A stretch of 64,000 bases of DNA from Thiomicrorhabdus sp. Kp2. GTDB taxonomy: Bacteria; Pseudomonadota; Gammaproteobacteria; Thiomicrospirales; Thiomicrospiraceae. A model generated the notes under the pieces. It was not told where the DNA came from and did not search any database. It worked only from the letters and a program-made list of their open reading frames with translations. The number at the start of each line of letters is the position of its first letter. The first letter of the stretch is position 1. This document shows positions 1 to 64,000 of the stretch, in pieces. A program made the position numbers and the translations under genes. Location of the stretch: positions 310,001-374,000 of the forward strand of contig NZ_ARWI01000001.1 in the NCBI RefSeq assembly GCF_000478585.1, read 5' to 3'.

Positions 1-215
1 GTTTAGGAATTACCGTCATAGCCGAAGGTATTGAAACCATCGAACATGAAAACGTCGCCAAAGAATTGGGTTGCGATCGGGTACAAGGCTACCTTTATCA
101 AAGGCCATTACCGGCTAATGAGATTAATATACAAGCTTTAATGAACCATGCTAGCCAATCGTCAGCACACCCACCCTACGGTTGTACCAAGAACCATAAA
201 CGGCTAAACAAGTGA
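1..215 (+). CDS. EAL-domain protein, C-terminal fragment (5' end outside window)
   Basis: The reading frame is open from base 3 to a TGA at 213-215 and gives about 70 residues. It carries the C-terminal signature of EAL-type cyclic-di-GMP phosphodiesterases: an AEGIET segment (catalytic glutamate region near the end of the barrel) followed about 20 residues later by a G-x-x-x-x-QGYLYxxP motif. After the domain there is a short basic tail ending NHKRLNK. The family hydrolyses c-di-GMP to pGpG; whether a GGDEF or sensor domain precedes it cannot be seen because the gene starts before base 1. It converges with the protease gene downstream. Confidence in the domain is high; activity is not assessable. 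Confidence 0.85.
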   Translation, partial: LGITVIAEGIETIEHENVAKELGCDRVQGYLYQRPLPANEINIQALMNHASQSSAHPPYGCTKNHKRLNK

Positions 216-244
216 TTAATCGTCTTTAATCTTAATCAAGAATA

Positions 245-270
245 AGGTGTTTTAGCTAACTAAAACACCT
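245..270. terminator. Hairpin between convergent genes
   Basis: An 11-bp perfect stem (AGGTGTTTTAG / CTAAAACACCT) with a 4-nt loop lies 30 bases after the EAL-protein stop and just past the end of the convergent protease gene. There is no clear T-run on either side, so termination is plausible rather than certain. Confidence 0.5.
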
Positions 271-282
271 AAGTTAAACACA

Positions 283-3243
283 CTATAAAGTGTGTATTTC
301 AAACCCATTATCCGCCACAATATCTTTCATTCCACTGTGGGTTAACACTGCTGAAGAAGTATTTTCTGAGCTTAGATAACGTTCTGCAACTTCTCGTAAT
401 TCGTTAAGTGTGGTTGAAATAACCCCTTCACGATACGCCATACGAATATCGTGTGTACGACCATATAACTCTTGGTAAAAGGCTTTTTTCATTTCGCCTG
501 CTGGTGAACCTGGTTTATCCATTGAACTAATCACGTTTAAAATGGCTTCATCGACTTTGGCTTGTGTGGCCTCTGAACTCATTAACCACTCTTTGGCACG
601 CTTAAAGTCCGCATAAGTTTCTAATAAACGTGGGTCACGATATGAATAGAATACAAAAGCTGATGCTTCTGCGTTATAACTAGCACCGCCACCATAAGCA
701 CCGCCCTTTTCACGAATCACTGAGTGCAAGAAACCATTACGTAAACAAGCACCTAATACCGATAACTTAGCCGCATCTTCATGGTCTGACATAACCGCTG
801 GGTAAGCCAGTGCACAAAAGTTCACCTGCGTACTGGTTATCCAGGCCTGGTTAATTGGCTGTTGATTAGCCGTAAACTCAAAACCTGGTATAGATGTACT
901 GGTTTCCGTAGAACCCCGCCACGCAGATTGCATAGTACTTAGTGCTGAATCGATTCCCGTTTCATCACTAACGACTAAACCTTGTTTGCTGGACTGCTTG
1001 ATTTTCGTTTGAATTGAACTTAATCCATCACTGAACGATTGCATGGCATCATCTGAATCTTGCAGTTCTTTATGTAATGTCTTAATGTACTGAATGCCCT
1101 TAAAACCAGAACGTTCAAACTTCCATTTAGCCGCTGGGGTAAAGTTTTGCACCGCCGCCATCATCGCTTGGCCATGCCCATTTCCCGTTACGCCATGATC
1201 AATCGAAGAGCGAATTTGTGAAACCAAATCTTTTAGGCGATTCGCTTCATTAAAACGCGCTTCATTCAATGTTTCATTGAGTAATTCAGCCATGGGTAAC
1301 TGATTACAGTTCAGCGCTTTAGATGACAAAATAAAATGGCTATGACAACCGTTTGGTTCACCCAATTTAGAGTGAATACTTGAGCGAGCCGAAATGCCAC
1401 CAGAAACTTCAGCTTGGTGAGATTGCATTTGAATGTAATCTCTTTGGCTTGTGCCCACTTCAGTTAAACAACTATTAAACAACGGCATTAACGCTTGCTC
1501 TTGTTCATTCAACTCTGGCAAATCAATAATTAACTGCTCATAGGTTAAACCATTGGTTCCACATTGATAGCTCTTCACCGACATATCCGCAATGCGTGAA
1601 ATTTGTGCTGGGTATTGTTTGATATCTGCTGGAATATCCTCTTTGGTCACTTCTGGCAAAATACTTGGATCATCTTCTTGCGATTGACGCTCTTCTAAAG
1701 CCAAAGCCTGGTCAATAATCGCTTGTTTTTCAGCATCGGTTAGCTTGGCTTGAATGGCGGCTAATTTCGTTTTTTCAGCCTGTTCTTTTTTGGCCGAAAG
1801 CTCGGTATCTGGTTTCATAGTTAAACGAACACGGTGCGTATTATCTAACAATAATGTTTTTACCAGGCCTGGTATAAAGTCAGGAGACTTTACTTCATTT
1901 TCTAGTTGTTTTAAGGCTGAATCGGTATCTAACAATGCAATTGGGTCACCCTCATGCAGAGCGCCCGCTAATGAGTGCAAAATAAGCTGTAAACCGTAAG
2001 GATAACTGTCACCACCAACTTCACGTTGCGAAAGTTCTAATTGATGTAGCATCGCTTCAACTTGAGATTGCTCCACACCTTCATCGACAATACGTTGCAG
2101 CTCTGCTAAAATCATCTCTTCAATCGCTTGAGCGTGTTCTGGCTCAGAACCTTGCACACCCACCACAAAAGCCATCTCTTTATTTGACTCTTCAAACCCA
2201 CAAAGTGGTGATGGCGCATTGGCTAAATTCGTTTCTTCAAGCACTTTACGTAATGGTGAAGCACTGTTGTCTAACAACACTGCTGCCAGTAAATGCCCGC
2301 GTAACACTTGCAATGGGTCTTGGTTTTGACCTAATAACCAACCTAAAACGATGTGTGTTTTCTTAGACACATCCTCTTCATCTAAGGCATAACTTGACTC
2401 AACCACTTTTGGTTCAGAATAACGAGGCTCCAATCCAACATGCACTTGAGGAACAGTATCTTTAAAACGCTCTAAAGCCAGGTTCTCAAACTGAGTTTGA
2501 TGTTCAAATGCACTAATATCACCGTAAGTCATAAAGACCGAATTGGATGGATGATAATGCAGTTTATGGAAATCCAATAATTGCTGATGCGTTAAATTTG
2601 GAATGTCTTCTGGCTCACCACCGCTGTTATAGTGATAAGTGCTGGTTGGATACAGCTCTGCAGAAAACGCCTGCCAAAGTGTCGAAACAGGTGAACTCAT
2701 CGCCCCTTTCATTTCATTGAATACCACGCCTTTATAGGTCAAAGGCGAATCTGGATTCGTCATCTCTTCAAACTCAAAACGGTGCCCTTCTTGGGCAAAA
2801 TCTAACGCGTCCAAATTCGGAAAAAACACCGCATCCATATAGACCTGTAACAAATTCTGAAAATCTTTGCGGTTCTCTGTGGCAAATGGATAGGCTGTCC
2901 AGTCACTTGAGGTAAAGGCATTCATAAAGGTATTTAACGAACGGCGAATCATCATAAAGAAGGGGTCACGAACAGGGTATTTTTCACTGCCGCACAAGGT
3001 CGTATGTTCAAGAATATGTGCTACACCCGTTGAATCCATCGGCACGGTTCTTAAGCCAACCAAAAACACATTTTGAGGGTCATCTGCCGCTAAATGATAG
3101 TGTGCAGCTCCCGTTACTCTATGCTCAAAATGTTGAATTGTTAAATTTAAGGATTCAATCTCTTGCTCGCCTTTAAACTCAAATGCTGGATGGTTTATTT
3201 GTACCGATTGGGTTTTATTTTGCGTCATACAGTGTCCATTCAT
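283..3243 (-). CDS. PreP-like insulinase-family (M16C) zinc metalloprotease
   Basis: 986 residues, the usual length of presequence-protease-type M16C enzymes, which degrade unfolded peptides inside a closed two-half chamber. The inverted zinc motif HxxEH (HILEH) is near residue 78, followed by the family hallmarks CGSEKYPVRDPFF and LNTFMNAFTSSDWTAYPF, close to mitochondrial PITRM1. The C-terminal half has the substrate-pocket segment KGGAYGGG near residue 860. No signal peptide is evident, so a cytoplasmic peptidase is expected. Two ATGs compete: the first (3243) and one at residue 6 (3228, MTQNKTQ), which has a GGA upstream. Codons for IPGLV near residue 460 contain a copy of the abundant ACCAGGCCTGGT palindrome, and a one-mismatch copy lies at 840-851. 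Stand-alone monocistronic position. Confidence 0.9.
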   Translation of the reverse strand: MNGHCMTQNKTQSVQINHPAFEFKGEQEIESLNLTIQHFEHRVTGAAHYHLAADDPQNVFLVGLRTVPMDSTGVAHILEHTTLCGSEKYPVRDPFFMMIRRSLNTFMNAFTSSDWTAYPFATENRKDFQNLLQVYMDAVFFPNLDALDFAQEGHRFEFEEMTNPDSPLTYKGVVFNEMKGAMSSPVSTLWQAFSAELYPTSTYHYNSGGEPEDIPNLTHQQLLDFHKLHYHPSNSVFMTYGDISAFEHQTQFENLALERFKDTVPQVHVGLEPRYSEPKVVESSYALDEEDVSKKTHIVLGWLLGQNQDPLQVLRGHLLAAVLLDNSASPLRKVLEETNLANAPSPLCGFEESNKEMAFVVGVQGSEPEHAQAIEEMILAELQRIVDEGVEQSQVEAMLHQLELSQREVGGDSYPYGLQLILHSLAGALHEGDPIALLDTDSALKQLENEVKSPDFIPGLVKTLLLDNTHRVRLTMKPDTELSAKKEQAEKTKLAAIQAKLTDAEKQAIIDQALALEERQSQEDDPSILPEVTKEDIPADIKQYPAQISRIADMSVKSYQCGTNGLTYEQLIIDLPELNEQEQALMPLFNSCLTEVGTSQRDYIQMQSHQAEVSGGISARSSIHSKLGEPNGCHSHFILSSKALNCNQLPMAELLNETLNEARFNEANRLKDLVSQIRSSIDHGVTGNGHGQAMMAAVQNFTPAAKWKFERSGFKGIQYIKTLHKELQDSDDAMQSFSDGLSSIQTKIKQSSKQGLVVSDETGIDSALSTMQSAWRGSTETSTSIPGFEFTANQQPINQAWITSTQVNFCALAYPAVMSDHEDAAKLSVLGACLRNGFLHSVIREKGGAYGGGASYNAEASAFVFYSYRDPRLLETYADFKRAKEWLMSSEATQAKVDEAILNVISSMDKPGSPAGEMKKAFYQELYGRTHDIRMAYREGVISTTLNELREVAERYLSSENTSSAVLTHSGMKDIVADNGFEIHTL
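1862..1873. repeat. ACCAGGCCTGGT palindrome, copy 1
   Basis: Exact 12-mer inside the M16C protease gene, read there as part of I-P-G-L-V. Confidence 0.9.
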
Positions 3244-3281
3244 CTTTTTTATTTTATGTTTAATTTACAGGGATTATAAAC

Positions 3282-3310
3282 AAAAAAAGGCTGCCAGATG
3301 GCAGCCCTTT
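3282..3310 (-). terminator. Rho-independent terminator of pnp
   Basis: On the minus strand, GGCTGCCA - TC - TGGCAGCC forms an 8-bp GC-rich stem followed by seven T, about 20 bases after the pnp stop codon. Confidence 0.9.
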
Positions 3311-3328
3311 AATGAGAAACTCTTGAGA

Positions 3329-5419
3329 TTATTTCTCAACAGCCGTCATTGAAAGTTTAACGCGACCTTGTTTATCAATATCGGTTAATTTCACCTTAAT
3401 TTCTTGGCCTTCAGAAAGGTATTTACTCACATCTTCCACACGCTCTTCAGCGATTTGAGAAACGTGTACTAAACCTTCACGACCTGGCATATAGGCAACA
3501 AAAGCCCCAAAATCAACAATTTTTTTAACAACTGCATCGTAAGTTTTACCAATTTCTGGTTCAGCAGTAATCTCAGCAATACGCGCTTTAGCCGCATTTG
3601 CAGATTCATCGTCGGTTGCGGCGATTTTAACGTTACCATCGTCATCAATTTCAATCGTACAGCCAGTCTCTTCTGTTAAAGCACGAATCGTTGCGCCACC
3701 TTTACCGATGATTTCACGTACTTTCTCTGGTTTAACTTTTACCATAAAGAAACGAGGTGCGGTTGCACCAACTGATTCATTTGATGTGCTAATCGCTTTA
3801 GACATCTCACCCAAAATATGCAAACGCCCAGCTTTCGCTTGTTCTAAGGCAATCTGCATAATCTCTTCAGTAATACCCGTGATTTTGATATCCATCTGTA
3901 GAGCCGTAATACCTTGATCTGTACCCGCTACTTTAAAGTCCATATCACCCAAGTGATCTTCATCCCCTAAAATATCGGAAAGAACCGCAAAACCAGACTC
4001 TTCTTTAATTAAGCCCATTGCAATCCCTGCAATTGGTGCCGCAATAGGCACACCAGCGTGCATCAATGACATTGAAGTACCGCAAACAGAAGCCATCGAA
4101 CTTGAACCATTAGATTCCGTAATCTCAGACACCACACGAATCGTGTATGGGAACTCTTCAGCCGTAGGTAATAGAGCCGCAACACCACGACGAGCTAACA
4201 TTCCATGACCAATCTCACGACGACCTGGACTACCAGTACGGCCACACTCACCTACTGAGAATGGAGGAAAATTGTAGTGCAACATAAAACGGTCATGGTA
4301 AGAACCTGTTAAATCATCAACAATTTTAGCGTCTCTTTCAGTACCCAAAGTTGTGACCACTAACGCCTGAGTTTCACCTCGCGTAAACAGAGCAGAACCG
4401 TGAACTTGTGGCAATACACCAACTTGACAGTTAATCGCACGAACCGTTTGAGTATCGCGCCCATCAATACGAGGTTCGCCCGCAATAACACGACCACGCA
4501 CGATATCTTTCTGCAACTTACCAAACATGCCTTCGATTTCTTTGTCATCAAAACCTGTTTCATTGCTTTCAGATAAGGCTAGTTCATCCATTGCTTTGGC
4601 TTTTGCTGCATCTAATGCCGCATAACGATCCATTTTATCGGCAATAGAGTAGGCGGCTTCAACATCTGCACGAATCAAACCAAATACTGCATCTTTTAAT
4701 TCTGTGTTAACCGCAGCTGCTTCCCATTCCCAACGAGGTTTACCTGCTTCTGCCGCAAATTCAGTAATTGCGTCAATCGCTACTTGCATCTGTTGGTGAC
4801 CAAACATCACCGCACCTAACATCACATCTTCAGGTAGTTCTGCGGCTTCTGATTCAACCATTAATACGGCATCTTTTGTACCAGCAACACTTAACTCTAA
4901 GTCAGAAGTCACTAGTTCATCCATACTAGGATTTAGCATAAATTCATCATTGCTATAACCAACAATGGCCGCACCAATTGGGCCATCAAATGGAATTCCA
5001 GAAATGGCTAATGCCGCAGAAGTACCCAACATCGCAGGTACTTCTGTACCCACTTCTGGGTCTAAAGCAACAACCGTTGCAATGATTTGCACTTCATTTA
5101 AAAAACCTTTTGGAAATAACGGACGAATAGGACGATCAATAAGGCGAGACGTTAAGGTTTCTTTTTCAGAAGGACGACCTTCACGCTTTAAAAAACCACC
5201 AGGAATTTTACCCGCTGCATAAGCTTTTTCTTGATAGTTTACGGTTAAAGGAAAGAAGTCTTGCCCTGCTTTTGCAGACTTAGCGGCAACTGCGGTTACT
5301 AAAACGCGCGTGTCACCCATTCCAATCATTACTGCTCCGTCTGCTTGACGAGCAATCTCTCCAGTTTCAAGAGTTACCTGGTGCTGCCCATACTGAAAAG
5401 TTTTAGTAAACTTTGCCAT
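3329..5419 (-). CDS. pnp: Polyribonucleotide nucleotidyltransferase (PNPase)
   Basis: Phosphorolytic 3'-5' exoribonuclease and degradosome component. Starting at the ATG at 5419 gives 696 residues ([20 protein letters not shown]), a normal length; an upstream in-frame ATG at 5443 is less likely because AGGAC lies correctly spaced before 5419. Order of domains: first RNase PH-like domain, all-alpha linker, second RNase PH domain with the FFDGTG-unrelated but typical [10 protein letters not shown]-type motif (here [11 protein letters not shown]) and the [12 protein letters not shown] active-site loop, then KH ([21 protein letters not shown]) and S1 ([17 protein letters not shown]-like) domains. 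It follows rpsO in the classical order and has a long hairpin in its leader, suggesting RNase III/PNPase autocontrol as in Escherichia coli. Confidence 0.97.
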
Positions 5420-5486
5420 ATTTTGTCCTTTTAAATCGTTCATTAAGTTTCAATCTTAACTTTTACAATCGTCTTATTGTCTGAAA

Positions 5487-5535
5487 CCTGAATCCCTAAT
5501 GAAATGATTGAAATTCATACCATTAGGGATTCAGG
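5487..5535 (-). promoter_or_regulatory. Long hairpin in pnp leader (candidate RNase III site)
   Basis: A perfect 15-bp inverted repeat, CCTGAATCCCTAATG at 5487-5501 and its complement at 5521-5535, with a 19-nt loop, lies 68 bases upstream of the pnp start in the rpsO-pnp intergenic region. It has no T-run, so it is not a terminator. In E. coli the pnp leader carries an RNase III-cleaved stem used in PNPase autoregulation; the position here is equivalent. Role inferred. Confidence 0.6.
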
Positions 5536-5683
5536 CTATCGGGTTACAGGCAATCTATTTTTGCAAAAATTAAAGTTCATCCATTCTACTCTTAAACGAT
5601 AAGAATTTAAAACGAAACAATCAGTTTTTTAAATCGCATCTAGCAAAATTAGAACGGTGGGCAAAATAAGAAATTTTAGACAT

Positions 5684-5710
5684 AAAAAAACCCCGCATTG
5701 CGGGGTCTTT
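5684..5710 (-). terminator. Terminator of rpsO
   Basis: CCCCGC / GCGGGG stem with an A-tract on the plus strand (seven T on the transcript) begins about 35 bases after the rpsO stop. Read-through into pnp is expected in such operons. Confidence 0.85.
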
Positions 5711-5744
5711 TTGAGCTTTTGAACTCCGTAAAGTAATTCTAAAA

Positions 5745-6011
5745 TTACTTACGTAGACCAAGACGCTTGATAAGAGCTAGGTATCTTTCACCATCTTTCT
5801 TATGAACGTAATCTAAAAGCTTACGACGACGGCTAACAAGACGAAGAAGACCAGTACGAGAGTGGTTATCTTGCTTGTGAGTTTTAAAGTGCTCAGTAAG
5901 GTATTTGATACGTGCAGTTAAAAGTGCAACTTGAACTTCAGGTGAACCAGTATCACCTTCTTTTGTTGCGTATTCAGCAACGATTTTAGCTTTAACTTCT
6001 GCGTTAAACAT
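5745..6011 (-). CDS. rpsO: 30S ribosomal protein S15
   Basis: 88 residues, matching the usual 88-89. Visible family blocks: [41 protein letters not shown] and the C-terminal [15 protein letters not shown]15 binds the central domain of 16S rRNA early in small-subunit assembly and in E. coli represses its own translation by trapping the initiation complex on a pseudoknot. A GGAG lies 5 bases before the ATG. The 50 bases upstream hold an ATCGGT / ACCGAT pair (about 6022-6067) that could form such a leader fold, but I cannot confirm it. Followed by its terminator and pnp. Confidence 0.97.
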
Positions 6012-6133
6012 AATGTTTACTCCATTGGATCGGTCTTAATAAAGATCCGCCTCCACAACCGATGATAGGGACGAATTCGCGTATTTTACTGATTTTTCAC
6101 CAGAATACAATAATTTATCACTTATTTTTAATG

Positions 6134-6159
6134 AACCACGAAGTCACGAAGACACGAAG
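6134..6159. repeat. CACGAAG-type repeat, copy A
   Basis: ACCACGAAGTCACGAAGACACGAAG: a run of CACGAAG units at 7-8 base spacing. Related copies sit at 48264-48298 and, inverted, at 48391-48427; a degenerate one is at about 21104-21140. This type of intergenic repeat is seen in many proteobacterial genomes. Confidence 0.6.
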
Positions 6160-6195
6160 TATTTTTTAATAAAAAAGAAGCTTGCGAATAGCAAA

Positions 6196-6330
6196 TGACT
6201 GACGACCAACAAAGAAAGTCAAATTATATAAAATCAATTTTCGAGTTAGTTCGGTTTTAAATAAGATCAGGTCAAGGCGTGAGTAAGGAGCCTACATACA
6301 GTAGGTGACGAACGAACAACACAGAGATGA
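6196..6330. repeat. 135-bp direct repeat, copy 1
   Basis: Nearly identical to 6413-6547 (offset 217, no net gap; differences in the stretch after GACGACCA). It contains a small inverted repeat, CCTAC-ATACA-GTAGG. It lies in the 567-base gap upstream of rpsO, which contains no gene I can support. Confidence 0.9.
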
Positions 6331-6412
6331 CTGTTAATCCACAATTTGCAGTTTTATTGCTTCTGTGGGTGGTTCAGTTCACGGCGGGAGAAATGAGCTT
6401 ACGAGTAGTAAG

Positions 6413-6547
6413 TGACTGACGACCAGGAAAAAAAGTCAAATTATATAAAATCAATTTTCGAGTTAGTTCGGTTTTAAATAAGATCAGGTCAAGGCGTGAG
6501 TAAGGAGCCTACATACAGTAGGTGACGAACGAACAACACAGAGATGA
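6413..6547. repeat. 135-bp direct repeat, copy 2, closed into a 98-bp hairpin element
   Basis: Second copy of the repeat at 6196-6330. Unlike copy 1 it is completed by a right arm: 6467-6486 and 6545-6564 are inverted complements over 20 bases with one mismatch (TTCGGTTTTAAATAAGATCA). The whole could fold as a long stem with the inner CCTAC/GTAGG hairpin, resembling a small mobile or structured intergenic element. Confidence 0.85.
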
Positions 6548-6578
6548 TCTTATTTAAAGCCGAAATAACCGATAAATT

Positions 6579-7070
6579 TTAGTGTTTGCCGAAACCGTGC
6601 ATATAATGCCCTAGTGCTGAGATATCATCTCCCATATGACGCACTAAAATATCTAAACTGACAATCGCATTTTCTAAAATATTTACCACAATATAAGGCT
6701 CTTCTACTTTCAGGCGATCGTACATAGCTCGTGTAAGCTCAAGTACTGTAACCCCTTTTTTGCAGGCTTCCATACGCAGGTTACGTGGTTTTCTATCAAA
6801 GAATGACATTTCACCAATTAAAGTTCCTGTTCCTTGCTTACCCACGCTTGCAGAATCTTGGCCATCAAAGCTCAAAAACTGAACCTTACCTTTTATAATA
6901 AAGCCAAGCGAGTCACCCACTTCACCAGAATCTGAAATAATGTCACCGCCAGCGTACTCTTTTTCTTGTAAGAAATGCGTTAAGGTTTCTACGTCTTGTT
7001 TTGTCAAAGATTCACAAATCGAGTTCTCTTGAAAAAAGGTAAAAAGTTCTTTTGCTGACATTGAAATCAT
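6579..7070 (-). CDS. Single-domain cyclic-nucleotide-binding (Crp-type effector) protein
   Basis: 163 residues containing only the beta-barrel cNMP domain (about residues 10-125) and a helical C-terminus; no helix-turn-helix and no membrane segment. The family signature G-x-x-x-GEMSFFD-x-x-x-R-x (residues about 83-98) is close to the phosphate-binding cassette (GEx...R), so ligand binding is possible. The start at 7070 is supported by AGGAG eight bases upstream; a second ATG lies at residue 4. It sits 35 bases after the methyltransferase gene in the same direction, probably co-transcribed with the truB region. Partner and ligand unknown. Confidence 0.7.
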   Translation of the reverse strand: MISMSAKELFTFFQENSICESLTKQDVETLTHFLQEKEYAGGDIISDSGEVGDSLGFIIKGKVQFLSFDGQDSASVGKQGTGTLIGEMSFFDRKPRNLRMEACKKGVTVLELTRAMYDRLKVEEPYIVVNILENAIVSLDILVRHMGDDISALGHYMHGFGKH

Positions 7071-7105
7071 GGATTATTCTCCTACTACTCTGAAGTATGA
7101 CTATT

Positions 7106-7966
7106 TTATGTTTTTGTTAGTGGCTTTTGTGCCAAAAATGATGCAACAGGTCGCCCATCATCTAAAGTATCTATTCTATCAATAATTATATTAAAGCCTG
7201 AAAAAACTTGAGCTAATTCAGTTGGCTTTAAAATAAAATTGGGATTTTTAGGCGAATCAAACTTTTCAACACCTTCGGTAAATGTTTGAAACAATACAAA
7301 CCCACCAGGCCTGGTAACTTGTTCAATATATTCAAAAATATCTCTATTTAAAAAACGAACCATCGTGATTAAATCAAATTGCTGATTGGGTAAACAGCCC
7401 TCTTTCTTGATATCACAACACTTAAACTTTACGTTAGCACCTGATAATGCCGCTAGAGCTTTAGAACGTTTAAGTACCTTAGCCTCATGATCAATGGCGG
7501 TGACATTCATACGGTTTTTAGCTAAAAAGATGGCATCACGTCCACCACCACAGCCAATATCTAAAACGGCTGGACGAGCTTTTTCTTCGAGATTAAATTC
7601 AAGTTTAGTTGTTTTTAGTAAATCAACAAATTCAGCAACCAAGGCACAAGGCGACCAAAGCACCTTAGAGTTTGAACCCGATTCTACCAGGCCTGGTAAC
7701 TTTTCTGACCACGCTTGCATGGTTTGATTAGAGTGAATGACCAAGGAGCCTGTGACGTCATAACCTTTACTGTCTAATAGAACACTGGCGGCTTCAATCT
7801 CGTCTTTACCACCAACCAAATAAAGTTTGGAGGGGGATGCGGGCAACGCATTAAGGCTTTCTGGTAAGATTTCCCAACTTAACCAAGTTGCGTTTTTGAG
7901 ATGCCCTTGCTTGAAATCTTCAAACGAACGTAAATCGATAATGCCATCGGCTTTTGCAAAGACCAT
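7106..7966 (-). CDS. Rhodanese-like domain fused to SAM-dependent methyltransferase
   Basis: 286 residues. Residues 1-90 read as a rhodanese fold (DLRSFEDFKQGHLKNATWLSW, the usual D-x-R...GH-x-x-x-A pattern), but the active-site loop is LYLVGGKDE with no cysteine, so sulfur transfer is unlikely. Residues 130-280 are a class I methyltransferase of the TehB-like group: motif I is LDIGCGGGRDAIFLA, motif II AIDHEAKVL, motif IV FDLITMVRFLNRD. The substrate is unknown. The ATG overlaps the truB stop by one base (TAATG), so it is translationally coupled to truB, hinting at an RNA or ribosome-related job, but that is inference. Two copies of the ACCAGGCCTGGT palindrome lie inside (TRPGG and LPGLV codons). 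Confidence 0.8.
   Translation of the reverse strand: MVFAKADGIIDLRSFEDFKQGHLKNATWLSWEILPESLNALPASPSKLYLVGGKDEIEAASVLLDSKGYDVTGSLVIHSNQTMQAWSEKLPGLVESGSNSKVLWSPCALVAEFVDLLKTTKLEFNLEEKARPAVLDIGCGGGRDAIFLAKNRMNVTAIDHEAKVLKRSKALAALSGANVKFKCCDIKKEGCLPNQQFDLITMVRFLNRDIFEYIEQVTRPGGFVLFQTFTEGVEKFDSPKNPNFILKPTELAQVFSGFNIIIDRIDTLDDGRPVASFLAQKPLTKT
7304..7315. repeat. ACCAGGCCTGGT palindrome, copy 2
   Basis: Exact 12-mer in the methyltransferase half of the rhodanese fusion gene, read as T-R-P-G. Confidence 0.9.
7686..7697. repeat. ACCAGGCCTGGT palindrome, copy 3
   Basis: Exact 12-mer in the same gene 382 bases from copy 2, read as P-G-L-V at the junction of the two domains; flanked on the plus strand by AACTT. 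Confidence 0.9.
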
Positions 7967-8880
7967 TAACCCGCTTCACTCTCTGGTAAATTAAAGACAC
8001 GCTTGGGCTTTAATAACTGCTTTTCAGTTTGCCATTCACCCACGGCAATACAGACGTTATTTTCGTAAAAACGCACCAAATCGGTATCTGGTTTTGGCAT
8101 TTCCAACTTACCACCGTGTCGAATCAAGTCTGCTTGTTCAGAAGTTAAATCGATACGTTGTAAATGTTTGATTGCAATGTCTAATGGTTGAACACAGGCA
8201 TCAAGTTGTTGCTCAATCTCTTCAAGGGTTAACATATCATCACCCGACAAACTACCCGTTTGTGTACGGTGCAAGGCGATTAAATGCCCCACTGTTCCTA
8301 ATGCCTTGGCGATATCCTCACCCAGAGTTCTAACGTAAGTGCCCTTAGAGCAGTGCACATCAAACACAATTTGGTTATCGGTAAAGGAGACCAAAAACAA
8401 ACTGATGATTTTAATTGGTCGAGCAGGACGCTCTATCTCAATACCTTGACGTGCGTAGAAATAAAGCGGTTTACCCTGGTGTTTTAAAGCGGAATACATT
8501 GGCGGGATCTGTTCAATATCGCCCACAAATTTGGCAAGAACAGCTTCAATTAAATCGGTAGTTAGCTCTGGCACAGGCAAGGTTTGAATAATTTCACCTT
8601 CGGTATCACCCGTATCAGACTGTTCACCCAGTTTTAACGTCGCAGTGTAGCGTTTATCCGATTCTAAAAGTAACCCCGAAACTTTGGTTGCTTCACCTAA
8701 ACAGATTGGCAAAAGCCCTGTGGCAAACGGATCTAAAGCCCCGGTATGCCCACCTTTTTTAGCATTAAAGGCACGAATCACTTTTTGTAAAATACCATTG
8801 GATGAATCACCCACAGGTTTGTTCAACAATACAATGCCATTTACGACACGCTTGGGAGGTCTTTTATACTGCTGAGTCAT
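7966..8880 (-). CDS. truB: tRNA pseudouridine(55) synthase
   Basis: 304 residues. Makes pseudouridine 55 in the T-loop of tRNAs. The N-terminus has the KPVGDSSNGILQKV segment, and the catalytic aspartate is in GGHTGALDPFATGLLPICLG (residues about 39-58). The later CSKGTYVRTLGEDIA block is also typical of TruB, and a PUA-like C-terminal domain follows. Its ATG comes directly after the rbfA stop codon with no gap, and its own stop overlaps the next gene by one base. Confidence 0.97.
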   Translation of the reverse strand: MTQQYKRPPKRVVNGIVLLNKPVGDSSNGILQKVIRAFNAKKGGHTGALDPFATGLLPICLGEATKVSGLLLESDKRYTATLKLGEQSDTGDTEGEIIQTLPVPELTTDLIEAVLAKFVGDIEQIPPMYSALKHQGKPLYFYARQGIEIERPARPIKIISLFLVSFTDNQIVFDVHCSKGTYVRTLGEDIAKALGTVGHLIALHRTQTGSLSGDDMLTLEEIEQQLDACVQPLDIAIKHLQRIDLTSEQADLIRHGGKLEMPKPDTDLVRFYENNVCIAVGEWQTEKQLLKPKRVFNLPESEAG

Positions 8881-9243
8881 TTACGAATTGAGTGCCTTAT
8901 TAATCAACTCTTCCATGTGCTGTGCATGCTCTGGAATATTGTCATAATAAAAACGGATATGCGGCACAATTCTTAAACGTAGACGTTTACCAATCTCTGA
9001 ACGAAAAAAACCTTGGGCTTTTTCCAAGGCCGCTAAGGTATCCGCCACTTCTGGATCATTTTCATTAAAGCCCATTAAAGCAAAATGAACTTTAGCGACA
9101 CTTAAATCTTTACTTATTTTACAATCAGTAATACTAATATTCTGAAAGCGCGGGTCTTTTACCTCTTGCACAATCAACTGTGCAATGGTTCTTCTAATTT
9201 CTTGAGCGACTCGTGTTGGTCTGCTCACAGTTTGATTACTCAT
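8881..9243 (-). CDS. rbfA: Ribosome-binding factor A
   Basis: 120 residues, normal length. Assembly factor needed for 16S 5'-end maturation and cold adaptation. Family blocks RPTRVAQEIRRTIAQLIVQEVKDPR near the N-terminus and IGKRLRLRIVPHIRFYYD (residues 82-99, KH-like fold) are clear. It lies between infB and truB as in most gammaproteobacteria, but 169 bases separate it from infB and that gap holds a terminator-like hairpin. Confidence 0.97.
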   Translation of the reverse strand: MSNQTVSRPTRVAQEIRRTIAQLIVQEVKDPRFQNISITDCKISKDLSVAKVHFALMGFNENDPEVADTLAALEKAQGFFRSEIGKRLRLRIVPHIRFYYDNIPEHAQHMEELINKALNS

Positions 9244-9264
9244 AATCTCTTTACTCTTAAAATC

Positions 9265-9307
9265 AAAAAAGCCCCAATGGCAATCGAATTGATTGTTTCA
9301 TTGAGGC
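9265..9307 (-). terminator. Terminator-like hairpin between infB and rbfA
   Basis: On the transcript GCCTCAATG pairs with CATTGGGGC, enclosing an inner CAATC/GATTG stem, then six T (9265-9270). Placed inside the operon 22 bases before rbfA, it may act as a partial terminator that lowers rbfA-truB relative to infB. Confidence 0.7.
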
Positions 9308-9345
9308 AATTTGAATGACCAAATATGGGACTCAAAACCCAACTT

Positions 9346-9357
9346 ACCAGGCCTGGT
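9346..9357. repeat. ACCAGGCCTGGT palindrome, copy 4
   Basis: Exact core, extended symmetrically to CTTACCAGGCCTGGTAAG (9343-9360), in the infB-rbfA gap. Confidence 0.9.
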
Positions 9358-9412
9358 AAGTTGTAATTTGGTTAAACTGAAACCATAGTTGATAATTATA
9401 CAAGCCTAACGT

Positions 9413-11896
9413 TTAGTCTAAAGTACGTTTCACTTCTACACGCTGGTAACACTCAATTTGGTCACCGGCTTTAACGTCATTGTAGTCTTTAACACCGATA
9501 CCACATTCAATACCTTTTTGTACTTCAGGTACATCATCTTTAAATCGACGAAGTGACTCAAGAACACCTTCATAGATAACCACGTTATCACGAAGAACAC
9601 GAATTGGGTTGTTACGTTTAACAGAACCTTCTGTAACCATACAACCAGCGATAAGACCAATTTTAGGTGCTTTAAAGACTTCACGAACATCGGCAATACC
9701 GACGATATCTTCTCGGAATTCTGGAGCCATTTTACCTTCAATAGCTCGCTTCACTTCATCAACGATTTCATAGATAACACTGTAGTATTTAAGACCAATC
9801 CCTTCGTTATCAATGATACGTTTAGCAGAAGCATCTGCACGAACATTGAAACCAAAAATCAATGCATCAGAAGCCATCGCTAAGTTAGCGTCTGTTTCAG
9901 AGATACCACCTACACCAGTTGAAACAATAACGACTTTAATTTCATCCGTTGAAAGTTTCGTTAAGGCATCAGAAATAGCCTGAATTGAACCTTGTACGTC
10001 CGCTTTAAGAATGATGTTTACGTTTTGAACGTCACCTTCCGCCATCTTATTAAACATATTGTCTAACTTAGATTTTTGTTGACGAGCAATCTTCAGTTCT
10101 TTGAACTTACCTTGACGGAACGTAGCCGCTTCACGTGCTTTACGTTCACTTTCAACGGTAATCATCTCATCACCCGCAACAGGAACACTTGAAAGACCTA
10201 AAATCTCAACAGGAATAGAAGGTCCTGCTTCCGTAATAGACTGACCTGAGTCACTGATTAAGGCACGAACACGTCCATATTCCATACCACAAAGTGCAAT
10301 ATCACCTTTCTTAAGTGTACCAGACTGAACAAGCACGGTCGCAACAGGACCACGACCTTTATCAAGGCGAGATTCAATAACAACACCTTTAGCATGACCT
10401 TCAGTAGGCGCTTCTAGCTCTAGCATTTCAGACTGTAAAGAGATGGCATCTAAAAGTTCATCAATCCCCATACCTGTTTTGGCGGAAACAGGCACAAACT
10501 GTGTGTCACCACCCCAAGACTCAGGAATCACTTCTTCCGCAGCCAACTCTTGCATAACGCGATCCATATTGGCCGCTTCTTTATCCATCTTGTTTACTGC
10601 AACAACAATCCCAACACCAGATGCTTTTGCGTGCTGAATGGCTTCTTTAGTCTGAGGCATTACACCATCATCAGCAGCCACTACGATAACAACAACATCC
10701 GTTACTTCCGCACCACGTGCTCGCATCGCTGTAAAGGCCGCGTGACCAGGAGTATCGATAAAGGTAACACCACCCATATCCGTATCTACGTGATAAGCAC
10801 CAATGTGCTGAGTGATACCACCCGCTTCACCATGTGCTACTTTTGCTTTACGGATGTAATCAAGTAGTGAAGTTTTACCGTGGTCAACGTGACCCATGAT
10901 GGTTACAACAGGCGAACGATGAACCGTTTCACCATGGTACTCTTGGTTAACAACTTCATCTTCAATTGTCACTTCATTGAAAGCAACAGGTTTATGCCCC
11001 ATCTCTTCAACAATTAACATCGCTGTTTCTTGGTCAAGGATTTGGTTAATGGTCGCCATAGTACCGAGTTCCATCATCATAAATTTGATGACTTCACCTG
11101 TTTTAACAGACATTTGCTCTGCAAGAGCTGAAAGTGTAATACTTTCAGGCACTTTTACTTCACGAATAACAGGCTCTGTTGGTTTTTGGAAACCATGTTC
11201 ATTATCCGCTTGAGCAACGTTACGCTTATCGGCATGACCTTTACGACCTTTACCGCGGCGAGCGTCAAAAGCACTATTAGCTCGTGTCGTTGTTTTCTTA
11301 CCCTTACCTTTAGGCCCATCAACACCATCATTAGCCTTACGGCTCTCATGATGTTTTTGATCCTTGGCTTTTTTAGCGGCTTTAGAATGATCTTCCTTTG
11401 GAGGTACTGGAGCAATCTTAGCGATAGTCTCTTCATCCAAAGTCTCTTTTTTACCAGATACTTTTTTGACAGGTTCTTCTTCAACAACTGTTTCAACGAC
11501 TGGGGTTTCTTCAACCTTTGTCTCAACAACTGGAGTCTCTTCAACAATCACTTCCTCAACGATAGGTTCTTCTACCACTGATTCTTCAACCGTTTCTGGT
11601 TTTTTAACATAAGTACGTTTTTTACGAACTTCAACATTCACAGTACGCTTTCCGCTTCCTGAACCTGCAGACAGATTCAATGTTTGCTTACGACGTAATG
11701 TCACTTTTTTAGGTGCATCTTCTGATGTTTCACCATGCAAACTTTTTAAATAAGTCAGTAAAGTACGCTTTTCTTCTTCTGATAAGGTGTCAGACTCTTT
11801 TTTACCTTTAACACCAGACTCGTTTAATTGTGAAATCAGTTTTTCTACAGAAAGGTTAAGTGTCTCTGAAAATTGTTTTATTGATACTTCGGCCAT
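9413..11896 (-). CDS. infB: Translation initiation factor IF-2
   Basis: 827 residues. GTPase that brings fMet-tRNA to the 30S subunit. An N-terminal IF2-N module (residues 1-50) precedes a low-complexity linker rich in Glu, Val, Lys and basic patches (about 85-240), a second IF2-N domain, then the G domain: G1 GHVDHGKTS (residues about 335-343), G2 around [12 protein letters not shown]3 DTPGHAAF, G4 NKMD, G5 SAK. Domains II, III and the fMet-tRNA-binding C2 domain complete it. Only 18 bases after nusA. The repetitive linker produces long open frames on other strands and frames that are not genes. Confidence 0.98.
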
Positions 11897-11914
11897 CGAA
11901 ACTCTTCCTTTTTA

Positions 11915-13402
11915 TTATTCAAACCATGGTGCGCGCGCTTTAAGAATTAATTCTCCTGCAGCAGCTTCATCCATTTCTACATACTCTAGTAGCTCATCTG
12001 TACCAAGCTCTGCTAAATCTTCTTGTGTAATCACACCGTTACTTGCTAATTGCTTAGCCATATCTTCTGTCATACCTTCAAGCGCTAACAGATCGTCGGC
12101 TGGCTCTGCCATAGCTGTTTTTTCTTCAGCTACAATCGCTTGAGTTAATAACGCATCTTTTGCACGTTGTTTTAACTCGCCAACCAACTCTTCATCAAAA
12201 CCATCAATTTCGAGCATTTCAGCAGCAGGAACGTAGGCTACTTCTTCAACAGTTGTAAAACCTTCAGCAACCAATACTTCTGCAAAATCTTCGTCAATAT
12301 CAAGTGCTGTAACAAACACATCAACTTGGTCTTTAGATTCGGTCTCATGCTTCTCAGCCATTGCTGTCTGAGTCATAACGTTCAGTTCCCAACCAGTTAG
12401 CTCACTAGCTAAACGAATATTTTGCCCGTTCTTACCAATGGCTTGAGAAAGTTGCTCATCTTCAACCGCTAAATCCATAGTGTGTCTATCTTCATCAACC
12501 ATGATTGAGGTAACTTCTGCTGGAGCCATTGCGTTAATAACAAACTGAGCATCATTTGGATCCCATAGAATGATATCGATTCTTTCACCCGCTAGCTCAT
12601 TAGTAACCGCTTGAACACGACCACCACGCATACCAACACATGCACCAATTGGATCTAAACGCGGATCATTTGCACGCACTGCAATCTTAGCGCGGAAACC
12701 AACATCACGAGCCGCACTCATAATATCAATCAAATCATCACTGATTTCAGGCACTTCAATTTTGAATAGCTCAATCAACATCTCTTTACAAGCACGAGAC
12801 ATAAATAATTGAGGACCACGCGGGCGGAAAGAAACTTCTTGCAGATAACCACGAACACGATCACCAATACGGAAAGTCTCACGACCAATTAATTGGTTGC
12901 GCATAATCACCGCATCAACGTTATCACCCATATCAAGAATGACATCACCACGATCAATACGTTTTACCTGGCCTGTTAAGATTTCTCCAACACGCTTTTC
13001 ATAAACTTCAACCACTTTCTTACGTTCAGCTTCACGTACTTTTTGGATAATTACTTGTTTGGCAGTTTGTGCTCCGATACGACCAAAATCAATAGACTCA
13101 ATTGGCTCTTCAATGTATTCACCAATTTCAATATTAGGATCTTCATCAACCGCATCCATTTCACGAATGTACCATCCAACGTTATCTTCAATGGCTGTTG
13201 CATCGTCAATTACTTCCCAACGCTGAAAAGTTTCGTAATCACCTGTATGGCGATCAATGCTCACGCGAACATCAATTTCATCGTCATGGCTTCTGCGTGT
13301 TGCCGTCGCTAATGCCGTTTCAATAGCGTCAAAGATGATCTCTTTATCAACACCTTTCTCGTTGGCCATAATCTCAACAACAGCTAATACTTCTTTACTC
13401 AT
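11915..13402 (-). CDS. nusA: Transcription termination/antitermination protein NusA
   Basis: 495 residues, the E. coli length class with two C-terminal acidic repeats. Order: N-terminal RNA-polymerase-binding domain (1-130), S1 (about 135-200, [21 protein letters not shown]), two KH domains ([17 protein letters not shown] and [19 protein letters not shown]), then AR1 and AR2 helix-hairpin-helix repeats from about residue 365. It modulates pausing, intrinsic termination and rRNA antitermination. Located between rimP (52 bases upstream) and infB (18 bases downstream). Confidence 0.98.
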
Positions 13403-13454
13403 TTCTGTCTCGCTCTAATTCTGTGTATTACTATCTAAAACTTCAAAATTTGGT

Positions 13455-13910
13455 TTAAAACTTAGGTACCACATTGGCTTTTTCAATAAATTCAAATGGC
13501 ACTTCAAATAATTCGCCATCAATTTCAAGCTCGATGCCTGATTCCGTAACCTTGGTCATAGGGCCTTTAAAGCGTTTTCTACCTAAAACAGACACTCCGC
13601 TACGGACTTGAACCTCCTGCCCTTCATAACGTTTGTATTGTTCAGGGGTAAATAACAGACGATCCATTCCAGGTGAAGAGACTTCTAAGCGAAATTCGCT
13701 ACTGATCACATCTTCAACATCTAAAATGGCACTAATCTGTTTACACACGGCATAGGTTTCGTCAGAATTGACTGTACCGTCTGTTTTTTCTATAAATATA
13801 CGTAATAGCGTATGTCTCCCAGCAGGCATGTATTCCATACCCCACCAGTCAAACCCCATGGATTCAACGGTTGGTTTTAACGCATTTTCTATCTTTTCTT
13901 CAATCGTCAC
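13455..13910 (-). CDS. rimP: Ribosome maturation factor RimP
   Basis: 151 residues. Needed for early 30S maturation. The conserved FEW-like pattern of the N-terminal domain (SMGFDWWGMEYMPAGRHTLLRIFIEK) and VSSPGMDRLLFTPEQYKRYEGQEV at the domain junction identify it. First gene of the rimP-nusA-infB unit, preceded by a terminator hairpin 38 bases upstream in the same direction. Confidence 0.96.
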   Translation of the reverse strand: MTIEEKIENALKPTVESMGFDWWGMEYMPAGRHTLLRIFIEKTDGTVNSDETYAVCKQISAILDVEDVISSEFRLEVSSPGMDRLLFTPEQYKRYEGQEVQVRSGVSVLGRKRFKGPMTKVTESGIELEIDGELFEVPFEFIEKANVVPKF

Positions 13911-13947
13911 TTATTACTCATTCCAAGTATTCTGAAGTTTAAATAAC

Positions 13948-14045
13948 AAAAAACCCCGTAAAAACGGGGTTTTTTAAAATTCGAACCGCCGTTACATCTC
14001 AGTAAACGACCCTCGATAAAACTTTTTAAAAAATCTGCGGGTAAT
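13948..14045 (-). promoter_or_regulatory. Candidate rimP leader / attenuator
   Basis: A strong intrinsic terminator (AACCCCGT-AAAA-ACGGGGTT with T-runs on both sides, 13948-13975) stands directly upstream of rimP, after about 70 bases of conserved-looking RNA containing GGCGGTTCGAAT. Rfam describes a gammaproteobacterial rimP leader ending in a Rho-independent terminator at exactly this place. The terminator is visible in the sequence; identity with that family is by position and architecture. Confidence 0.6.
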
Positions 14046-14135
14046 TATATTCATTTTTGTTTAATTGTCAAATACTTATGCATGAATTTTTAGTTAACTT
14101 TGCACGAAAAACTGAATACTTCTTTCTATTAAAAG

Positions 14136-14786
14136 TTAACTATCTCTTTGTAATTTAACAAAAATTAAAGCGGTCATTAAGGCATCACTAAAAGCATCAT
14201 GTTGACCGATATTGGGAATATCGAGTTTTTTAAGTATGGTTTCAAAGCGTAAATCAATATGCCCAAGAGGTTTAGCATAGCCTTGTGACCTAACCACTTT
14301 TTGATAATAACGTTCTGAAACTTCTATTTTAGGATTAGGCAATGTAATACCCAACCAAGGTTTAATGACTTGATTGACCATCGCCACATCAAACTCTAAA
14401 AAGTACCCAACTAAAGTCCCTCCTGCAATAAAATGCAGAAACTGAGTAATCGCCTCTTTTTCATCAAGAAGTTTATTACCCCCTTCACTTACATCTTGAT
14501 TTCGTATTTGGTGCACAACAATACTTTCTGCTGTTATCTTTTTATCCTGACGAATCAATAAATTTAAGCTTTGACTGGTTAGCACCTGATTACCTTTAAT
14601 CTTAATGGCGCTCAATGAGATAATTTTATCTTGCTTTGGGTTTAACCCAGTTGTTTCGCAATCAAAACAAATATATTCATCTTCAATAGCTGGTTCAAAT
14701 AAAAACAAATAGGCCTGGTCTTTGAGTTTTTTTCGCAAACGGTTTGTTTTATAGCCTTGATAAACATTATTTAACCAGGCCTGCAT
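14136..14786 (-). CDS. DnaQ/PolC-like DEDDh 3'-5' exonuclease
   Basis: 216 residues. Exo I motif FDCETTGLNPKQDKI (residues about 40-54), Exo II region around YFLEFDVAMVNQ, and Exo III with His-Asp spacing, IGQHDAFSDALMTA (about 195-208), so the DEDDh metal ligands are present. A basic N-terminus (about 30 residues) precedes the domain. It starts within the last base of the DUF294 gene (one-base overlap), so it is translationally coupled. This DUF294-exonuclease pair accompanies acetate symporter genes in many gammaproteobacteria; why is not known to me. The first codons contain a truncated palindrome copy (MQAWL). Confidence 0.85.
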   Translation of the reverse strand: MQAWLNNVYQGYKTNRLRKKLKDQAYLFLFEPAIEDEYICFDCETTGLNPKQDKIISLSAIKIKGNQVLTSQSLNLLIRQDKKITAESIVVHQIRNQDVSEGGNKLLDEKEAITQFLHFIAGGTLVGYFLEFDVAMVNQVIKPWLGITLPNPKIEVSERYYQKVVRSQGYAKPLGHIDLRFETILKKLDIPNIGQHDAFSDALMTALIFVKLQRDS

Positions 14787-16663
14787 TACATAACCTCTCT
14801 TAATTTAAAATGGTATGTAAGCCGTTTTTTAAACTCATCCACCACCTGGAAAGACTGCTTGAGTAAATCTTGCTGAAGATGCGATAAGTCATGCACTTTA
14901 ATGTAGTTATCTGGATTCTCTACTAACTTAGACTCTTTTTGCTGCAACATAGATTCTAAACGTAAGGTATTTAAGTAATTTAGGGTTTCGCCAAGCTCTA
15001 TTCCAAAACTTTCCTCAAACACCCCTTTATCCATTAAGGCTTTAATACGCCAATGGGTATTGGTTTCAGTCATTCCTTGTTCCAGGGCATAACAGCGAAC
15101 ACCATGCACAATTGGGAAGATACCGCCTTTTTTCAAGTCAATCTTTTTAACCCCTTTATCTTGCTCTGTGAGTAAATTTCCAAAAAAACTCACTGGTGTA
15201 GCAAATTGAATCGCAGGTAGGGCAAAGTGCCTTAAAAAAACAGGATTCTCTCGTATTTTTGCAGCGAGGCGTGCTTTTACCGATAACATCATTTTTTCAT
15301 CGCCACTGACCGATTCAGCATCATAAAAAATCGCAATCGACATAAAATTTTCTAAATTTGGCTGGTTAAACCAATCGCTGAGTTGGCTTTTAAAGCCAGA
15401 CTCTGATTGTCGCCAAATAGGGTTTGATAGCATGACATCTCCTGGACAACGAGGAAAACCAATTTCAATCATCGCATCAGTAAATCTAACAGAAAACTCA
15501 GCAAGCTCTCGCTCCTCTGTTTCATTTAACTCATTGCTATAAATGAGCGCATTGTCTTGATCTGTTCTCAACACCTGTTCGGCACGTCCTTCACTCCCCA
15601 TAACCAATACATTCACGCTGTCTTTTAAATTCTCTGGCAATAAAAACATGACTAGTTTTTGTATCATCTTACGGTGCAGTTCATTCACTAATTTGGCTAT
15701 ATAGTGGGTTTTAATCCCTTTACGATTCAAACTACCTATCAGTGAATCTACTTGATTACCGAGTGTATTTAAATCTTGAACGTTTTGTGCTTGTTCTACC
15801 TTTAACAAAACCAATCCTGACTGATTGGCAAACAGACTCATTAAATCTTTTAAATGCAAAAAACCCACAAATCCCTCATCAGCTCTCACTACTAAGCGAT
15901 CTATTTGAAAGCGGGTCATTTTTAGTAAAGCATTAAACAAAAAATCAAATTGATGAACTGTCTGTAAAGGTGAATTTGCAAGCTCAGTTAATACACCAGG
16001 CCTGGTAAGTTCAGTTGAATCCTGCTTGGCAATAAACTTCATCACATCAGTAGAGGTAACAATACCTAAAGGAGACTGGCTCTTCTGATTTAAAACAATA
16101 CAGGCATCAGACTTGTTTTCCACCATTTTAGCAACGGCTTGTTGCAATGTTTGTTGCTCTTCAACTTCAACTAAAGCTTGTATGGGAGCAGAACATACGC
16201 TATCCATCATAATTTCCGTTGACGACGTGGCTTGAACCGTTTGATGAAGATGGTTTAATTTATCAACAATTGAGGCATTGAAGTAATTTTGAATGGCTGG
16301 ATTATTATCAAATTCTTCTAAAAATAGCTCTCCAGGTAATCGATACAAAATCGCTTCTTCTAAAACGCTAAACTTAGTTTTTCCAACCTCTTTATTTTTT
16401 TGTAACAGCTCCCGCTCACCAAAGAAGCCTCTGGCACTGTAGTGCCCCAATAATGTCTCATCTAAATGCTCTGTCACTAACCCTTTAATCACAAAGTACA
16501 GGTAGTTCTGAGTGTTTGACTGAGAAGCCGAAACAGGAATAAAACTATCAACAGGAAAGTAGACTACATCCATACTTAAAGCCATGTGCTGAAGCGCTTT
16601 ATCTTGAAGTAAATCAAAAGGAGGGATTTTTGCTAAAAATTCAGCTTGTTGCTCTAAAGCCAT
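14786..16663 (-). CDS. cNMP-binding / CBS-pair / DUF294 nucleotidyltransferase-like protein
   Basis: About 625 residues. Order: Crp-type cNMP domain (about 15-140), a CBS pair (about 160-290; TLQQAVAKMVENKSDACIV and RFQIDRLVVRADEGFVGFLHLKDL), DUF294 nucleotidyltransferase-like domain (GSEGRAEQVLRTDQDNALIY, resembling the GlnD-type GSxxRxE...DxD), then DUF294_C. Such proteins are thought to be adenylate-sensing regulators of the neighbouring acetate uptake and activation genes, which is inference. The ATG at 16663 is chosen over a GTG at 16672 because GAGAG is well placed before it. It is separated from the symporter gene by a terminator. Confidence 0.85.
   Translation of the reverse strand: MALEQQAEFLAKIPPFDLLQDKALQHMALSMDVVYFPVDSFIPVSASQSNTQNYLYFVIKGLVTEHLDETLLGHYSARGFFGERELLQKNKEVGKTKFSVLEEAILYRLPGELFLEEFDNNPAIQNYFNASIVDKLNHLHQTVQATSSTEIMMDSVCSAPIQALVEVEEQQTLQQAVAKMVENKSDACIVLNQKSQSPLGIVTSTDVMKFIAKQDSTELTRPGVLTELANSPLQTVHQFDFLFNALLKMTRFQIDRLVVRADEGFVGFLHLKDLMSLFANQSGLVLLKVEQAQNVQDLNTLGNQVDSLIGSLNRKGIKTHYIAKLVNELHRKMIQKLVMFLLPENLKDSVNVLVMGSEGRAEQVLRTDQDNALIYSNELNETEERELAEFSVRFTDAMIEIGFPRCPGDVMLSNPIWRQSESGFKSQLSDWFNQPNLENFMSIAIFYDAESVSGDEKMMLSVKARLAAKIRENPVFLRHFALPAIQFATPVSFFGNLLTEQDKGVKKIDLKKGGIFPIVHGVRCYALEQGMTETNTHWRIKALMDKGVFEESFGIELGETLNYLNTLRLESMLQQKESKLVENPDNYIKVHDLSHLQQDLLKQSFQVVDEFKKRLTYHFKLREVM
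15997..16008. repeat. ACCAGGCCTGGT palindrome, copy 5
   Basis: Exact 12-mer in the CBS region of the DUF294 gene, read as T-R-P-G; followed on the plus strand by AAGTT. Confidence 0.9.
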
Positions 16664-16706
16664 GCCGTACACTCTCAGACAGTCAATAATGACTTTATTT
16701 TACACA

Positions 16707-16743
16707 TAAAAAAAGGGTGATTACCAAAGTAACCACCCTTTTT
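16707..16743 (-). terminator. Terminator after the ActP-like symporter gene
   Basis: AAGGGTG-(A)-TTA ... TAA-(C)-CACCCTT stem flanked by A/T runs, between the symporter stop and the DUF294 gene. It would separate or attenuate expression of the two downstream genes. Confidence 0.8.
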
Positions 16744-16822
16744 AAACAATATATCTAAACAATAATTTAAAAACATATTTAGACTTAAGTTCGTTAAAAC
16801 TTAAGCTAAATAGTTTCTAATA

Positions 16823-18475
16823 TTAATGCTCAGAGGCACCTTCTGCACCAATCCCCGTTTGTGAACGGATGAACTGAGCTTCAAAGCCATCTTTATCTTC
16901 TTGCGCACGCGCTGATTTGTCCGTGATAGAGAAGAACCAAATACCCACAAATGCAATCACAACAGTGAATAGCGCAGGGAACTTGTAAGGAACAATTGCA
17001 TCACCCATTGCAAGGATTTGAGTCCATACAACTGGCCCTAAAACAACCATAACTACGGCGGAAATTAGACCTAACCAACCACCAATAACCGCACCGCGTG
17101 TAGTCATATTTTTCCAGAACATTGACATAATCAATACAGGGAAGTTAGCCGAAGCAGCAATTGTAAAGGCTAATGCTACAACGAATGCGATGTTTTGATC
17201 CTTGAATCCAATACCAAATAAGATCGCTAAAGCACCAATAACAATCGTTGCTGTTTTAGCAACACGCGTTTCTTGTTGTTCAGTTGCATTAGGGTTAATC
17301 ACGTTTGCATAAATATCATGCGAAAGGGCTGAAGCACCCGCTAACGTTAGACCCGAAACAACTGCTAAGATGGTTGCAAAGGCTACTGCAGAGATAAATC
17401 CTAGGAAGAAATCACCACCTAATACATGAGACAAGTGAATTGCCGCCATGTTGTTACCACCAACTAACTTCTCACCAGCCATATACATATCAGCCGTTAC
17501 CAGTGCAATCGCACCGAAACCAATAATGAATGCAAGGATATAGAAGTAACCGATGAAACCTGTTGCATAGAATACAGATTTACGCGCTTCTTTAGCATCA
17601 GGAACAGTGAAGAATCGCATTAGGATATGCGGAAGACCTGCAGTACCAAACATTAAAGCAATACCTAACGAGATAGCATTAATTGGATCTGATACGAAAC
17701 CACCAGAGTACAAGATATCCATTGCACCTTCACGGTTTTCTACTGCTGTTTTGAATAGAGTCTCAAAACTAAAGCCCATATTGTACATAACCATGATAGC
17801 GATAAACGTTGAACCACCTAATAACAATACCGCTTTAATGATCTGTACCCAAGTTGTCGCTAACATACCACCAAAGGATACATAAGCAATAATTAAGACA
17901 CCAACCATAACAACCGCATAGTTGAAGTCTAAACCGAATAGTAATTCAATCAGTTTACCTGCACCAACCATTTGTGCGATAAGGTATAAGATAACAACCG
18001 CAATACCACCAAATGCCGATAAAACACGGATAGGCGTTTGTTTAAAACGGTAAGCAGCAACGTCAGCAAAAGTATATTTACCTAAGTTACGTAGACGTTC
18101 AGACATTAAGAACAGGATAATTGGCCAACCAACAAGGAAACCGATAGCGAAGATCAAACCATCATAACCTTTTAGGTAAACCATACCTGTAATACCTAGG
18201 AAAGACGCCGCAGACATGTAGTCACCTGCAATCGCTAGACCGTTTTGCAAACCTGTGATACCTCCACCAGCTGCATAGAAGTCTTTAGCCGACTTAGTAC
18301 GCTGAGCAGCCCAGAATGTAATGTACAGAGTTGCACCAACGAAAATAACGAACATTGAGATTGCTGACCAGTTCGTTGCCGCTTTTTCACCACCTTCGAT
18401 ATCACCCGCTGCCATTGCTAGCATAGGTACTGCTGCAATTAAGAACGTAAATAATGTTTTCACTATTGTATTCAT
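16823..18475 (-). CDS. ActP-like sodium/solute (acetate) symporter
   Basis: 550 residues, polytopic SSS-family permease. A probable signal-like first hydrophobic segment (residues 1-22, ending MAMAAG) is followed by a second segment after a short periplasmic stretch, then [30 protein letters not shown] (the Na+-site region of ActP-type carriers) and about a dozen further membrane helices. It starts one base inside the DUF4212 gene (TAATG). With acs upstream, acetate or a similar short carboxylate is the likely substrate; the exact substrate cannot be read from sequence. Confidence 0.9.
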
Positions 18476-18780
18476 TATTCAACCTCTTTCTTAATTTGAG
18501 CGGTTAACTCATCAAAATCTGAGTTCGCTTTTTTAACGTAATATCCCGTTAATAGGAATGCAAACACAATAATGCCGACACCTACAGGAAAACCAATACT
18601 GACATACTCTCCACTCACAATTGTAGTAAAGAACGCAGGGTCAAATGCTAAAAGCAGAATGTACCCGTAATATACCACTAGCATAGCGATCGAAAGCTTC
18701 CAGGCTAACCCTGTGCGTTCTTTAACCAGCTGTTGATATTGTGGAAGACTTTTAATCTTCTCAATCTTTGCCTGATCCAA
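18475..18780 (-). CDS. DUF4212 small membrane subunit of the symporter
   Basis: About 101 residues with two hydrophobic helices (about residues 28-50 and 64-88) linked by a short loop with PVGVG, and charged ends; this is the DUF4212 pattern, a small protein almost always encoded directly before an SSS symporter and thought to be its accessory subunit. I place the start at a TTG (18780) because AGGAGAG lies five bases before it; an in-frame ATG at 18795 overlaps that Shine-Dalgarno sequence, and another lies at 18816. Translationally coupled to the symporter gene. Confidence 0.8.
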
Positions 18781-19022
18781 TGTATCTCTCCTCATTGAGA
18801 CTCTAAAACACAACATTCATAACGGATGAATGTTACTAATACTCCTAAAAACAACCAGTTACTTTTTATTTAATACCAGTCTCCAGTGAAAACTAATATC
18901 GCTTTTATGTTATTTGCTAAAAAAGACTATTGAATTTAAGAGGTATTAAAATCAACCCAGTAATAAATAGGATTGATTTTAATTTGGTACATAACAGTTA
19001 TCTTTACTTCCTGGAATAACTG

Positions 19023-20975
19023 TTATTTTTTCTTCTGGAATTGTTCCAGAATACTTGGATCTTCAAGAGTTGAAGTATCCTGTGTAATTTCTTCGCCCTT
19101 CGCAATCGTTCTTAATAAACGACGCATGATTTTACCTGAGCGAGTTTTTGGCAAGTTCGTGCCAAAACGAATATCATCTGGTTTTGCGATAGGACCAATT
19201 TCTTTTGCAACGTGTTCACGTAATTCTGCTATTAATACGGTACGAGCTTCACCTTTGGGAATATCAACATTCAATACCACAAATGCAGCTACAGCCTCAC
19301 CTTTAATATCATGAGGGCGACCAACAATCGCCGCCTCTGCAACCAAAGGGTGAGAAACAAGCGCAGATTCAATTTCCATCGTTCCTAAACGGTGACCAGA
19401 TACATTTAATACATCATCTACACGTCCAAGAATCCAGAAATAACCATCATCATCTTGATAAGCACTGTCACCCACCACATAATAAGGCACGCCTTCTAAT
19501 GGGAAGTAGGTACTCTTATAACGCGCTTCATCACCCCAAACATTACGAATCATTGATGGCCACGGTTTTTTAATAACTAAAAGACCACCCTGACCTTTAC
19601 CAAGTTCATTGCCTTCTTCATCCAAAATCGCCGCATCAATTCCAGGTAAAGGTTGAGTACATGAACCTGGCTTCAAAGGCGTTATTGGAAATGGAGCAAT
19701 CATATGCGCGCCCGTTTCCGTCTGCCACCAAGTATCAATAATTGGACATTCGCCACGGCCAATTACATCGTGATACCACATCCAAGCTTCAGGGTTAATT
19801 GGCTCACCAACCGTGCCCAATAAACGTAACTTAGTTAAGTCGTATTGGTTTGGTAAGTCCGCACCAAATTTCATTAGGGCGCGAATAGCTGTTGGCGCTG
19901 TATAGAAAACGGTTACGCCATGATTTTGGCAAACTTGCCAGAAACGTCCTGCATCAGGATAGGTAGGTACACCTTCAAACATAACAATCGTTGCGCCTAC
20001 AGATAATGGACCATAAGCAACATAAGAGTGACCTGTAATCCAGCCTACATCTGCAGTACACCAAAATACATCATCATCATTTAAGTCAAACATCCACTCA
20101 TTCGTTAAGTGGGCATTTAATAGATAACCGCCAGAGCTATGCTGTACACCTTTAGGTGTCCCTGTTGAGCCAGAAGTATAGAGTAAGAAAAGAGGATGTT
20201 CAGCATTCACGGGAACTGGGTCATGGTAGTTACTCATACCCGCTTCCGCTTCTAGCCAATCAATATCTCGCCCTTCTTTCATTGTGACTTCATCATCGGT
20301 ACGACGATAAACAATCACTTTTTTAACTTGATCACAACCTTTTGATAAGGCTTCATCCACAGCACCTTTAAGAGGAATCGTTTTACCACCACGACGACTT
20401 CCATTAGTCGTAATAACCAGTTTTGCTTCGGCATTTTCTATACGGTCACGTAAAGCTTCTGCTGAAAAACCACCAAAAACAACCGAATGGATTGCTCCAA
20501 CACGAGCACATGCTTGCATAGCAATAACCGCTTGTGGAATCATTGGCATATAGATAATCACGCGATCACCTTTCTCAACACCTTGAGCGGTTAGCGTATT
20601 AGCAAAACGACAAACTTGGTCGTGAAGTTCTTTATAGGTATAACGCTCTACATCACCTTGATCACCTTCAAAAATAATCGCAGTTTTATCACTTTTAGTT
20701 TCTAAGTGACGATCAATACAGTTATAGGAAACGTTCAATTCACCATCGGCGAACCATTTATAATGAGGTGCGTTAGATTCATCTAATCCAACGGTAAAAG
20801 GTTTTGTCCAAACTAGCTTTTCTTTTGCCAAATCAGACCAAAAGCCAACATGATCTTCACTTGCCTTAGCGCGCATTTCTGCCAACGTTTTTTCATTGAT
20901 TGCAACGCTCTTTTTAATTGCGTCTGAAGGTTGGAAAAGGCGTGTTTCGGTTAGTATAGATTCAATATTAGACAT
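19023..20975 (-). CDS. acs: Acetyl-CoA synthetase
   Basis: 650 residues from the ATG at 20975, which has AGGAG five bases upstream; an in-frame ATG at 21035 would add 20 residues with no support. Activates acetate to acetyl-CoA via acetyl-AMP. Motifs: [18 protein letters not shown] (P-loop, about 265-282), DTWWQTETG (A5), [15 protein letters not shown] (hinge), and [14 protein letters not shown] near the C-terminus with the lysine that is acetylated in the family. First gene of the acetate module; a weak inverted repeat (about 18949-18980) follows. Upstream region diverges from thpR. Confidence 0.97.
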
Positions 20976-21427
20976 GGCGTCTCCTACAATAATTATTCTC
21001 AATTGAGACAATTGCATGAAACGTATACGGTACAAAGGTGATGTAAGCTTCTCGGGATTGCCAAGAGTTATACAAGCCCGACTTTAGCATTCAGCGTCGA
21101 AACCTTCGTGTCCTTCAACGTCTTCGTGCTAAAGCCTCCTAATTATATTAGGATACTCGGACCAGCTACTTAGGACTTGGAGAATCACTTCAATTTTTTT
21201 TATGCGCTTTTTCGACTGCGCAGAAGTTAATGTGCAAAGTGTACCACCGTATTTTTAAATTTAAAGAGGAATTGACACTTTTATTAGATAGAAATAAAAC
21301 GATACTAAACAAAATTTTCTTATACCTCAGAGGTTAGACCTCCTTATTTTTATCAATTCCTTTAATCCTCTAAACTAAAGCTTTAAACTAAAGTTTTACA
21401 AATTTAATTTCATAAAAAAGAAATAAC
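20976..21427. other. Divergent intergenic region acs / thpR
   Basis: 452 bases without a supportable gene. Contains a degenerate CACGAAG-type repeat at about 21104-21140 (minus orientation, two CTTCGTG units) and AT-rich DNA toward thpR with a possible sigma-70 promoter. Nothing else recognised. Confidence 0.6.
21272..21300 (+). promoter_or_regulatory. Possible sigma-70 promoter upstream of thpR
   Basis: A perfect TTGACA (21272-21277) with a 17-base spacer to TAAAAC. The -10 is weak; no transcript data. Confidence 0.35.
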
Positions 21428-22003
21428 ATGAGAGCTTTCATTGCCTTACCTATTGATTCAGTCACAACAACAAAACTGAATACTGCTGTTAGCTTGTTAA
21501 AAAAGCAGGCCTGGTCAAATCATATTAGATGGTTTCCTGCATCCAACTATCATGTCACCATACAATTTTTAGGAAGTCGGTTAGAAACCAACAAGGTCAA
21601 TGAAATTGTAAATTCAATAGATAACTGGTCTATTTCTGAATCCATTCCTTCATCACGTATCAAGATATCAGGGATTACACTTTTTCCAAGCGAACAATCT
21701 GCCCATACTATTGTGGCCTCGATACAACTAGACGATTTTCTCGTACACATAGCCTCACTAATTGAAAACCAACTGAAATCTATTGGTTTAATGAAATCAC
21801 AACAGGATTTTAGGCCACACATTAGCCTTGGTAGAATCGAGGGACAAACTGATTTAACAAGCCTAACCATTCCTGCAGAGCTTGCCTATTTTAAAAATAC
21901 TTGGCTTAATATCGACTCAGTCATCTTATATCAAAGTGAATTAACTCAAACCTCTCCAATTTACACGCCCCTTAAAACCATTTATTTACATCCTAAAAGT
22001 TAA
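21428..22003 (+). CDS. thpR: RNA 2',3'-cyclic phosphodiesterase
   Basis: 191 residues of the 2H phosphoesterase family. Two H-x-T/S-x motifs are present at the expected spacing: HVTI (about residue 42) and HISL (about residue 129), together with RAFIALPI at the N-terminus and FRPHISLGR. Family members (ThpR/LigT) open 2',3'-cyclic phosphates and ligate tRNA halves in vitro; the physiological role is unclear. It is followed 12 bases later by the nitroreductase gene, so probably a two-gene unit. A palindrome variant (GCAGGCCTGGT) is in the codons KQAWS. Confidence 0.9.
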   Translation: MRAFIALPIDSVTTTKLNTAVSLLKKQAWSNHIRWFPASNYHVTIQFLGSRLETNKVNEIVNSIDNWSISESIPSSRIKISGITLFPSEQSAHTIVASIQLDDFLVHIASLIENQLKSIGLMKSQQDFRPHISLGRIEGQTDLTSLTIPAELAYFKNTWLNIDSVILYQSELTQTSPIYTPLKTIYLHPKS

Positions 22004-22015
22004 AAAGAAAAAATT

Positions 22016-22681
22016 ATGAACGTTAGCCAAGCCATTAAACAACGACAGTCAATTAGAGCCTATACCAGCAAATCCGTTGATGAGGATATTATTACTTCTA
22101 TCCTAGAAACGTCTAAATATGCGCCTTCAGGTGTGAATACTCAGCCTTGGCAAGTCTGTATCGTAAAAGGAAAAACTAAGCATCGACTAGCAGAAAAGAT
22201 GATTGAAGCATTTAGAACAAAAAAGACCGAATCCATGGATTATCAATACTATCCAACTGAATGGGTTTCTCCCTATAAAGATCGGAGAGTAGAAACAGGT
22301 TCTAAGCTTTACCAAGCCCTAGAGATCAAACGTGAAGATAAAGAAAAACGCCTTTTGCAATGGGAAGCCAACTATAAGGCCTTTGATGCACCTGTTATGC
22401 TTTTGTTTTTTATTGATGAAGTCTTAGATACTGGCTCATTTTTAGATTATGGTATGTTTCTACAAAACATAATGTTACTGGCTGAGGAGCATGGACTGGC
22501 AACCTGTCCTCAGGGTGCTTTGGGGGAGTTTCCTTCAATTGTAAAAAAAGAGCTTAATATAGACTCTTCGAAAAAACTCATTGGCGGAATGGCATTAGGT
22601 TATAAAGATGAAACCCACCCTGTTAACCAATACAGAACAAGCCGAATTGAGCTTGATGAATTTTGTACTTTTTACGAGTAA
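22016..22681 (+). CDS. Nitroreductase-family flavoprotein
   Basis: 221 residues. The FMN-binding signature RQSIRAYTSKSVD at residues 10-22 and APSGVNTQPWQV at about 37-48, plus GLATCPQGALGEFP near residue 165, place it in the nitroreductase superfamily (FMN-dependent NAD(P)H oxidoreductases). Substrate unknown; cytoplasmic, probably dimeric. It lies 12 bases after thpR and converges on the tandem repeat and the next minus-strand gene. Confidence 0.88.
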   Translation: MNVSQAIKQRQSIRAYTSKSVDEDIITSILETSKYAPSGVNTQPWQVCIVKGKTKHRLAEKMIEAFRTKKTESMDYQYYPTEWVSPYKDRRVETGSKLYQALEIKREDKEKRLLQWEANYKAFDAPVMLLFFIDEVLDTGSFLDYGMFLQNIMLLAEEHGLATCPQGALGEFPSIVKKELNIDSSKKLIGGMALGYKDETHPVNQYRTSRIELDEFCTFYE

Positions 22682-22724
22682 AAAATTAAATTGAAAACGA
22701 TGCAATTTAATTGTATTAGCGAGC

Positions 22725-22814
22725 TTTTAATTAGTTTTAATTAGTTTTAATTAGTTTTAATTAGTTTTAATTAGTTTTAATTAGTTTTAATTAGTTTTAA
22801 TTAGTTTTAATTAA
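22725..22814. repeat. 10-bp tandem repeat (TTAGTTTTAA), about 9 copies
   Basis: Eight perfect consecutive TTAGTTTTAA units from 22731 to 22810, with partial units on both sides. It lies between convergent genes and overlaps the last codons of the 125-residue minus-strand gene (stop at 22797). The period matches one helical turn. Copy number is likely to vary between strains. Confidence 0.97.
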
Positions 22815-23174
22815 TTTTTTATACCACAAAGCAAAGGTTGTAGCATTTTCTTCTAAAAAAATGAGTACTTCATCTATCGTTGCATCTTGCATATCCAACG
22901 TAAATTTGACCATATAATTAAGTTGAGCTAGGTGCTCCGCTGTTAAATGACTACCTAAATGTATTTTAGAAAATTTAGTCAAAATGACCGCATTCAAAAC
23001 CCTCTTCCACTGTTCATCACTCAATGAATAAGCTTTTTCATAAACTTCAGAAATACTTTTCAAACGACTTTCAACCAACTCATCTATATTCTCTTTCAAA
23101 TACAGTTCACTGGCTGCAGGCCTGAGTGAAGGAGGTAAAGCATTCATAAAATTTGTTTCAACTTGATGAGCCAT
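22797..23174 (-). CDS. Hypothetical protein
   Basis: 125 residues, predicted mostly helical, with no signal peptide, membrane segment or motif I recognise. Composition is acidic in the middle (LYLKENIDELVESRL) and hydrophobic toward the C-terminus (VLIFLEENATTFALWYKKL). The final codons (Lys-Leu-Ile-Lys-Thr-Asn) run into the 10-bp tandem repeat, so changes in repeat number would alter only the extreme C-terminus. It is followed in the opposite direction by the nitroreductase gene and preceded by a PilZ-like gene on the same strand, 80 bases upstream. Real gene likely but function unknown. Confidence 0.6.
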   Translation of the reverse strand: MAHQVETNFMNALPPSLRPAASELYLKENIDELVESRLKSISEVYEKAYSLSDEQWKRVLNAVILTKFSKIHLGSHLTAEHLAQLNYMVKFTLDMQDATIDEVLIFLEENATTFALWYKKLIKTN

Positions 23175-23199
23175 TCAATTTTCCATATAAATTTAAAGA

Positions 23200-23214
23200 G
23201 AGACCTTTGCACGA
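23200..23214. repeat. Solo end resembling the MITE terminal repeat
   Basis: GAGACCTTTGCACGA matches the outer terminal repeat of the element at 57760-57920 except for one base (T for A). No partner end is found nearby, so it may be a remnant or chance. Confidence 0.4.
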
Positions 23215-23254
23215 TTGAGTTCTCAAAGAAAAAGCAATTACCAACCTTATTTCA

Positions 23255-24220
23255 CTAAAAACTTGCTAAAAACTGATGATTTAAACAGTGCGCATTCATT
23301 TTATCGAGCTGGTATTTCTCTATCTCCATTTCCAAAAAAGCCTGGTCTTGAGAGTGTGGAAACTGAAAATAAAAAGCATTCAACTCTGCAGCTTTACTCT
23401 GAACTGTCTCATAGCGTGCAAAAGTCGTTTTAACCTCCATCACTCGATCATGCCCATCAAAATAAACCCTCGACTTTAGTGGCTTACCAGGTAAAAAGCG
23501 TTTTGGATATAAGGCGGCAATCCCTCCTGCACTGATATTGACCTGTCTTTTTTCCCAAGCTTTAGGGTTTTCAAGTGAAAAATAATCTAAGTTAATTTCT
23601 TGAAAAGCGTAACAGTAATCACTCACTAATTCATTCATAAAATAGATGGATTGTACCAACGGAATTTTTTGAAAAGAAGGTTGGCTGAATTTCTTAGTCA
23701 TCTCATCAATTTTAAATTTATGACCTTCTGGATTGAAACTATGGTATTTCTGAGATGTCGATTTATGTAATGAAACAAACAGCAATCTAAAAAAGTGAGT
23801 CAATTTCTTTTCCATTTCAAAAAGGAAATTGTGTGTTTTGGGTGCAGGTTCTTCTAAACTGGAGATAAGACCAATGGTTTTTAAGTTTGTTGTGATTTTT
23901 TCTAGCATTTTTTCATCATTTAATGGGTTTCTACCACGCGAAACCATCTCCACTGAGGCTCCTAAAACCTCTGCAGCATCCGCCATCTGAAGAAACACAG
24001 GCTCTAAAATATCCTTTTGCTCCTGAATATGATTAACCCAATAAATCAACTGCTTATGATCACGCTTTATTTTATTTTTAACACTACTTGGAAAATAATC
24101 TATTCCTAAAGCAAAAATCTCTAAATCAGTTATCGGTTTTTCAGGCGTAATGAAGAGCCTCACTGGCATTTCTACACGTGGAAATCTTCTTAATTCTTTT
24201 TTTTCAAACCAAGCTGCCAC
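23255..24220 (-). CDS. PilZ-like protein with separated c-di-GMP-binding motifs
   Basis: 321 residues, no signal peptide. The N-terminus has LRRFPRVEMPVRLF, an RxxxR motif in the setting that begins PilZ domains, while the second PilZ motif, NISAGGI ((D/N)xSxxG), comes only at about residue 232, followed by a beta-rich stretch (KSRVYFDGHDRVMEVKTTFAR). About 200 mostly helical residues are thus inserted between the two motifs, or the N-terminal match is accidental. If PilZ, it would bind cyclic-di-GMP, fitting the EAL and GGDEF proteins elsewhere in the window. Function otherwise unknown. Confidence 0.5.
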   Translation of the reverse strand: MAAWFEKKELRRFPRVEMPVRLFITPEKPITDLEIFALGIDYFPSSVKNKIKRDHKQLIYWVNHIQEQKDILEPVFLQMADAAEVLGASVEMVSRGRNPLNDEKMLEKITTNLKTIGLISSLEEPAPKTHNFLFEMEKKLTHFFRLLFVSLHKSTSQKYHSFNPEGHKFKIDEMTKKFSQPSFQKIPLVQSIYFMNELVSDYCYAFQEINLDYFSLENPKAWEKRQVNISAGGIAALYPKRFLPGKPLKSRVYFDGHDRVMEVKTTFARYETVQSKAAELNAFYFQFPHSQDQAFLEMEIEKYQLDKMNAHCLNHQFLASF

Positions 24221-24330
24221 TCTATCTCCTTACCCATCCATGTATATTGACGTCGATAACAAAATGTCGATAACAAAAATTACAACCATTGAACAAATTT
24301 ACCACAAAGCGTTCAAAAAAATTAATCGAC

Positions 24331-27300
24331 TTACACCACAACCTGTGGGCTCCAACCTTGAGCATTCAAAGCCTCAATCAAATCATCATCTGGAAAGAAC
24401 TGTTTTTCTGAACTTGTTTTCATCTGAACCGTAGCGAACTCATTCGTATAATCAACAACTAATGGCAAGCCATTTTCAGTTTGGTATGCACCAAGCAGAA
24501 GCTGTAATTCAGAGACTTTATTTAAAGAAAGCTCTCTTCCGTTCGTATTCACCGTTAACTTTATCGCACGAGCTTTTTCTACACGAGCCTCAGCCAAACT
24601 AACAACTTGCTCAGCATCCAACTTAATTCCACCATTAAAGGTGTCCTCGCTGACTTCGCCATGAACCATAACGACCATATCGGTTTTAATATTATCTTTA
24701 ATCGCTTCATACACCGCTGGACGCATCACAACTTCAAGCCTAGCAGTCTTGTCATCCAAAGCCATAAAGCCCATTCTCGAACCGCTTTTAGTCGTTTTAT
24801 TACGCAACTCAACAACCAGGCCTGCTGCTGAAACCTTTTTCCATTTTTCTGGGCGTAAACTGGCTAATTTATTCGGCACTAATGTGGCTAATTCTTGTTG
24901 ATACAAGTCAATTGGGTGGCCAGTGATATACAGACCCAAAGTCTCTTTTTCACCCGCTAAACGCAGTTTTTCTGGCATTTCTGCCACATCCAATAACTTT
25001 GATTCGCCAGACTCTTCAACAGAGAGCATATCGCCAAACAGGTCGTTTTGACCCACTTCATCGTTTTTATGCTGTTGTTCCGCTTGTTTAAGCGCCATAG
25101 GAATACTTTCAAGCATCGCATTTCGGTTATCGTGTAGCTCGTCAAACGCCCCCGAGCGAACCAAAGCCTCAATCACACGCTTATTGGCTTTTTTACCTGC
25201 TCGCAAACAAAAATCAAACAGGTCGGTATAAGCACCGTTGGTTTCACGTTCTTCAATCACGCCTTCAAGTGCGGCTTCACCCACCCCTTTTATTCCGCCC
25301 AGACCATAATTTACCGTACGCTCACCGTACGGTTTAAAATGAATTTGACCCGTATTAATGTTCGGCTGTAAAACACTTAATCCCATTGCATAACACTCAT
25401 TTACCATATGCACCACTTTTTCAGTGTTATCCATATCAGATGAAATCTGTGCCGCCATAAACTCTGCAGGGTAATGCGTTTTTAGCCAAGCCGATTGGTA
25501 CGAAACTAAGGCATATGCCGCCGAGTGAGATTTATTGAAACCGTAACCTGCGAATTTCTCAACCAAGTCAAAGATTTTCATGGCGAGTTCGCCATCTACA
25601 CCATTTTTAATCGCCCCCTCTTGAAAGACAGAACGTTGTTTAGCCATCTCTTCGGGTTTTTTCTTACCCATAGCACGACGAAGCATATCAGCGCCACCTA
25701 GCGTATAGCCCGCTAGAATCTGTGCAATTTGCATGACCTGCTCTTGGTATAAAATAACCCCATAGGTTGGTGACAGCGTCTCTTTTAAAGATTCATGCTG
25801 CCACTGAGCATCAGGGTAAGAGACCTTTTCTCTTCCGTGCTTACGGGCGATAAAGTTATCCACCATCCCCGACTCAAGCGGCCCTGGTCTAAACAAGGCT
25901 ACCAAGGCGATAATATCTTCAAAACAGTCTGGTCGTAACTTAACAATCAGGCTCTGCATCCCACTTGATTCGAGCTGGAACACCCCTGTTGTTTTACCTG
26001 TTTGAATCAAATCAAAGGTTGGCTGATCATCTAATGGGATTCGGGCGATATCAACAAACCCTTCTTCACCTGGTTTTTTATGGCCGTTAATCGACTGTAA
26101 CGCCCAGTCAATAATCGTTAAGGTACGTAAACCCAAGAAATCGAATTTAACCAGGCCTGCATATTCAACATCGTTTTTATCGAGCTGGGTGACCACACTT
26201 GAACCATCTGGTTCACATAAAACAGGGCAAAAATGGTCTAGCGGTTTAGGGCCAATAACCACACCACCCGCATGTTTACCTGTATTACGAACTGTCCCCT
26301 CTAGCTTTAAAGCAAGCTCAAGCAGTTGGCGAGCGTCATCGTCATTATCGTATTTATTTTGTAACTCTTCTTCTTTCTCAAGTGCTTCTGCAAGCTTGAT
26401 ACCTAGCTCATTAGGAATCAGTTTGGCAATCCCATCAACCACGCCATAACCAAGTCCTAATACTCGCCCTACATCTCGCACTACTGCTTTTGCCGCCATG
26501 GTTCCATAAGTCACAATCTGTGATACATGGTCACGCCCATAATGACGAGAAACGTAATCAATCACCTCATCACGGCGATCCATACAGAAATCGACATCGA
26601 AATCGGGCATAGAGACACGTTCTGGGTTTAAGAAACGCTCGAAAAGCAAATCGTACTGAATAGGATCAAGGTCGGTGATTTTTAGGGCATAGGCCACCAA
26701 TGAACCTGCACCAGAACCACGACCTGGACCCACTGGAATAAGTTGGTTTTTACCCCATTGAATAAAGTCGGCAACGATTAGGAAGTAACCAGGAAACCCC
26801 ATTTGCAGAATAATATCTAACTCAAATTTGATTCTGGCGTAATACTCTTCATGTTTTTTTGCAAACTCTTCTTTAGAAAGGTGACCAAATAAAAACGCTA
26901 AACGCTCATCCAACCCTTTATGACTCTCCTCTACAAAGAACTCATCCATCGTCATGCCTTCTGGCACTGGAAAATCGGGTAAGAAGTAGGTTCCTAACGT
27001 TAAATCAAGACTACAGCGTTTTGCCACTTCTACGGTGTTACTAATCGCTTCTGGTATATCCGAAAACAGCTCAACCATTTCTTCGGTCGTTTTAAAATAT
27101 TGCTCTTCAGAGTAACGTTTAGGGCGGTTTTGGTCTTCTAGAACATAACCATCGTGAATACAGGTTCTGACTTCATGTGCCTCAAAATCTTCAGGTTTGG
27201 CAAAACGCACATCATTCGTTGCTACTACAGGCACCTCATAGCGAATAGCGACGTCTACCGCTTGTGCAATATAAGCCTCTTCATTCTCTCTTTTGGTACG

Positions 27301-27813
27301 CACCAGCTCGATATAAAAACGGTCTTCAAAGTGAGTAAGCCACCACTTCATTCGGCTGGCGACAAGGTTCGGTTTTTCGGCCAATAAAGCTTGGCCGATA
27401 TCACCTTCGCGTCCACCTGACAATACAATCAAGCCATCATTAAATTCAGCTAACCATTCACGTTTAATCAAAGCCTGCATATTGTTTTTATAGAGCTTTT
27501 GGTTATGCAAATAACTTTGAGAAATAATGTGTGATAAGTTCAGATAACCTTGCGGGTTTTGGCATAAAAGAACAACTTTAGACACCTCTGCACTTTCATC
27601 TTCAATCAGCACATCAGCCCCAATAATGGGTTTAATCCCTGCCCCCATCGCCGCACCGTAATACTTAACTAATGCAAATAGGTTATTTTGGTCGGTTAAA
27701 GCCATTGCTGGCTGCTCACAGCCTTTAATCAATGAGATGAGTGGTTTAATTCCTAAGGTACTATCAACAACAGAGTACTCAGAGTGAACATGAAGATGAA
27801 CAAATTGGGTCAT
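24331..27813 (-). CDS. dnaE: DNA polymerase III alpha subunit
   Basis: 1160 residues, identical in length to E. coli DnaE. PHP domain at the N-terminus (HVHSEYSVVDSTLGI), polymerase catalytic aspartates in PDFDVDFCMDRRDEVIDYV (about 400-418), the third in the KFDFLGLRTL region, a helix-hairpin-helix segment (NYGLGGIKGVGEAAL), then the OB-fold (VAGLVVELRNKTTKSGSRMGFM type) and the tau-binding C-terminus. Replicative polymerase of the chromosome. It diverges from aat; a palindrome copy sits in the shared upstream region and two truncated copies are inside the gene. Confidence 0.98.
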   Translation of the reverse strand: MTQFVHLHVHSEYSVVDSTLGIKPLISLIKGCEQPAMALTDQNNLFALVKYYGAAMGAGIKPIIGADVLIEDESAEVSKVVLLCQNPQGYLNLSHIISQSYLHNQKLYKNNMQALIKREWLAEFNDGLIVLSGGREGDIGQALLAEKPNLVASRMKWWLTHFEDRFYIELVRTKRENEEAYIAQAVDVAIRYEVPVVATNDVRFAKPEDFEAHEVRTCIHDGYVLEDQNRPKRYSEEQYFKTTEEMVELFSDIPEAISNTVEVAKRCSLDLTLGTYFLPDFPVPEGMTMDEFFVEESHKGLDERLAFLFGHLSKEEFAKKHEEYYARIKFELDIILQMGFPGYFLIVADFIQWGKNQLIPVGPGRGSGAGSLVAYALKITDLDPIQYDLLFERFLNPERVSMPDFDVDFCMDRRDEVIDYVSRHYGRDHVSQIVTYGTMAAKAVVRDVGRVLGLGYGVVDGIAKLIPNELGIKLAEALEKEEELQNKYDNDDDARQLLELALKLEGTVRNTGKHAGGVVIGPKPLDHFCPVLCEPDGSSVVTQLDKNDVEYAGLVKFDFLGLRTLTIIDWALQSINGHKKPGEEGFVDIARIPLDDQPTFDLIQTGKTTGVFQLESSGMQSLIVKLRPDCFEDIIALVALFRPGPLESGMVDNFIARKHGREKVSYPDAQWQHESLKETLSPTYGVILYQEQVMQIAQILAGYTLGGADMLRRAMGKKKPEEMAKQRSVFQEGAIKNGVDGELAMKIFDLVEKFAGYGFNKSHSAAYALVSYQSAWLKTHYPAEFMAAQISSDMDNTEKVVHMVNECYAMGLSVLQPNINTGQIHFKPYGERTVNYGLGGIKGVGEAALEGVIEERETNGAYTDLFDFCLRAGKKANKRVIEALVRSGAFDELHDNRNAMLESIPMALKQAEQQHKNDEVGQNDLFGDMLSVEESGESKLLDVAEMPEKLRLAGEKETLGLYITGHPIDLYQQELATLVPNKLASLRPEKWKKVSAAGLVVELRNKTTKSGSRMGFMALDDKTARLEVVMRPAVYEAIKDNIKTDMVVMVHGEVSEDTFNGGIKLDAEQVVSLAEARVEKARAIKLTVNTNGRELSLNKVSELQLLLGAYQTENGLPLVVDYTNEFATVQMKTSSEKQFFPDDDLIEALNAQGWSPQVVV

Positions 27814-27857
27814 AGAACAGGGTCAACTTTGCTTTTATTCTTTATTTGAACCGTCTT

Positions 27858-27869
27858 ACCAGGCCTGGT
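27858..27869. repeat. ACCAGGCCTGGT palindrome, copy 6
   Basis: Exact copy extended to CTTACCAGGCCTGGTAAG, 45 bases upstream of the dnaE start in the divergent dnaE/aat region. Confidence 0.9.
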
Positions 27870-28039
27870 AAGTCAAATTAGGTTACTACCGAGAAAAAGA
27901 CAACTTCTATTTCGGATTATTAACACAGTTCAAAAAGGGTTATGTTTTGAATTGTGATATTCTATCGCATATTACAAAATCTCGGCGACAAGTTGCCTTA
28001 AATAACAACCAATAATCACTAAATATTTTAATACGCCCT

Positions 28040-28849
28040 ATGACAGACCAGCCTAATCATGTGCCATTTTGGCTCGATGAACAACCTGTAACTTTTCCTC
28101 CTAGCCACCTTGCCATGAAAGAGCCTGATGGTTTATTGGCAGTTGGAGGGGATTTAACACCAGAATGGCTTTTAATGGCGTACAGCAGAGGGATATTTCC
28201 TTGGTTTAACCCTGGCGAACCCATTCTTTGGTGGACACCCAATCCAAGAAGTGTGTTATTGATTGAGCAGGTAAAAATCAGCAAAAGTTTACGCAAGACA
28301 ATCAATAAACATCACCAAGCTGAGACTTTGAAGGTAACATTTGACCAAGACTTCAAATCCGTTATGAAAGCCTGCTCCGAAGTCCCTAGAGAAGGTCAAG
28401 ATGGCACTTGGATAACAGAGCAAATGCTTTCTGCCTACACCCATCTACATAATTCTGGTCATGCGCATTCCGTAGAGGTTTGGCATCAAAACCAGTTAGT
28501 GGGTGGTCTTTATGGTGTAGCGATTGGTAAAATGTTTTATGGCGAATCCATGTTTGCCAAAATGACCGACACCTCAAAAATTGCGCTGATTGCCCTTGCT
28601 CTTCAATTAAAGGAGTGGGGATTTGAGTTGATTGATACTCAAATTGAAACACCTCATTTAAACAGTTTAGGTGCACAAACCATTTCCAGAACTCACTTTG
28701 AGAAACGAATTTCTGAATTGACGAATCAAAGCTTTCCTCCTTCCACATGGAGTTTAAACCCAAATTGGCCTGAGTGGATTCAAGCGCACGAACAGGCTCA
28801 CCCCTCAAAAAAGTCCATTTCTAATCAGACCAATCAAACCATTAAATAA
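28040..28849 (+). CDS. aat: Leucyl/phenylalanyl-tRNA-protein transferase
   Basis: 269 residues. Adds Leu or Phe to proteins with N-terminal Arg or Lys, making them ClpS/ClpAP substrates. The signature FPPSHLAMKEPDGLLAVGGDL, YSRGIFPWF, ILWWTPNPRSVL and GGLYGVAIGKMFYGESMF blocks are all present. The C-terminus is longer than usual by a polar tail (about 25 residues). Its functional partners clpS and clpA are about 8 kb away in this same window. Confidence 0.96.
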   Translation: MTDQPNHVPFWLDEQPVTFPPSHLAMKEPDGLLAVGGDLTPEWLLMAYSRGIFPWFNPGEPILWWTPNPRSVLLIEQVKISKSLRKTINKHHQAETLKVTFDQDFKSVMKACSEVPREGQDGTWITEQMLSAYTHLHNSGHAHSVEVWHQNQLVGGLYGVAIGKMFYGESMFAKMTDTSKIALIALALQLKEWGFELIDTQIETPHLNSLGAQTISRTHFEKRISELTNQSFPPSTWSLNPNWPEWIQAHEQAHPSKKSISNQTNQTIK

Positions 28850-28961
28850 ATAACCAGGCCTATCAACAATTCTGTTTTTCTTGTTTTACTTGTGAGCTGT
28901 AGAATAAGACCTAAGATTTCTTTTACCTGATTTAAAAAGAGAGCTAATAAGAGGTATTTTG

Positions 28962-29354
28962 ATGTATAGCCATCCTGGTAATCGGCCACGTTTTTTAAGT
29001 TTGATCGCTTTTCGTTTTCCGCTAAACGCTAAACTATCTGCCCTTCATCGTATTACAGGTTTGCTACTTATCATTTGTCTTTTGGGTTATTTGGCTCTCT
29101 TGCATTTAATCCTATTTCATCCCCAAGTGACTCTAGAAGACTCTGCCAACCACTGGGTTCATAATTTACTCTATAGTGGTTTTTGGTCAACATTGAGCTT
29201 TCATTGGCTAACGGGCTTACGACATCTGTTAGCCGAACATTTTATTGAAGAAAAGCATTATCGATTATTGAATAGTAAAGCCGTGAGTTATGCCCTTATT
29301 TTGTTATGGCTATTAATCACAGTTTTCATACTTTACCAGGCCTGGTGGAATTAA
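28962..29354 (+). CDS. sdhC: Succinate dehydrogenase cytochrome b556 subunit
   Basis: 130 residues with three membrane helices. RPRFLSLIAFRFPLNAKLSALHRITG matches the SdhC quinone-site/haem start (S-x-x-HRxTG), and HWLTGLRHLLAEH carries the haem-ligand histidine region. I start at the ATG at 28962 (GAGG seven bases upstream); a TTG one codon earlier is also in frame. The last codons, YQAWWN, contain an exact palindrome copy. Four bases separate it from sdhD. Confidence 0.93.
   Translation: MYSHPGNRPRFLSLIAFRFPLNAKLSALHRITGLLLIICLLGYLALLHLILFHPQVTLEDSANHWVHNLLYSGFWSTLSFHWLTGLRHLLAEHFIEEKHYRLLNSKAVSYALILLWLLITVFILYQAWWN
29335..29346. repeat. ACCAGGCCTGGT palindrome, copy 7
   Basis: Exact 12-mer at the 3' end of sdhC, read as Q-A-W. 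Confidence 0.9.
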
Positions 29355-29358
29355 CTTT

Positions 29359-29718
29359 ATGAAGAATTTACGTGTACTTCGCCAGCCAATTACAGGCATT
29401 AAAGCGCATAAATGGCAACGAATCAGCGCCATATACCTAATGTTATTTACCCCCTACCTGGCCTGGCAAGTTCATAATGTGGCAATAGAGCAAAACCTCA
29501 ACTTAACCCTTTTTATTCAACAACTTTTTACCCCTCTCTTTTTATTCTTGAGTCTGATTAGTATCGCACTCTTATTAGTACATGCCTGGGTTGGTATTCG
29601 AGATATTATGATTGACTACCTACCTCAAAAACGTGTCTCTATTTGGCTTAACCTATATGCACTTTTCTTACTCTTAATTATTGTAGATTTAACCTTTTTA
29701 GCCATTAAACTAAGTTAA
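29359..29718 (+). CDS. sdhD: Succinate dehydrogenase membrane anchor subunit
   Basis: 119 residues with three hydrophobic helices (about 20-40, 55-78, 92-116). HAWVGIRDIMIDYL (about 74-87) is the SdhD signature containing the haem-b ligand His and the quinone-site Asp-Tyr. Four bases after sdhC and 28 before sdhA. Confidence 0.92.
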   Translation: MKNLRVLRQPITGIKAHKWQRISAIYLMLFTPYLAWQVHNVAIEQNLNLTLFIQQLFTPLFLFLSLISIALLLVHAWVGIRDIMIDYLPQKRVSIWLNLYALFLLLIIVDLTFLAIKLS

Positions 29719-29746
29719 AAACCCCTACGGTGAAATGTAAACATTT

Positions 29747-31561
29747 ATGACAAACCAATCAATCGAATACAATAAACTTCCCCATCAGGCTTTTGACGCT
29801 TTGATTATTGGTGCTGGTGGCGCAGGATTAAGAGCCGCTTTGCAACTGGTTGAATCAGGGCATAAAGTCGCCGTTGTTTCCAAAGTTTTTCCTACCCGCT
29901 CTCATACTGTGGCCGCTCAAGGTGGAATAAACGCCGCCCTAGGCAATGTCACTCCTGATAATTGGCAATGGCACATGTATGACACCATTAAAGGCAGTGA
30001 CTACTTAGGTGACCAAGACGCCATTGAATTTATGTGTCAAGAAGCGGCTGAAATAGTTCGAGAGCTCGAACATTTTGGCGTGCCCTTTTCTCGGCTCGAC
30101 AATGGCAAAATCTACCAGCGAGCGTTTGGTGGTCAAAGTCAAAATTTCGGTCAAGAACAAGCCTACCGAACCTGCGCCGCAGCGGATAGAACTGGACACG
30201 CAATCCTGCACTCACTCTATCAACAAAACATTCGCCAAGGCACCACCGTCTTTGATGAATATTATGCGATTGATTTACTTAAAGACACTGAAGGGGCTGT
30301 GTGTGGCGTCGTCGTCATGAACATCCATAATGGCGAATACCAATTACTGCAAAGCTCTCATACTCTGCTTGCAACAGGGGGTGCAGGCCAAGTGTTTAGA
30401 ACCAATACCAATGCCAGCATTAATACGGGAGATGGTTTGGGGATGGTTTTACGTGCAGGCTATCCACTTCAAGACATGGAGTTTTGGCAATTTCATCCAA
30501 CTGGCGTCGCTGGCAAAGGCATGTTGATTTCTGAAGCGGCCCGAGGTGAAGGCGGTGTACTTAGAAATTCATTGGGTGAAGCCTTTATGGAAAAATATGC
30601 ACCTCATGTTAAAGACTTAGCCTCTCGTGACGTAGTCTCTAGAGCCATTGCCATGGAAGTCAATGAAGGCCGTGGTTGTGGCCCAAATAAAGACTACATT
30701 CTATTAGATTTAACCCATTTGGATGACGTCATTATCAAAGAACGACTGCCTGGCATTCGGGATATTAGCATGACTTTTATGGGAATCGACCCTGTAGAAC
30801 AGGCGGTGCCGATATTCCCCACGTGTCACTATATGATGGGCGGAATTCCCACCAATTTAAACGGCCAAGTCATTACGCAAAAAATTGATAAAAGCTCACA
30901 AGTGGTAACAGGTCTGTACGCCGTAGGTGAATGTGCTTGTGTATCGGTTCATGGTGCTAACAGATTAGGTGGTAATTCATTATTAGATATTGTAGTTTTT
31001 GGACGAAAAGCCGCACAAACCATTTCAGAGCACATTCATCACACACAAAATAGTCCCTCCTCGCATGAACCACATCAACTGGATACAACATTTATTAACG
31101 CGATTTTCAAACGAATTAACCGTTGGACACAGATTGAAAAACCGAATACCTCTGACAGTATCAATCAGATAAAACAAGACTTGCAAAAAATCATGGAACA
31201 AGGCTGTGGTGTCTTTCGAAAACAAAAAACCATGCAACAAGCTTTAGACAAACTCCCTGCCATAGAAGCTCGATTAAAAAACGTTGCCCTAACTGACAAC
31301 AGTAATGTCTTCAATTTAGAACGTTTGGCCGCATTTGAACTTGAGAACCTAGTCGGCATTGCCTATGCCACGGTAGTATCGGCTTTAGCTCGTGAAGAAA
31401 GCCGTGGCGCACACTCTCGCGTTGACTATCAAGAACGAGATGACCAGGCCTGGTTAAAACACAGTTTATATTTTCATCAAACACACAGCCTAAGTTATAA
31501 ACCAGTCAATCTATCGCCAAAAACGCACACTACCTTTACACCTAAAGCCCGTGTTTACTAA
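29747..31561 (+). CDS. sdhA: Succinate dehydrogenase flavoprotein subunit
   Basis: 604 residues. FAD is bound through the N-terminal Rossmann motif GAGGAGLRAAL and covalently through the histidine of RSHTVAAQGGINAALGN. Catalytic segments EFWQFHPTG, a substrate-binding ARGEGG and HGANRLGGNSLLDIVVFGR are intact. The C-terminal domain ends SRGAHSRVDYQERDDQAWL, where the DQAWL codons hold a palindrome copy. Oxidises succinate to fumarate in the TCA cycle and respiratory chain, in the complex with SdhBCD; SdhE downstream would insert the flavin. Confidence 0.97.
   Translation: MTNQSIEYNKLPHQAFDALIIGAGGAGLRAALQLVESGHKVAVVSKVFPTRSHTVAAQGGINAALGNVTPDNWQWHMYDTIKGSDYLGDQDAIEFMCQEAAEIVRELEHFGVPFSRLDNGKIYQRAFGGQSQNFGQEQAYRTCAAADRTGHAILHSLYQQNIRQGTTVFDEYYAIDLLKDTEGAVCGVVVMNIHNGEYQLLQSSHTLLATGGAGQVFRTNTNASINTGDGLGMVLRAGYPLQDMEFWQFHPTGVAGKGMLISEAARGEGGVLRNSLGEAFMEKYAPHVKDLASRDVVSRAIAMEVNEGRGCGPNKDYILLDLTHLDDVIIKERLPGIRDISMTFMGIDPVEQAVPIFPTCHYMMGGIPTNLNGQVITQKIDKSSQVVTGLYAVGECACVSVHGANRLGGNSLLDIVVFGRKAAQTISEHIHHTQNSPSSHEPHQLDTTFINAIFKRINRWTQIEKPNTSDSINQIKQDLQKIMEQGCGVFRKQKTMQQALDKLPAIEARLKNVALTDNSNVFNLERLAAFELENLVGIAYATVVSALAREESRGAHSRVDYQERDDQAWLKHSLYFHQTHSLSYKPVNLSPKTHTTFTPKARVY
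31443..31454. repeat. ACCAGGCCTGGT palindrome, copy 8
   Basis: Exact 12-mer near the 3' end of sdhA, read as D-Q-A-W-L. Confidence 0.9.
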
Positions 31562-31577
31562 GTTTTAAGGAAAGCTC

Positions 31578-32279
31578 ATGCAACTGATTATTAGCCGTTT
31601 TAATCCAGAAACTGACAAAAGGCCTTATGATAAAACTTATAACATTGACGACAGTTTAGTTCCTGATGACCTAATGCTACTCGGTTTATTGCACTTGGTA
31701 CGCCAACAAGACCCTACACTTGGATTTCGTTCTTCTTGTCAAGAAGGCGTGTGCGGTTCGGATGGCATGAACGTCAATGGAAAAAACCACCTAAGCTGTA
31801 TTACACGGGTGTCATCACTTGCACAACCCATTGTGATTAAACCGCTACCAGGCCTGCCGATTATTAAGGATTTAATTATCGACATGAATTTGTTCTATAG
31901 CCAATATCAAAGCGTAAAGCCTTTTTTACAAACAACAGAACTTAACCTTGAACATGAGCATCTACAATCGCCAGAAGATAGAGCCAAACTTGATGGAAGT
32001 TATGAATGCATTTTATGCGGATGCTGCTCGACAGCCTGTCCCTCCTTTTGGTGGAACCCTAATCAGTTTGCAGGCCCAGCCGCTTTATTAGCTGCACAAC
32101 GTTTTGTGATTGATTCTAGAGATATAAAACATATTGACCGCATCAAACAATTAGACAGCCCAACCAATGTGTTTCGTTGCCGTCATATTCAGAATTGTAC
32201 CGACGCTTGCCCTAAAGGCTTAAACCCGAGTCGAGCCATTCAAGAGCTTAAATCGATTATGGTTAAAAAGCTTTATTAA
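31578..32279 (+). CDS. sdhB: Succinate dehydrogenase iron-sulfur subunit
   Basis: 233 residues. Three cluster motifs: the [2Fe-2S] set SCQEGVCGSDGM plus a later Cys (residues about 54-75), the [4Fe-4S] motif CILCGCCSTACP (about 149-160) and the [3Fe-4S] set CRHIQNCTDACPKGL. AAGGAAAG precedes the ATG. Carries electrons from FAD to quinone. Confidence 0.97.
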   Translation: MQLIISRFNPETDKRPYDKTYNIDDSLVPDDLMLLGLLHLVRQQDPTLGFRSSCQEGVCGSDGMNVNGKNHLSCITRVSSLAQPIVIKPLPGLPIIKDLIIDMNLFYSQYQSVKPFLQTTELNLEHEHLQSPEDRAKLDGSYECILCGCCSTACPSFWWNPNQFAGPAALLAAQRFVIDSRDIKHIDRIKQLDSPTNVFRCRHIQNCTDACPKGLNPSRAIQELKSIMVKKLY

Positions 32280-32330
32280 TGCGGTATCAGTTTTATTAAC
32301 TCTAAAATTTAAGGGAAACAAAAAGAGACC

Positions 32331-32690
32331 ATGGATAAAGAAAACCCATCCACAAATAGTCAAACATGGTCATTTAAAGACTGGCAAAAGCGTGCATTAT
32401 TTCTTTGCAAAAGAGGTAATCTAGAAACTGAATTACTTTTAAAAAGCTACATTCATTCTTTAAACGGTACGCTACCTGTTGATATTAAGGGTAATTTAAT
32501 TTTTTCAGAAAAAGATCTTATACAAAAAACTGAACTGATTAACGCTCTTTTTCTTGAGTCTGAACAGAACTTATTTCATTGGTTATTAGAGTCTCAATCG
32601 AGCCTTACCAAGCCCGTCTCCCCTGTTCCACAACGCTATTTGAAACTAATTCAGGAAATAAGGGATAATTATTTGAATTCAAACAACTAA
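32331..32690 (+). CDS. sdhE: SdhE-like FAD assembly factor
   Basis: 119 residues, longer than the usual 80-95 because of N- and C-terminal extensions. The SdhE/YgfY signature RGNLETELLLKSYIH (RGxxExD-LL-x-x-F/Y) is at about 28-42, with Glu in place of Asp, and LFLESEQNLFHWLLE at about 75-89 matches the second conserved segment. The family promotes covalent flavinylation of SdhA, matching its place 51 bases after sdhB. Its 3' end contains the infA promoter. Confidence 0.85.
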   Translation: MDKENPSTNSQTWSFKDWQKRALFLCKRGNLETELLLKSYIHSLNGTLPVDIKGNLIFSEKDLIQKTELINALFLESEQNLFHWLLESQSSLTKPVSPVPQRYLKLIQEIRDNYLNSNN

Positions 32691-32702
32691 ATTTGTTATA
32701 AT
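32673..32702 (+). promoter_or_regulatory. Probable sigma-70 promoter of infA
   Basis: TTGAAT (32673-32678), an 18-base spacer and a perfect TATAAT (32697-32702), 39 bases before the infA ATG, overlapping the end of sdhE. Confidence 0.65.
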
Positions 32703-32741
32703 CCGCGCACAATTTTTTATAGAAAGGATTTAAACAAGCTT

Positions 32742-32960
32742 ATGGCAAAACAAGACGTTATTGAATTCGACGGTGTCGTTCTAGAAACTTTACCGAACAC
32801 GATGTTTAAAGTAGAGTTAGAAAATGGTCACCAAATTTTGGCACACATCTCAGGACGTATGCGTAAAAACTATATCCGAATTCTTGCGGGCGATGCTGTA
32901 AAAGTAGAACTTACTCCATACGACCTCACTAAAGGACGTATTACTTACCGCGGTAAATAA
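32742..32960 (+). CDS. infA: Translation initiation factor IF-1
   Basis: 72 residues, the standard size, one S1-type OB fold. [39 protein letters not shown] and [14 protein letters not shown] are the conserved blocks. It binds the 30S A site and helps IF-2 and IF-3. It has its own promoter and terminator, although it follows the sdh operon. Confidence 0.98.
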
Positions 32961-33001
32961 GCTGGTAAGTTGAGAGAAATTCAAAACCTTTCTAAATAAA
33001 A

Positions 33002-33038
33002 AACCCCTTACTATCATTTGATACTAAGGGGTTTTTTA
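33002..33038 (+). terminator. Terminator of infA
   Basis: AACCCCTTA / TAAGGGGTT stem with an inner TATC/GATA extension, then TTTTTTATT. Confidence 0.9.
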
Positions 33039-33118
33039 TTACTTGAAATCAGGGGCGTATCCATATATGACCCCAATTATTTGGTTTTTATTAAAAAATC
33101 CAGCATTACCAAAATCAC

Positions 33119-33159
33119 AAAACCCGCTTAACAAAACTTGCTAAGTGGGTTCTTTTTTA
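33119..33159. terminator. Second, bidirectional terminator-like hairpin
   Basis: AACCCGCTTA / TAAGTGGGTT (one G-T wobble) followed by CTTTTTTAT on the plus strand and preceded by A-rich DNA, so it could stop transcripts from both sides. Confidence 0.7.
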
Positions 33160-33165
33160 TAAATT

Positions 33166-33177
33166 ACCAGGCCTGGT
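33166..33177. repeat. ACCAGGCCTGGT palindrome, copy 9
   Basis: Exact copy directly after the second hairpin; extended to TTACCAGGCCTGGTAACTT. Confidence 0.9.
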
Positions 33178-33344
33178 AACTTCAAAATAAAAGGGTAGCG
33201 TCCCCTTTTTCACATATTTTAAAAACAATTCTACCAGGCCTGCTATCACTGAAACCAACGAAAACTTAATAACTACAAAATTAAAAAGATAACTTATCCA
33301 CAAAAAACGGCTTTGACCTCTTTTTAGCTTTGACCCCTTTTTAT

Positions 33345-33401
33345 TCACATATTATTGCCAGTGCCGTCAAAAAATACGCCTAATCTAATTACATCTGCCA
33401 T
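33345..33401 (-). pseudogene. Beheaded DUF2235 (Tle-type T6SS phospholipase) gene, first 18 codons only
   Basis: From an ATG at 33401 the frame reads MADVIRLGVFFDGTGNNM and then TGA. FFDGTGNN directly behind a short N-terminus is the start signature of DUF2235 proteins, the alpha/beta-hydrolase domain of type VI secretion lipase effectors (Tle1-like). Nothing of the rest of the domain follows; the sequence breaks into GGTCAAAGC-type debris. The leader before the ATG is the same as that before the paralogue gene ending at 33459. I see no T6SS structural gene in the window. Remnant of an effector gene; confidence rests on one motif plus context. Confidence 0.65.
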
Positions 33402-33458
33402 ATTGCTACCCTCTTTAATCTCTAAATTCTGACTCTATCCCAACAAACTATCAGCTAC

Positions 33459-34325
33459 TTATTCAAACCAACCAGTAAACCAAATTGTTACTTTCTCTTT
33501 AAGCTCTTCCCAAGAAAGTGGTTTTTGTTTTGGCTCTGTCGGCTTGGGTAGGGTTCTAAAATAATCCTGTAATGTCCCTTTGCCCGTATAAGCTTTACTA
33601 CCCTCATCATCGGCAAAAATATTGATCTGAAAAATTTCACTTCTCATTTCATTCACACCAAAATCTGGGTGGGTAACGCGGTTATTTTCGGTGGGTTTAA
33701 TAAACTGGTTTTTACCTTGCCCATCTCTGATTTTCATAAAACAATAAAATCCATCGCCACTTAACCTTGTATAAAATTTCGTCCTACAAAAATAATTGCT
33801 CTCAGTGGCAATACGAAAATACTGTTTATCGGTGAATAATGTGCCTGGCATTAAAGGGTGCCCCCCACTTTTTATGCCCGTCTTATAACCGTAATAAATA
33901 GGCGAAACTTCCTGCTCGGTATCCAAAAGAATATGGGCAGAATAGAGTTCCTTGTCATACTGGCGTCTTAATACCAGCTCAATACGCCTAAATTGATAAC
34001 CGCATTGCCCGTCGGTTTCCTGTTGATAAACCGGGATTTCAATATGATAGTTTTCTTCAGTAATACGATAGCTTTTGCCTGCAAGCATGGGTTTTCGGGT
34101 GGCGGTGCTTGGGTTTTGTTGAGTGCACTCTTTGGCATTGCTGGTACCTTTATAAATCACCGAAAAAGTCGCCTCTAACCGTGGATCTTTTTTACCTTCA
34201 AAAGTGTAAATAACAGGCTCACTGGCAAATAAAGCAATCGGCAACAACACCATCGCGCTCATTAAAAAACCCTTTTTAAAAAACACTGAGCTATCTAATT
34301 TGCCAATTCTAATTTCATTTGCCAT
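33459..34325 (-). CDS. Exported protein of unknown family, paralogue 2 (candidate Tle immunity protein)
   Basis: 288 residues. A hydrophobic segment FLMSAMVLLPIALFA preceded by KK (residues about 17-34) looks like a signal peptide ending before SEPVIYTFEGKKDPR; the mature part has several cysteines (CTQQ, CGYQ, CRTK, CFMK) that may pair in the periplasm. The first eight codons (MANEIRIG) match the start of the DUF2235 remnant (MADVIRLG), so the 5' end seems borrowed from an effector gene. An ATG at residue 22 (34262) with AGGG upstream may be the original start. About 300 bases in the middle are almost identical to the neighbour gene. Periplasmic, duplicated immunity genes are typical of Tle effectors; the assignment is inference. 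Confidence 0.6.
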   Translation of the reverse strand: MANEIRIGKLDSSVFFKKGFLMSAMVLLPIALFASEPVIYTFEGKKDPRLEATFSVIYKGTSNAKECTQQNPSTATRKPMLAGKSYRITEENYHIEIPVYQQETDGQCGYQFRRIELVLRRQYDKELYSAHILLDTEQEVSPIYYGYKTGIKSGGHPLMPGTLFTDKQYFRIATESNYFCRTKFYTRLSGDGFYCFMKIRDGQGKNQFIKPTENNRVTHPDFGVNEMRSEIFQINIFADDEGSKAYTGKGTLQDYFRTLPKPTEPKQKPLSWEELKEKVTIWFTGWFE

Positions 34326-34382
34326 TTTGCTATCCTCTCTAATCTCTAAATTCTGACTTTATCCCAACAAACTATCTGCTAC

Positions 34383-35234
34383 TTATTCAAACCAACTGGT
34401 TACTTTCTCTTTAAGTTCACTCCAAGAAAGTGGTTTTTGTTTCGGTTCTGGGGGTTTGGGTAAAATTTTAAACTCACCGTAAACTATCCCTTTTTCTCTT
34501 TCAGGAGGGTAATAGGCACTACCTTCATCATCTGCCATTATGTTTATTTGAAAAGTTTCGCTTTTCATTTCATTAACCCCAAATTCAGGATGAGTAACCC
34601 GATTATATTTAGTAGGCTTAATAAACTGGTTTTCACCTTCACCATCTCGAATTTTCATATAACAATAAAAGTCAGTACCAAGCCTCTCAAAAAATTTCGT
34701 CCTACAAAAATAATTGCTCTCAGTCGCAATGCGAAAATATTTTTTATCGGTGAATAATGTGCCTGGCATTAAAGGGTGCCCCCCCCCACTTTTTATGCCC
34801 GTCTTATAACCGTAATAAATAGGCGAAACTTCCTGCTCGGTATCCAAAAGAATATGGGCCGAATAGAGTTCCTTGTCATACTGGCGTCTTAATACCAGCT
34901 CAATACGCCTAAATTGATAACCGCATTGCCCGTCGGTTTCCTGTTGATAAACCGGGATTTCAATATGATAGTTTTCTTCAGTAATACGGTAGCTTTTGCC
35001 TGCAAGCATGGGTTTTCGGGTGGCGGTGCTTGGGTTTTGTTGTGTGCACTCTCTTGTGTTACTGGTGCCTTTATAAATCACCGAAAAAATCGCTTGTAGG
35101 CGTGGGTCTTTTTTACCTTCAAAGGTATAAATTACCGGTGCACTGGCAACCGATTCACTGGAAAAAACTGAAAACGGTACATAACAAAATACAAAAACCA
35201 GCAAACTTTGATTTAGCGGTTTATTCTTAAACAT
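34383..35234 (-). CDS. Exported protein of unknown family, paralogue 1 (candidate Tle immunity protein)
   Basis: 283 residues from the ATG at 35234 (an in-frame ATG at 35255 lies inside the upstream gene). Residues 1-28 are a signal peptide (MFKNKPLNQSLLVFVFCYVPFSVFS). The mature protein begins near APVIYTFEGKKDPRLQ and shares the cysteine pattern and C-terminal P-K-P-x-EPKQKPLSW-x-ELKEKVT with the next gene. It contains a run of nine C on the plus strand (G9 in the coding strand, 34779-34787) where the paralogue has six, giving one extra glycine; slippage there would shift the frame. The start overlaps the upstream oxygenase gene by 8 bases. Confidence 0.65.
   Translation of the reverse strand: MFKNKPLNQSLLVFVFCYVPFSVFSSESVASAPVIYTFEGKKDPRLQAIFSVIYKGTSNTRECTQQNPSTATRKPMLAGKSYRITEENYHIEIPVYQQETDGQCGYQFRRIELVLRRQYDKELYSAHILLDTEQEVSPIYYGYKTGIKSGGGHPLMPGTLFTDKKYFRIATESNYFCRTKFFERLGTDFYCYMKIRDGEGENQFIKPTKYNRVTHPEFGVNEMKSETFQINIMADDEGSAYYPPEREKGIVYGEFKILPKPPEPKQKPLSWSELKEKVTSWFE
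34779..34787. repeat. Homopolymer C9 (coding G9) in an exported-protein gene
   Basis: Nine consecutive C on the plus strand. The paralogue has C6 at 33861-33866 in the same place. In a 40% GC genome such a tract is a candidate slipped-strand switch. Confidence 0.9.
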
Positions 35235-35811
35235 AATGCATATAACTCCCAACAATGTATTTTGGATTTTTGCCTTTTACGGCATGGGCTTGGTGCAACC
35301 AGTTCCACATGGGTGGAAATAAAATAAGGCTTCCCTGTTTGGGTTTAACTTTAATATTGAACTGTTTAAAGCTGGTTTCTCCACCTTCAAAATCATCGTT
35401 CAAATAAATATAAAACACTAAAAATCGCCTTGCCGATGCATAATCCGATACATCGACATGTTCGCCAAAGCTATCATTTGCATTGGGTAGGTAGCGTTTC
35501 ATACGAATCGGTTCTAACTTAAATTGTTCTGGCCATTGGTGCGGTTGAATATGATGTTCTTTTTTGTAGGCATTAATGGCTTGTAAAAATAGCGGTTGAA
35601 GTTGTTTTGCTTCTTGCTCAAACGCGTCACTTTCTAAAAAGTTAATTTGGGTGAATTGCATTTTCCAGTCACTGGTTTTATCTTGTTGGTGTTCATCTTT
35701 TTGGCACTGAGGATTAGCTTCAAACTTTTCTATCAAGGCTTTGCAATTCTGTGGCGAGAGCACATTTTCATAAACGGTAATAAAGTTTTGGGCAGAGTCA
35801 TTTTTTGTCAT
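35227..35811 (-). CDS. 2OG-Fe(II) oxygenase (prolyl-4-hydroxylase-like)
   Basis: 194 residues, a single double-stranded beta-helix domain. The iron-binding HxD is in FGEHVDVSDY (about 116-125), the distal histidine in NWLHQAHAV (about 170-178), and a basic residue for 2-oxoglutarate follows in KGKNPKYIVGSY. LNDDFEGGETSF is the usual GGET turn. Its substrate is unknown. It lies 8 bases after the HlyD-like gene and overlaps the first exported paralogue, so the three may share one transcript. Confidence 0.82.
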   Translation of the reverse strand: MTKNDSAQNFITVYENVLSPQNCKALIEKFEANPQCQKDEHQQDKTSDWKMQFTQINFLESDAFEQEAKQLQPLFLQAINAYKKEHHIQPHQWPEQFKLEPIRMKRYLPNANDSFGEHVDVSDYASARRFLVFYIYLNDDFEGGETSFKQFNIKVKPKQGSLILFPPMWNWLHQAHAVKGKNPKYIVGSYMHYV

Positions 35812-35819
35812 GTTGTGCT

Positions 35820-36728
35820 CTACCTTTCTCCAATACTTTCATTTTGATAACGCAGTAAAGGTGTTAATAAGTATTCAATAATACGTCTTTGCCCCGTTTT
35901 AATCTCCGCGGTCACTTGCATGCCGGGTGAAAGATCAACGAGTTTGTTATCGACATAGACATTGTTTTTCTCTATTTTTAAACGCATGGCGTAGACCAGC
36001 CCTAAGTCTTTATTTTCAACAGCATCACGCGAGATATTGCTGATTTTTGCATCAATCACTCCGTATTTAGTGAAGTTAAAGGTGTCGATTTTGACTTCGG
36101 CGTTTAATGCTGACTCTCGGCCTTCATGCACAAAACCAATGTCTTTGTTTAAGAGCATGGCTTCTACTTCTAACTTTTGGTTTTTAGGCACTATGACCAT
36201 AAGCTCTTGGGCGGAGGTGACTACTCCACCGACGGTATTCATGGCGAGTTGTTGTACCGTGCCGTTAATGGGTGATTGAATAACATATTGTTTTAGGCGT
36301 TGTTGGGCTTTAATGTAATCTTGCTCGGCAAGGTCTTTTTGGCGTTGGGTATCTAACAATCGTTGCATTAAGGTTTGCTTGGTGTGGCTACGTAAGCTGG
36401 CTTGTTGCGATTGCATTTGTTTGAGCTGTGCATGAATACTTTGAATTCTTAGAGATTCAATTTTTAGATCTTGGGTTTGTTCTATAAAGTTTTGTTTGAT
36501 TTGTAGAAACTGATCTTCTGAGATAAGGCTTCTATCAAGCAGTTTATGACTGGATTGCAACCGCTTTTGGGTAATGGGTAACACTTTTGATAGTTTGGTT
36601 TCTGAGGCTTTGGCGGATTGAAGAGTTTTGCTTTTGCCCGTTGGCACAAGTTGACCTGTGGCGGTGGCCACAATATTTGCTGGAATAAAACGCTGAAAAA
36701 AAAGCGGAAGTGAAATAATAAGAAACAT
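35820..36728 (-). pseudogene. HlyD-type secretion adaptor, truncated and internally deleted
   Basis: 302 residues against about 400-480 for type I secretion membrane-fusion proteins. The C-terminal half is typical (VIQSPINGTVQQLAMNTVGGVV, the second lipoyl half, and LSPGMQVTAEIKTGQRRIIEYLLTPLLRY, the family end signature), and a coiled coil of about 100 residues precedes it. But the N-terminus has only half a membrane segment before ATATGQLVPTGKSKTLQ, and the first lipoyl half that should follow is missing. An in-frame stop lies four codons before the first ATG. No ATPase or outer-membrane partner is present. It is most likely a decayed gene. Confidence 0.7.
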
Positions 36729-36825
36729 TAACCCATATTAATGCAAAACACATTAATAGGTAAATACTTTTACGTATTTTAATCGTTTTTTAGCATTTCA
36801 CTTTGAATGATTTGAATATCTAAAT

Positions 36826-36857
36826 GAGACCTTTGCTCGAGTCATGGACAAAGGTCT
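36826..36857. repeat. Short inverted repeat resembling fused MITE ends
   Basis: GAGACCTTTGCTCGAG followed after a few bases by CAAAGGTCT; the two halves are complements over 9 bases and resemble the ends of the element at 57760-57920 with the interior lost. Confidence 0.4.
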
Positions 36858-36880
36858 TTAAATTAAGTTCAATCGGTTTT

Positions 36881-36892
36881 ACCAGGCCTGGT
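36881..36892. repeat. ACCAGGCCTGGT palindrome, copy 10
   Basis: Exact copy, extended to TTTTACCAGGCCTGGTAAAA, between the HlyD remnant and clpA. Confidence 0.9.
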
Positions 36893-36904
36893 AAAACCTG
36901 TGAG

Positions 36905-37015
36905 CCATTAATACTTTGTAGGCACAGGGCATGTCCAGTGGCCATTAATACTTTGTAGGCACAGGGCACGTCCTGTGGCCACCAATACTTTGTAAGCACA
37001 GGGCATGTCCTAAAA
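36905..37015. repeat. Three tandem copies of a 37-bp repeat
   Basis: Units at 36905-36941, 36942-36978 and 36979-37015, each CCATTAATACTTTGTAGGCA followed by CAGGGCATGTCCAGTGG with a few changes. Each unit has a small inverted pair (CACAGG / CCTGTG in the middle copy). They fill the 334-base gap downstream of clpA; no gene is seen there. Confidence 0.92.
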
Positions 37016-37062
37016 ATGAATTATCAATTTAATCAAAGAGATAAATTCAAATTAATGGCAGG

Positions 37063-39306
37063 TTATTTTTCAACCTTTTCAAAGGTAAGCGCATCGTCTT
37101 TACAATCAATAAAGACTTCGCCACCGTGTTGTAAATCACCAAACAGTAATTTCTCGGCCAGTGGTTGTTTGACCTTCTCTTGAATCAATCGTTCCATTGG
37201 ACGTGCGCCCATTAGTGGATCATAGCCTTTGGTGGCTAACCAATGACGTGCGGCATCACTTAATTTAACGGTCACTTTTTTATCGGCTAATGCGTTTTCT
37301 AACGCATAAATAAACTTGTTCACGACCGATTCCATAGACTCTTCAGATAAGCGGTTAAACTGAATAACGGCATCTAAACGGTTACGGAATTCTGGGGTAA
37401 AGACTTTTTTAAGCTCGGCGTCAAAGTCCATTGTATGGTCTTGTAAGGTAAAGCCCATGCTAGAGCGTGCCATTTGCTCAGCACCCACGTTAGAAGTCAT
37501 AATTAAGATAATGTTTCTAAAATCGGCTTTACGGCCGTTATTATCAGTCAAGGTTCCGTGATCCATCACTTGTAATAACAAGTTAAAGACATCAGGATGC
37601 GCCTTTTCAATTTCATCTAATAACACAACCGCATGCGGGTTTTTAGCGACCGCTTCGGTTAATAAACCACCTTGGTCATAACCTACATAACCAGGAGGCG
37701 CGCCAATTAAACGTGACACCGTATGGCGTTCCATATATTCAGACATGTCAAAACGCAGCATTTCAACGCCCATGTGGTTGGCTAACTGCTGGCTTAATTC
37801 CGTTTTACCCACACCGGTTGGCCCTGCAAATAAAAATGAAGCGGTGGGTTTATTAGGATTATTTAAGCCAGAACGCGCCAAATGAATGGCTGATGTGACT
37901 TTTTCTACTGCGGCGTTTTGACCAAAAATCACGCGTTTTAAATTGGCTTCTAAGTCAAATAACTTGTCTTTCTCTTTTTGGGTGATTTGCGAAACGGGAA
38001 TACGTGCGATACTAGCAACTACGTGCTGTACTTCTGCCACACCAATTTGTTTTTTACGTTTACTGGCAACAGCTAAGCGCTGTTTAGCTCCCGCTTCATC
38101 AATCACATCAATCGCTTTATCAGGTAATTGTCTATCCGTTAAATAACGTGCTGACAGAGCAACCGCTTCTTTTAAAGCTGGTAATGTGTATTTCACATCA
38201 TGATGTTCTTCATATTTAGACTTTAAGCCTTTTAGAATCTCAAAACTCTCTTGCTGAGTCGGCTCTTTCACATCTACCTTTTGAAAACGGCGCGCCAAAG
38301 CACGATCTTTTTCAAACACACCACGGTACTCTTCATAAGTGGTTGCGCCAACGCAACGTAATTTGCCAGAAGATAAAGAAGGTTTCATTAAATTAGAAGC
38401 GTCCATTGCACCGCCTTGAACGGCTCCCGCACCAATGACGGTATGAATTTCATCAATAAACAAAATCGCATGCTGTTCTTGCTCTAACGCTTTTAATAAC
38501 GCTTTAAAACGCTTTTCAAAATCACCACGATAACGTGTACCCGCTAATAAGGCACCCATATCCAAACTATAAACCACGGCATCAGCTAAACTTTCAGGTA
38601 CTTTTTCATGCACGATTTGATACGCCAAACCTTCTGCCACGGCCGTTTTACCCACTCCTGGCTCACCAACCAATAACGGGTTATTTTTACGTCGACGGCT
38701 TAATACCTCCAGCGTACGATTTAACTCCCACTCACGACCAATGATTGGATCGATTTTGCCAGAGACAACCTCTTCATTAAGGTTGGTGGTAAAACTCTCT
38801 AAAGGTGATTTCTTCTGCTCACCACCAGGCTGCATTTGCTCGTCATCCGTCTCACCAGTAGCGGGCAAATAATCTTCACTCTCCGCAGCAGTTACCCCAT
38901 GAGAGAGAAAACTTAAGACATCAACACGCTCAACACCGTTGCTTTCAAGCAAATACACCGCCTGAGAGTCTTGCTCAGCATATAAAGAAGCTAAAACATG
39001 TACCGCAGTGACTTCTGGGTATCCATTTGATTGAACCAAATAGATAGCTCGTTCAATCACTCGCTGAAAACTCATGGTTGGCTGTAACTCATCAGGCTTA
39101 CGACTGACCATTTCAGACTCTAAAAAGCGTTCTAACCCCTCCTCAATCGCAACCACATCGGCACCACAGGCATTAACCACCTCTTGGACTGCTGGCACGC
39201 CTAATAACTCTAATAGTAGATGCTCTAGAGTAACAAACTCGTGCTCATACTCATGCGCTACACTAAACGCGTTACTTAAGGTCATTTGTAATTCTTTACT
39301 TAACAT
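37063..39306 (-). CDS. clpA: ClpAP protease ATP-binding subunit ClpA
   Basis: 747 residues (E. coli 758). Hsp100 unfoldase feeding ClpP. N-domain (1-140), first AAA+ with GEPGVGKT and ILFIDEIHT, second AAA+ with GPTGVGKT and [14 protein letters not shown], and the C-terminal D2-small domain. It lacks the coiled-coil middle domain of ClpB and the longer N-terminus of ClpV. A ClpP-contact loop candidate (SSMGF) is near residue 610. It lies one base after clpS in the same direction. Confidence 0.97.
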
Positions 39307-39307
39307 C

Positions 39308-39625
39308 TTAGGCGACCTCTAACTGACACATTAATGGGTGTTTATTTTGACGAGAATAACTGTTTACTTGTTGTACTTTCATTTCTGCAATCTCACGACT
39401 AAACACACCACACACACCCTTTCCTTCTTGATGCACTGCCAACATAACGGCATTTGCTTTTAGCTCATCCATACCAAAAAAACGTTGCAATACATCAACA
39501 ACAAACTCCATTGGTGTGTAATCATCATTTAATAGAACCACTTGATATTTTTTTGGTGGTTTAACTTTAGGTTTAGCTGTTTCTAGTAATAAATTACCAT
39601 CATCATATTCTGAAGAATAAGGCAT
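39308..39625 (-). CDS. clpS: ATP-dependent Clp protease adaptor ClpS
   Basis: 105 residues. N-end-rule adaptor: the pocket residues fall in VVLLNDDYTPMEFVVDVLQRFF and VMLAVHQEGKGVCGVFSREIAE. Delivers proteins with N-terminal Leu, Phe, Tyr or Trp to ClpAP; aat in this window makes such ends. The unstructured N-terminus (about 25 residues) needed for delivery is present. Confidence 0.97.
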   Translation of the reverse strand: MPYSSEYDDGNLLLETAKPKVKPPKKYQVVLLNDDYTPMEFVVDVLQRFFGMDELKANAVMLAVHQEGKGVCGVFSREIAEMKVQQVNSYSRQNKHPLMCQLEVA

Positions 39626-39951
39626 GTGCTCTCTTTCGTTTTATGCTCTCTGAAAATACTCGGTTCTCAGCTTAGTTAATCTTTTAGAACTTTTTGTATA
39701 CACTCGTTAAAGACCTTTATACGTAACATTGCAAAGGTCTTCCTAACAAAGCTCTCTTTTATATTTTACCCTAAAGCAATTAAAGCAATATCGGTTCCTT
39801 AAAAGCGCATAACAGAATCCTTTTTTACTCATTCTTTTTAGCTCAAATTTACTCAATAGAGAGTTCATATGGGAAATCGAAACAAATTCAAGGGTAATTG
39901 GGAGCTTTATACGAGTAGGTCCACATTATTAAATCTCGTAAATAAATTGCG
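39626..39951. other. Intergenic region upstream of clpS
   Basis: 326 bases. Contains an inverted repeat AAGACCTTT ... AAAGGTCTT (39709-39741, 14-base loop) and otherwise AT-rich DNA; promoter of clpS expected here, not pinpointed. A 28-codon open frame at 39868 is not supported. Confidence 0.6.
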
Positions 39952-40791
39952 TTAATTAGCAATCACTCTTAAATACAAATCCCCCGCTTTTGTTTCTCTA
40001 TCCGCAGGCAAGCCTTTTCCAATAATTTTAATCACGTTTTCAGAAGAGTAGTTTTCTGGCAAATAAAACTCTACTTTACCACTCACAACATCTAAACGGA
40101 CTTGCTCGCCTAACTTCATTAAACTTTTATTTATCAAAACCGTGCTGTAAATATCCGCACCTTTTAATTTGTAACGACTGCTATCGACCTTAATATCAAA
40201 CTTCACTAAAAAATCACCCGCAACACCACCAAATAAACCCGTATAGCCTTTTCCTTTAATCCTAAAGGTTTTATTTTCAAAGGCCTTACGGGTAAATTTT
40301 ATTTTTTGCCTAAGAGCGGGAATATAAAAGCTTCCCAAGTGAAGTAAACGAATGGCATAACGTAGCGTAAGAGGATAGGTAATGACTCGATCTTTGCCAT
40401 TGATTGGTTTTTGTTGACGATAAGCCGTTCGTGTATTTTCAGAACTTCTGTTCTCATTTTGAGAGGTTTTATCATTATGTTCAGCATCGTTATTTTGCTT
40501 ATAATCATTGCTGTTTGCTCCTCTTTGCGAAGGGCCTGAAGATGTTTTTGCATAATTCCGCAACTTGAATAAATCATATTCATAACAATAATCTTCACGG
40601 TATTTACTCAAAACCTCATAAGCCAAAGCCACTTCTTGAAAAAGTACTTTTGCATTATGTATCTTTGAAACATCTGGATGATATCGCCTCGCCATTTTTC
40701 GATAAGCTAATTTTACCGTTTGGGAACATGCGCCATAATGCACACCCAAAACGGCAAAATAATCCTTATTAAAATCGTAATTTGCTCTCAA
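39952..40791 (-). CDS. DnaJ-domain protein (CbpA-like type)
   Basis: 279 residues. J domain at 8-75 with the HPD motif in ARRYHPDVSK; a polar, asparagine- and serine-rich linker (about 85-130) instead of the Gly/Phe region; then a substrate-binding beta-sandwich part (KGKGYTGLFGGVAGDFLVKFDI, and VIKIIGKGLPADRETKAGDLYLRV at the end). There is no zinc-finger domain, so it is a type II/III co-chaperone of DnaK. The C-terminal domain is shorter and more divergent than in CbpA. Monocistronic. Confidence 0.85.
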   Translation of the reverse strand: MRANYDFNKDYFAVLGVHYGACSQTVKLAYRKMARRYHPDVSKIHNAKVLFQEVALAYEVLSKYREDYCYEYDLFKLRNYAKTSSGPSQRGANSNDYKQNNDAEHNDKTSQNENRSSENTRTAYRQQKPINGKDRVITYPLTLRYAIRLLHLGSFYIPALRQKIKFTRKAFENKTFRIKGKGYTGLFGGVAGDFLVKFDIKVDSSRYKLKGADIYSTVLINKSLMKLGEQVRLDVVSGKVEFYLPENYSSENVIKIIGKGLPADRETKAGDLYLRVIAN

Positions 40792-40899
40792 CGTCTTCTC
40801 TTTACCTTGCTAAAACCATTTCCAAAACAATTTAACTCTATTTAACACGCTTTTTAAATTAAAAAAGTAAAAAAGAAGTCACCCATTATCCATAAAATA

Positions 40900-40911
40900 A
40901 CCAGGCCTGGT
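40900..40911. repeat. ACCAGGCCTGGT palindrome, copy 11
   Basis: Exact copy in the divergent region between the DnaJ-like gene and the YjdM-type gene; flank GACTT on the right. Confidence 0.9.
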
Positions 40912-41034
40912 GACTTATCTTTTTGGATTAACCTTGGGTTGTATCCCTTATAACTGAAGGGATTAATGACTTTTAAGCCTATTTATTGCATAATACGCCC
41001 ACCCAATTTTACAGACTTTAAAAGGATTATTCAT

Positions 41035-41604
41035 ATGAGCGTTGAGCAAGCTTTAATTGCCCGCAGTGGTAACAAATGTGAACTATGTGGTTCAGAACAC
41101 GATTTATCGGTATTTGAAGTTGCACCAAGTGACGGCTCAGAAGAGCAAACCGTATTGGTTTGCGAGACATGTAAATCACAAATGGAAAACCCTGACACAA
41201 TCGATGCCAATCACTGGCGTTGTTTGAATGACAGCATGTGGTCACCGACTCCAGCCGTACAAGTACTTTCTTACAGAATGTTACACGCTTTACGTGCAGA
41301 AGGTTGGCCACAAGATCTTTTAGATATGATGTACCTTGACGATGATATGAAAGCGTGGGCTGATGCGGGTCTTGCCAATGAAGATGATGACACTACCCCA
41401 ACGAAAGACAGCAACGGAACCGTTCTAAATGAAGGTGATGATGTTACCTTAATTAAAGATTTGGATGTTAAAGGCGCAAACTTCACGGCAAAACGTGGAA
41501 CTTTAGTTAAGAATATTCACCTAACAGACAACCCTTTACACATTGAAGGCAAAGTCAACGGTACACAAATTGTATTAGTTGCGGCTTTCTTGAAAAAGGC
41601 TTAA
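41035..41604 (+). CDS. yjdM: YjdM/PhnA-type zinc-ribbon protein
   Basis: 189 residues from the ATG at 41035, which has AAGGA eight bases before it; an upstream in-frame ATG (40966) lacks support. The N-terminal zinc ribbon has C-x2-C pairs (CELCGSEHDLSVFEV and CETCKSQM), and the C-terminal PhnA domain carries SNGTVLNEGDDVTLIKDLDVKG. Despite the old PhnA name it is not a phosphonate hydrolase by sequence; role unknown. The first half here is longer than in E. coli YjdM. Followed by a strong terminator. Confidence 0.88.
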   Translation: MSVEQALIARSGNKCELCGSEHDLSVFEVAPSDGSEEQTVLVCETCKSQMENPDTIDANHWRCLNDSMWSPTPAVQVLSYRMLHALRAEGWPQDLLDMMYLDDDMKAWADAGLANEDDDTTPTKDSNGTVLNEGDDVTLIKDLDVKGANFTAKRGTLVKNIHLTDNPLHIEGKVNGTQIVLVAAFLKKA

Positions 41605-41651
41605 ACCACGCTCTATTTCAGAACTTATTCTACTGAGCTTTGCAAAAAGAC

Positions 41652-41697
41652 AAAAGCCACTTTAATTTAGTACGCCTGAATTAAAGTGGCTTTTTTG
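41652..41697 (+). terminator. Terminator of the YjdM-type gene
   Basis: AAAAGCCACTTTAATT pairs perfectly with its complement after an 11-base loop, then TTTTTT; the A-tract on the left makes it usable from the minus side too. Confidence 0.93.
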
Positions 41698-41701
41698 TCA
41701 T

Positions 41702-41869
41702 TTAAACGTCCTTCTCTTCCTGGCTATTATCAGATTCAATAACCACCTCTGCGACTTCTTCACGATCTGCTTTCGCAATATAAGGCTCTTTATTTTTTGG
41801 GAATCTTTTTGCCTTAGCTTGTTTTAACTTTTTCTCAAATTTTTGTCTGATTTTCTTCTGTCGATTCAT
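41702..41869 (-). CDS. DUF2986 small basic protein
   Basis: 55 residues: N-terminus MNRQKKIRQKFEKKLKQAKA, middle PKNKEPYIAKADREE, acidic end. This is the DUF2986 pattern (MNRxKKIxQK...NKxxYISKAxR), small proteins of unknown function common in gammaproteobacteria. It ends four bases from the bidirectional terminator and diverges from the yebC-like gene, which supports a real gene. Confidence 0.75.
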   Translation of the reverse strand: MNRQKKIRQKFEKKLKQAKAKRFPKNKEPYIAKADREEVAEVVIESDNSQEEKDV

Positions 41870-42011
41870 TTTTCCGTCCTAACTCATCACATGTATTATG
41901 TTTTTCATTACAATTAAGAGCGATTTTAGAGCAAAACCTCCTCAATAATGGTGGAATTGTGTAAAATTTACCGCACAAATTTTTAAATGCATTTTTAATG
42001 GAGCATAAACA

Positions 42012-42728
42012 ATGGGAAGAGCCTTTCAAAACCGCAAAGAATCCATGGCAAAAACCTCGGATCAAAAAGCCAAGGTATATAGTAAATACAGCCGTGAGAT
42101 TTATGTTTGTGCCAAGTCTGGAGGCGTCGAAACTGAAGGTAACCTAGCTTTACAAGGCTTAATTGATAGAGCAAAGAAAGACCAAGTTCCTGCACATGTT
42201 ATTGAAAAAGCGATTGAAAAAGCCAAAGGTGGTGGCGGTGAAGATTTTGCCGCAGCACGCTATGAAGGTTATGGCCCAGGTAACACCATGGTGATTGTTG
42301 AGTGTTTAACCGATAACCCAAACCGTACCTTTGGTGATGTGCGTCACTGCTTTACCAAAACCAACTGCAAAATAGGAACTCAAGGCAGCGTATCTCATAT
42401 GTTCGACCACTCAGCTATTTTAGTCTTTGCAGGTGAGGATGAAGAAGCCGCATTAGAAGCATTAATGATGGCGGATGTCGATGTCACCGATATTGAAGCA
42501 GAAGACGGTAAAATTACGGTATTTGCACCACATACCGAATACTTTAAAGCTAAAAATGCCCTAAAAGAAGCTTTTGAAGGTATTGAATTTGAAGTGGATG
42601 AAATTCAATTTGTGCCACAGATGACTAAAACCATTGAAGGTGAAGATTTAGAGATGTTTGAAAAATTCATTAACCTGCTTGAAGATTTAGATGACGTGCA
42701 AAAAGTCTATTACGACGCAGAGTTTTAG
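42012..42728 (+). CDS. YebC/PmpR-family protein (YeeN type)
   Basis: 238 residues. The N-terminus [30 protein letters not shown] and [22 protein letters not shown] identify the YebC/TACO1 family, YeeN-like branch. Members are described as transcription regulators or, more recently, as factors that relieve ribosome stalling. GGAG lies nine bases before the ATG. A long hairpin follows the stop. Confidence 0.9.
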
Positions 42729-42754
42729 TTTCCATTAAACTTAATCACCTAGTC

Positions 42755-42804
42755 AAAACCCTAGTCTTTATTGGTTAACCCTCTGAATTAACCACTAGGG
42801 TTTT
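42755..42804 (+). terminator. Terminator of the YebC-type gene
   Basis: AAAACCCTAG / CTAGGGTTTT outer stem with inner GGTTAA / TTAACC, then a short T-rich tail. Confidence 0.75.
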
Positions 42805-42862
42805 GCTTTGATAGCAACGGCCTATCTTACAAGACTCATCCACTAAACAGCCCAAAATAATC

Positions 42863-43819
42863 ATGTATAAACTTAGTCATATTAATGGTAAAAACCTTAT
42901 TCGAGAACTCGAATTAATGCTTAATGATATTCACCGTTATTCTGACATGGTCAACCAACACGTTATTACTTCATCTACTGATCTTGATGGCAAAATAACC
43001 AGTGTAAGCCAAGCTTTTTGTCGTATTTCAGGCTACTCAGAAGATGAGTTAATAGGACAAAATCACAGTTTATTTAGACACCCAGACATGCCCGACTCGT
43101 TTTTTAAAGAGATGTGGGAAACCATTCAAGCAGATAAACCATGGACAGGAGAAGTCAAAAATAGCAACAAAAATGACGAGGCCTATTGGGTAACCATGAA
43201 CATTGACCCAATTAAAGATGCCAGTGGTGAAACAACAGGCTATTTAGCCATTCGCCATGACATCACTGACCACAAACGAATAGAAAGTTTAACCATAACC
43301 GATGATCTTACTGGGGCTTGGAACCGTCGCCAATATAATCGAATTTTGCCATTAGAAATTAGCCGCGCTAGACGTGACAATAGTTACTTGTGTTTTTTGA
43401 TGATGGATGCCGATAATTTCAAAAAATATAACGACACCTATGGCCACCAAGCGGGTGATGAAGTGCTAAAAACCATCGTTAGTACAACCAAGTCTTGTTT
43501 TCAACGTTCTAGTGATTCTGTCTTTAGATTAGGTGGTGAAGAATTTGCCGTGCTTTACAGCGTTGATGATCCAGAACAGGCGATTTTAGTAGCAGAACGT
43601 TGTAAAACGATGTTGTATGACCAAAACATCGAACACTCAGGCAATCCACCCTACCAAAGAGTGACACTTTCTATGGGGCTAATGATTCTACACCCAGATA
43701 AATCCTACATTAAAGAAGAAATTTATAAATATGCCGATGAAGCGCTTTATACCGCTAAACGCAATGGACGCAACACCCTAGTCGTACACGATACTGAAAA
43801 CGACATTGAACTTTTCTAG
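42863..43819 (+). CDS. PAS-GGDEF diguanylate cyclase
   Basis: 318 residues, cytoplasmic. PAS domain at about 33-138 of the Aer-like kind (SVSQAFCRISGYSEDELIGQNHSLFRHPDMP, then PWTGEVKNSNKNDEAYWV), the sort that often binds FAD or haem; GGDEF domain at about 145-312 with an intact active site RLGGEEF and the metal-binding DADNFKKYND. No obvious RxxD inhibitory site. Makes c-di-GMP in response to a signal that is probably redox or gas, which is inference from the PAS subtype. The first ATG has no clear Shine-Dalgarno; an ATG at residue 19 is an alternative. Confidence 0.9.
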   Translation: MYKLSHINGKNLIRELELMLNDIHRYSDMVNQHVITSSTDLDGKITSVSQAFCRISGYSEDELIGQNHSLFRHPDMPDSFFKEMWETIQADKPWTGEVKNSNKNDEAYWVTMNIDPIKDASGETTGYLAIRHDITDHKRIESLTITDDLTGAWNRRQYNRILPLEISRARRDNSYLCFLMMDADNFKKYNDTYGHQAGDEVLKTIVSTTKSCFQRSSDSVFRLGGEEFAVLYSVDDPEQAILVAERCKTMLYDQNIEHSGNPPYQRVTLSMGLMILHPDKSYIKEEIYKYADEALYTAKRNGRNTLVVHDTENDIELF

Positions 43820-43870
43820 GTTTTAAGTAATGGATTAGTTAATCTAAAAAACGGTCATTGCTCTTAAAGC

Positions 43871-44401
43871 CTAATTTAAATGCTGGCAAACCACCTCACA
43901 ATCCCCTTTATCGGTTGTTACATAAGCTGAATCGCCCGAAATGGTTACCGACATATCGGTGGTTCTATCGACCAGGCCTGCTAACTTTTGAATTTGTTTA
44001 TTATCAAAACAATAAAAGTTCGCTTTTAACTGGCTAAATTTAGCCTCACCTTGCTTCCACCAAACCTCAGCTTTGCTGTTGAAACTGTACACTTTTACTT
44101 CACGAGCTAAAGTAGTTGCTTTCTTGACTCTATCAAAAGCTGGCTCACCAATATCAATCCATAACATTAATTGATCATCTAAAGTTCGCACCCAAATATC
44201 GGGATCCTCGATTGAGCTTAACCCTTTTGTGAAATCTAAAAATTCTTGATAGTTCCAACAATAGGCCATCACTCGAGCCATCATCCGCTCTACATTTTCA
44301 GAGGGGTGCATCGCCACTGTTAATGCCATTGAATCATATACATCACGATTCATATCTGAAAGTGAGATTCTAAATTTATAGATAGTCGGTTTTAGTGCCA
44401 C
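43871..44401 (-). CDS. yaeQ: YaeQ-family protein
   Basis: 176 residues, normal for the family. MALKPTIYKFRISLSDMNRDVYDSM at the N-terminus, HPSENVERMMARVMAYCWNY, and PDIWVRTLDDQLMLWIDIGEP are the conserved blocks. The fold is a restriction-endonuclease-like one; the once-reported role with RfaH is not established. A truncated palindrome copy (43971-43980) is in the codons LAGLV. Confidence 0.92.
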   Translation of the reverse strand: MALKPTIYKFRISLSDMNRDVYDSMALTVAMHPSENVERMMARVMAYCWNYQEFLDFTKGLSSIEDPDIWVRTLDDQLMLWIDIGEPAFDRVKKATTLAREVKVYSFNSKAEVWWKQGEAKFSQLKANFYCFDNKQIQKLAGLVDRTTDMSVTISGDSAYVTTDKGDCEVVCQHLN

Positions 44402-44612
44402 AAGGTTTTGCCTTTAAATAAGCTAAGTGAATTTAAGTCGGCTGCGTAGTTTAGCAGAGAAATAACGCAATACGATTTTTAGGTTGCATAAACGACTACC
44501 AATATAGAGAATAGAGACTACTTGAAACCACATATTGGCTTCATTAATCTTTACCCTGTTCAAAGACGAACGTATTTCTTAATTATCATCAGCCATTCTA
44601 AGAGAGAAGACA

Positions 44613-45101
44613 ATGTCATTAAATGTTATGTCATTCATTGATCAACTTGCTATCGCCCTTCATAGCTTGACAGCAGTACTTTGGGTAGGCGGAATATTTT
44701 TAGCCTATCGCATTTTAAGACCCGCCGCGATGACTCTTGAACCACCGATTCGTTTACGATTATGGGTGAATGTATTTAGTCGGTTTTTTCCATGGGTATG
44801 GCTGTTTATTATTGTCTTAGTCGTAACAGGCTATTGGGACTGGAGTGTAAGTTTTGGTGCTTTAGAAACCACTCCTTTTTATATTCACGCCATGCAGATT
44901 ATTGGCTGGGTAATGATTATTTTATTTGCCTGGTTATATTTTGTGCCATTTGCAAAATTTAAACAGTTGGTTGCAGATGAAAACTTTCCATTGGCGGGTG
45001 CCATAATGAATAATCAAATGCGCCCTATTATTGCAATTAATCTCTCTTTAGGTGTCATTGAGGTCATCATTGGAGCAGCTGGTCCATTTTGGGGAATATA
45101 G
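44613..45101 (+). CDS. CopD-like four-helix membrane protein
   Basis: 162 residues with four hydrophobic helices (about 10-33, 55-78, 90-112, 132-155). ALHSLTAVLWVGGIFLAYRILRPA at the N-terminus, YIHAMQIIGWVMI in the middle and NNQMRPIIAINLSLGVIEVIIGAAG at the end are typical of the CopD superfamily, whose histidines bind haem b or copper. AGAGAG precedes the ATG. Function unknown; stands alone between yaeQ and mnmH. Confidence 0.75.
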   Translation: MSLNVMSFIDQLAIALHSLTAVLWVGGIFLAYRILRPAAMTLEPPIRLRLWVNVFSRFFPWVWLFIIVLVVTGYWDWSVSFGALETTPFYIHAMQIIGWVMIILFAWLYFVPFAKFKQLVADENFPLAGAIMNNQMRPIIAINLSLGVIEVIIGAAGPFWGI

Positions 45102-45147
45102 TCCTAAAACGAATTCAGTTCTGAGTAGCTAACATTAAAAGATTCAT

Positions 45148-46254
45148 TTATTTTAGATACTCAACCACTTCTTGAATAGAGCCTTTAAAAGTAACCGAAT
45201 GGTTATTCTTTTGCATTTGATAGTCGTACATTGGGTCGTAATATTCCGCCAATAGTGTTTCTATCCAGGCCTGGTGTTCTTCTATTGAGTTTTGGTTTAA
45301 CTGGGCTTGCATAGCAAAGTCAAATTGACTTAGAACCCTTTGATAGCGCTCACCGCCCAAGCGCTTTTGAATACGTTGCATAGCGGCACGCATAAAAGCT
45401 TCCCAGTCGTTGATATTGGCGTATTCTTTTTGAGCCTGCACCACGTATTCATCAAGTGTAATCGCTATACGCTCTTTCATTGGCGTTTCAACAACTACCC
45501 TTGAGCCACTTTTTAAGCATGCAAATAACTCTTTAGAAAAATTAACCGAACCAATATTTCGTCCTTCATCTTCAATAACCAAACGTGATGAGTCGTTTTC
45601 CATAAAACGGATTAAAGCCATTGCCAAATTGTTTTCAAAATTGATTTGGGTCGGTTGGGGGGTGGCGTGACGACCAAAAGCTGAGCCACGGTGATGCGCT
45701 AATCCTTCTAAATCAATGGTGTTATTGAGTTGATGAATGGCAATGGTTTTACCTGAACCAGTTCGTCCTGCCAAAACAATCGGTTGAATCTTTTTTTGTT
45801 CTAGCAGGCCTGGTAAGTGATCTAAATAATCAATTAAATAGCGTCTAAACGCTTTATACCCACCTTTTAAACGCACAATTTCTCGGCCAGCATCTTGCAA
45901 CCATTGTTGCGAAATTTTAGAGCGCATTCCTCCTCTAAAACAATACAACATCGCCTCTGGGTAGGCCTCCATAAACTGAATCCACGATTTTACCCTAGGT
46001 GCTCTTGCGCTCTCATTGACTAACTGATGACCCAGCTTTACCGCCGCTGCATTGCCATGCTGTTTGTAGCACACTCCCACTTTATGGCGCTCTTCATCAT
46101 TCATTAAAGGCAAGTTAACCGATGAAGCAAACGCACCCTGATTAAACTCCACAGGCGCACGAACATCGATTAATGGTGTTTGGTTAAGCACAATCGATTT
46201 AAAATCATCGGTTTGTGGTAATTCGCCTGTAAATTCGGTAATTGCCGCCGCCAT
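45148..46254 (-). CDS. mnmH: tRNA 2-selenouridine synthase
   Basis: 368 residues. N-terminal rhodanese domain (1-135) with catalytic cysteine in MLYCFRGGMRS, then a P-loop domain (GRTGSGKT at about 166-173). Replaces sulfur with selenium in mnm5s2U34 of tRNAs via a geranylated intermediate, using selenophosphate from SelD. Its start overlaps the selD stop by one base. Carries two palindrome variants (HQAWIET and HLPGLLE codons). mnmA, which makes the substrate s2U, is about 12 kb away. Confidence 0.95.
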   Translation of the reverse strand: MAAAITEFTGELPQTDDFKSIVLNQTPLIDVRAPVEFNQGAFASSVNLPLMNDEERHKVGVCYKQHGNAAAVKLGHQLVNESARAPRVKSWIQFMEAYPEAMLYCFRGGMRSKISQQWLQDAGREIVRLKGGYKAFRRYLIDYLDHLPGLLEQKKIQPIVLAGRTGSGKTIAIHQLNNTIDLEGLAHHRGSAFGRHATPQPTQINFENNLAMALIRFMENDSSRLVIEDEGRNIGSVNFSKELFACLKSGSRVVVETPMKERIAITLDEYVVQAQKEYANINDWEAFMRAAMQRIQKRLGGERYQRVLSQFDFAMQAQLNQNSIEEHQAWIETLLAEYYDPMYDYQMQKNNHSVTFKGSIQEVVEYLK

Positions 46255-47324
46255 TAAATGACCTCTACGCAGTGCGATTGTGAATCCGCTGAAACGGTTT
46301 GACCAATTGATTGCAGTTTTAAACCATGCTCAGCCGCAACCGCCTTAAATTCAGCCACCGCCTCTTGGCGAACCACCGCCAGTAAGCCACCAGAGGTTTG
46401 TGGGTCACACAAAATCATTTTTTGGGTTTCAGTTAAGACACCTTCTGCGGGCGATACCTTATGTCCATAACTGGCGTAGTTACGCCCTGTTCCACCTGGC
46501 GTACAGCCTTGTTGTAAATAATTTAATACATTGGGCAAAATCGGGACCTGATCAAATTTAATTTGCGCGGCTATGCCACTGCCTTCACAAATTTCAATTA
46601 AGTGACCCAAAATACCAAACCCAGTTACATCGGTCAGTGCAGTTACCCCATCAATTTGGGCAAAATCAGTGCCTGGTTTATTTAAGGTAGTCATCGCTTT
46701 AATCGCCATATCTAAATGTTCTGGCTGAATCTTTTTCTGTTTTTGTGCGGTGGTTAAAATACCAATCCCCACAGGTTTGGTTAAAAACAGCTCACAACCT
46801 GCTTCGGCAGAGGCGTTCTTTTTAAGGTGTTTATTATCTACAATCCCGGTTACCGCCAAACCAAAAATCGGTTCGGGTGCATCAATGGAGTGTCCTCCTG
46901 CTAAAGGAATTCCCGCGGCTTCACAAGTAGCTCGGCCACCATCTATGACTTGCTGCCCAATCTCAGGAGGTAAAATATCAATCGGCCAACCAAAAATGGC
47001 AATCGCCATCAAAGGCTTACCGCCCATGGCGTAAATATCACTAATCGCATTGGTAGCGGCAATTTGCCCAAAGGTAAAAGGGTCATCCACAATAGGCATA
47101 AAAAAGTCAGTGGTACTTAATACTGAAGTGCCATTACCCAAATCATAGGCCGCAGCATCATCTTTGGTGCTGTTGCCCACTAATAAGTTTGGATTTGGCA
47201 CAATTTTCATAGAGGTTTTTAAAATACTGTCTAACACCATGGGCGAAATTTTACAGCCACAACCCGCTCCATGACTGTACTCAGTCAATTTAATCGGCTC
47301 TGCTATGCTATTGCTATTATTCAT
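46254..47324 (-). CDS. selD: Selenide, water dikinase
   Basis: 356 residues. The catalytic region [12 protein letters not shown] has ordinary cysteine rather than selenocysteine, with the essential lysine after it. [13 protein letters not shown] and [32 protein letters not shown] complete the ATP/metal site. Makes selenophosphate. Paired with mnmH and no selA, selB or selC nearby, it may serve tRNA modification here; whether the genome also makes selenoproteins cannot be told. Confidence 0.97.
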
Positions 47325-47463
47325 GGAAATATTCCTTTGGTGTTTTGTGATGCCTAATCAACTTATTGATCAATAATTAACTTACCAGGCCTGTAAAGCC
47401 TTGCGTGAAACCTGCTGTTTTTTTTGTAAATCTAATCTGGATAATAAAACCGTTAATCGTAAC

Positions 47464-48231
47464 CTAACCCGCCTGCATCTTTAATATTTCAGCGACCTCA
47501 ATAGGTTCTGGATAACGTGCAAAAGCGGTCTCTTTTTCGGCAATCGCCACCATAGACATTCTGTCGGCCAATTCATTACCTTCAACGCCAACATGCCCAT
47601 TAACATGTAGCACTTGAATTTTACCTTTTAAGGTTTGATGTAATTTAAACATCGCTTGAATGAGTTCAAGATTTTTAATTTCTCCGCCTGACTTTTTCCA
47701 GCCCTTTTTCTCCCAACCAATCGCCCACTGAGTAACACATTGAATAGAGTATTTAGAATCACAAAAAATGACCACAGAGCGACCCTTTTCGGTTTCTGTT
47801 TTGGCCATCATTAACGCTTGGTGTAAGGCATTTAATTCGGCGGTATTGTTTGTGCCCATGGGGTTATATAAACCATACCAAAGTTCTGCAATTTGATTAT
47901 TACGGTAAACCGCCATACCTGAACCTGCCTGGCCTGGATTAGGATCGCAACCGCCATCGGTAAAAATCTTAACCTCTAAATCCATCGTATCAATTTCAGC
48001 GGCCGTGTAGGTTTTAATCCCATTAACAGCGGGTTTCTTTTTTACTGAAGATTGAGTTTTAGAGGTGGGTTGAGTGGTTTTACCACCAAAGGCTTGTTCG
48101 GCTTCCGCTTGGGTTGGAAACGATTTATATTTGGCACCCGCAAACTTATCTACTTGAGCTTTACAACTGTTCCAATCGGTATAAATTCCAGGTTTTCTAC
48201 CTGCCCAAACTACATAATATTTTTTTGCCAT
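47464..48231 (-). CDS. rnhA: Ribonuclease H1 with N-terminal hybrid-binding domain
   Basis: 255 residues. Residues 1-50 (KKYYVVWAGRKPGIYTDWNSCKAQV...FPTQAEAEQAF) form the RNA/DNA hybrid-binding (Cauli_VI) domain found in eukaryotic RNase H1 and some bacteria. A linker of about 35 residues leads to the RNase H domain: IFTDGGCDPNPG, TAELNALHQAL, FCDSKYSIQCV and NELAD supply the DEDD residues; HVNGHVGVEGNE is the usual loop. Degrades RNA in RNA-DNA hybrids. Lies alone, with a repeat-filled gap upstream. Confidence 0.93.
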   Translation of the reverse strand: MAKKYYVVWAGRKPGIYTDWNSCKAQVDKFAGAKYKSFPTQAEAEQAFGGKTTQPTSKTQSSVKKKPAVNGIKTYTAAEIDTMDLEVKIFTDGGCDPNPGQAGSGMAVYRNNQIAELWYGLYNPMGTNNTAELNALHQALMMAKTETEKGRSVVIFCDSKYSIQCVTQWAIGWEKKGWKKSGGEIKNLELIQAMFKLHQTLKGKIQVLHVNGHVGVEGNELADRMSMVAIAEKETAFARYPEPIEVAEILKMQAG

Positions 48232-48263
48232 GGTTCTTCTATTTCTTATTTTGATATTGTTTT

Positions 48264-48427
48264 AAATCACCACTAAGACACGAAGTCACGAAGATTTAAT
48301 GAGAGGTAAAGCACATTCGATTACTTAAAAAAATCTATTCAATACACCGTTTACAAATGCTTTAAAGCTATTCACCAACTATTTTTTTTAAAAAAACTTC
48401 GTGTCTTCGTGACATCGTGGTTAAAAA
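48264..48427. repeat. Inverted pair of CACGAAG-type repeats
   Basis: CACCACTAAGACACGAAGTC at about 48269-48288 and its approximate complement (CTTCGTGTCTTCGTGACATC, about 48398-48417) flank about 100 AT-rich bases between rnhA and the RIO kinase gene. The region could form a long hairpin. Related to 6134-6159. Confidence 0.65.
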
Positions 48428-48429
48428 TT

Positions 48430-49284
48430 TTAATCTTCTAAAGCGGCTTTTAAACGTTCTTGGCGAGCTTGCTCTTCTTCTAAAGCGGCCTTAATTTCAA
48501 GCATTACCGAATCCACATCAGCGTCTTTTTCTTGTTCATCAAACACGCCTGTTAATTGGGTTTCTTGGCTTAACTCTCCCGCTTCAAACAAGGCCCAAAT
48601 CTCTTTTGCGTATTGGGTATTTTTAAGCTCAGGCGCAAACTGTGCGTAATAGTTGGTCATATTATCAATATCACGCGTCAGCATACGTTTAGCATTGTTA
48701 TTGGCTGCCGCATTGACCGCTTGTGGTAAATCAATAATCACAGGGCCATATTCATCCACTAGCACATTAAATTCAGATAAATCGCCGTGAATCAGACCTA
48801 CCGATAACATCAGCATCACATAGTGCATTACTTCGGCATGGTCTTCTATGGCTTGTTCTGCGGTCATAGAAACATCATTTAAACGCGGTGCGACATCTCC
48901 GTCTTCATCGGTAATCAGTTCCATTAACAAAACACCGTCAAAACAGCCATAAGGCTCAGGTACTCTTACGCCAACTTGTGCCAACTTATAAAGTGCATCT
49001 ACCTCTGCGTTTTGCCAAATATCCTCTTGTTGTTGGCGACCAAACTTAGAACCTTTTTGCATGGCTCGGGCACGTCGGCTATTTTTAACCTTACGCCCCT
49101 CTTGGTATTCAACTGCTTTTTTAAAGCTACGTTTACTGGCTTCTTTATACACTTTGGCACAGCGAATCTCATCACCACAACGTACCATATATACATCAGC
49201 TTCTTTACCGCTCATTAAACGGCGAATAACTTCGTCAACAAGTCCATCTTCAACTAAAGGGAGTATTCTTTCAGGGGTTTTCAT
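48430..49284 (-). CDS. RIO1-family protein kinase
   Basis: 284 residues. ATP-binding start GKEADVYMVRCGDEIRCAKVYK (lysine in AKVYK), catalytic loop LIHGDLSEFNVLV and metal site IIDLPQAV are all present, so an active atypical serine kinase of the RIO1 group is expected. In archaea and eukaryotes RIO kinases act in 40S maturation; the bacterial role is little known. A glutamate-rich C-terminal tail (about 250-284) follows. Monocistronic. Confidence 0.92.
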   Translation of the reverse strand: MKTPERILPLVEDGLVDEVIRRLMSGKEADVYMVRCGDEIRCAKVYKEASKRSFKKAVEYQEGRKVKNSRRARAMQKGSKFGRQQQEDIWQNAEVDALYKLAQVGVRVPEPYGCFDGVLLMELITDEDGDVAPRLNDVSMTAEQAIEDHAEVMHYVMLMLSVGLIHGDLSEFNVLVDEYGPVIIDLPQAVNAAANNNAKRMLTRDIDNMTNYYAQFAPELKNTQYAKEIWALFEAGELSQETQLTGVFDEQEKDADVDSVMLEIKAALEEEQARQERLKAALED

Positions 49285-49461
49285 AATCGTGTTATCTGCA
49301 TCGAAGGGTGAAAGGTAATCTTGAGTATTTCATAGGCAACTATGATACACGGGGAGGTTGCCAGTTTGCAGAATGTTATTACTGATAGCATGGTTTTTGA
49401 CGTAAAATTCTAAACTCAACTTTAAAACTGACTAAATTTATCGTTAAATTTTTACGTTTAA

Positions 49462-51396
49462 TTAACGATTTTCTTTAGCTTTATGCTTGGCTTTATTGAT
49501 TGTTTTGGCATGGTACATCTCTTTATCGGCGTACTGAATTAAGCCCTCTATATCGTCACTATCTTGAGGGTAAATACTGGAGCCAATACTAATCCTAACT
49601 TGTAGACTCACCTCATTTAAATGAATAAGCGGTATAAATTCATTCATAATTTTTTTAACCAACGCATCTACTTCAATATCTGTTTCAATACCACGTAGTA
49701 AAATAACAAATTCATCGCCTGCATAACGTCCAACAATATCACTTTCTCGAATACTATTTCTAAGGCGCTGGGCAACGACTTTTAATACTTCATCACCAAC
49801 TAGGTGACCATAGAGATCATTCACTTGCTTATAGTCATCAATATCTATAAACAGTAGAGCAAAGTGACTTTTATCACGTTTACTTTCAACTAATTGCTGT
49901 TTCATTAGTTGCGACAACATATTACTGTTGGCTATCCCTGTTAGCCAGTCAAACTGCGCAGCTTCATAGAGTTTAGCCTCAAGCGCCTTACGTTTAGTAA
50001 TGTCTCGAGCCATACAAATGATATCGGTTTCATTAGACAGTGCATTTTGATAAGGCGCATTTACCCACTCACACATAATCTCACTGCCATCTTTGCGTAC
50101 ATTCCTATTTTCTGAAACCACCGATGCCCTACTTTCTTTTGTATTGGCCAAAACCTCAGCAACCTTTGTTTGATCTTTTTCTGGCACCAAAAGCTCTACC
50201 AAGCTTTTGCCTATAACGTCTTTCTCTTTCCAAAGAAACGTTTTCTCCGCTTGTCGGTTCCACTTTTGCACATTGCCTGCTTTATCCATAACAATCAAAC
50301 TTAGTGGCGACTCCATAAAGATGGTGTCCAACTGCTCTTTTCGAGCATGTGTTGTACGATAAAGTCGGGTTAAACCGATAATTAAAACGAGTAAAACTAT
50401 AAAAACTAAAGCAATATATTTTAATTGTTCTTGTAACTGAGCATATTCAAAATCATAGTTGGGTTGATACAACAAACCTTGTAAGTTGATTTTTTCGGGC
50501 AGGATACCAAGGCTGTGATAAGTATCCGCAATATGACGCCAACGTCCTTCTGTCATATAACCTGGTTCAATTAACTTTGGCATCATCAACTCGTCCATTG
50601 ACTTGGCTTCAAATCTTAGGTGCTCTAAACTCTTTTGTTGCGAATACTTTTGGTAAATTAGCTGCACTATCTCTTCTTGATGCGACATCGCATACTTCCA
50701 ACCTTTGATGGTCGCTTGGTAGAAGTTGCGAACCAACTGTGGGTCTTTTTCAACTAAACTTTGCAATGTAAAGAAATTATCACCATAAAAATCGATACCA
50801 CTCATTCGTGGAGAGAATAGCTGAAATCTAATTCCTTGTTCAGCTAATATATAAGGCTCATCAGTACTGTAAACAGACATAACATCTGCTTTACTGTTAA
50901 TCAAATCGTTAACATTATGCGAGTGGGTTTCTAGGGTAAGTGCAGATTGATGAATACCTTCAGACTGCATATAAGCAAATAACTCGGCGGAGTTAGGTTC
51001 TATCATTAACCGTTTGCCAATAAATTTGTGAACATGATTAATATTTGATTCAGACAGGGTCATTAGATTTAATGGCGAATGCTGCATAATCACGCCTAAA
51101 ATGGTAATTGGATCACCTTTATGAAAGGCTAAAACCAAATCACTGGTTCCTACGCCAAAATCCGCCTGCTTATTGAGTACAACACTGATTGGATCAATAC
51201 CAGGCTTTGCCTCAAGCAAAGAAACTTCTAAACCAACCTCTTTATAAAAACCTTTTTCAATGGCGGCGTAATAACCTGCAAACTGAAATTGGTGGTGCCA
51301 TTTAAGTTGCAGCGTAATCGGTTTTAAAGTGCTATCTTCTGCCTGTAAAGCGCACACAAATAAAAGTGAAATGAGCCCTGAAATCCGTTTAATCAT
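49462..51396 (-). CDS. Exported NMT1/THI5-like sensor with PAS and GGDEF domains
   Basis: 644 residues from the ATG at 51396 (MIKRISGLISLLFVCALQAEDS, a signal peptide), which overlaps the deaminase stop (ATGATTAA); an ATG ten codons earlier also exists. Periplasmic NMT1/THI5-like binding domain about 30-320 (LQLKWHHQFQFAGYYAAIEKGFY, the pyrimidine-precursor-binding family), a membrane helix (about 332-352), PAS (about 365-475) and GGDEF (about 490-645) with the site AGDEF and DIDDYKQVND. It should turn periplasmic ligand binding into c-di-GMP synthesis. Ligand unknown, but a hydroxymethylpyrimidine-like or other small ligand is suggested by the family and by the linked pyrimidine-type deaminase. 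Confidence 0.88.
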   Translation of the reverse strand: MIKRISGLISLLFVCALQAEDSTLKPITLQLKWHHQFQFAGYYAAIEKGFYKEVGLEVSLLEAKPGIDPISVVLNKQADFGVGTSDLVLAFHKGDPITILGVIMQHSPLNLMTLSESNINHVHKFIGKRLMIEPNSAELFAYMQSEGIHQSALTLETHSHNVNDLINSKADVMSVYSTDEPYILAEQGIRFQLFSPRMSGIDFYGDNFFTLQSLVEKDPQLVRNFYQATIKGWKYAMSHQEEIVQLIYQKYSQQKSLEHLRFEAKSMDELMMPKLIEPGYMTEGRWRHIADTYHSLGILPEKINLQGLLYQPNYDFEYAQLQEQLKYIALVFIVLLVLIIGLTRLYRTTHARKEQLDTIFMESPLSLIVMDKAGNVQKWNRQAEKTFLWKEKDVIGKSLVELLVPEKDQTKVAEVLANTKESRASVVSENRNVRKDGSEIMCEWVNAPYQNALSNETDIICMARDITKRKALEAKLYEAAQFDWLTGIANSNMLSQLMKQQLVESKRDKSHFALLFIDIDDYKQVNDLYGHLVGDEVLKVVAQRLRNSIRESDIVGRYAGDEFVILLRGIETDIEVDALVKKIMNEFIPLIHLNEVSLQVRISIGSSIYPQDSDDIEGLIQYADKEMYHAKTINKAKHKAKENR

Positions 51397-51847
51397 GCGT
51401 GCAGTCACACTCCCCAATATCTTCATTCCATATTTCAGGATTTGCTTCTATAAACTGTTTCATCAAATTTATACAGGCCTGGTCATTTAACTCAACTACC
51501 TTAACGCCTGCATCACGCAGCCATTCTAAATGGCCTGAAAAATTATGCGACTCACCCACTACTACTGTGCCTATATTAAACTGGCGAATTAATCCCGAAC
51601 AGTACCAACAAGGGGCAAGCGTAGTAACCAATATTTTGTCTTGATAAGTTTTTTGACGCCCCGCTTTTCTAAAAGCATCGGTTTCGCCATGAATAGACGG
51701 GTCATTATCTTGAACACGTCGATTGCGACCTAAGCTTATAAGATTACCCCTTGAATCAAACATCGCAGCACCAACAGGTACACCGCCTTCTTTAAAGCCC
51801 TGCTCGGCCTGTTCAAGCGCAGGTTGTAAAAGTGCTAAATAATCCAC
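51389..51847 (-). CDS. Cytosine-deaminase-like nucleobase deaminase
   Basis: 152 residues of the CDA fold. Zinc site HGETDAF (His plus catalytic Glu, about 58-64) and APCWYCSG (P-C-x-x-C, about 83-90). The end MKQFIEANPEIWNEDIGE closely resembles the C-terminus of fungal cytosine deaminase (Fcy1), as does TTLAPC. It may deaminate cytosine or a related pyrimidine; guanine or other bases cannot be excluded. Upstream gene of a two-gene unit with the NMT1-GGDEF sensor (8-base overlap). A palindrome variant is in the codons DQACI. Confidence 0.8.
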   Translation of the reverse strand: MDYLALLQPALEQAEQGFKEGGVPVGAAMFDSRGNLISLGRNRRVQDNDPSIHGETDAFRKAGRQKTYQDKILVTTLAPCWYCSGLIRQFNIGTVVVGESHNFSGHLEWLRDAGVKVVELNDQACINLMKQFIEANPEIWNEDIGECDCTHD

Positions 51848-51974
51848 TGTTCTAATCTCACCCTAAATTCAAGAATACCCATTATTATGAAACATAATCA
51901 AGCAGGATGAAAATATTTTACCTCTAAAACAATCGGGGCACTTTCATGCTAAAGTATTCAAATTCATCATTTTA

Positions 51975-53192
51975 ATGGAAAACACAATCAAAATGCTTAG
52001 CAACAAGATGACGTCATTAAAGCAATATTGCACGCATATCGTTTTTGCAGACCGAGAAATGACACCCAATCTTGCACCCATACTCGATGAAAGACTCACC
52101 GTTAAACGTGTATTAATTATCTATTCAGAAAACCTATTGGAAAATGCACAACGACTCAAAAAAATTTACAATGCACACAGAATTAAAGCCGATATTTACC
52201 TAATAGAACCTGCTTTTGAAATCCCCTCTATCGTCAATGACCTGCAATTATTGGTTCAAGAAATACCTTATGAAACACTCTCAATTAATCTAAGTTGCGC
52301 AAATAAACTTTATACATTAGGTGCTTTTAAGGCTTTTGAAAACACACCCGTTGGCCTTTACTACCTATTACCCAATGACCAGTTTAAATGGATTCAACCC
52401 AGCGGGTTACCAGAATTTAATATTGCAGAAAACATGCAACTTGAAGAGTTTTTACATGCACATGGCATTGAGTACTCTTACCCAGTTAAATTAACACCCA
52501 GCCAAGCAAGTTTTGCCAATAGTCTGGTTAATGCGATACAAAAAATCATATTACAACAACATGCACTTAAAACTTACCAACACTTCTCTACCCGTTTTGC
52601 ACGTGGTAAGTCGGTAAAGTTAATCAAAAATAATGAACACTATTATCTAAATGACATCCACAACACCCACTCGCGTTTAAAAGCCGATCTTCTACTTGGT
52701 TTTTTAAGAAAATTACACAACCAAAATGTGCTACATCTCAAGTTTGAAAACCATGAAATCTACCCACTTCCTGAACAAGACAGTTGGAAACGAACCTTTT
52801 TTGAAGGGGGCTGGTTAGAGTATTACGCCTACCGAACACTTTTAGAGCTTAAAACAGAAGTTGAAAAAATTAAAGAAGTGGCGTTTGGCGTTAAGCTGCA
52901 ACGTCAAAATGCCTACGATGAAGCCGATGTGCTGTTTTTAGCAAACAACCAACTGTTTGTGGTGGAGTGCAAAACAGGCAATAACGTCAACATTAACTTA
53001 CATCTACAACGGTTAGATAGCCTAAGAAATCGCCTGGGTGGCACCACAGCACACTCCTTATTAATTACCACTGAGGTCATTGGCGCAAACCTACCCAAAG
53101 CCAACTTATTAAATGTGGGGGTGATTGATGGTCATAAACTTTCACACCTTAAACACCATTTGCACGAATGGATTTTAAGTGAGATTACTTAA
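51975..53192 (+). CDS. DUF1887 CARF-nuclease (Card1/Can2-like), orphan
   Basis: 405 residues. The N-terminal half has a Rossmann-like CARF layout, with NLSCANKLYTLGAFKAF (about 107-123) at the place of the usual N-x-TGGTK loop, so the nucleotide-binding loop is altered. The C-terminal PD-(D/E)xK nuclease part is well kept: GGWLEYYAYRTL (about 278-289), YDEADVLFLANNQLFVVECKTG (about 315-336) and a C-terminal strand. The family cleaves DNA/RNA when bound to cyclic oligoadenylate from type III CRISPR (Card1/Can2); VC1769 is another stand-alone member. No CRISPR array or cas gene is in the window. Monocistronic; weak Shine-Dalgarno. Confidence 0.8.
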   Translation: MENTIKMLSNKMTSLKQYCTHIVFADREMTPNLAPILDERLTVKRVLIIYSENLLENAQRLKKIYNAHRIKADIYLIEPAFEIPSIVNDLQLLVQEIPYETLSINLSCANKLYTLGAFKAFENTPVGLYYLLPNDQFKWIQPSGLPEFNIAENMQLEEFLHAHGIEYSYPVKLTPSQASFANSLVNAIQKIILQQHALKTYQHFSTRFARGKSVKLIKNNEHYYLNDIHNTHSRLKADLLLGFLRKLHNQNVLHLKFENHEIYPLPEQDSWKRTFFEGGWLEYYAYRTLLELKTEVEKIKEVAFGVKLQRQNAYDEADVLFLANNQLFVVECKTGNNVNINLHLQRLDSLRNRLGGTTAHSLLITTEVIGANLPKANLLNVGVIDGHKLSHLKHHLHEWILSEIT

Positions 53193-53223
53193 TAAAAGCA
53201 CTTAACTTTTAAACTACACCCTT

Positions 53224-53263
53224 TTACCAGGCCTTTATACCCCCTTGCGGGGTGTGGTGACTT
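53224..53263. repeat. Expanded-palindrome repeat, copy 1
   Basis: 40 bases (TTACCAGGCCTTTATACCCC, TTGC, GGGGTGTGGTGACTT) with CCCC/GGGG around TTGC, between the half-sites TTACCAGGCC and TGGTGACTT. Identical to 55396-55435 at 38 of 40 positions. Confidence 0.9.
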
Positions 53264-53391
53264 GAGTTTTAACCTAATTTTGCTCACCATGCCAACTAAG
53301 CGTACAATTTATTATGTGTGTTGTTTTGTACGTTGTTATATACATTAATATGCACATTGATATGCACTCACAAAATATAAAGGAGTTAATG

Positions 53392-53625
53392 ATGGAAGCA
53401 CCAACACATGACTTAGCCGCTTTATTTGCTCAGTTAGGCCTAGAAAATAGTCAGCAATCCATAGATGGTTTTATAAACAAACATGCACCACTGAACGCAA
53501 AATTAATGTTACATCAGGCCAGCTTTTGGTCAGAATCTCAATCGCAATTCTTAAAGGAATCAATAGATAATGATGCCGACTGGGCAGATGTGGTCAATCA
53601 CTTAGACACCTTGCTAAGAAACTAA
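53392..53625 (+). CDS. DUF2789 protein
   Basis: 77 residues from the ATG at 53392 (AAGGAG six bases upstream); a longer frame reaching 53314 contains several ATGs but lies in non-coding-looking DNA. MEAPTHDLAALFAQLGLENSQ, FWSESQSQFLKESI and DADWADVVNHLDTLL are the conserved blocks of DUF2789. Small, acidic, cytoplasmic; function unknown. Confidence 0.85.
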   Translation: MEAPTHDLAALFAQLGLENSQQSIDGFINKHAPLNAKLMLHQASFWSESQSQFLKESIDNDADWADVVNHLDTLLRN

Positions 53626-53676
53626 AAAAACCTTAAATGAGCATGAATAAGAATGGCTGCGAATGAATGAACCTAA

Positions 53677-54504
53677 CTATCTCAAGCGTCTTTCTAATGC
53701 TGAAGTTTGTTGAAGAGGTTGTTGTTTATAAAACAAGGCAAGTTGCTGATACACCGCTGGGTAAACTTTGTTTAAAACATAAGGCGCTTCAAAAAAATAC
53801 TCTGTTGCCACTGCAAAAAATTCAGCTGGATTGGTGGCCGCATAAGGGTTTATATCAGGTCGCGCTCCATTTTCAATCTGCTGATTAAGATGCCTAAAAG
53901 CCTGTTCAAAAGCATTAAACCAGGTCTGCTCACTCATCTCTTTATGCAATGGTGGGTGACCGTTTGTATAACCATCAAGCATATCCAATTTATGCGCCAT
54001 CTCATGCATTAAAACTTGGTTAGCCTCTGTTCGCAATGGGTGTGGGGCATTATCTTGCCAATCAATAATAATACCGCCCTGGTACTGAGTTTCACCCGAC
54101 TCAACGCCTGCCCAACTCACTAAAAAGCCATCGGTACTCAGCAAGTTTTCTCGCCCATTACGAAACGGTGTTGGATAAACCGTAATTTGATTCCAATTAC
54201 GTAACCATGAAAGTGAGTCAATTCGGTTATTAGATTCCAACCCCAAAACCATCATCGCCACTTGAGTGGCAATCATAATACGAATCTCATCTGTCAAAGT
54301 CATACCCTGAACAGGAATAATCGCTTTTAATCGAAGAACTTCACCCGCTAACAAACGTAACTGCCATTTTTCTTGAGCAGAATAGCGTTGCATCATTGGC
54401 ATTTTAGCAATCGTCTGATGCCATAACCTCAACGGAATTTTGCTCTGTTTTAAACGATGCAATAAAACCGCATTTTTGATTTTTTTAACCAAGTTAAAAT
54501 TCAT
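53677..54504 (-). CDS. mtfA: MtfA-like zinc peptidase
   Basis: 275 residues. Zinc site HEMAHKLDMLDG (HExxH plus downstream Asp) at about 168-179 and a third ligand Glu in NPAEFFAVATEYFF, the gluzincin pattern of MtfA. In E. coli MtfA binds the glucose-PTS repressor Mlc and has aminopeptidase activity; whether Mlc exists here is unknown. The NERD gene lies 12 bases upstream in the same direction, probably one operon. Confidence 0.9.
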   Translation of the reverse strand: MNFNLVKKIKNAVLLHRLKQSKIPLRLWHQTIAKMPMMQRYSAQEKWQLRLLAGEVLRLKAIIPVQGMTLTDEIRIMIATQVAMMVLGLESNNRIDSLSWLRNWNQITVYPTPFRNGRENLLSTDGFLVSWAGVESGETQYQGGIIIDWQDNAPHPLRTEANQVLMHEMAHKLDMLDGYTNGHPPLHKEMSEQTWFNAFEQAFRHLNQQIENGARPDINPYAATNPAEFFAVATEYFFEAPYVLNKVYPAVYQQLALFYKQQPLQQTSALERRLR

Positions 54505-54516
54505 AATAGATTACCG

Positions 54517-55296
54517 CTAGAACTGAAGAGTTCCTCTACAAGAGGGATAACGACTACAACCTAAAAATTCATTGCCAGCATTCACGCCCTTTTTAGCTTT
54601 GCGTAAAACCATTTTACTTCCACATTTAGGGCAGATAGGCAAAGCCTGTTTTTTCACAACAATATTATTAACATGTCGAACATGTTCCCTATTCGTTTTT
54701 GTAGATCGCACTAATCGGCCTGACTCAATTTTTTCAATAATCAAATCAAACTCATTCCAGCTTAACACCTGTTCTGTTTTACTTTTAATAAAACGAATAT
54801 AACCTAAACCATGAGTTACATTTTTTGGCATATCGGTTTTAAACTCGCTGGTACCAATAAACACCACAATAGAATGAACTTGATTATCCGTTAGATTAAG
54901 TAAGCTTTGAAGGGTTTTAACGTGCTTATGATTTTGATAAAGCGGGTTTTGAAAGCTATATCGGGATTTTTTATTCAGTTGTTGTATCCACTTTTTTTGA
55001 AATTCACCACCAAAAATCCATCCCTGCATATTTTTGGTTTCCACCACAAACACGCCATAGGGTGAAACAATAATGTGATCAATTTGCGTTGTTCCACCGT
55101 TTTCAGTAGGTAAGGTCACATCCTTTATTAAGTGATATTGATGTTTATTCAGAGAAAGTTTGCTAATCACATTAACCCAAAATTCACCCGCCTTACCCTT
55201 AAACCAAGGAGACTGAACCAGGCCAATAATAATCGCCGCAGGAATAACATATAAAAACACACTAAATAAAGGCGAAACGATTGACGATAAATCCAT
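54517..55296 (-). CDS. NERD nuclease-related protein with zinc ribbon
   Basis: 259 residues. N-terminal membrane helix (about 8-28), then NERD domain (about 35-150; GEFWVNVISKLSLNKHQYHLI, TTQIDHIIVSPYGVFVVETKNMQGW with the D and E-x-K of the PD-(D/E)xK fold), a basic linker, and a topoisomerase-type zinc ribbon (CPKCGSKMVLRKAKKG...FLGCSRYPSCRG) at the end. Likely membrane-tethered and DNA/RNA binding. Paired with mtfA. Substrate unknown. Confidence 0.87.
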   Translation of the reverse strand: MDLSSIVSPLFSVFLYVIPAAIIIGLVQSPWFKGKAGEFWVNVISKLSLNKHQYHLIKDVTLPTENGGTTQIDHIIVSPYGVFVVETKNMQGWIFGGEFQKKWIQQLNKKSRYSFQNPLYQNHKHVKTLQSLLNLTDNQVHSIVVFIGTSEFKTDMPKNVTHGLGYIRFIKSKTEQVLSWNEFDLIIEKIESGRLVRSTKTNREHVRHVNNIVVKKQALPICPKCGSKMVLRKAKKGVNAGNEFLGCSRYPSCRGTLQF

Positions 55297-55377
55297 AAAT
55301 AGAATTCCAATAAAAAATATTCAATAACTAACAGGCCTGGTAATTATTCTATAACCAACCCCGTAAATTTAAGACAT

Positions 55378-55446
55378 AAAAAAACCCACAATAAGTTACC
55401 AGGCCTTTATACCTCCTTGCGGGGTGTGGTAACTTCTTGCGGGTTT
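55378..55446 (-). terminator. Terminator of icd with inserted repeat
   Basis: Outer stem AAACCCACAA / TTGCGGGTTT (with wobbles) encloses AGTTACCA / TGGTAACT and, at the tip, the CCTCC-TTGC-GGGG element; seven T follow on the minus strand, 43 bases after the icd stop. The whole 40-base repeat of 53224-53263 is embedded here. Confidence 0.8.
55396..55435. repeat. Expanded-palindrome repeat, copy 2
   Basis: Second copy of the 40-base unit at 53224-53263, here forming the core of the icd terminator. Confidence 0.9.
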
Positions 55447-55488
55447 GTTTTGACCAGATTGAATCCGTCTTTCAATAATATAAACGAA

Positions 55489-57729
<2,241 letters not shown>

Positions 57730-57759
57730 TTACTTTGACTCGTCGTTGAGTGCGCTAAT

Positions 57760-57920
57760 GAGACCTATGCACGAGTGGCTCTACGATTAAAAATGGTTAA
57801 AATCTTACATCTTTCAGCCAAAAAATTCGCCCAATAGCTAGCTATTATGCGTATTTTTTAACTAAAATCTGCAAAATTTTTCCGCATTTTTATTTCACAC
57901 CCCACTCGTGCATAGGTCTC
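57760..57920. mobile_element. 161-bp MITE with perfect 19-bp terminal inverted repeats
   Basis: GAGACCTATGCACGAGTGG at 57760-57778 and its exact complement at 57902-57920 bound an AT-rich interior without coding capacity. The element is flanked on both sides by TAAT (57756-57759 and 57921-57924), as expected from a 4-base target duplication. It occupies the icd/rluE divergent region. A mobilising transposase is not in the window. Confidence 0.85.
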
Positions 57921-58014
57921 TAATATAAAAAATGTTAAAATTTAGCCTATTTTATCACCTGATACGCTCAAGAAAAGCAATTAACGAGCGATTAACAGAG
58001 TAAGCACTGAATTT

Positions 58015-58578
58015 ATGTCCAATCTCCTGCTATTTAACAAACCATTTAATGTACTTTGCCAGTTTACCGATGAGCCTGAATTTAAAGAGCAACGTGAAAC
58101 TCTTGCCGATTATATAAACCAACCTGGTTTTTATGCGGCGGGAAGATTAGACCGTGACTCTGAAGGTTTATTACTGCTTACTGATGACGGCAAGTTACAA
58201 CAACAGATTGCTAACCCTAAAACCAAACAACCTAAAACCTATTTGGTGCAAGTAGAAGGTGAAATCACCCAAGAAGCCATTAAAAAATTACAACAAGGCG
58301 TTAAGCTAAAAGACGGTTTAACCAGGCCTGGTAAAGCAAGAAAAGTGAGTCAACCAAAATGGCTTTGGGAACGTAATCCACCTGTTAGAGAACGCAAAAA
58401 TATCCCGACCAGTTGGTTGGAATTGACCATTACCGAAGGTAAAAATCGCCAAGTTAGAAGAATGACAGCGGCGGTAGGTTTTCCCACCTTACGTTTAGTA
58501 CGCACGCAAATTGGGCAATGGAAACTAGGCGATTTGGCTTTAGGTGAATCTACCTTACTCACAAACCAGTCAATATAG
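58015..58578 (+). CDS. rluE: 23S rRNA pseudouridine(2457) synthase
   Basis: 187 residues, RsuA/RluE family without an S4 domain. Catalytic Asp in AAGRLDRDSEGLLLLTDDG (about 41-59) and GKNRQVRRMTAAVGFPTLRLVR (about 141-162) are diagnostic. NKPFNVLCQFTD at the N-terminus fits RluE rather than RluB or RluF. An exact palindrome is in the codons LTRPGK. Single gene, 121 bases before mnmA. Confidence 0.92.
   Translation: MSNLLLFNKPFNVLCQFTDEPEFKEQRETLADYINQPGFYAAGRLDRDSEGLLLLTDDGKLQQQIANPKTKQPKTYLVQVEGEITQEAIKKLQQGVKLKDGLTRPGKARKVSQPKWLWERNPPVRERKNIPTSWLELTITEGKNRQVRRMTAAVGFPTLRLVRTQIGQWKLGDLALGESTLLTNQSI
58321..58332. repeat. ACCAGGCCTGGT palindrome, copy 12
   Basis: Exact 12-mer in rluE, read as T-R-P-G. 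Confidence 0.9.
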
Positions 58579-58699
58579 ATTGGTGTGGTTTATCGCAGTT
58601 AGGCGCGCGCTCTGTTAAAATACCGCCATTAAAAAGTACTCATAGAACATTTATAAAACATTTATTCAATCTCATAGAAAATTAGGTAATAAACTCGCC

Positions 58700-59827
58700 A
58701 TGAATTCAACGCAAGACAACTCCAAAACTAAAGTAATTGTAGGCCTTTCTGGAGGGGTCGACTCTTCTGTTGCGGCTTTATTACTGAAACAACAAGGCTA
58801 TGACGTTGAAGGCCTGTTTATGAAAAATTGGGAGGGTGATGATACAGAAGATTACTGCCCTGCCGCTGAAGATTTAAAAGATGTCATGGCGGTGGCTGAA
58901 AAACTGGATATTCCCGTGCATATCGAAAACTTCTCTGGTGAATACTGGGATAATGTTTTTGAACACTTTTTAGCCGAATACAAATCAGGACGCACACCCA
59001 ACCCAGATATTTTGTGTAACAAAGAGGTTAAATTTAAAGCCTTTTTACAGCACGCGCTCTCTTTAGGTGCCGACTTTATTGCAACAGGCCACTACACCCG
59101 TGTAATGCGTGATGAAAACAATCAGTGTCACCTTTTAAAAGGATTGGATGACAATAAAGACCAGAGTTATTTTTTGTATACACTTCAGCAACACCAGTTA
59201 CAGAAATCTTTATTCCCAGTTGGTGAATTAGAAAAACCTGTTGTTCGACAGTTGGCTGAAGAAGCGGGCTTTATTACCCATGATAAAAAAGACAGCACAG
59301 GCATTTGTTTTATTGGTGAGCGTAAATTCAAAGACTTTTTACAGCAGTTTTTACCTGCTCAACCTGGCGATATAGTCGATGATCAAGGTAATGTCATTGG
59401 TAAACATGATGGCTTGATGTACCACACGCTTGGGCAACGTAAAGGTTTAGGTATTGGTGGTGGCCACGGTAAAGGAAATGATCCTTGGTATGCCGCTGAC
59501 AAAGATTTAACAAATAATGTGCTTGTGGCCGTACAAGGCAAACAACACCCATTGTTGCAACATCAATATTTAGTGGCCGATACTTTAGACTGGGTTTCTG
59601 GTGAATGCCCAGCGTTAAACTTCCCTTTAAAAGCTAAGATTCGTTACCGCCAAGCAGAACAACCGTGCCGAATCATTGAACATCAAGATGGCAAAATTGT
59701 GGTGAAATTTGACGAACCACAAACCGCTATCGCACCAGGTCAGTCAGTGGTATTTTACATTGATGACGACTGTTTAGGAGGCGGTATTATTGAACAACGC
59801 CTACACAACTTAGATGAACGAGTATAA
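58700..59827 (+). CDS. mnmA: tRNA-specific 2-thiouridylase
   Basis: 375 residues. PP-loop [15 protein letters not shown] at about 15-29, the [12 protein letters not shown] segment with the first catalytic Cys (about 107), and [12 protein letters not shown] with the second. Makes 2-thiouridine at position 34 of tRNA-Lys/Glu/Gln, the substrate for MnmH. hflD follows 12 bases later, the usual partner. Confidence 0.98.
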
Positions 59828-59839
59828 AAAGAACAGATT

Positions 59840-60532
59840 ATGAGTGAATACACACAGCAAGACAAAACCATTGCCTTAATTGGCTTATACCAATGTTCTC
59901 AACTGGTCTATGAATTAGCGACCACAGGTAAAGCCGACGAACTCGCTTATAAAACCTGTATTGAATCACTGTTTGTTGAAAATCCACAAGCCACCTTAGA
60001 TGTTTATGGTGGTGATGTTCAAAACATTCAAAAAGGAGTTAATACGCTGTTAGCGCAAATGAGTTCAGATCAAGCGATACAAAACCGCAATATTGAAATT
60101 ACCCGCTATGTATTAAACCTGATGATTTTAGCTAAAAAACTTCAAGAACAAGGTACGCCACTCGACAACATTTTTGGCCTCTTGGAAACCGCTAAAATGC
60201 AAACTGAACAGTTTGGCGACTTACACGAAAATGTCATTGCAAGTCTAGCCAAAGCTTACTCGGAAAACGTTAGTGTGGTTTCACCAAGAATCATGGTTAA
60301 TGGCCAACACGGCCACTTACAAAATGCTCGTGTAGCCAATAAAATTCGCGCCTTACTTTTGGCGGGTATTCGTTCAGCGCTACTTTGGTATCAAGTGGGT
60401 GGTTCACGCTGGGGATTAATTTGGTCACGTAAAAAATATTTACAAACCACACAAGCACTACATCGCCCATCTAATGACGATACATCTGATGACTTTAATA
60501 AGCCAAGTGACTACTTTAATCCAAAAGATTAG
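59840..60532 (+). CDS. hflD: High frequency lysogenization protein HflD homologue
   Basis: 230 residues, mostly helical. QDKTIALIGLYQCSQLVYELATTG at the N-terminus and RIMVNGQHGHLQNARVANKIRALLLAGIRSALLWYQVGGSRW toward the C-terminus are the family's conserved segments. The E. coli protein binds phage lambda CII at the membrane; its host role is unclear. The last 30 residues are a polar tail. Same operon as mnmA. Confidence 0.93.
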   Translation: MSEYTQQDKTIALIGLYQCSQLVYELATTGKADELAYKTCIESLFVENPQATLDVYGGDVQNIQKGVNTLLAQMSSDQAIQNRNIEITRYVLNLMILAKKLQEQGTPLDNIFGLLETAKMQTEQFGDLHENVIASLAKAYSENVSVVSPRIMVNGQHGHLQNARVANKIRALLLAGIRSALLWYQVGGSRWGLIWSRKKYLQTTQALHRPSNDDTSDDFNKPSDYFNPKD

Positions 60533-60559
60533 GTAAGCTTTATTACATAGAGAACAGTT

Positions 60560-60832
60560 ATGAAAATTGAAGTGATAAACAATCCAACACAGGAACAACT
60601 GCAACAACTCGGGGTACTGAGTTGGCCAATATGGGAAAAGGAAGCCTCTTCCTTTCCTTGGACTTATGATATGAAAGAAGTCTGTTACATTCTTGAAGGA
60701 GAAGTGGTTGTTACCCCACAAAATGGTGAAGCCGTTTCTATTAAGGCGGGCGACTTAGTCACCTTTCCTAATGGTATGAGTTGTCATTGGGATATCTCTA
60801 AAGACATTCGAAAACACTATCAATTTATCTGA
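60560..60832 (+). CDS. Small cupin-domain protein (Cupin_3/DUF861)
   Basis: 90 residues, a single cupin barrel. WTYDMKEVCYILEGEVVVTP (cupin motif 1 without the usual His pair, E-x-C-x-x-x-EG) and GDLVTFPNGMSCHWDI (motif 2, P-x-G-x-x-x-x-W) fit the Cupin_3 group, small enzymes or binding proteins of mostly unknown role. It lies 27 bases after hflD and before a strong terminator. Confidence 0.85.
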   Translation: MKIEVINNPTQEQLQQLGVLSWPIWEKEASSFPWTYDMKEVCYILEGEVVVTPQNGEAVSIKAGDLVTFPNGMSCHWDISKDIRKHYQFI

Positions 60833-60864
60833 TTAACAACCCAAAAACATAAACTCCAGACAAT

Positions 60865-60904
60865 AAAAAACCGAACTTACCAGGCCTGGTAAGTTCGGTT
60901 TTTT
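60865..60904. terminator. 40-base perfect palindrome, bidirectional terminator
   Basis: AAAAAACCGAACTTACCAGG and its exact complement follow each other without a spacer; GGCC forms the loop. T-runs lie on both strands, so it ends the cupin transcript and the convergent ppiD transcript. The core is the ACCAGGCCTGGT repeat (60879-60890). Confidence 0.92.
60879..60890. repeat. ACCAGGCCTGGT palindrome, copy 13
   Basis: Exact copy at the tip of the cupin/ppiD terminator. Confidence 0.9.
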
Positions 60905-60951
60905 TATGAGATAAATAGCCGTATAAACGACTATTTACTATGGTTTACAAA

Positions 60952-62853
60952 CTATTTAATGGTTTTATAAACTTCCTTTTTTACCACTTCAGACTCTTTT
61001 TTCATTTCTGCTAAACGAGTCGCCAATTCTGCATTAGCAAACAGTTCTGCAAAAGCATTTTTAAGGGGTGCTTTTTGCTCAGCCGTTAGGGCTTCAGACT
61101 TTACTTCAGAAACCTGTAACAAAATGGTGTCACCTGTTGCTAAAGCAAATTTTGTCCAACTACCTTTACCATTAGGCTTTGGTGTTTTAAAGGCTTCAGA
61201 AACCATTTGAGGCAGTAAGTTTTGAGCATCACGGCCTATCCAGCCAATGTTATTCCACTCAACACCGTCTTTCATTAAAGATTCCGGCGCTTCACCCGCA
61301 TTGATTTTAGCCAAGAGTGCCTCACCTAATTTAGCCGACTCAGCAATGGCCGCCTGACGAGTCAACTCTTCTTTAATCATTGCAGAGACTTCCTTCAACT
61401 CTTTTTGACGTGCATCCTGATGTTTATTAACACGAATAAATACAGCATGATTTGCGGCAATATCAATAGAGGTACTATTAAGGTGCGACTTCAAAACATC
61501 TTCAGAGAACGCTGAATTAATGACTTTGGCATTTGAAAGAATAGCACCTTCACCCCCCGCTTTACTAAACAATGGTGATGTTTCTACCGTTAACCCTGTT
61601 GCGGTGGCTGCAGGCTCTAAACTGTCAGACTGTTCGTAGACAATCGTATTGAGCTTTTCTAACAGCTCAAAGTATTGAATATCGGCCTGTTGAAGCTGAT
61701 ATTGTTTAGTGACTTCCGCCTTAACGGCATCGAGCGCTTGGGGTTTTTTAGCTTCAATCTTAACCAGTTTAATTAGGTGATAACCAAAATCCGTTTTAAC
61801 AGGTTGGCTCACCTCACCCTCTTTCATAGAAAAAACTGCTTCATCAAACTCTGGAACCATCATTCCTTGTTCAAAAGTACCTAAGTCCCCACCTGTTTGC
61901 GCTGAACCAGGGTCTTTTGAGTAAACTTTAGCTAACGCTTCAAAAGACTCACCCGCTGCTAACTTTTCCTGAACCTCAGCAACGGTTTTCATCGCCGCTT
62001 CATCAGCTTCTGTGGTATCGGCTTCAACAGAAATCAGGATATGTTTTGCGTGACGCTTTTCTGGTAGGGTAAATTGACCTTTATTCTCTTCATAGAAGCC
62101 TTGAATGATTTCATCGCTAACAGCCACTTTTTCAGCTAACTTTTCTTTAGAAAGTTCAATGTAATCAATCGATACTTTTTCAGGCTCTACATAATCTTTA
62201 AGGTCTTTATTATACGATTCAGCAACTTGCTCATCGCTGATAGAAACCGTCTTTAAGAAAGGTCTTTGATCGACACGTAAATAACTTACATTACGTTGCT
62301 GACCCTGTAAGCTTGCCAACTGTTCAACTTCACCCTCAGTTGCAAACGCAGAGCTTAGGGTAATATTTTTATATTGGTTTTCAGATAAAAATTGGCGCTG
62401 TTCATATTCAAAACGCGCTACATTTAAACCGTTTCGCAATAAAACATCTTCATAAACCTTTTGTGAAAACTTGCCGTCTTGTTGAAAAACATCAGCAGAA
62501 TGGATTGCTGTAGCCAGTTGCTGATCACTAATAACCATATTGTTGCTAGCAGCAAACTGTCTAATTTCTTCGGACTCAACTAAAGCATCCAGAACCTGTT
62601 CTCTAAGATCTTCATCTTTAACCACTTGATCATAAAGGTCACCAAATTGCTGTTGAAGTCGTTGTTTCTGACGACTATATAAGGTCAGAAACTGATTAGC
62701 CGTAATATCTTGACCATTCACTTCTGCAACAACAACGACTTTATCTCCACGTGCATATTGGTCAATACCAAACAGTGCAAACGTTAAAATAATTAATCCG
62801 ACAATCACCCAAGCAATCCACCCTTGAGCGTGATCACGAATAGCTTGTAACAT
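60952..62853 (-). CDS. ppiD: Periplasmic folding chaperone PpiD
   Basis: 633 residues. N-terminal signal anchor (GWIAWVIVGLIILTFALFGID, about 11-31), SurA-like N-terminal chaperone region (about 40-210), a parvulin domain (about 260-370; KRHAKHILISVEAD, GGDLGTFEQGMMVPEFDEAVFSM, TDFGYHLIKL) and a long C-terminal half. Anchored at the SecYEG exit, assisting outer-membrane protein folding. Convergent with the cupin gene through the shared palindromic terminator. Confidence 0.93.
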   Translation of the reverse strand: MLQAIRDHAQGWIAWVIVGLIILTFALFGIDQYARGDKVVVVAEVNGQDITANQFLTLYSRQKQRLQQQFGDLYDQVVKDEDLREQVLDALVESEEIRQFAASNNMVISDQQLATAIHSADVFQQDGKFSQKVYEDVLLRNGLNVARFEYEQRQFLSENQYKNITLSSAFATEGEVEQLASLQGQQRNVSYLRVDQRPFLKTVSISDEQVAESYNKDLKDYVEPEKVSIDYIELSKEKLAEKVAVSDEIIQGFYEENKGQFTLPEKRHAKHILISVEADTTEADEAAMKTVAEVQEKLAAGESFEALAKVYSKDPGSAQTGGDLGTFEQGMMVPEFDEAVFSMKEGEVSQPVKTDFGYHLIKLVKIEAKKPQALDAVKAEVTKQYQLQQADIQYFELLEKLNTIVYEQSDSLEPAATATGLTVETSPLFSKAGGEGAILSNAKVINSAFSEDVLKSHLNSTSIDIAANHAVFIRVNKHQDARQKELKEVSAMIKEELTRQAAIAESAKLGEALLAKINAGEAPESLMKDGVEWNNIGWIGRDAQNLLPQMVSEAFKTPKPNGKGSWTKFALATGDTILLQVSEVKSEALTAEQKAPLKNAFAELFANAELATRLAEMKKESEVVKKEVYKTIK

Positions 62854-62964
62854 GCTTAATCCTTTAGTTCAGTTTTCGTAAAAAAGAGCTGTTTATAATA
62901 CCAACCTATTGTAATTCTTTCAGAGTTTTTGCTCGATATTTCACGATTTAAGCACGCATTGATT

Positions 62965-62976
62965 ACCAGGCCTGGT
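62965..62976. repeat. ACCAGGCCTGGT palindrome, copy 14
   Basis: Exact copy, extended to ATTACCAGGCCTGGTAAT, in the divergent region between ppiD and the response regulator gene. Confidence 0.9.
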
Positions 62977-63096
62977 AATATGTTAATGACAACAAGTATT
63001 TAATATACAAAATCGCCTTTTACAAAACCTCAAAAACCCAGTGTGAAATTTTAGTAAAATGCGGAGCATTGTATTGACCCATATAAAGAGATAAAA

Positions 63097-63456
63097 ATGA
63101 AAAAAGTACTTTATGTTGATGATGCAAGTTCAATGAGAAAACTGGTTAATTTAGTATTAAGTCAAAAATTTGATATTACAATGGCTGAAAATGGCCTTGA
63201 AGCTTATGAAGCGATTCAACAACAATCATTTGATGCCATTATTTCAGATATCAATATGCCAGTAATGACGGGCTTAGAATTTTTAGAAAAGTTAAGACAA
63301 CATCCAAATAGCAAGTTTACCCCAGTGCTCATGCTTACAACTGAAGCAAGCGCTGAGTTAAAAGCCGAAGGTAAACGTTTGGGTGCAACGGGCTGGATTG
63401 TTAAGCCTTTTGACCCAGAAAAATTAGCCGCAACAATCAATCGTGTTATTGGTTAA
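63097..63456 (+). CDS. CheY-like single-domain response regulator
   Basis: 119 residues, receiver domain only. Acidic pair DD (about 7-8), phosphorylation Asp in IISDINMPVMTG (about 52), Thr in MLTTEAS (about 82) and Lys in VKPFDP (about 103) are all present. No output domain, so it works through a partner, as CheY does on the flagellar motor; chemotaxis genes are not in the window. AGAGAT precedes the ATG. Confidence 0.93.
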   Translation: MKKVLYVDDASSMRKLVNLVLSQKFDITMAENGLEAYEAIQQQSFDAIISDINMPVMTGLEFLEKLRQHPNSKFTPVLMLTTEASAELKAEGKRLGATGWIVKPFDPEKLAATINRVIG

Positions 63457-63531
63457 AGTGAATGAATAAAGCTATTTAACTCCCTTACAACCGACTCGTT
63501 AAATCTGTTTAGGCCGTATATAAAACAGCAA

Positions 63532-63555
63532 AGCCCTCATTTGAGGGCTTTTTTA
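63532..63555 (+). terminator. Terminator of the response regulator gene
   Basis: AGCCCTCA / TGAGGGCT stem with a short TT loop and TTTTTT after it, lying between the response regulator and the convergent purA end. Confidence 0.9.
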
Positions 63556-63575
63556 TCTAAACAGTTTAGCTTTGA

Positions 63576-64000
63576 CTATGCAAATGGGTCATTAATAACC
63601 AAGGTCTCTGAACGGTCAGGACCTGTAGATAAAATAGAAACTGGAATACCCACCTCTTTTTCTAAAAACTGGATGTAATTTTTAGCCTCTATGGGTAAAG
63701 CATCCCACGACTCAATACCCACTGTTGAAGTTTGCCAACCTGGCATCGTTACATAATTTGGTGCACAAGTTTCATATTCATCAGCACTCGATGGTGGTAA
63801 TAAAAGTGTTTTTCCATCCTGATCATAAGAAACACAGATTTTGATTTCAGCTAACTGATCCATAACGTCCAGCTTAGTTAAACACATTCCAGTTAATCCG
63901 TTAATCTGTGCTGAACGACGTAAAGCAACAGCATCAAACCAACCACAACGACGCTGACGCCCAGTGGTTGCACCAAACTCATGTCCACGAGTACCTAACT
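63576..64000 (-). CDS. purA: Adenylosuccinate synthetase, C-terminal part (5' end outside window)
   Basis: The frame is open to the window edge, about 140 C-terminal residues. GTRGHEFGATTGRQRRCGWFDAVALRR, the INGLTGMCLTKLDVMD segment (L-T-K-L-D, GTP-base recognition) and the C-terminal SILSTGPDRSETLVI are hallmarks of PurA. It catalyses the first committed step from IMP to AMP. Ends 21 bases from the terminator of the convergent regulator gene. Confidence 0.96.
   Translation of the reverse strand, partial: LGTRGHEFGATTGRQRRCGWFDAVALRRSAQINGLTGMCLTKLDVMDQLAEIKICVSYDQDGKTLLLPPSSADEYETCAPNYVTMPGWQTSTVGIESWDALPIEAKNYIQFLEKEVGIPVSILSTGPDRSETLVINDPFA

What the first reader, a model, noticed from the sequence alone, without database searches (positions are those of the whole stretch)
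51975..53192. Orphan DUF1887 (Card1/Can2-like) nuclease with altered CARF loop
A well-kept PD-(D/E)xK domain is joined to a CARF-like domain whose ligand loop reads LSCANK instead of TGGTK. No CRISPR array or cas gene is present within 50 kb on one side and 10 kb on the other. It may respond to a different nucleotide signal (CBASS-like or stress-made) or act in trans to a distant type III system.
Basis: partly seen in the sequence, partly recalled or inferred. Interest (0 to 1): 0.65.

Follow-up and report, generated by a model that had tools for sequence, protein, structure and literature searches.

The report
CRISPR-type nuclease without its CRISPR
A bacterium carries an intact nuclease of the kind normally switched on by type III CRISPR systems, but no such system was found in its genome and the switch pocket is altered, so the enzyme has probably been kept for another, still unknown trigger.

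Summary
The gene is real: a 405-aa DUF1887 (Can2/Card1) protein, CARF domain plus PD-(D/E)xK nuclease, catalytic residues present, loop NLSCANK instead of NxTGGTK. The complete genome shows no type III CRISPR (no RAMP, mCpol or SMODS match). It has a type I-C locus with a 23-repeat array about 1.1 Mb away. Nine genes from eight genomes of the bacterial family form one clade (100/100) with S-C-A-[NS]-[KQ]; 8 of 9 carry Asp where Can2 has the cA4-contacting Ser19. None of the eight genomes has a RAMP match. The gene is chromosomal, looks vertically inherited (read as one gain, two losses) and is under purifying selection (dN/dS 0.07 and 0.09 in two usable pairs). VC1899 of Vibrio, a published orphan not activated by cA4, has the same Ser-to-Asp and Ser-Cys changes, probably on a separate branch (AU p 0.035). 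Best reading: a resident CARF-gated nuclease re-tuned to a signal other than type III cOA; ligand unknown. 'In trans to a distant type III system' is not supported in this genome. New variant of a known kind.

The parts
51993..53192 (+).
   Evidence: ORF, Pfam, PADLOC CARF4 CARF_PDDEXK 1.7e-63, homologue starts align at M7
52029..52451 (+). CARF domain, about residues 19-159
   Evidence: CARF_Card1 residues 31-158; CARF-only structures match residues of about 13-147
52050..52058 (+). D26-R27-E28 at the end of CARF strand 1; D26 stands where Can2 has the cA4 contact Ser19 (VC1899 Asp9)
   Evidence: alignments; residue roles from PMC7969007 (passages)
52287..52307 (+). Altered ligand loop NLSCANK (residues 105-111)
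52776..53177 (+). PD-(D/E)xK nuclease domain, about residues 268-401; E316, D318, E331 and K333 present
   Evidence: Card1_endonuc 7.7e-20; identical in 11 of 11
47464..48231 (-). RNase H with Cauli_VI N-terminal domain: within about 4 kb of the orphan in 7 of 9 loci (context, not claimed as a working part)
48430..49284 (-). RIO-family kinase, context gene used for the neighbour tree
49462..51426 (-). NMT1-PAS-GGDEF protein, possible diguanylate cyclase; context only, weak lead
51389..51847 (-). Cytidine-deaminase-fold protein, divergent neighbour (context)
53677..54504 (-). M90 metallopeptidase, context gene found near the orphan in 5 of 9 loci

Best explanation
This is a chromosomal, apparently vertically inherited CARF-gated nuclease descended from type III CRISPR effectors of the Can2/Card1 kind. 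It has been uncoupled from type III signalling and kept for another trigger. As in Can2, it probably works as a homodimer in which the two CARF domains hold a small ligand and bring two PD-(D/E)xK domains together to nick DNA and cut RNA. The pocket no longer looks made for cA4: the strand-1 Ser is Asp, a Glu follows two residues on, and the Thr-Gly-Gly turn is Ser-Cys-Ala. Three of the four residues shared by Can1 and Can2 (Thr42, Lys99, Tyr118) are kept as Ser/Thr51, Lys111 and Tyr130. SHOWN here: domains, catalytic residues present, altered pocket, no RAMP, mCpol or SMODS match, single clade, congruent neighbour tree, purifying selection in the pairs that could be measured. INFERRED: dimer, nuclease activity, loss of cA4 response, existence of another ligand, a stress or anti-phage outcome, and the order of events.
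For: Domains and fold. No type III: PF03787 has 0 candidates in G000 and no match in any of the 8 genomes that hold the nine clade genes; 10 of the 62 family genomes do match, so the search works in this family. mCpol: 4 candidates scored, none matches. SMODS: 1 scored, none matches. One clade: the nine sequences 100/100, with the two SCGTK relatives 100/99, and those eleven 99/99 with the loop columns left out. Pocket: D26 in 8 of 9 (Asn in one), E28, S107, C108, A109 and Y130 9 of 9, K111 8 of 9 (Gln in one). Selection: of 7 pairs tried, dN/dS is 0.071 (dS 1.04) and 0.092 (dS 0.60); a third gives 0.052 at dS 3.2, near saturation; four were saturated. Measurable neighbour pairs: RNase H, SELD and SELU 0.03-0.08, RIO 0.02-0.04, M90 0.07-0.14. 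Inheritance: on a RIO+RNase H tree of 15 genomes presence needs three changes, read as one gain and two losses. Loop against type III over 42 CARF-bearing genes: in RAMP-positive genomes lie 1 of 11 SC loops, 18 of 19 TGG loops and 5 of 12 others; SC against the rest Fisher p 0.00025 (the genes are related, so p is only indicative). VC1899, with D and SC at the same places, is not activated by cA4 (PMC7969007, passages).
Against: No ligand or activity was measured. Three of the four cA4 contacts are kept, which VC1899 does not do, so binding of some cyclic oligoadenylate is not excluded. RAMPs are rare in the genus anyway (4 of 32), so their absence from the 7 same-genus SC genomes is not significant in itself (0 of 7 against 4 of 25, p 0.55). 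Two of the eight genomes are imperfect: G034 is 88% complete, and G041 has 8% contamination and two copies. One SC-loop gene (L024) sits in a genome that has type III. One clade member (L022) has lost Asp26 and Lys111, which hints at weaker constraint there. No genetic partner is conserved next to all nine genes. Two genomes of the clade lack the gene, so it is not essential.
Confidence: 0.5

Rival explanations
1. It is still an ordinary cOA-activated effector. It waits for type III systems that come and go by horizontal transfer, or for a cOA maker of a family not searched here.
For: Ser/Thr51, Lys111 and Tyr130 are kept. RAMPs occur in 10 of 62 family genomes, and in the genus on both main branches of the neighbour tree. 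One SC-loop relative (L024, G014) coexists with a type III locus. An earlier paper judged most cA4 contacts likely conserved in VC1899 (PMC6981274, passages), before it was assayed.
Against: In the genomes sampled, TGG loops go with RAMPs (18 of 19) and SC loops do not (1 of 11). Acid residues enter the pocket at D26 and E28, and a like change in VC1899 goes with no cA4 response (PMC7969007). G048 has RAMPs and lacks the gene.
Confidence: 0.17
2. [quoted passage not shown]
For: Chromosomal place near genes such as RNase H, RIO kinase and an AIR-synthase-like (selD-like) gene. No match on plasmids or phages and none confirmed on viral contigs. Purifying selection in the range of neighbours.
Against: Pocket residues remain conserved (S107, C108 and E28 in 11 of 11 down to 34% identity), which a bare scaffold would not obviously need. 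Absence from 2 of 9 genomes of the clade.
Confidence: 0.2
3. It is a degenerate remnant cast adrift from CRISPR, as the authors of PMC7969007 suggested for VC1899.
For: No type III found in the genome. One member has lost two pocket residues (L022). A broken orphan exists elsewhere in the class (G375, split match with an in-frame TAG).
Against: All nine genes are full length with the catalytic residues present, and dN/dS is 0.07 and 0.09 in the two usable pairs.
Confidence: 0.06
4. It is gated by a c-di-GMP-related signal: GGDEF and EAL genes lie close to it more often than expected.
For: 7 of 53 ORFs of 100 aa or more within three genes of the nine loci carry GGDEF or EAL, including a GGDEF gene overlapping the start by 29 nt in G022 and EAL and GGDEF-EAL genes on both sides in G061. 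Background about 59 such genes in G000 (53 GGDEF matches plus 6 EAL-only).
Against: 4 of 9 loci (G026, G028, G034, G041b) have none that close. The pattern was noticed after the fact; merged for orthology it is about 5 of an assumed 45 genes, p about 0.005 with an assumed gene number. The pocket gained acids, odd for a polyanion ligand.
Confidence: 0.07

Closest known systems
VC1899 of Vibrio cholerae (PDB 1xmx), orphan founder of DUF1887
   Same: Same two domains, closest solved structure, no associated type III system (PMC7969007), Asp at the Ser19 place, Ser-Cys at the start of the loop, catalytic residues kept.
   Different: Groups with 11 class proteins, 9 of them with TGG loops, not with this clade (88/83; AU p 0.035 against one clade). 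It loses Thr42 and Tyr118, which this clade keeps; loop SCGLR rather than SCANK.
CARF genes not linked to CRISPR, e.g. Daci_4198 of the VC1899 family (PMC4012209)
   Same: Unlinked CARF genes in each CARF family were already reported in 2014 (passages).
   Different: That example sits in a secretion and Ter gene cluster; this clade sits among housekeeping-type genes. Its loop was not compared.
Can2 of Sulfobacillus thermosulfidooxidans (7bdv) and relatives
   Same: CARF plus PD-(D/E)xK, catalytic E and D, pocket Thr, Lys and Tyr.
   Different: Can2 has Ser19 and TGGTK and is tied to type III (PMC7969007); here Asp26 and SCANK, and no type III found in the genome.
Card1 of Treponema (6wxw, 6xl1)
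   Same: Same architecture and fold (Z 15.1 and 16.6).
   Different: TGGTK loop and type III effector; about 19% identity.
Cdn1 (8z4i, 9u49), DUF1887 protein activated by cA4 and cA6
   Same: Same family and fold, Z 22.4 for 9u49.
   Different: Encoded in a type III-B locus (PMC12825302, passages).
Card1 proteins without the SC loop in the same bacterial family
   Same: Same domains; those of G014, G018, G038, G044 and G059 lie on the same contig as Cas10-type and RAMP matches.
   Different: Outside the clade; loops T-[GVIST]-G-[TS]-[KH] or SGGTK; 7 of 10 are in RAMP-positive genomes (8 of 12 with the distant L025 and L026).

Membership tests
DUF1887 / Can2-Card1 protein family | N-terminal CARF plus C-terminal Card1 nuclease domain | tested here: met
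   PF23400 25.6 bits (cut-off 24.6) and PF09002 71.3 bits (cut-off 26.4); structure matches
DUF1887 / Can2-Card1 protein family | Catalytic residues of the PD-(D/E)xK site | tested here: met
   E316, D318, E331 and K333 in 11 of 11 rows
[quoted passage not shown]
   No RAMP match in the complete genome; a type I-C locus instead
Can2/Card1 as type III CRISPR effector | cA4-binding residues Ser19, Thr42, Lys99, Tyr118 and TGGTK loop | tested here: not met
   3 of 4 kept (Ser51, Lys111, Tyr130); Ser19 is Asp26 and the loop is SCANK
Can2/Card1 as type III CRISPR effector | Nuclease switched on by cA4 or cA6 | not testable with these tools
   needs purified protein
VC1899-type orphan | No type III system, Asp at the Ser19 place, Ser-Cys loop | tested here: met
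   VC1899 itself from PMC7969007 (passages)
VC1899-type orphan | Common descent with VC1899 apart from TGG-loop Can2 | tested here: inconclusive
   Tree separates them; AU p 0.035, with long branches and a group named after the tree was seen
CBASS effector | CD-NTase of the SMODS family in the genome | tested here: not met
   PF18144: 1 candidate scored, no match in G000; other CD-NTase families not searched
mCpol-linked CARF system | mCpol minimal polymerase in the genome | tested here: not met
   PF18182: 4 candidates scored, no match in G000

The most novel reading that the evidence does not exclude
CARF nucleases freed from type III CRISPR were re-tuned at least twice, in Thiomicrorhabdus-type sulfur bacteria and in Vibrio, by the same two pocket changes (Ser to Asp, Thr-Gly to Ser-Cys). 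They now answer a common chromosomally made signal that is not a type III cyclic oligoadenylate, which would make them CARF nucleases outside the cOA signalling world.
Probability: 0.25. Interest if true: 0.78.

Novelty: new variant of a known kind. Interest (0 to 1): 0.5.

Why it matters
CARF domains are known mostly as cyclic-oligoadenylate sensors of type III CRISPR. A clade kept intact in genomes without type III matches suggests that CARF nucleases can have a life of their own. It makes an open question, what the orphan VC1899 type senses, testable in environmental bacteria: the same two pocket positions changed in what looks like two lineages, so the ligand screen and the mutants are already defined. 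It also warns that a Card1 or Can2 hit is not by itself evidence of type III signalling: 18 of the 42 such genes read here lie in genomes without RAMP matches (the sample is heavy in the window's own family).

Tried and rejected
Type III elsewhere in the genome: not found. Cas10 by palm domain: PF22335 matched 59 of 62 genomes because it also picks up GGDEF domains, so I used RAMPs instead. Of the nine G000 matches I opened five; all carry GGDEF-type motifs and lie on strong GGDEF matches. The other four were not opened.

SC loop common in relatives of the same class: not so in the sample. Of 369 class genomes, 26 matched profile A1; apart from G000 itself, none of the 19 loops that I could read was SC. 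Left out of that count: L074, L079, L080, L081, L083 and L085 (no CARF part, or a fragment). L086 to L089 are second pieces of genes already counted. The tree further leaves out L025, L026, L075 and L077 (distant or partial).

Mobile element: protein searches of plasmids and phages gave no match at 1e-5. The viral-contig scan gave 43 pattern matches and no confirmed relative; it rests on two short patterns. The genome-contig scan found 3 loci, whose contig lengths equal those of G041, G022 and G034 contigs.

Remnants at the loss sites: tblastn of the protein against the neighbour stretches of G032 and G048 gave nothing at 1e-3.

Promoter and terminator scan at chance level; no tandem repeats. 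Pocket distances in the model were not measured. The 2020 CARF classification paper is not held; I did not read it. That this clade is not in print rests on searches for VC1899, CARF with DUF1887, CARF4, orphan CARF, DUF1887, CARF with Thiomicrorhabdus, and Can2 with 'not associated with', all in open-licence PMC papers only; of the papers listed I looked at passages or one section of six.

Full report
WHAT IS THERE. The ORF at 51975-53192 (+) encodes 405 aa. Pfam finds the Card1 endonuclease domain at residues 272-400 (7.7e-20) and the Card1 CARF domain at 31-158 (1.3e-5, just over its cut-off). PADLOC puts it with CARF4 CARF_PDDEXK, 1.7e-63. The nearest solved structures by sequence are VC1899 (1xmx), Can2 (7bdv) and Card1 (6wxw). 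A predicted model from an alignment of 11 proteins (pLDDT 84.1, pTM 0.65) has 1xmx as best match by Foldseek and by VIA-align (Z 24.4, 356 residues, rmsd 8.7 A). The likely start is M7, 51993, where the relatives begin.

THE POCKET. Can2 residues Ser19, Thr42, Lys99 and Tyr118 are those conserved between Can1 and Can2 in cA4 binding; in VC1899 they are Asp9, Asp34, Arg96 and Val115 (PMC7969007, passages read). On the alignments the window protein has Asp26, Ser51 (Thr in the other eight), Lys111 and Tyr130. It thus keeps three of four and shares with VC1899 the Ser-to-Asp change. The loop TGGTK is SCANK; VC1899 has SCGLR. In the nine-gene clade D26 holds in 8 of 9, E28 in 9 of 9, S107-C108-A109 in 9 of 9, K111 in 8 of 9 and Y130 in 9 of 9; the exception at both D26 and K111 is L022. 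The loop still fits the general CARF signature [DN]X[ST]XXX[RK] (PMC4012209, section 6 read), but the alcohol residue typical of the end of strand 1 is gone.

NO TYPE III FOUND, BUT TYPE I-C. The genome is one contig of 2,725,706 bases, scored 100% complete. The RAMP family PF03787 finds no candidate in it, while 10 of the 62 family genomes match. mCpol (4 candidates scored) and SMODS (1 scored) give no match. The Cas10 palm model matched nine places in G000; of these I opened five: all have GGDEF-type motifs and lie on GGDEF matches of E 1e-42 or better. One Cas1 was found. PADLOC names five genes of that locus Cas3c, Cas5c, Cas8c, Cas7c and Cas1c; a Cas4-like ORF lies between (name recalled), and Cas2 was not looked for. 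The same stretch holds an array of 23 direct-repeat copies. This is a type I-C locus about 1.1 Mb from the gene. Type I-C is not known to make cyclic oligoadenylates (recalled).

A RESIDENT CLADE. Of the 62 family genomes 18 have a Card1 nuclease domain. Nine genes in eight genomes (G000, G022, G026, G028, G034, G041 twice, G049, G061) form one clade at 100/100. L023 (G054) and L024 (G014), with loop SCGTK, join it at 100/99, or 99/99 when the loop columns are left out. None of the eight genomes has a RAMP match; G034 is 88% complete, and G041 has 8% contamination, so one of its two copies may be foreign. Seven of the nine genes lie within about 4 kb of the same RNase H gene, and five of those also near the same RIO kinase and M90 peptidase genes; G061 and the second G041 copy sit elsewhere. 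On a RIO plus RNase H tree of 15 genomes (G021 left out, no RNase H in its stretch) presence of the gene needs three changes, of which starred branches force at least two; I read them as one gain and two losses (G032, G048) inside a branch of nine genomes at 100/100. tblastn saw no remnant in the two loss stretches at 1e-3. dN/dS is 0.071 and 0.092 in the two pairs with moderate synonymous change; a third gives 0.052 at dS 3.2, and four of the seven pairs tried were saturated. Neighbour genes lie between 0.02 and 0.14 in their measurable pairs. The labels SELD and SELU for two neighbours are recalled; Pfam gives AIR-synthase-like domains for the first and nothing at 1e-8 for the second. No relative was found on plasmids or phages or confirmed on viral contigs. 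A decaying relic would not look like this.

LOOP CLASS AND TYPE III. I read the loop in 42 CARF-bearing genes: 23 from the family and 19 from a class sample of 369 genomes. In RAMP-positive genomes lie 18 of 19 TGG loops, 5 of 12 other loops and 1 of 11 SC loops (RAMP status). SC against the rest gives Fisher p 0.00025, but related genes are not independent, and within the genus the absence of RAMPs from SC genomes is no surprise (0 of 7 against 4 of 25, p 0.55). The one SC gene in a RAMP-positive genome, L024, still has Ser at the Asp26 place and Gly in the loop; L023 has Ala and Gly. So the rows form a series from Can2-like to the full orphan pocket. That order is my inference.

PARALLEL WITH VC1899. 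In the tree VC1899 groups with eleven class proteins, nine of them with TGG loops (88/83). Forcing it together with the 11 SC proteins, with the loop columns removed, is weakly rejected (AU p 0.035). Caution: the group was named after the tree was seen, and VC1899 is on a long branch. If true, the same two positions changed twice in lineages without type III, which speaks for re-tuning rather than drift. PMC7969007 reports weak RNase activity of VC1899 that cA4 does not regulate and calls it possibly 'cast adrift'; only cA4 appears as activator in the passages that I read. An earlier paper had expected cA4 contacts to be largely conserved in VC1899 (PMC6981274, passages). That some CARF genes, also of the VC1899 family, are not linked to CRISPR was noted in 2014 (PMC4012209, passages).

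CONTEXT LEADS. GGDEF or EAL genes make up 7 of 53 ORFs of 100 aa or more within three genes of the nine loci, against about 59 such genes in G000. In G022 a 7TM-GGDEF gene overlaps the start by 29 nt; in G061 EAL and MHYT-PAS-GGDEF-EAL genes flank the gene. Four of nine loci have none, and the pattern was found after the fact, so I give it little weight.

VERDICT. Observation confirmed. It is a new variant of a known kind: a stand-alone, maintained CARF-PD-(D/E)xK nuclease with a changed pocket. Its mechanism is inferred by homology: ligand-gated dimer, nicking of DNA and cutting of RNA. The ligand is unknown, and a cyclic oligoadenylate is not excluded.

Noticed in passing
L054 (own genome C1:1478000-1497000): array 6483-7994, cas genes 9100-16434: Type I-C CRISPR-Cas locus with 23 direct-repeat copies and a WYL-like regulator next to it (regulator name recalled); spacers were not searched.
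   Followed up: partly
L046 (G054:C80) 1072-2232 (+) and 2237-3442 (-): Two Card1-type genes tail to tail, four bases apart, one with loop TSGTK and one with SCGTK, in a genome without RAMP matches; possibly like the state from which the orphan clade came.
   Followed up: partly
L079, L080, L083, L085: Card1-type nuclease domains without a recognisable CARF part but with an N-terminal CxxC-type zinc-ribbon-like stretch (recognised by eye), in four class genomes.
   Followed up: no
L020 (G004:C119): CARF-nuclease behind a long N-terminal region that I did not annotate (open frame 879 aa).
   Followed up: no
54517-55296 (-): NERD nuclease-related protein with a topoisomerase-type zinc ribbon; relatives are present as two adjacent copies in G028 (L036 6317-6961 and 6986-7765).
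   Followed up: no
49462-51847 (-): NMT1-PAS-GGDEF gene overlaps the end of the cytidine-deaminase-fold gene; the same pair is kept in G049 (L037).
   Followed up: partly
L061 (SGGNK), L066 (SGGTR), L075 (SGGSK): Other Can2-like genes in class genomes without RAMP matches also depart from TGG, by Thr to Ser at the first loop place.
   Followed up: partly
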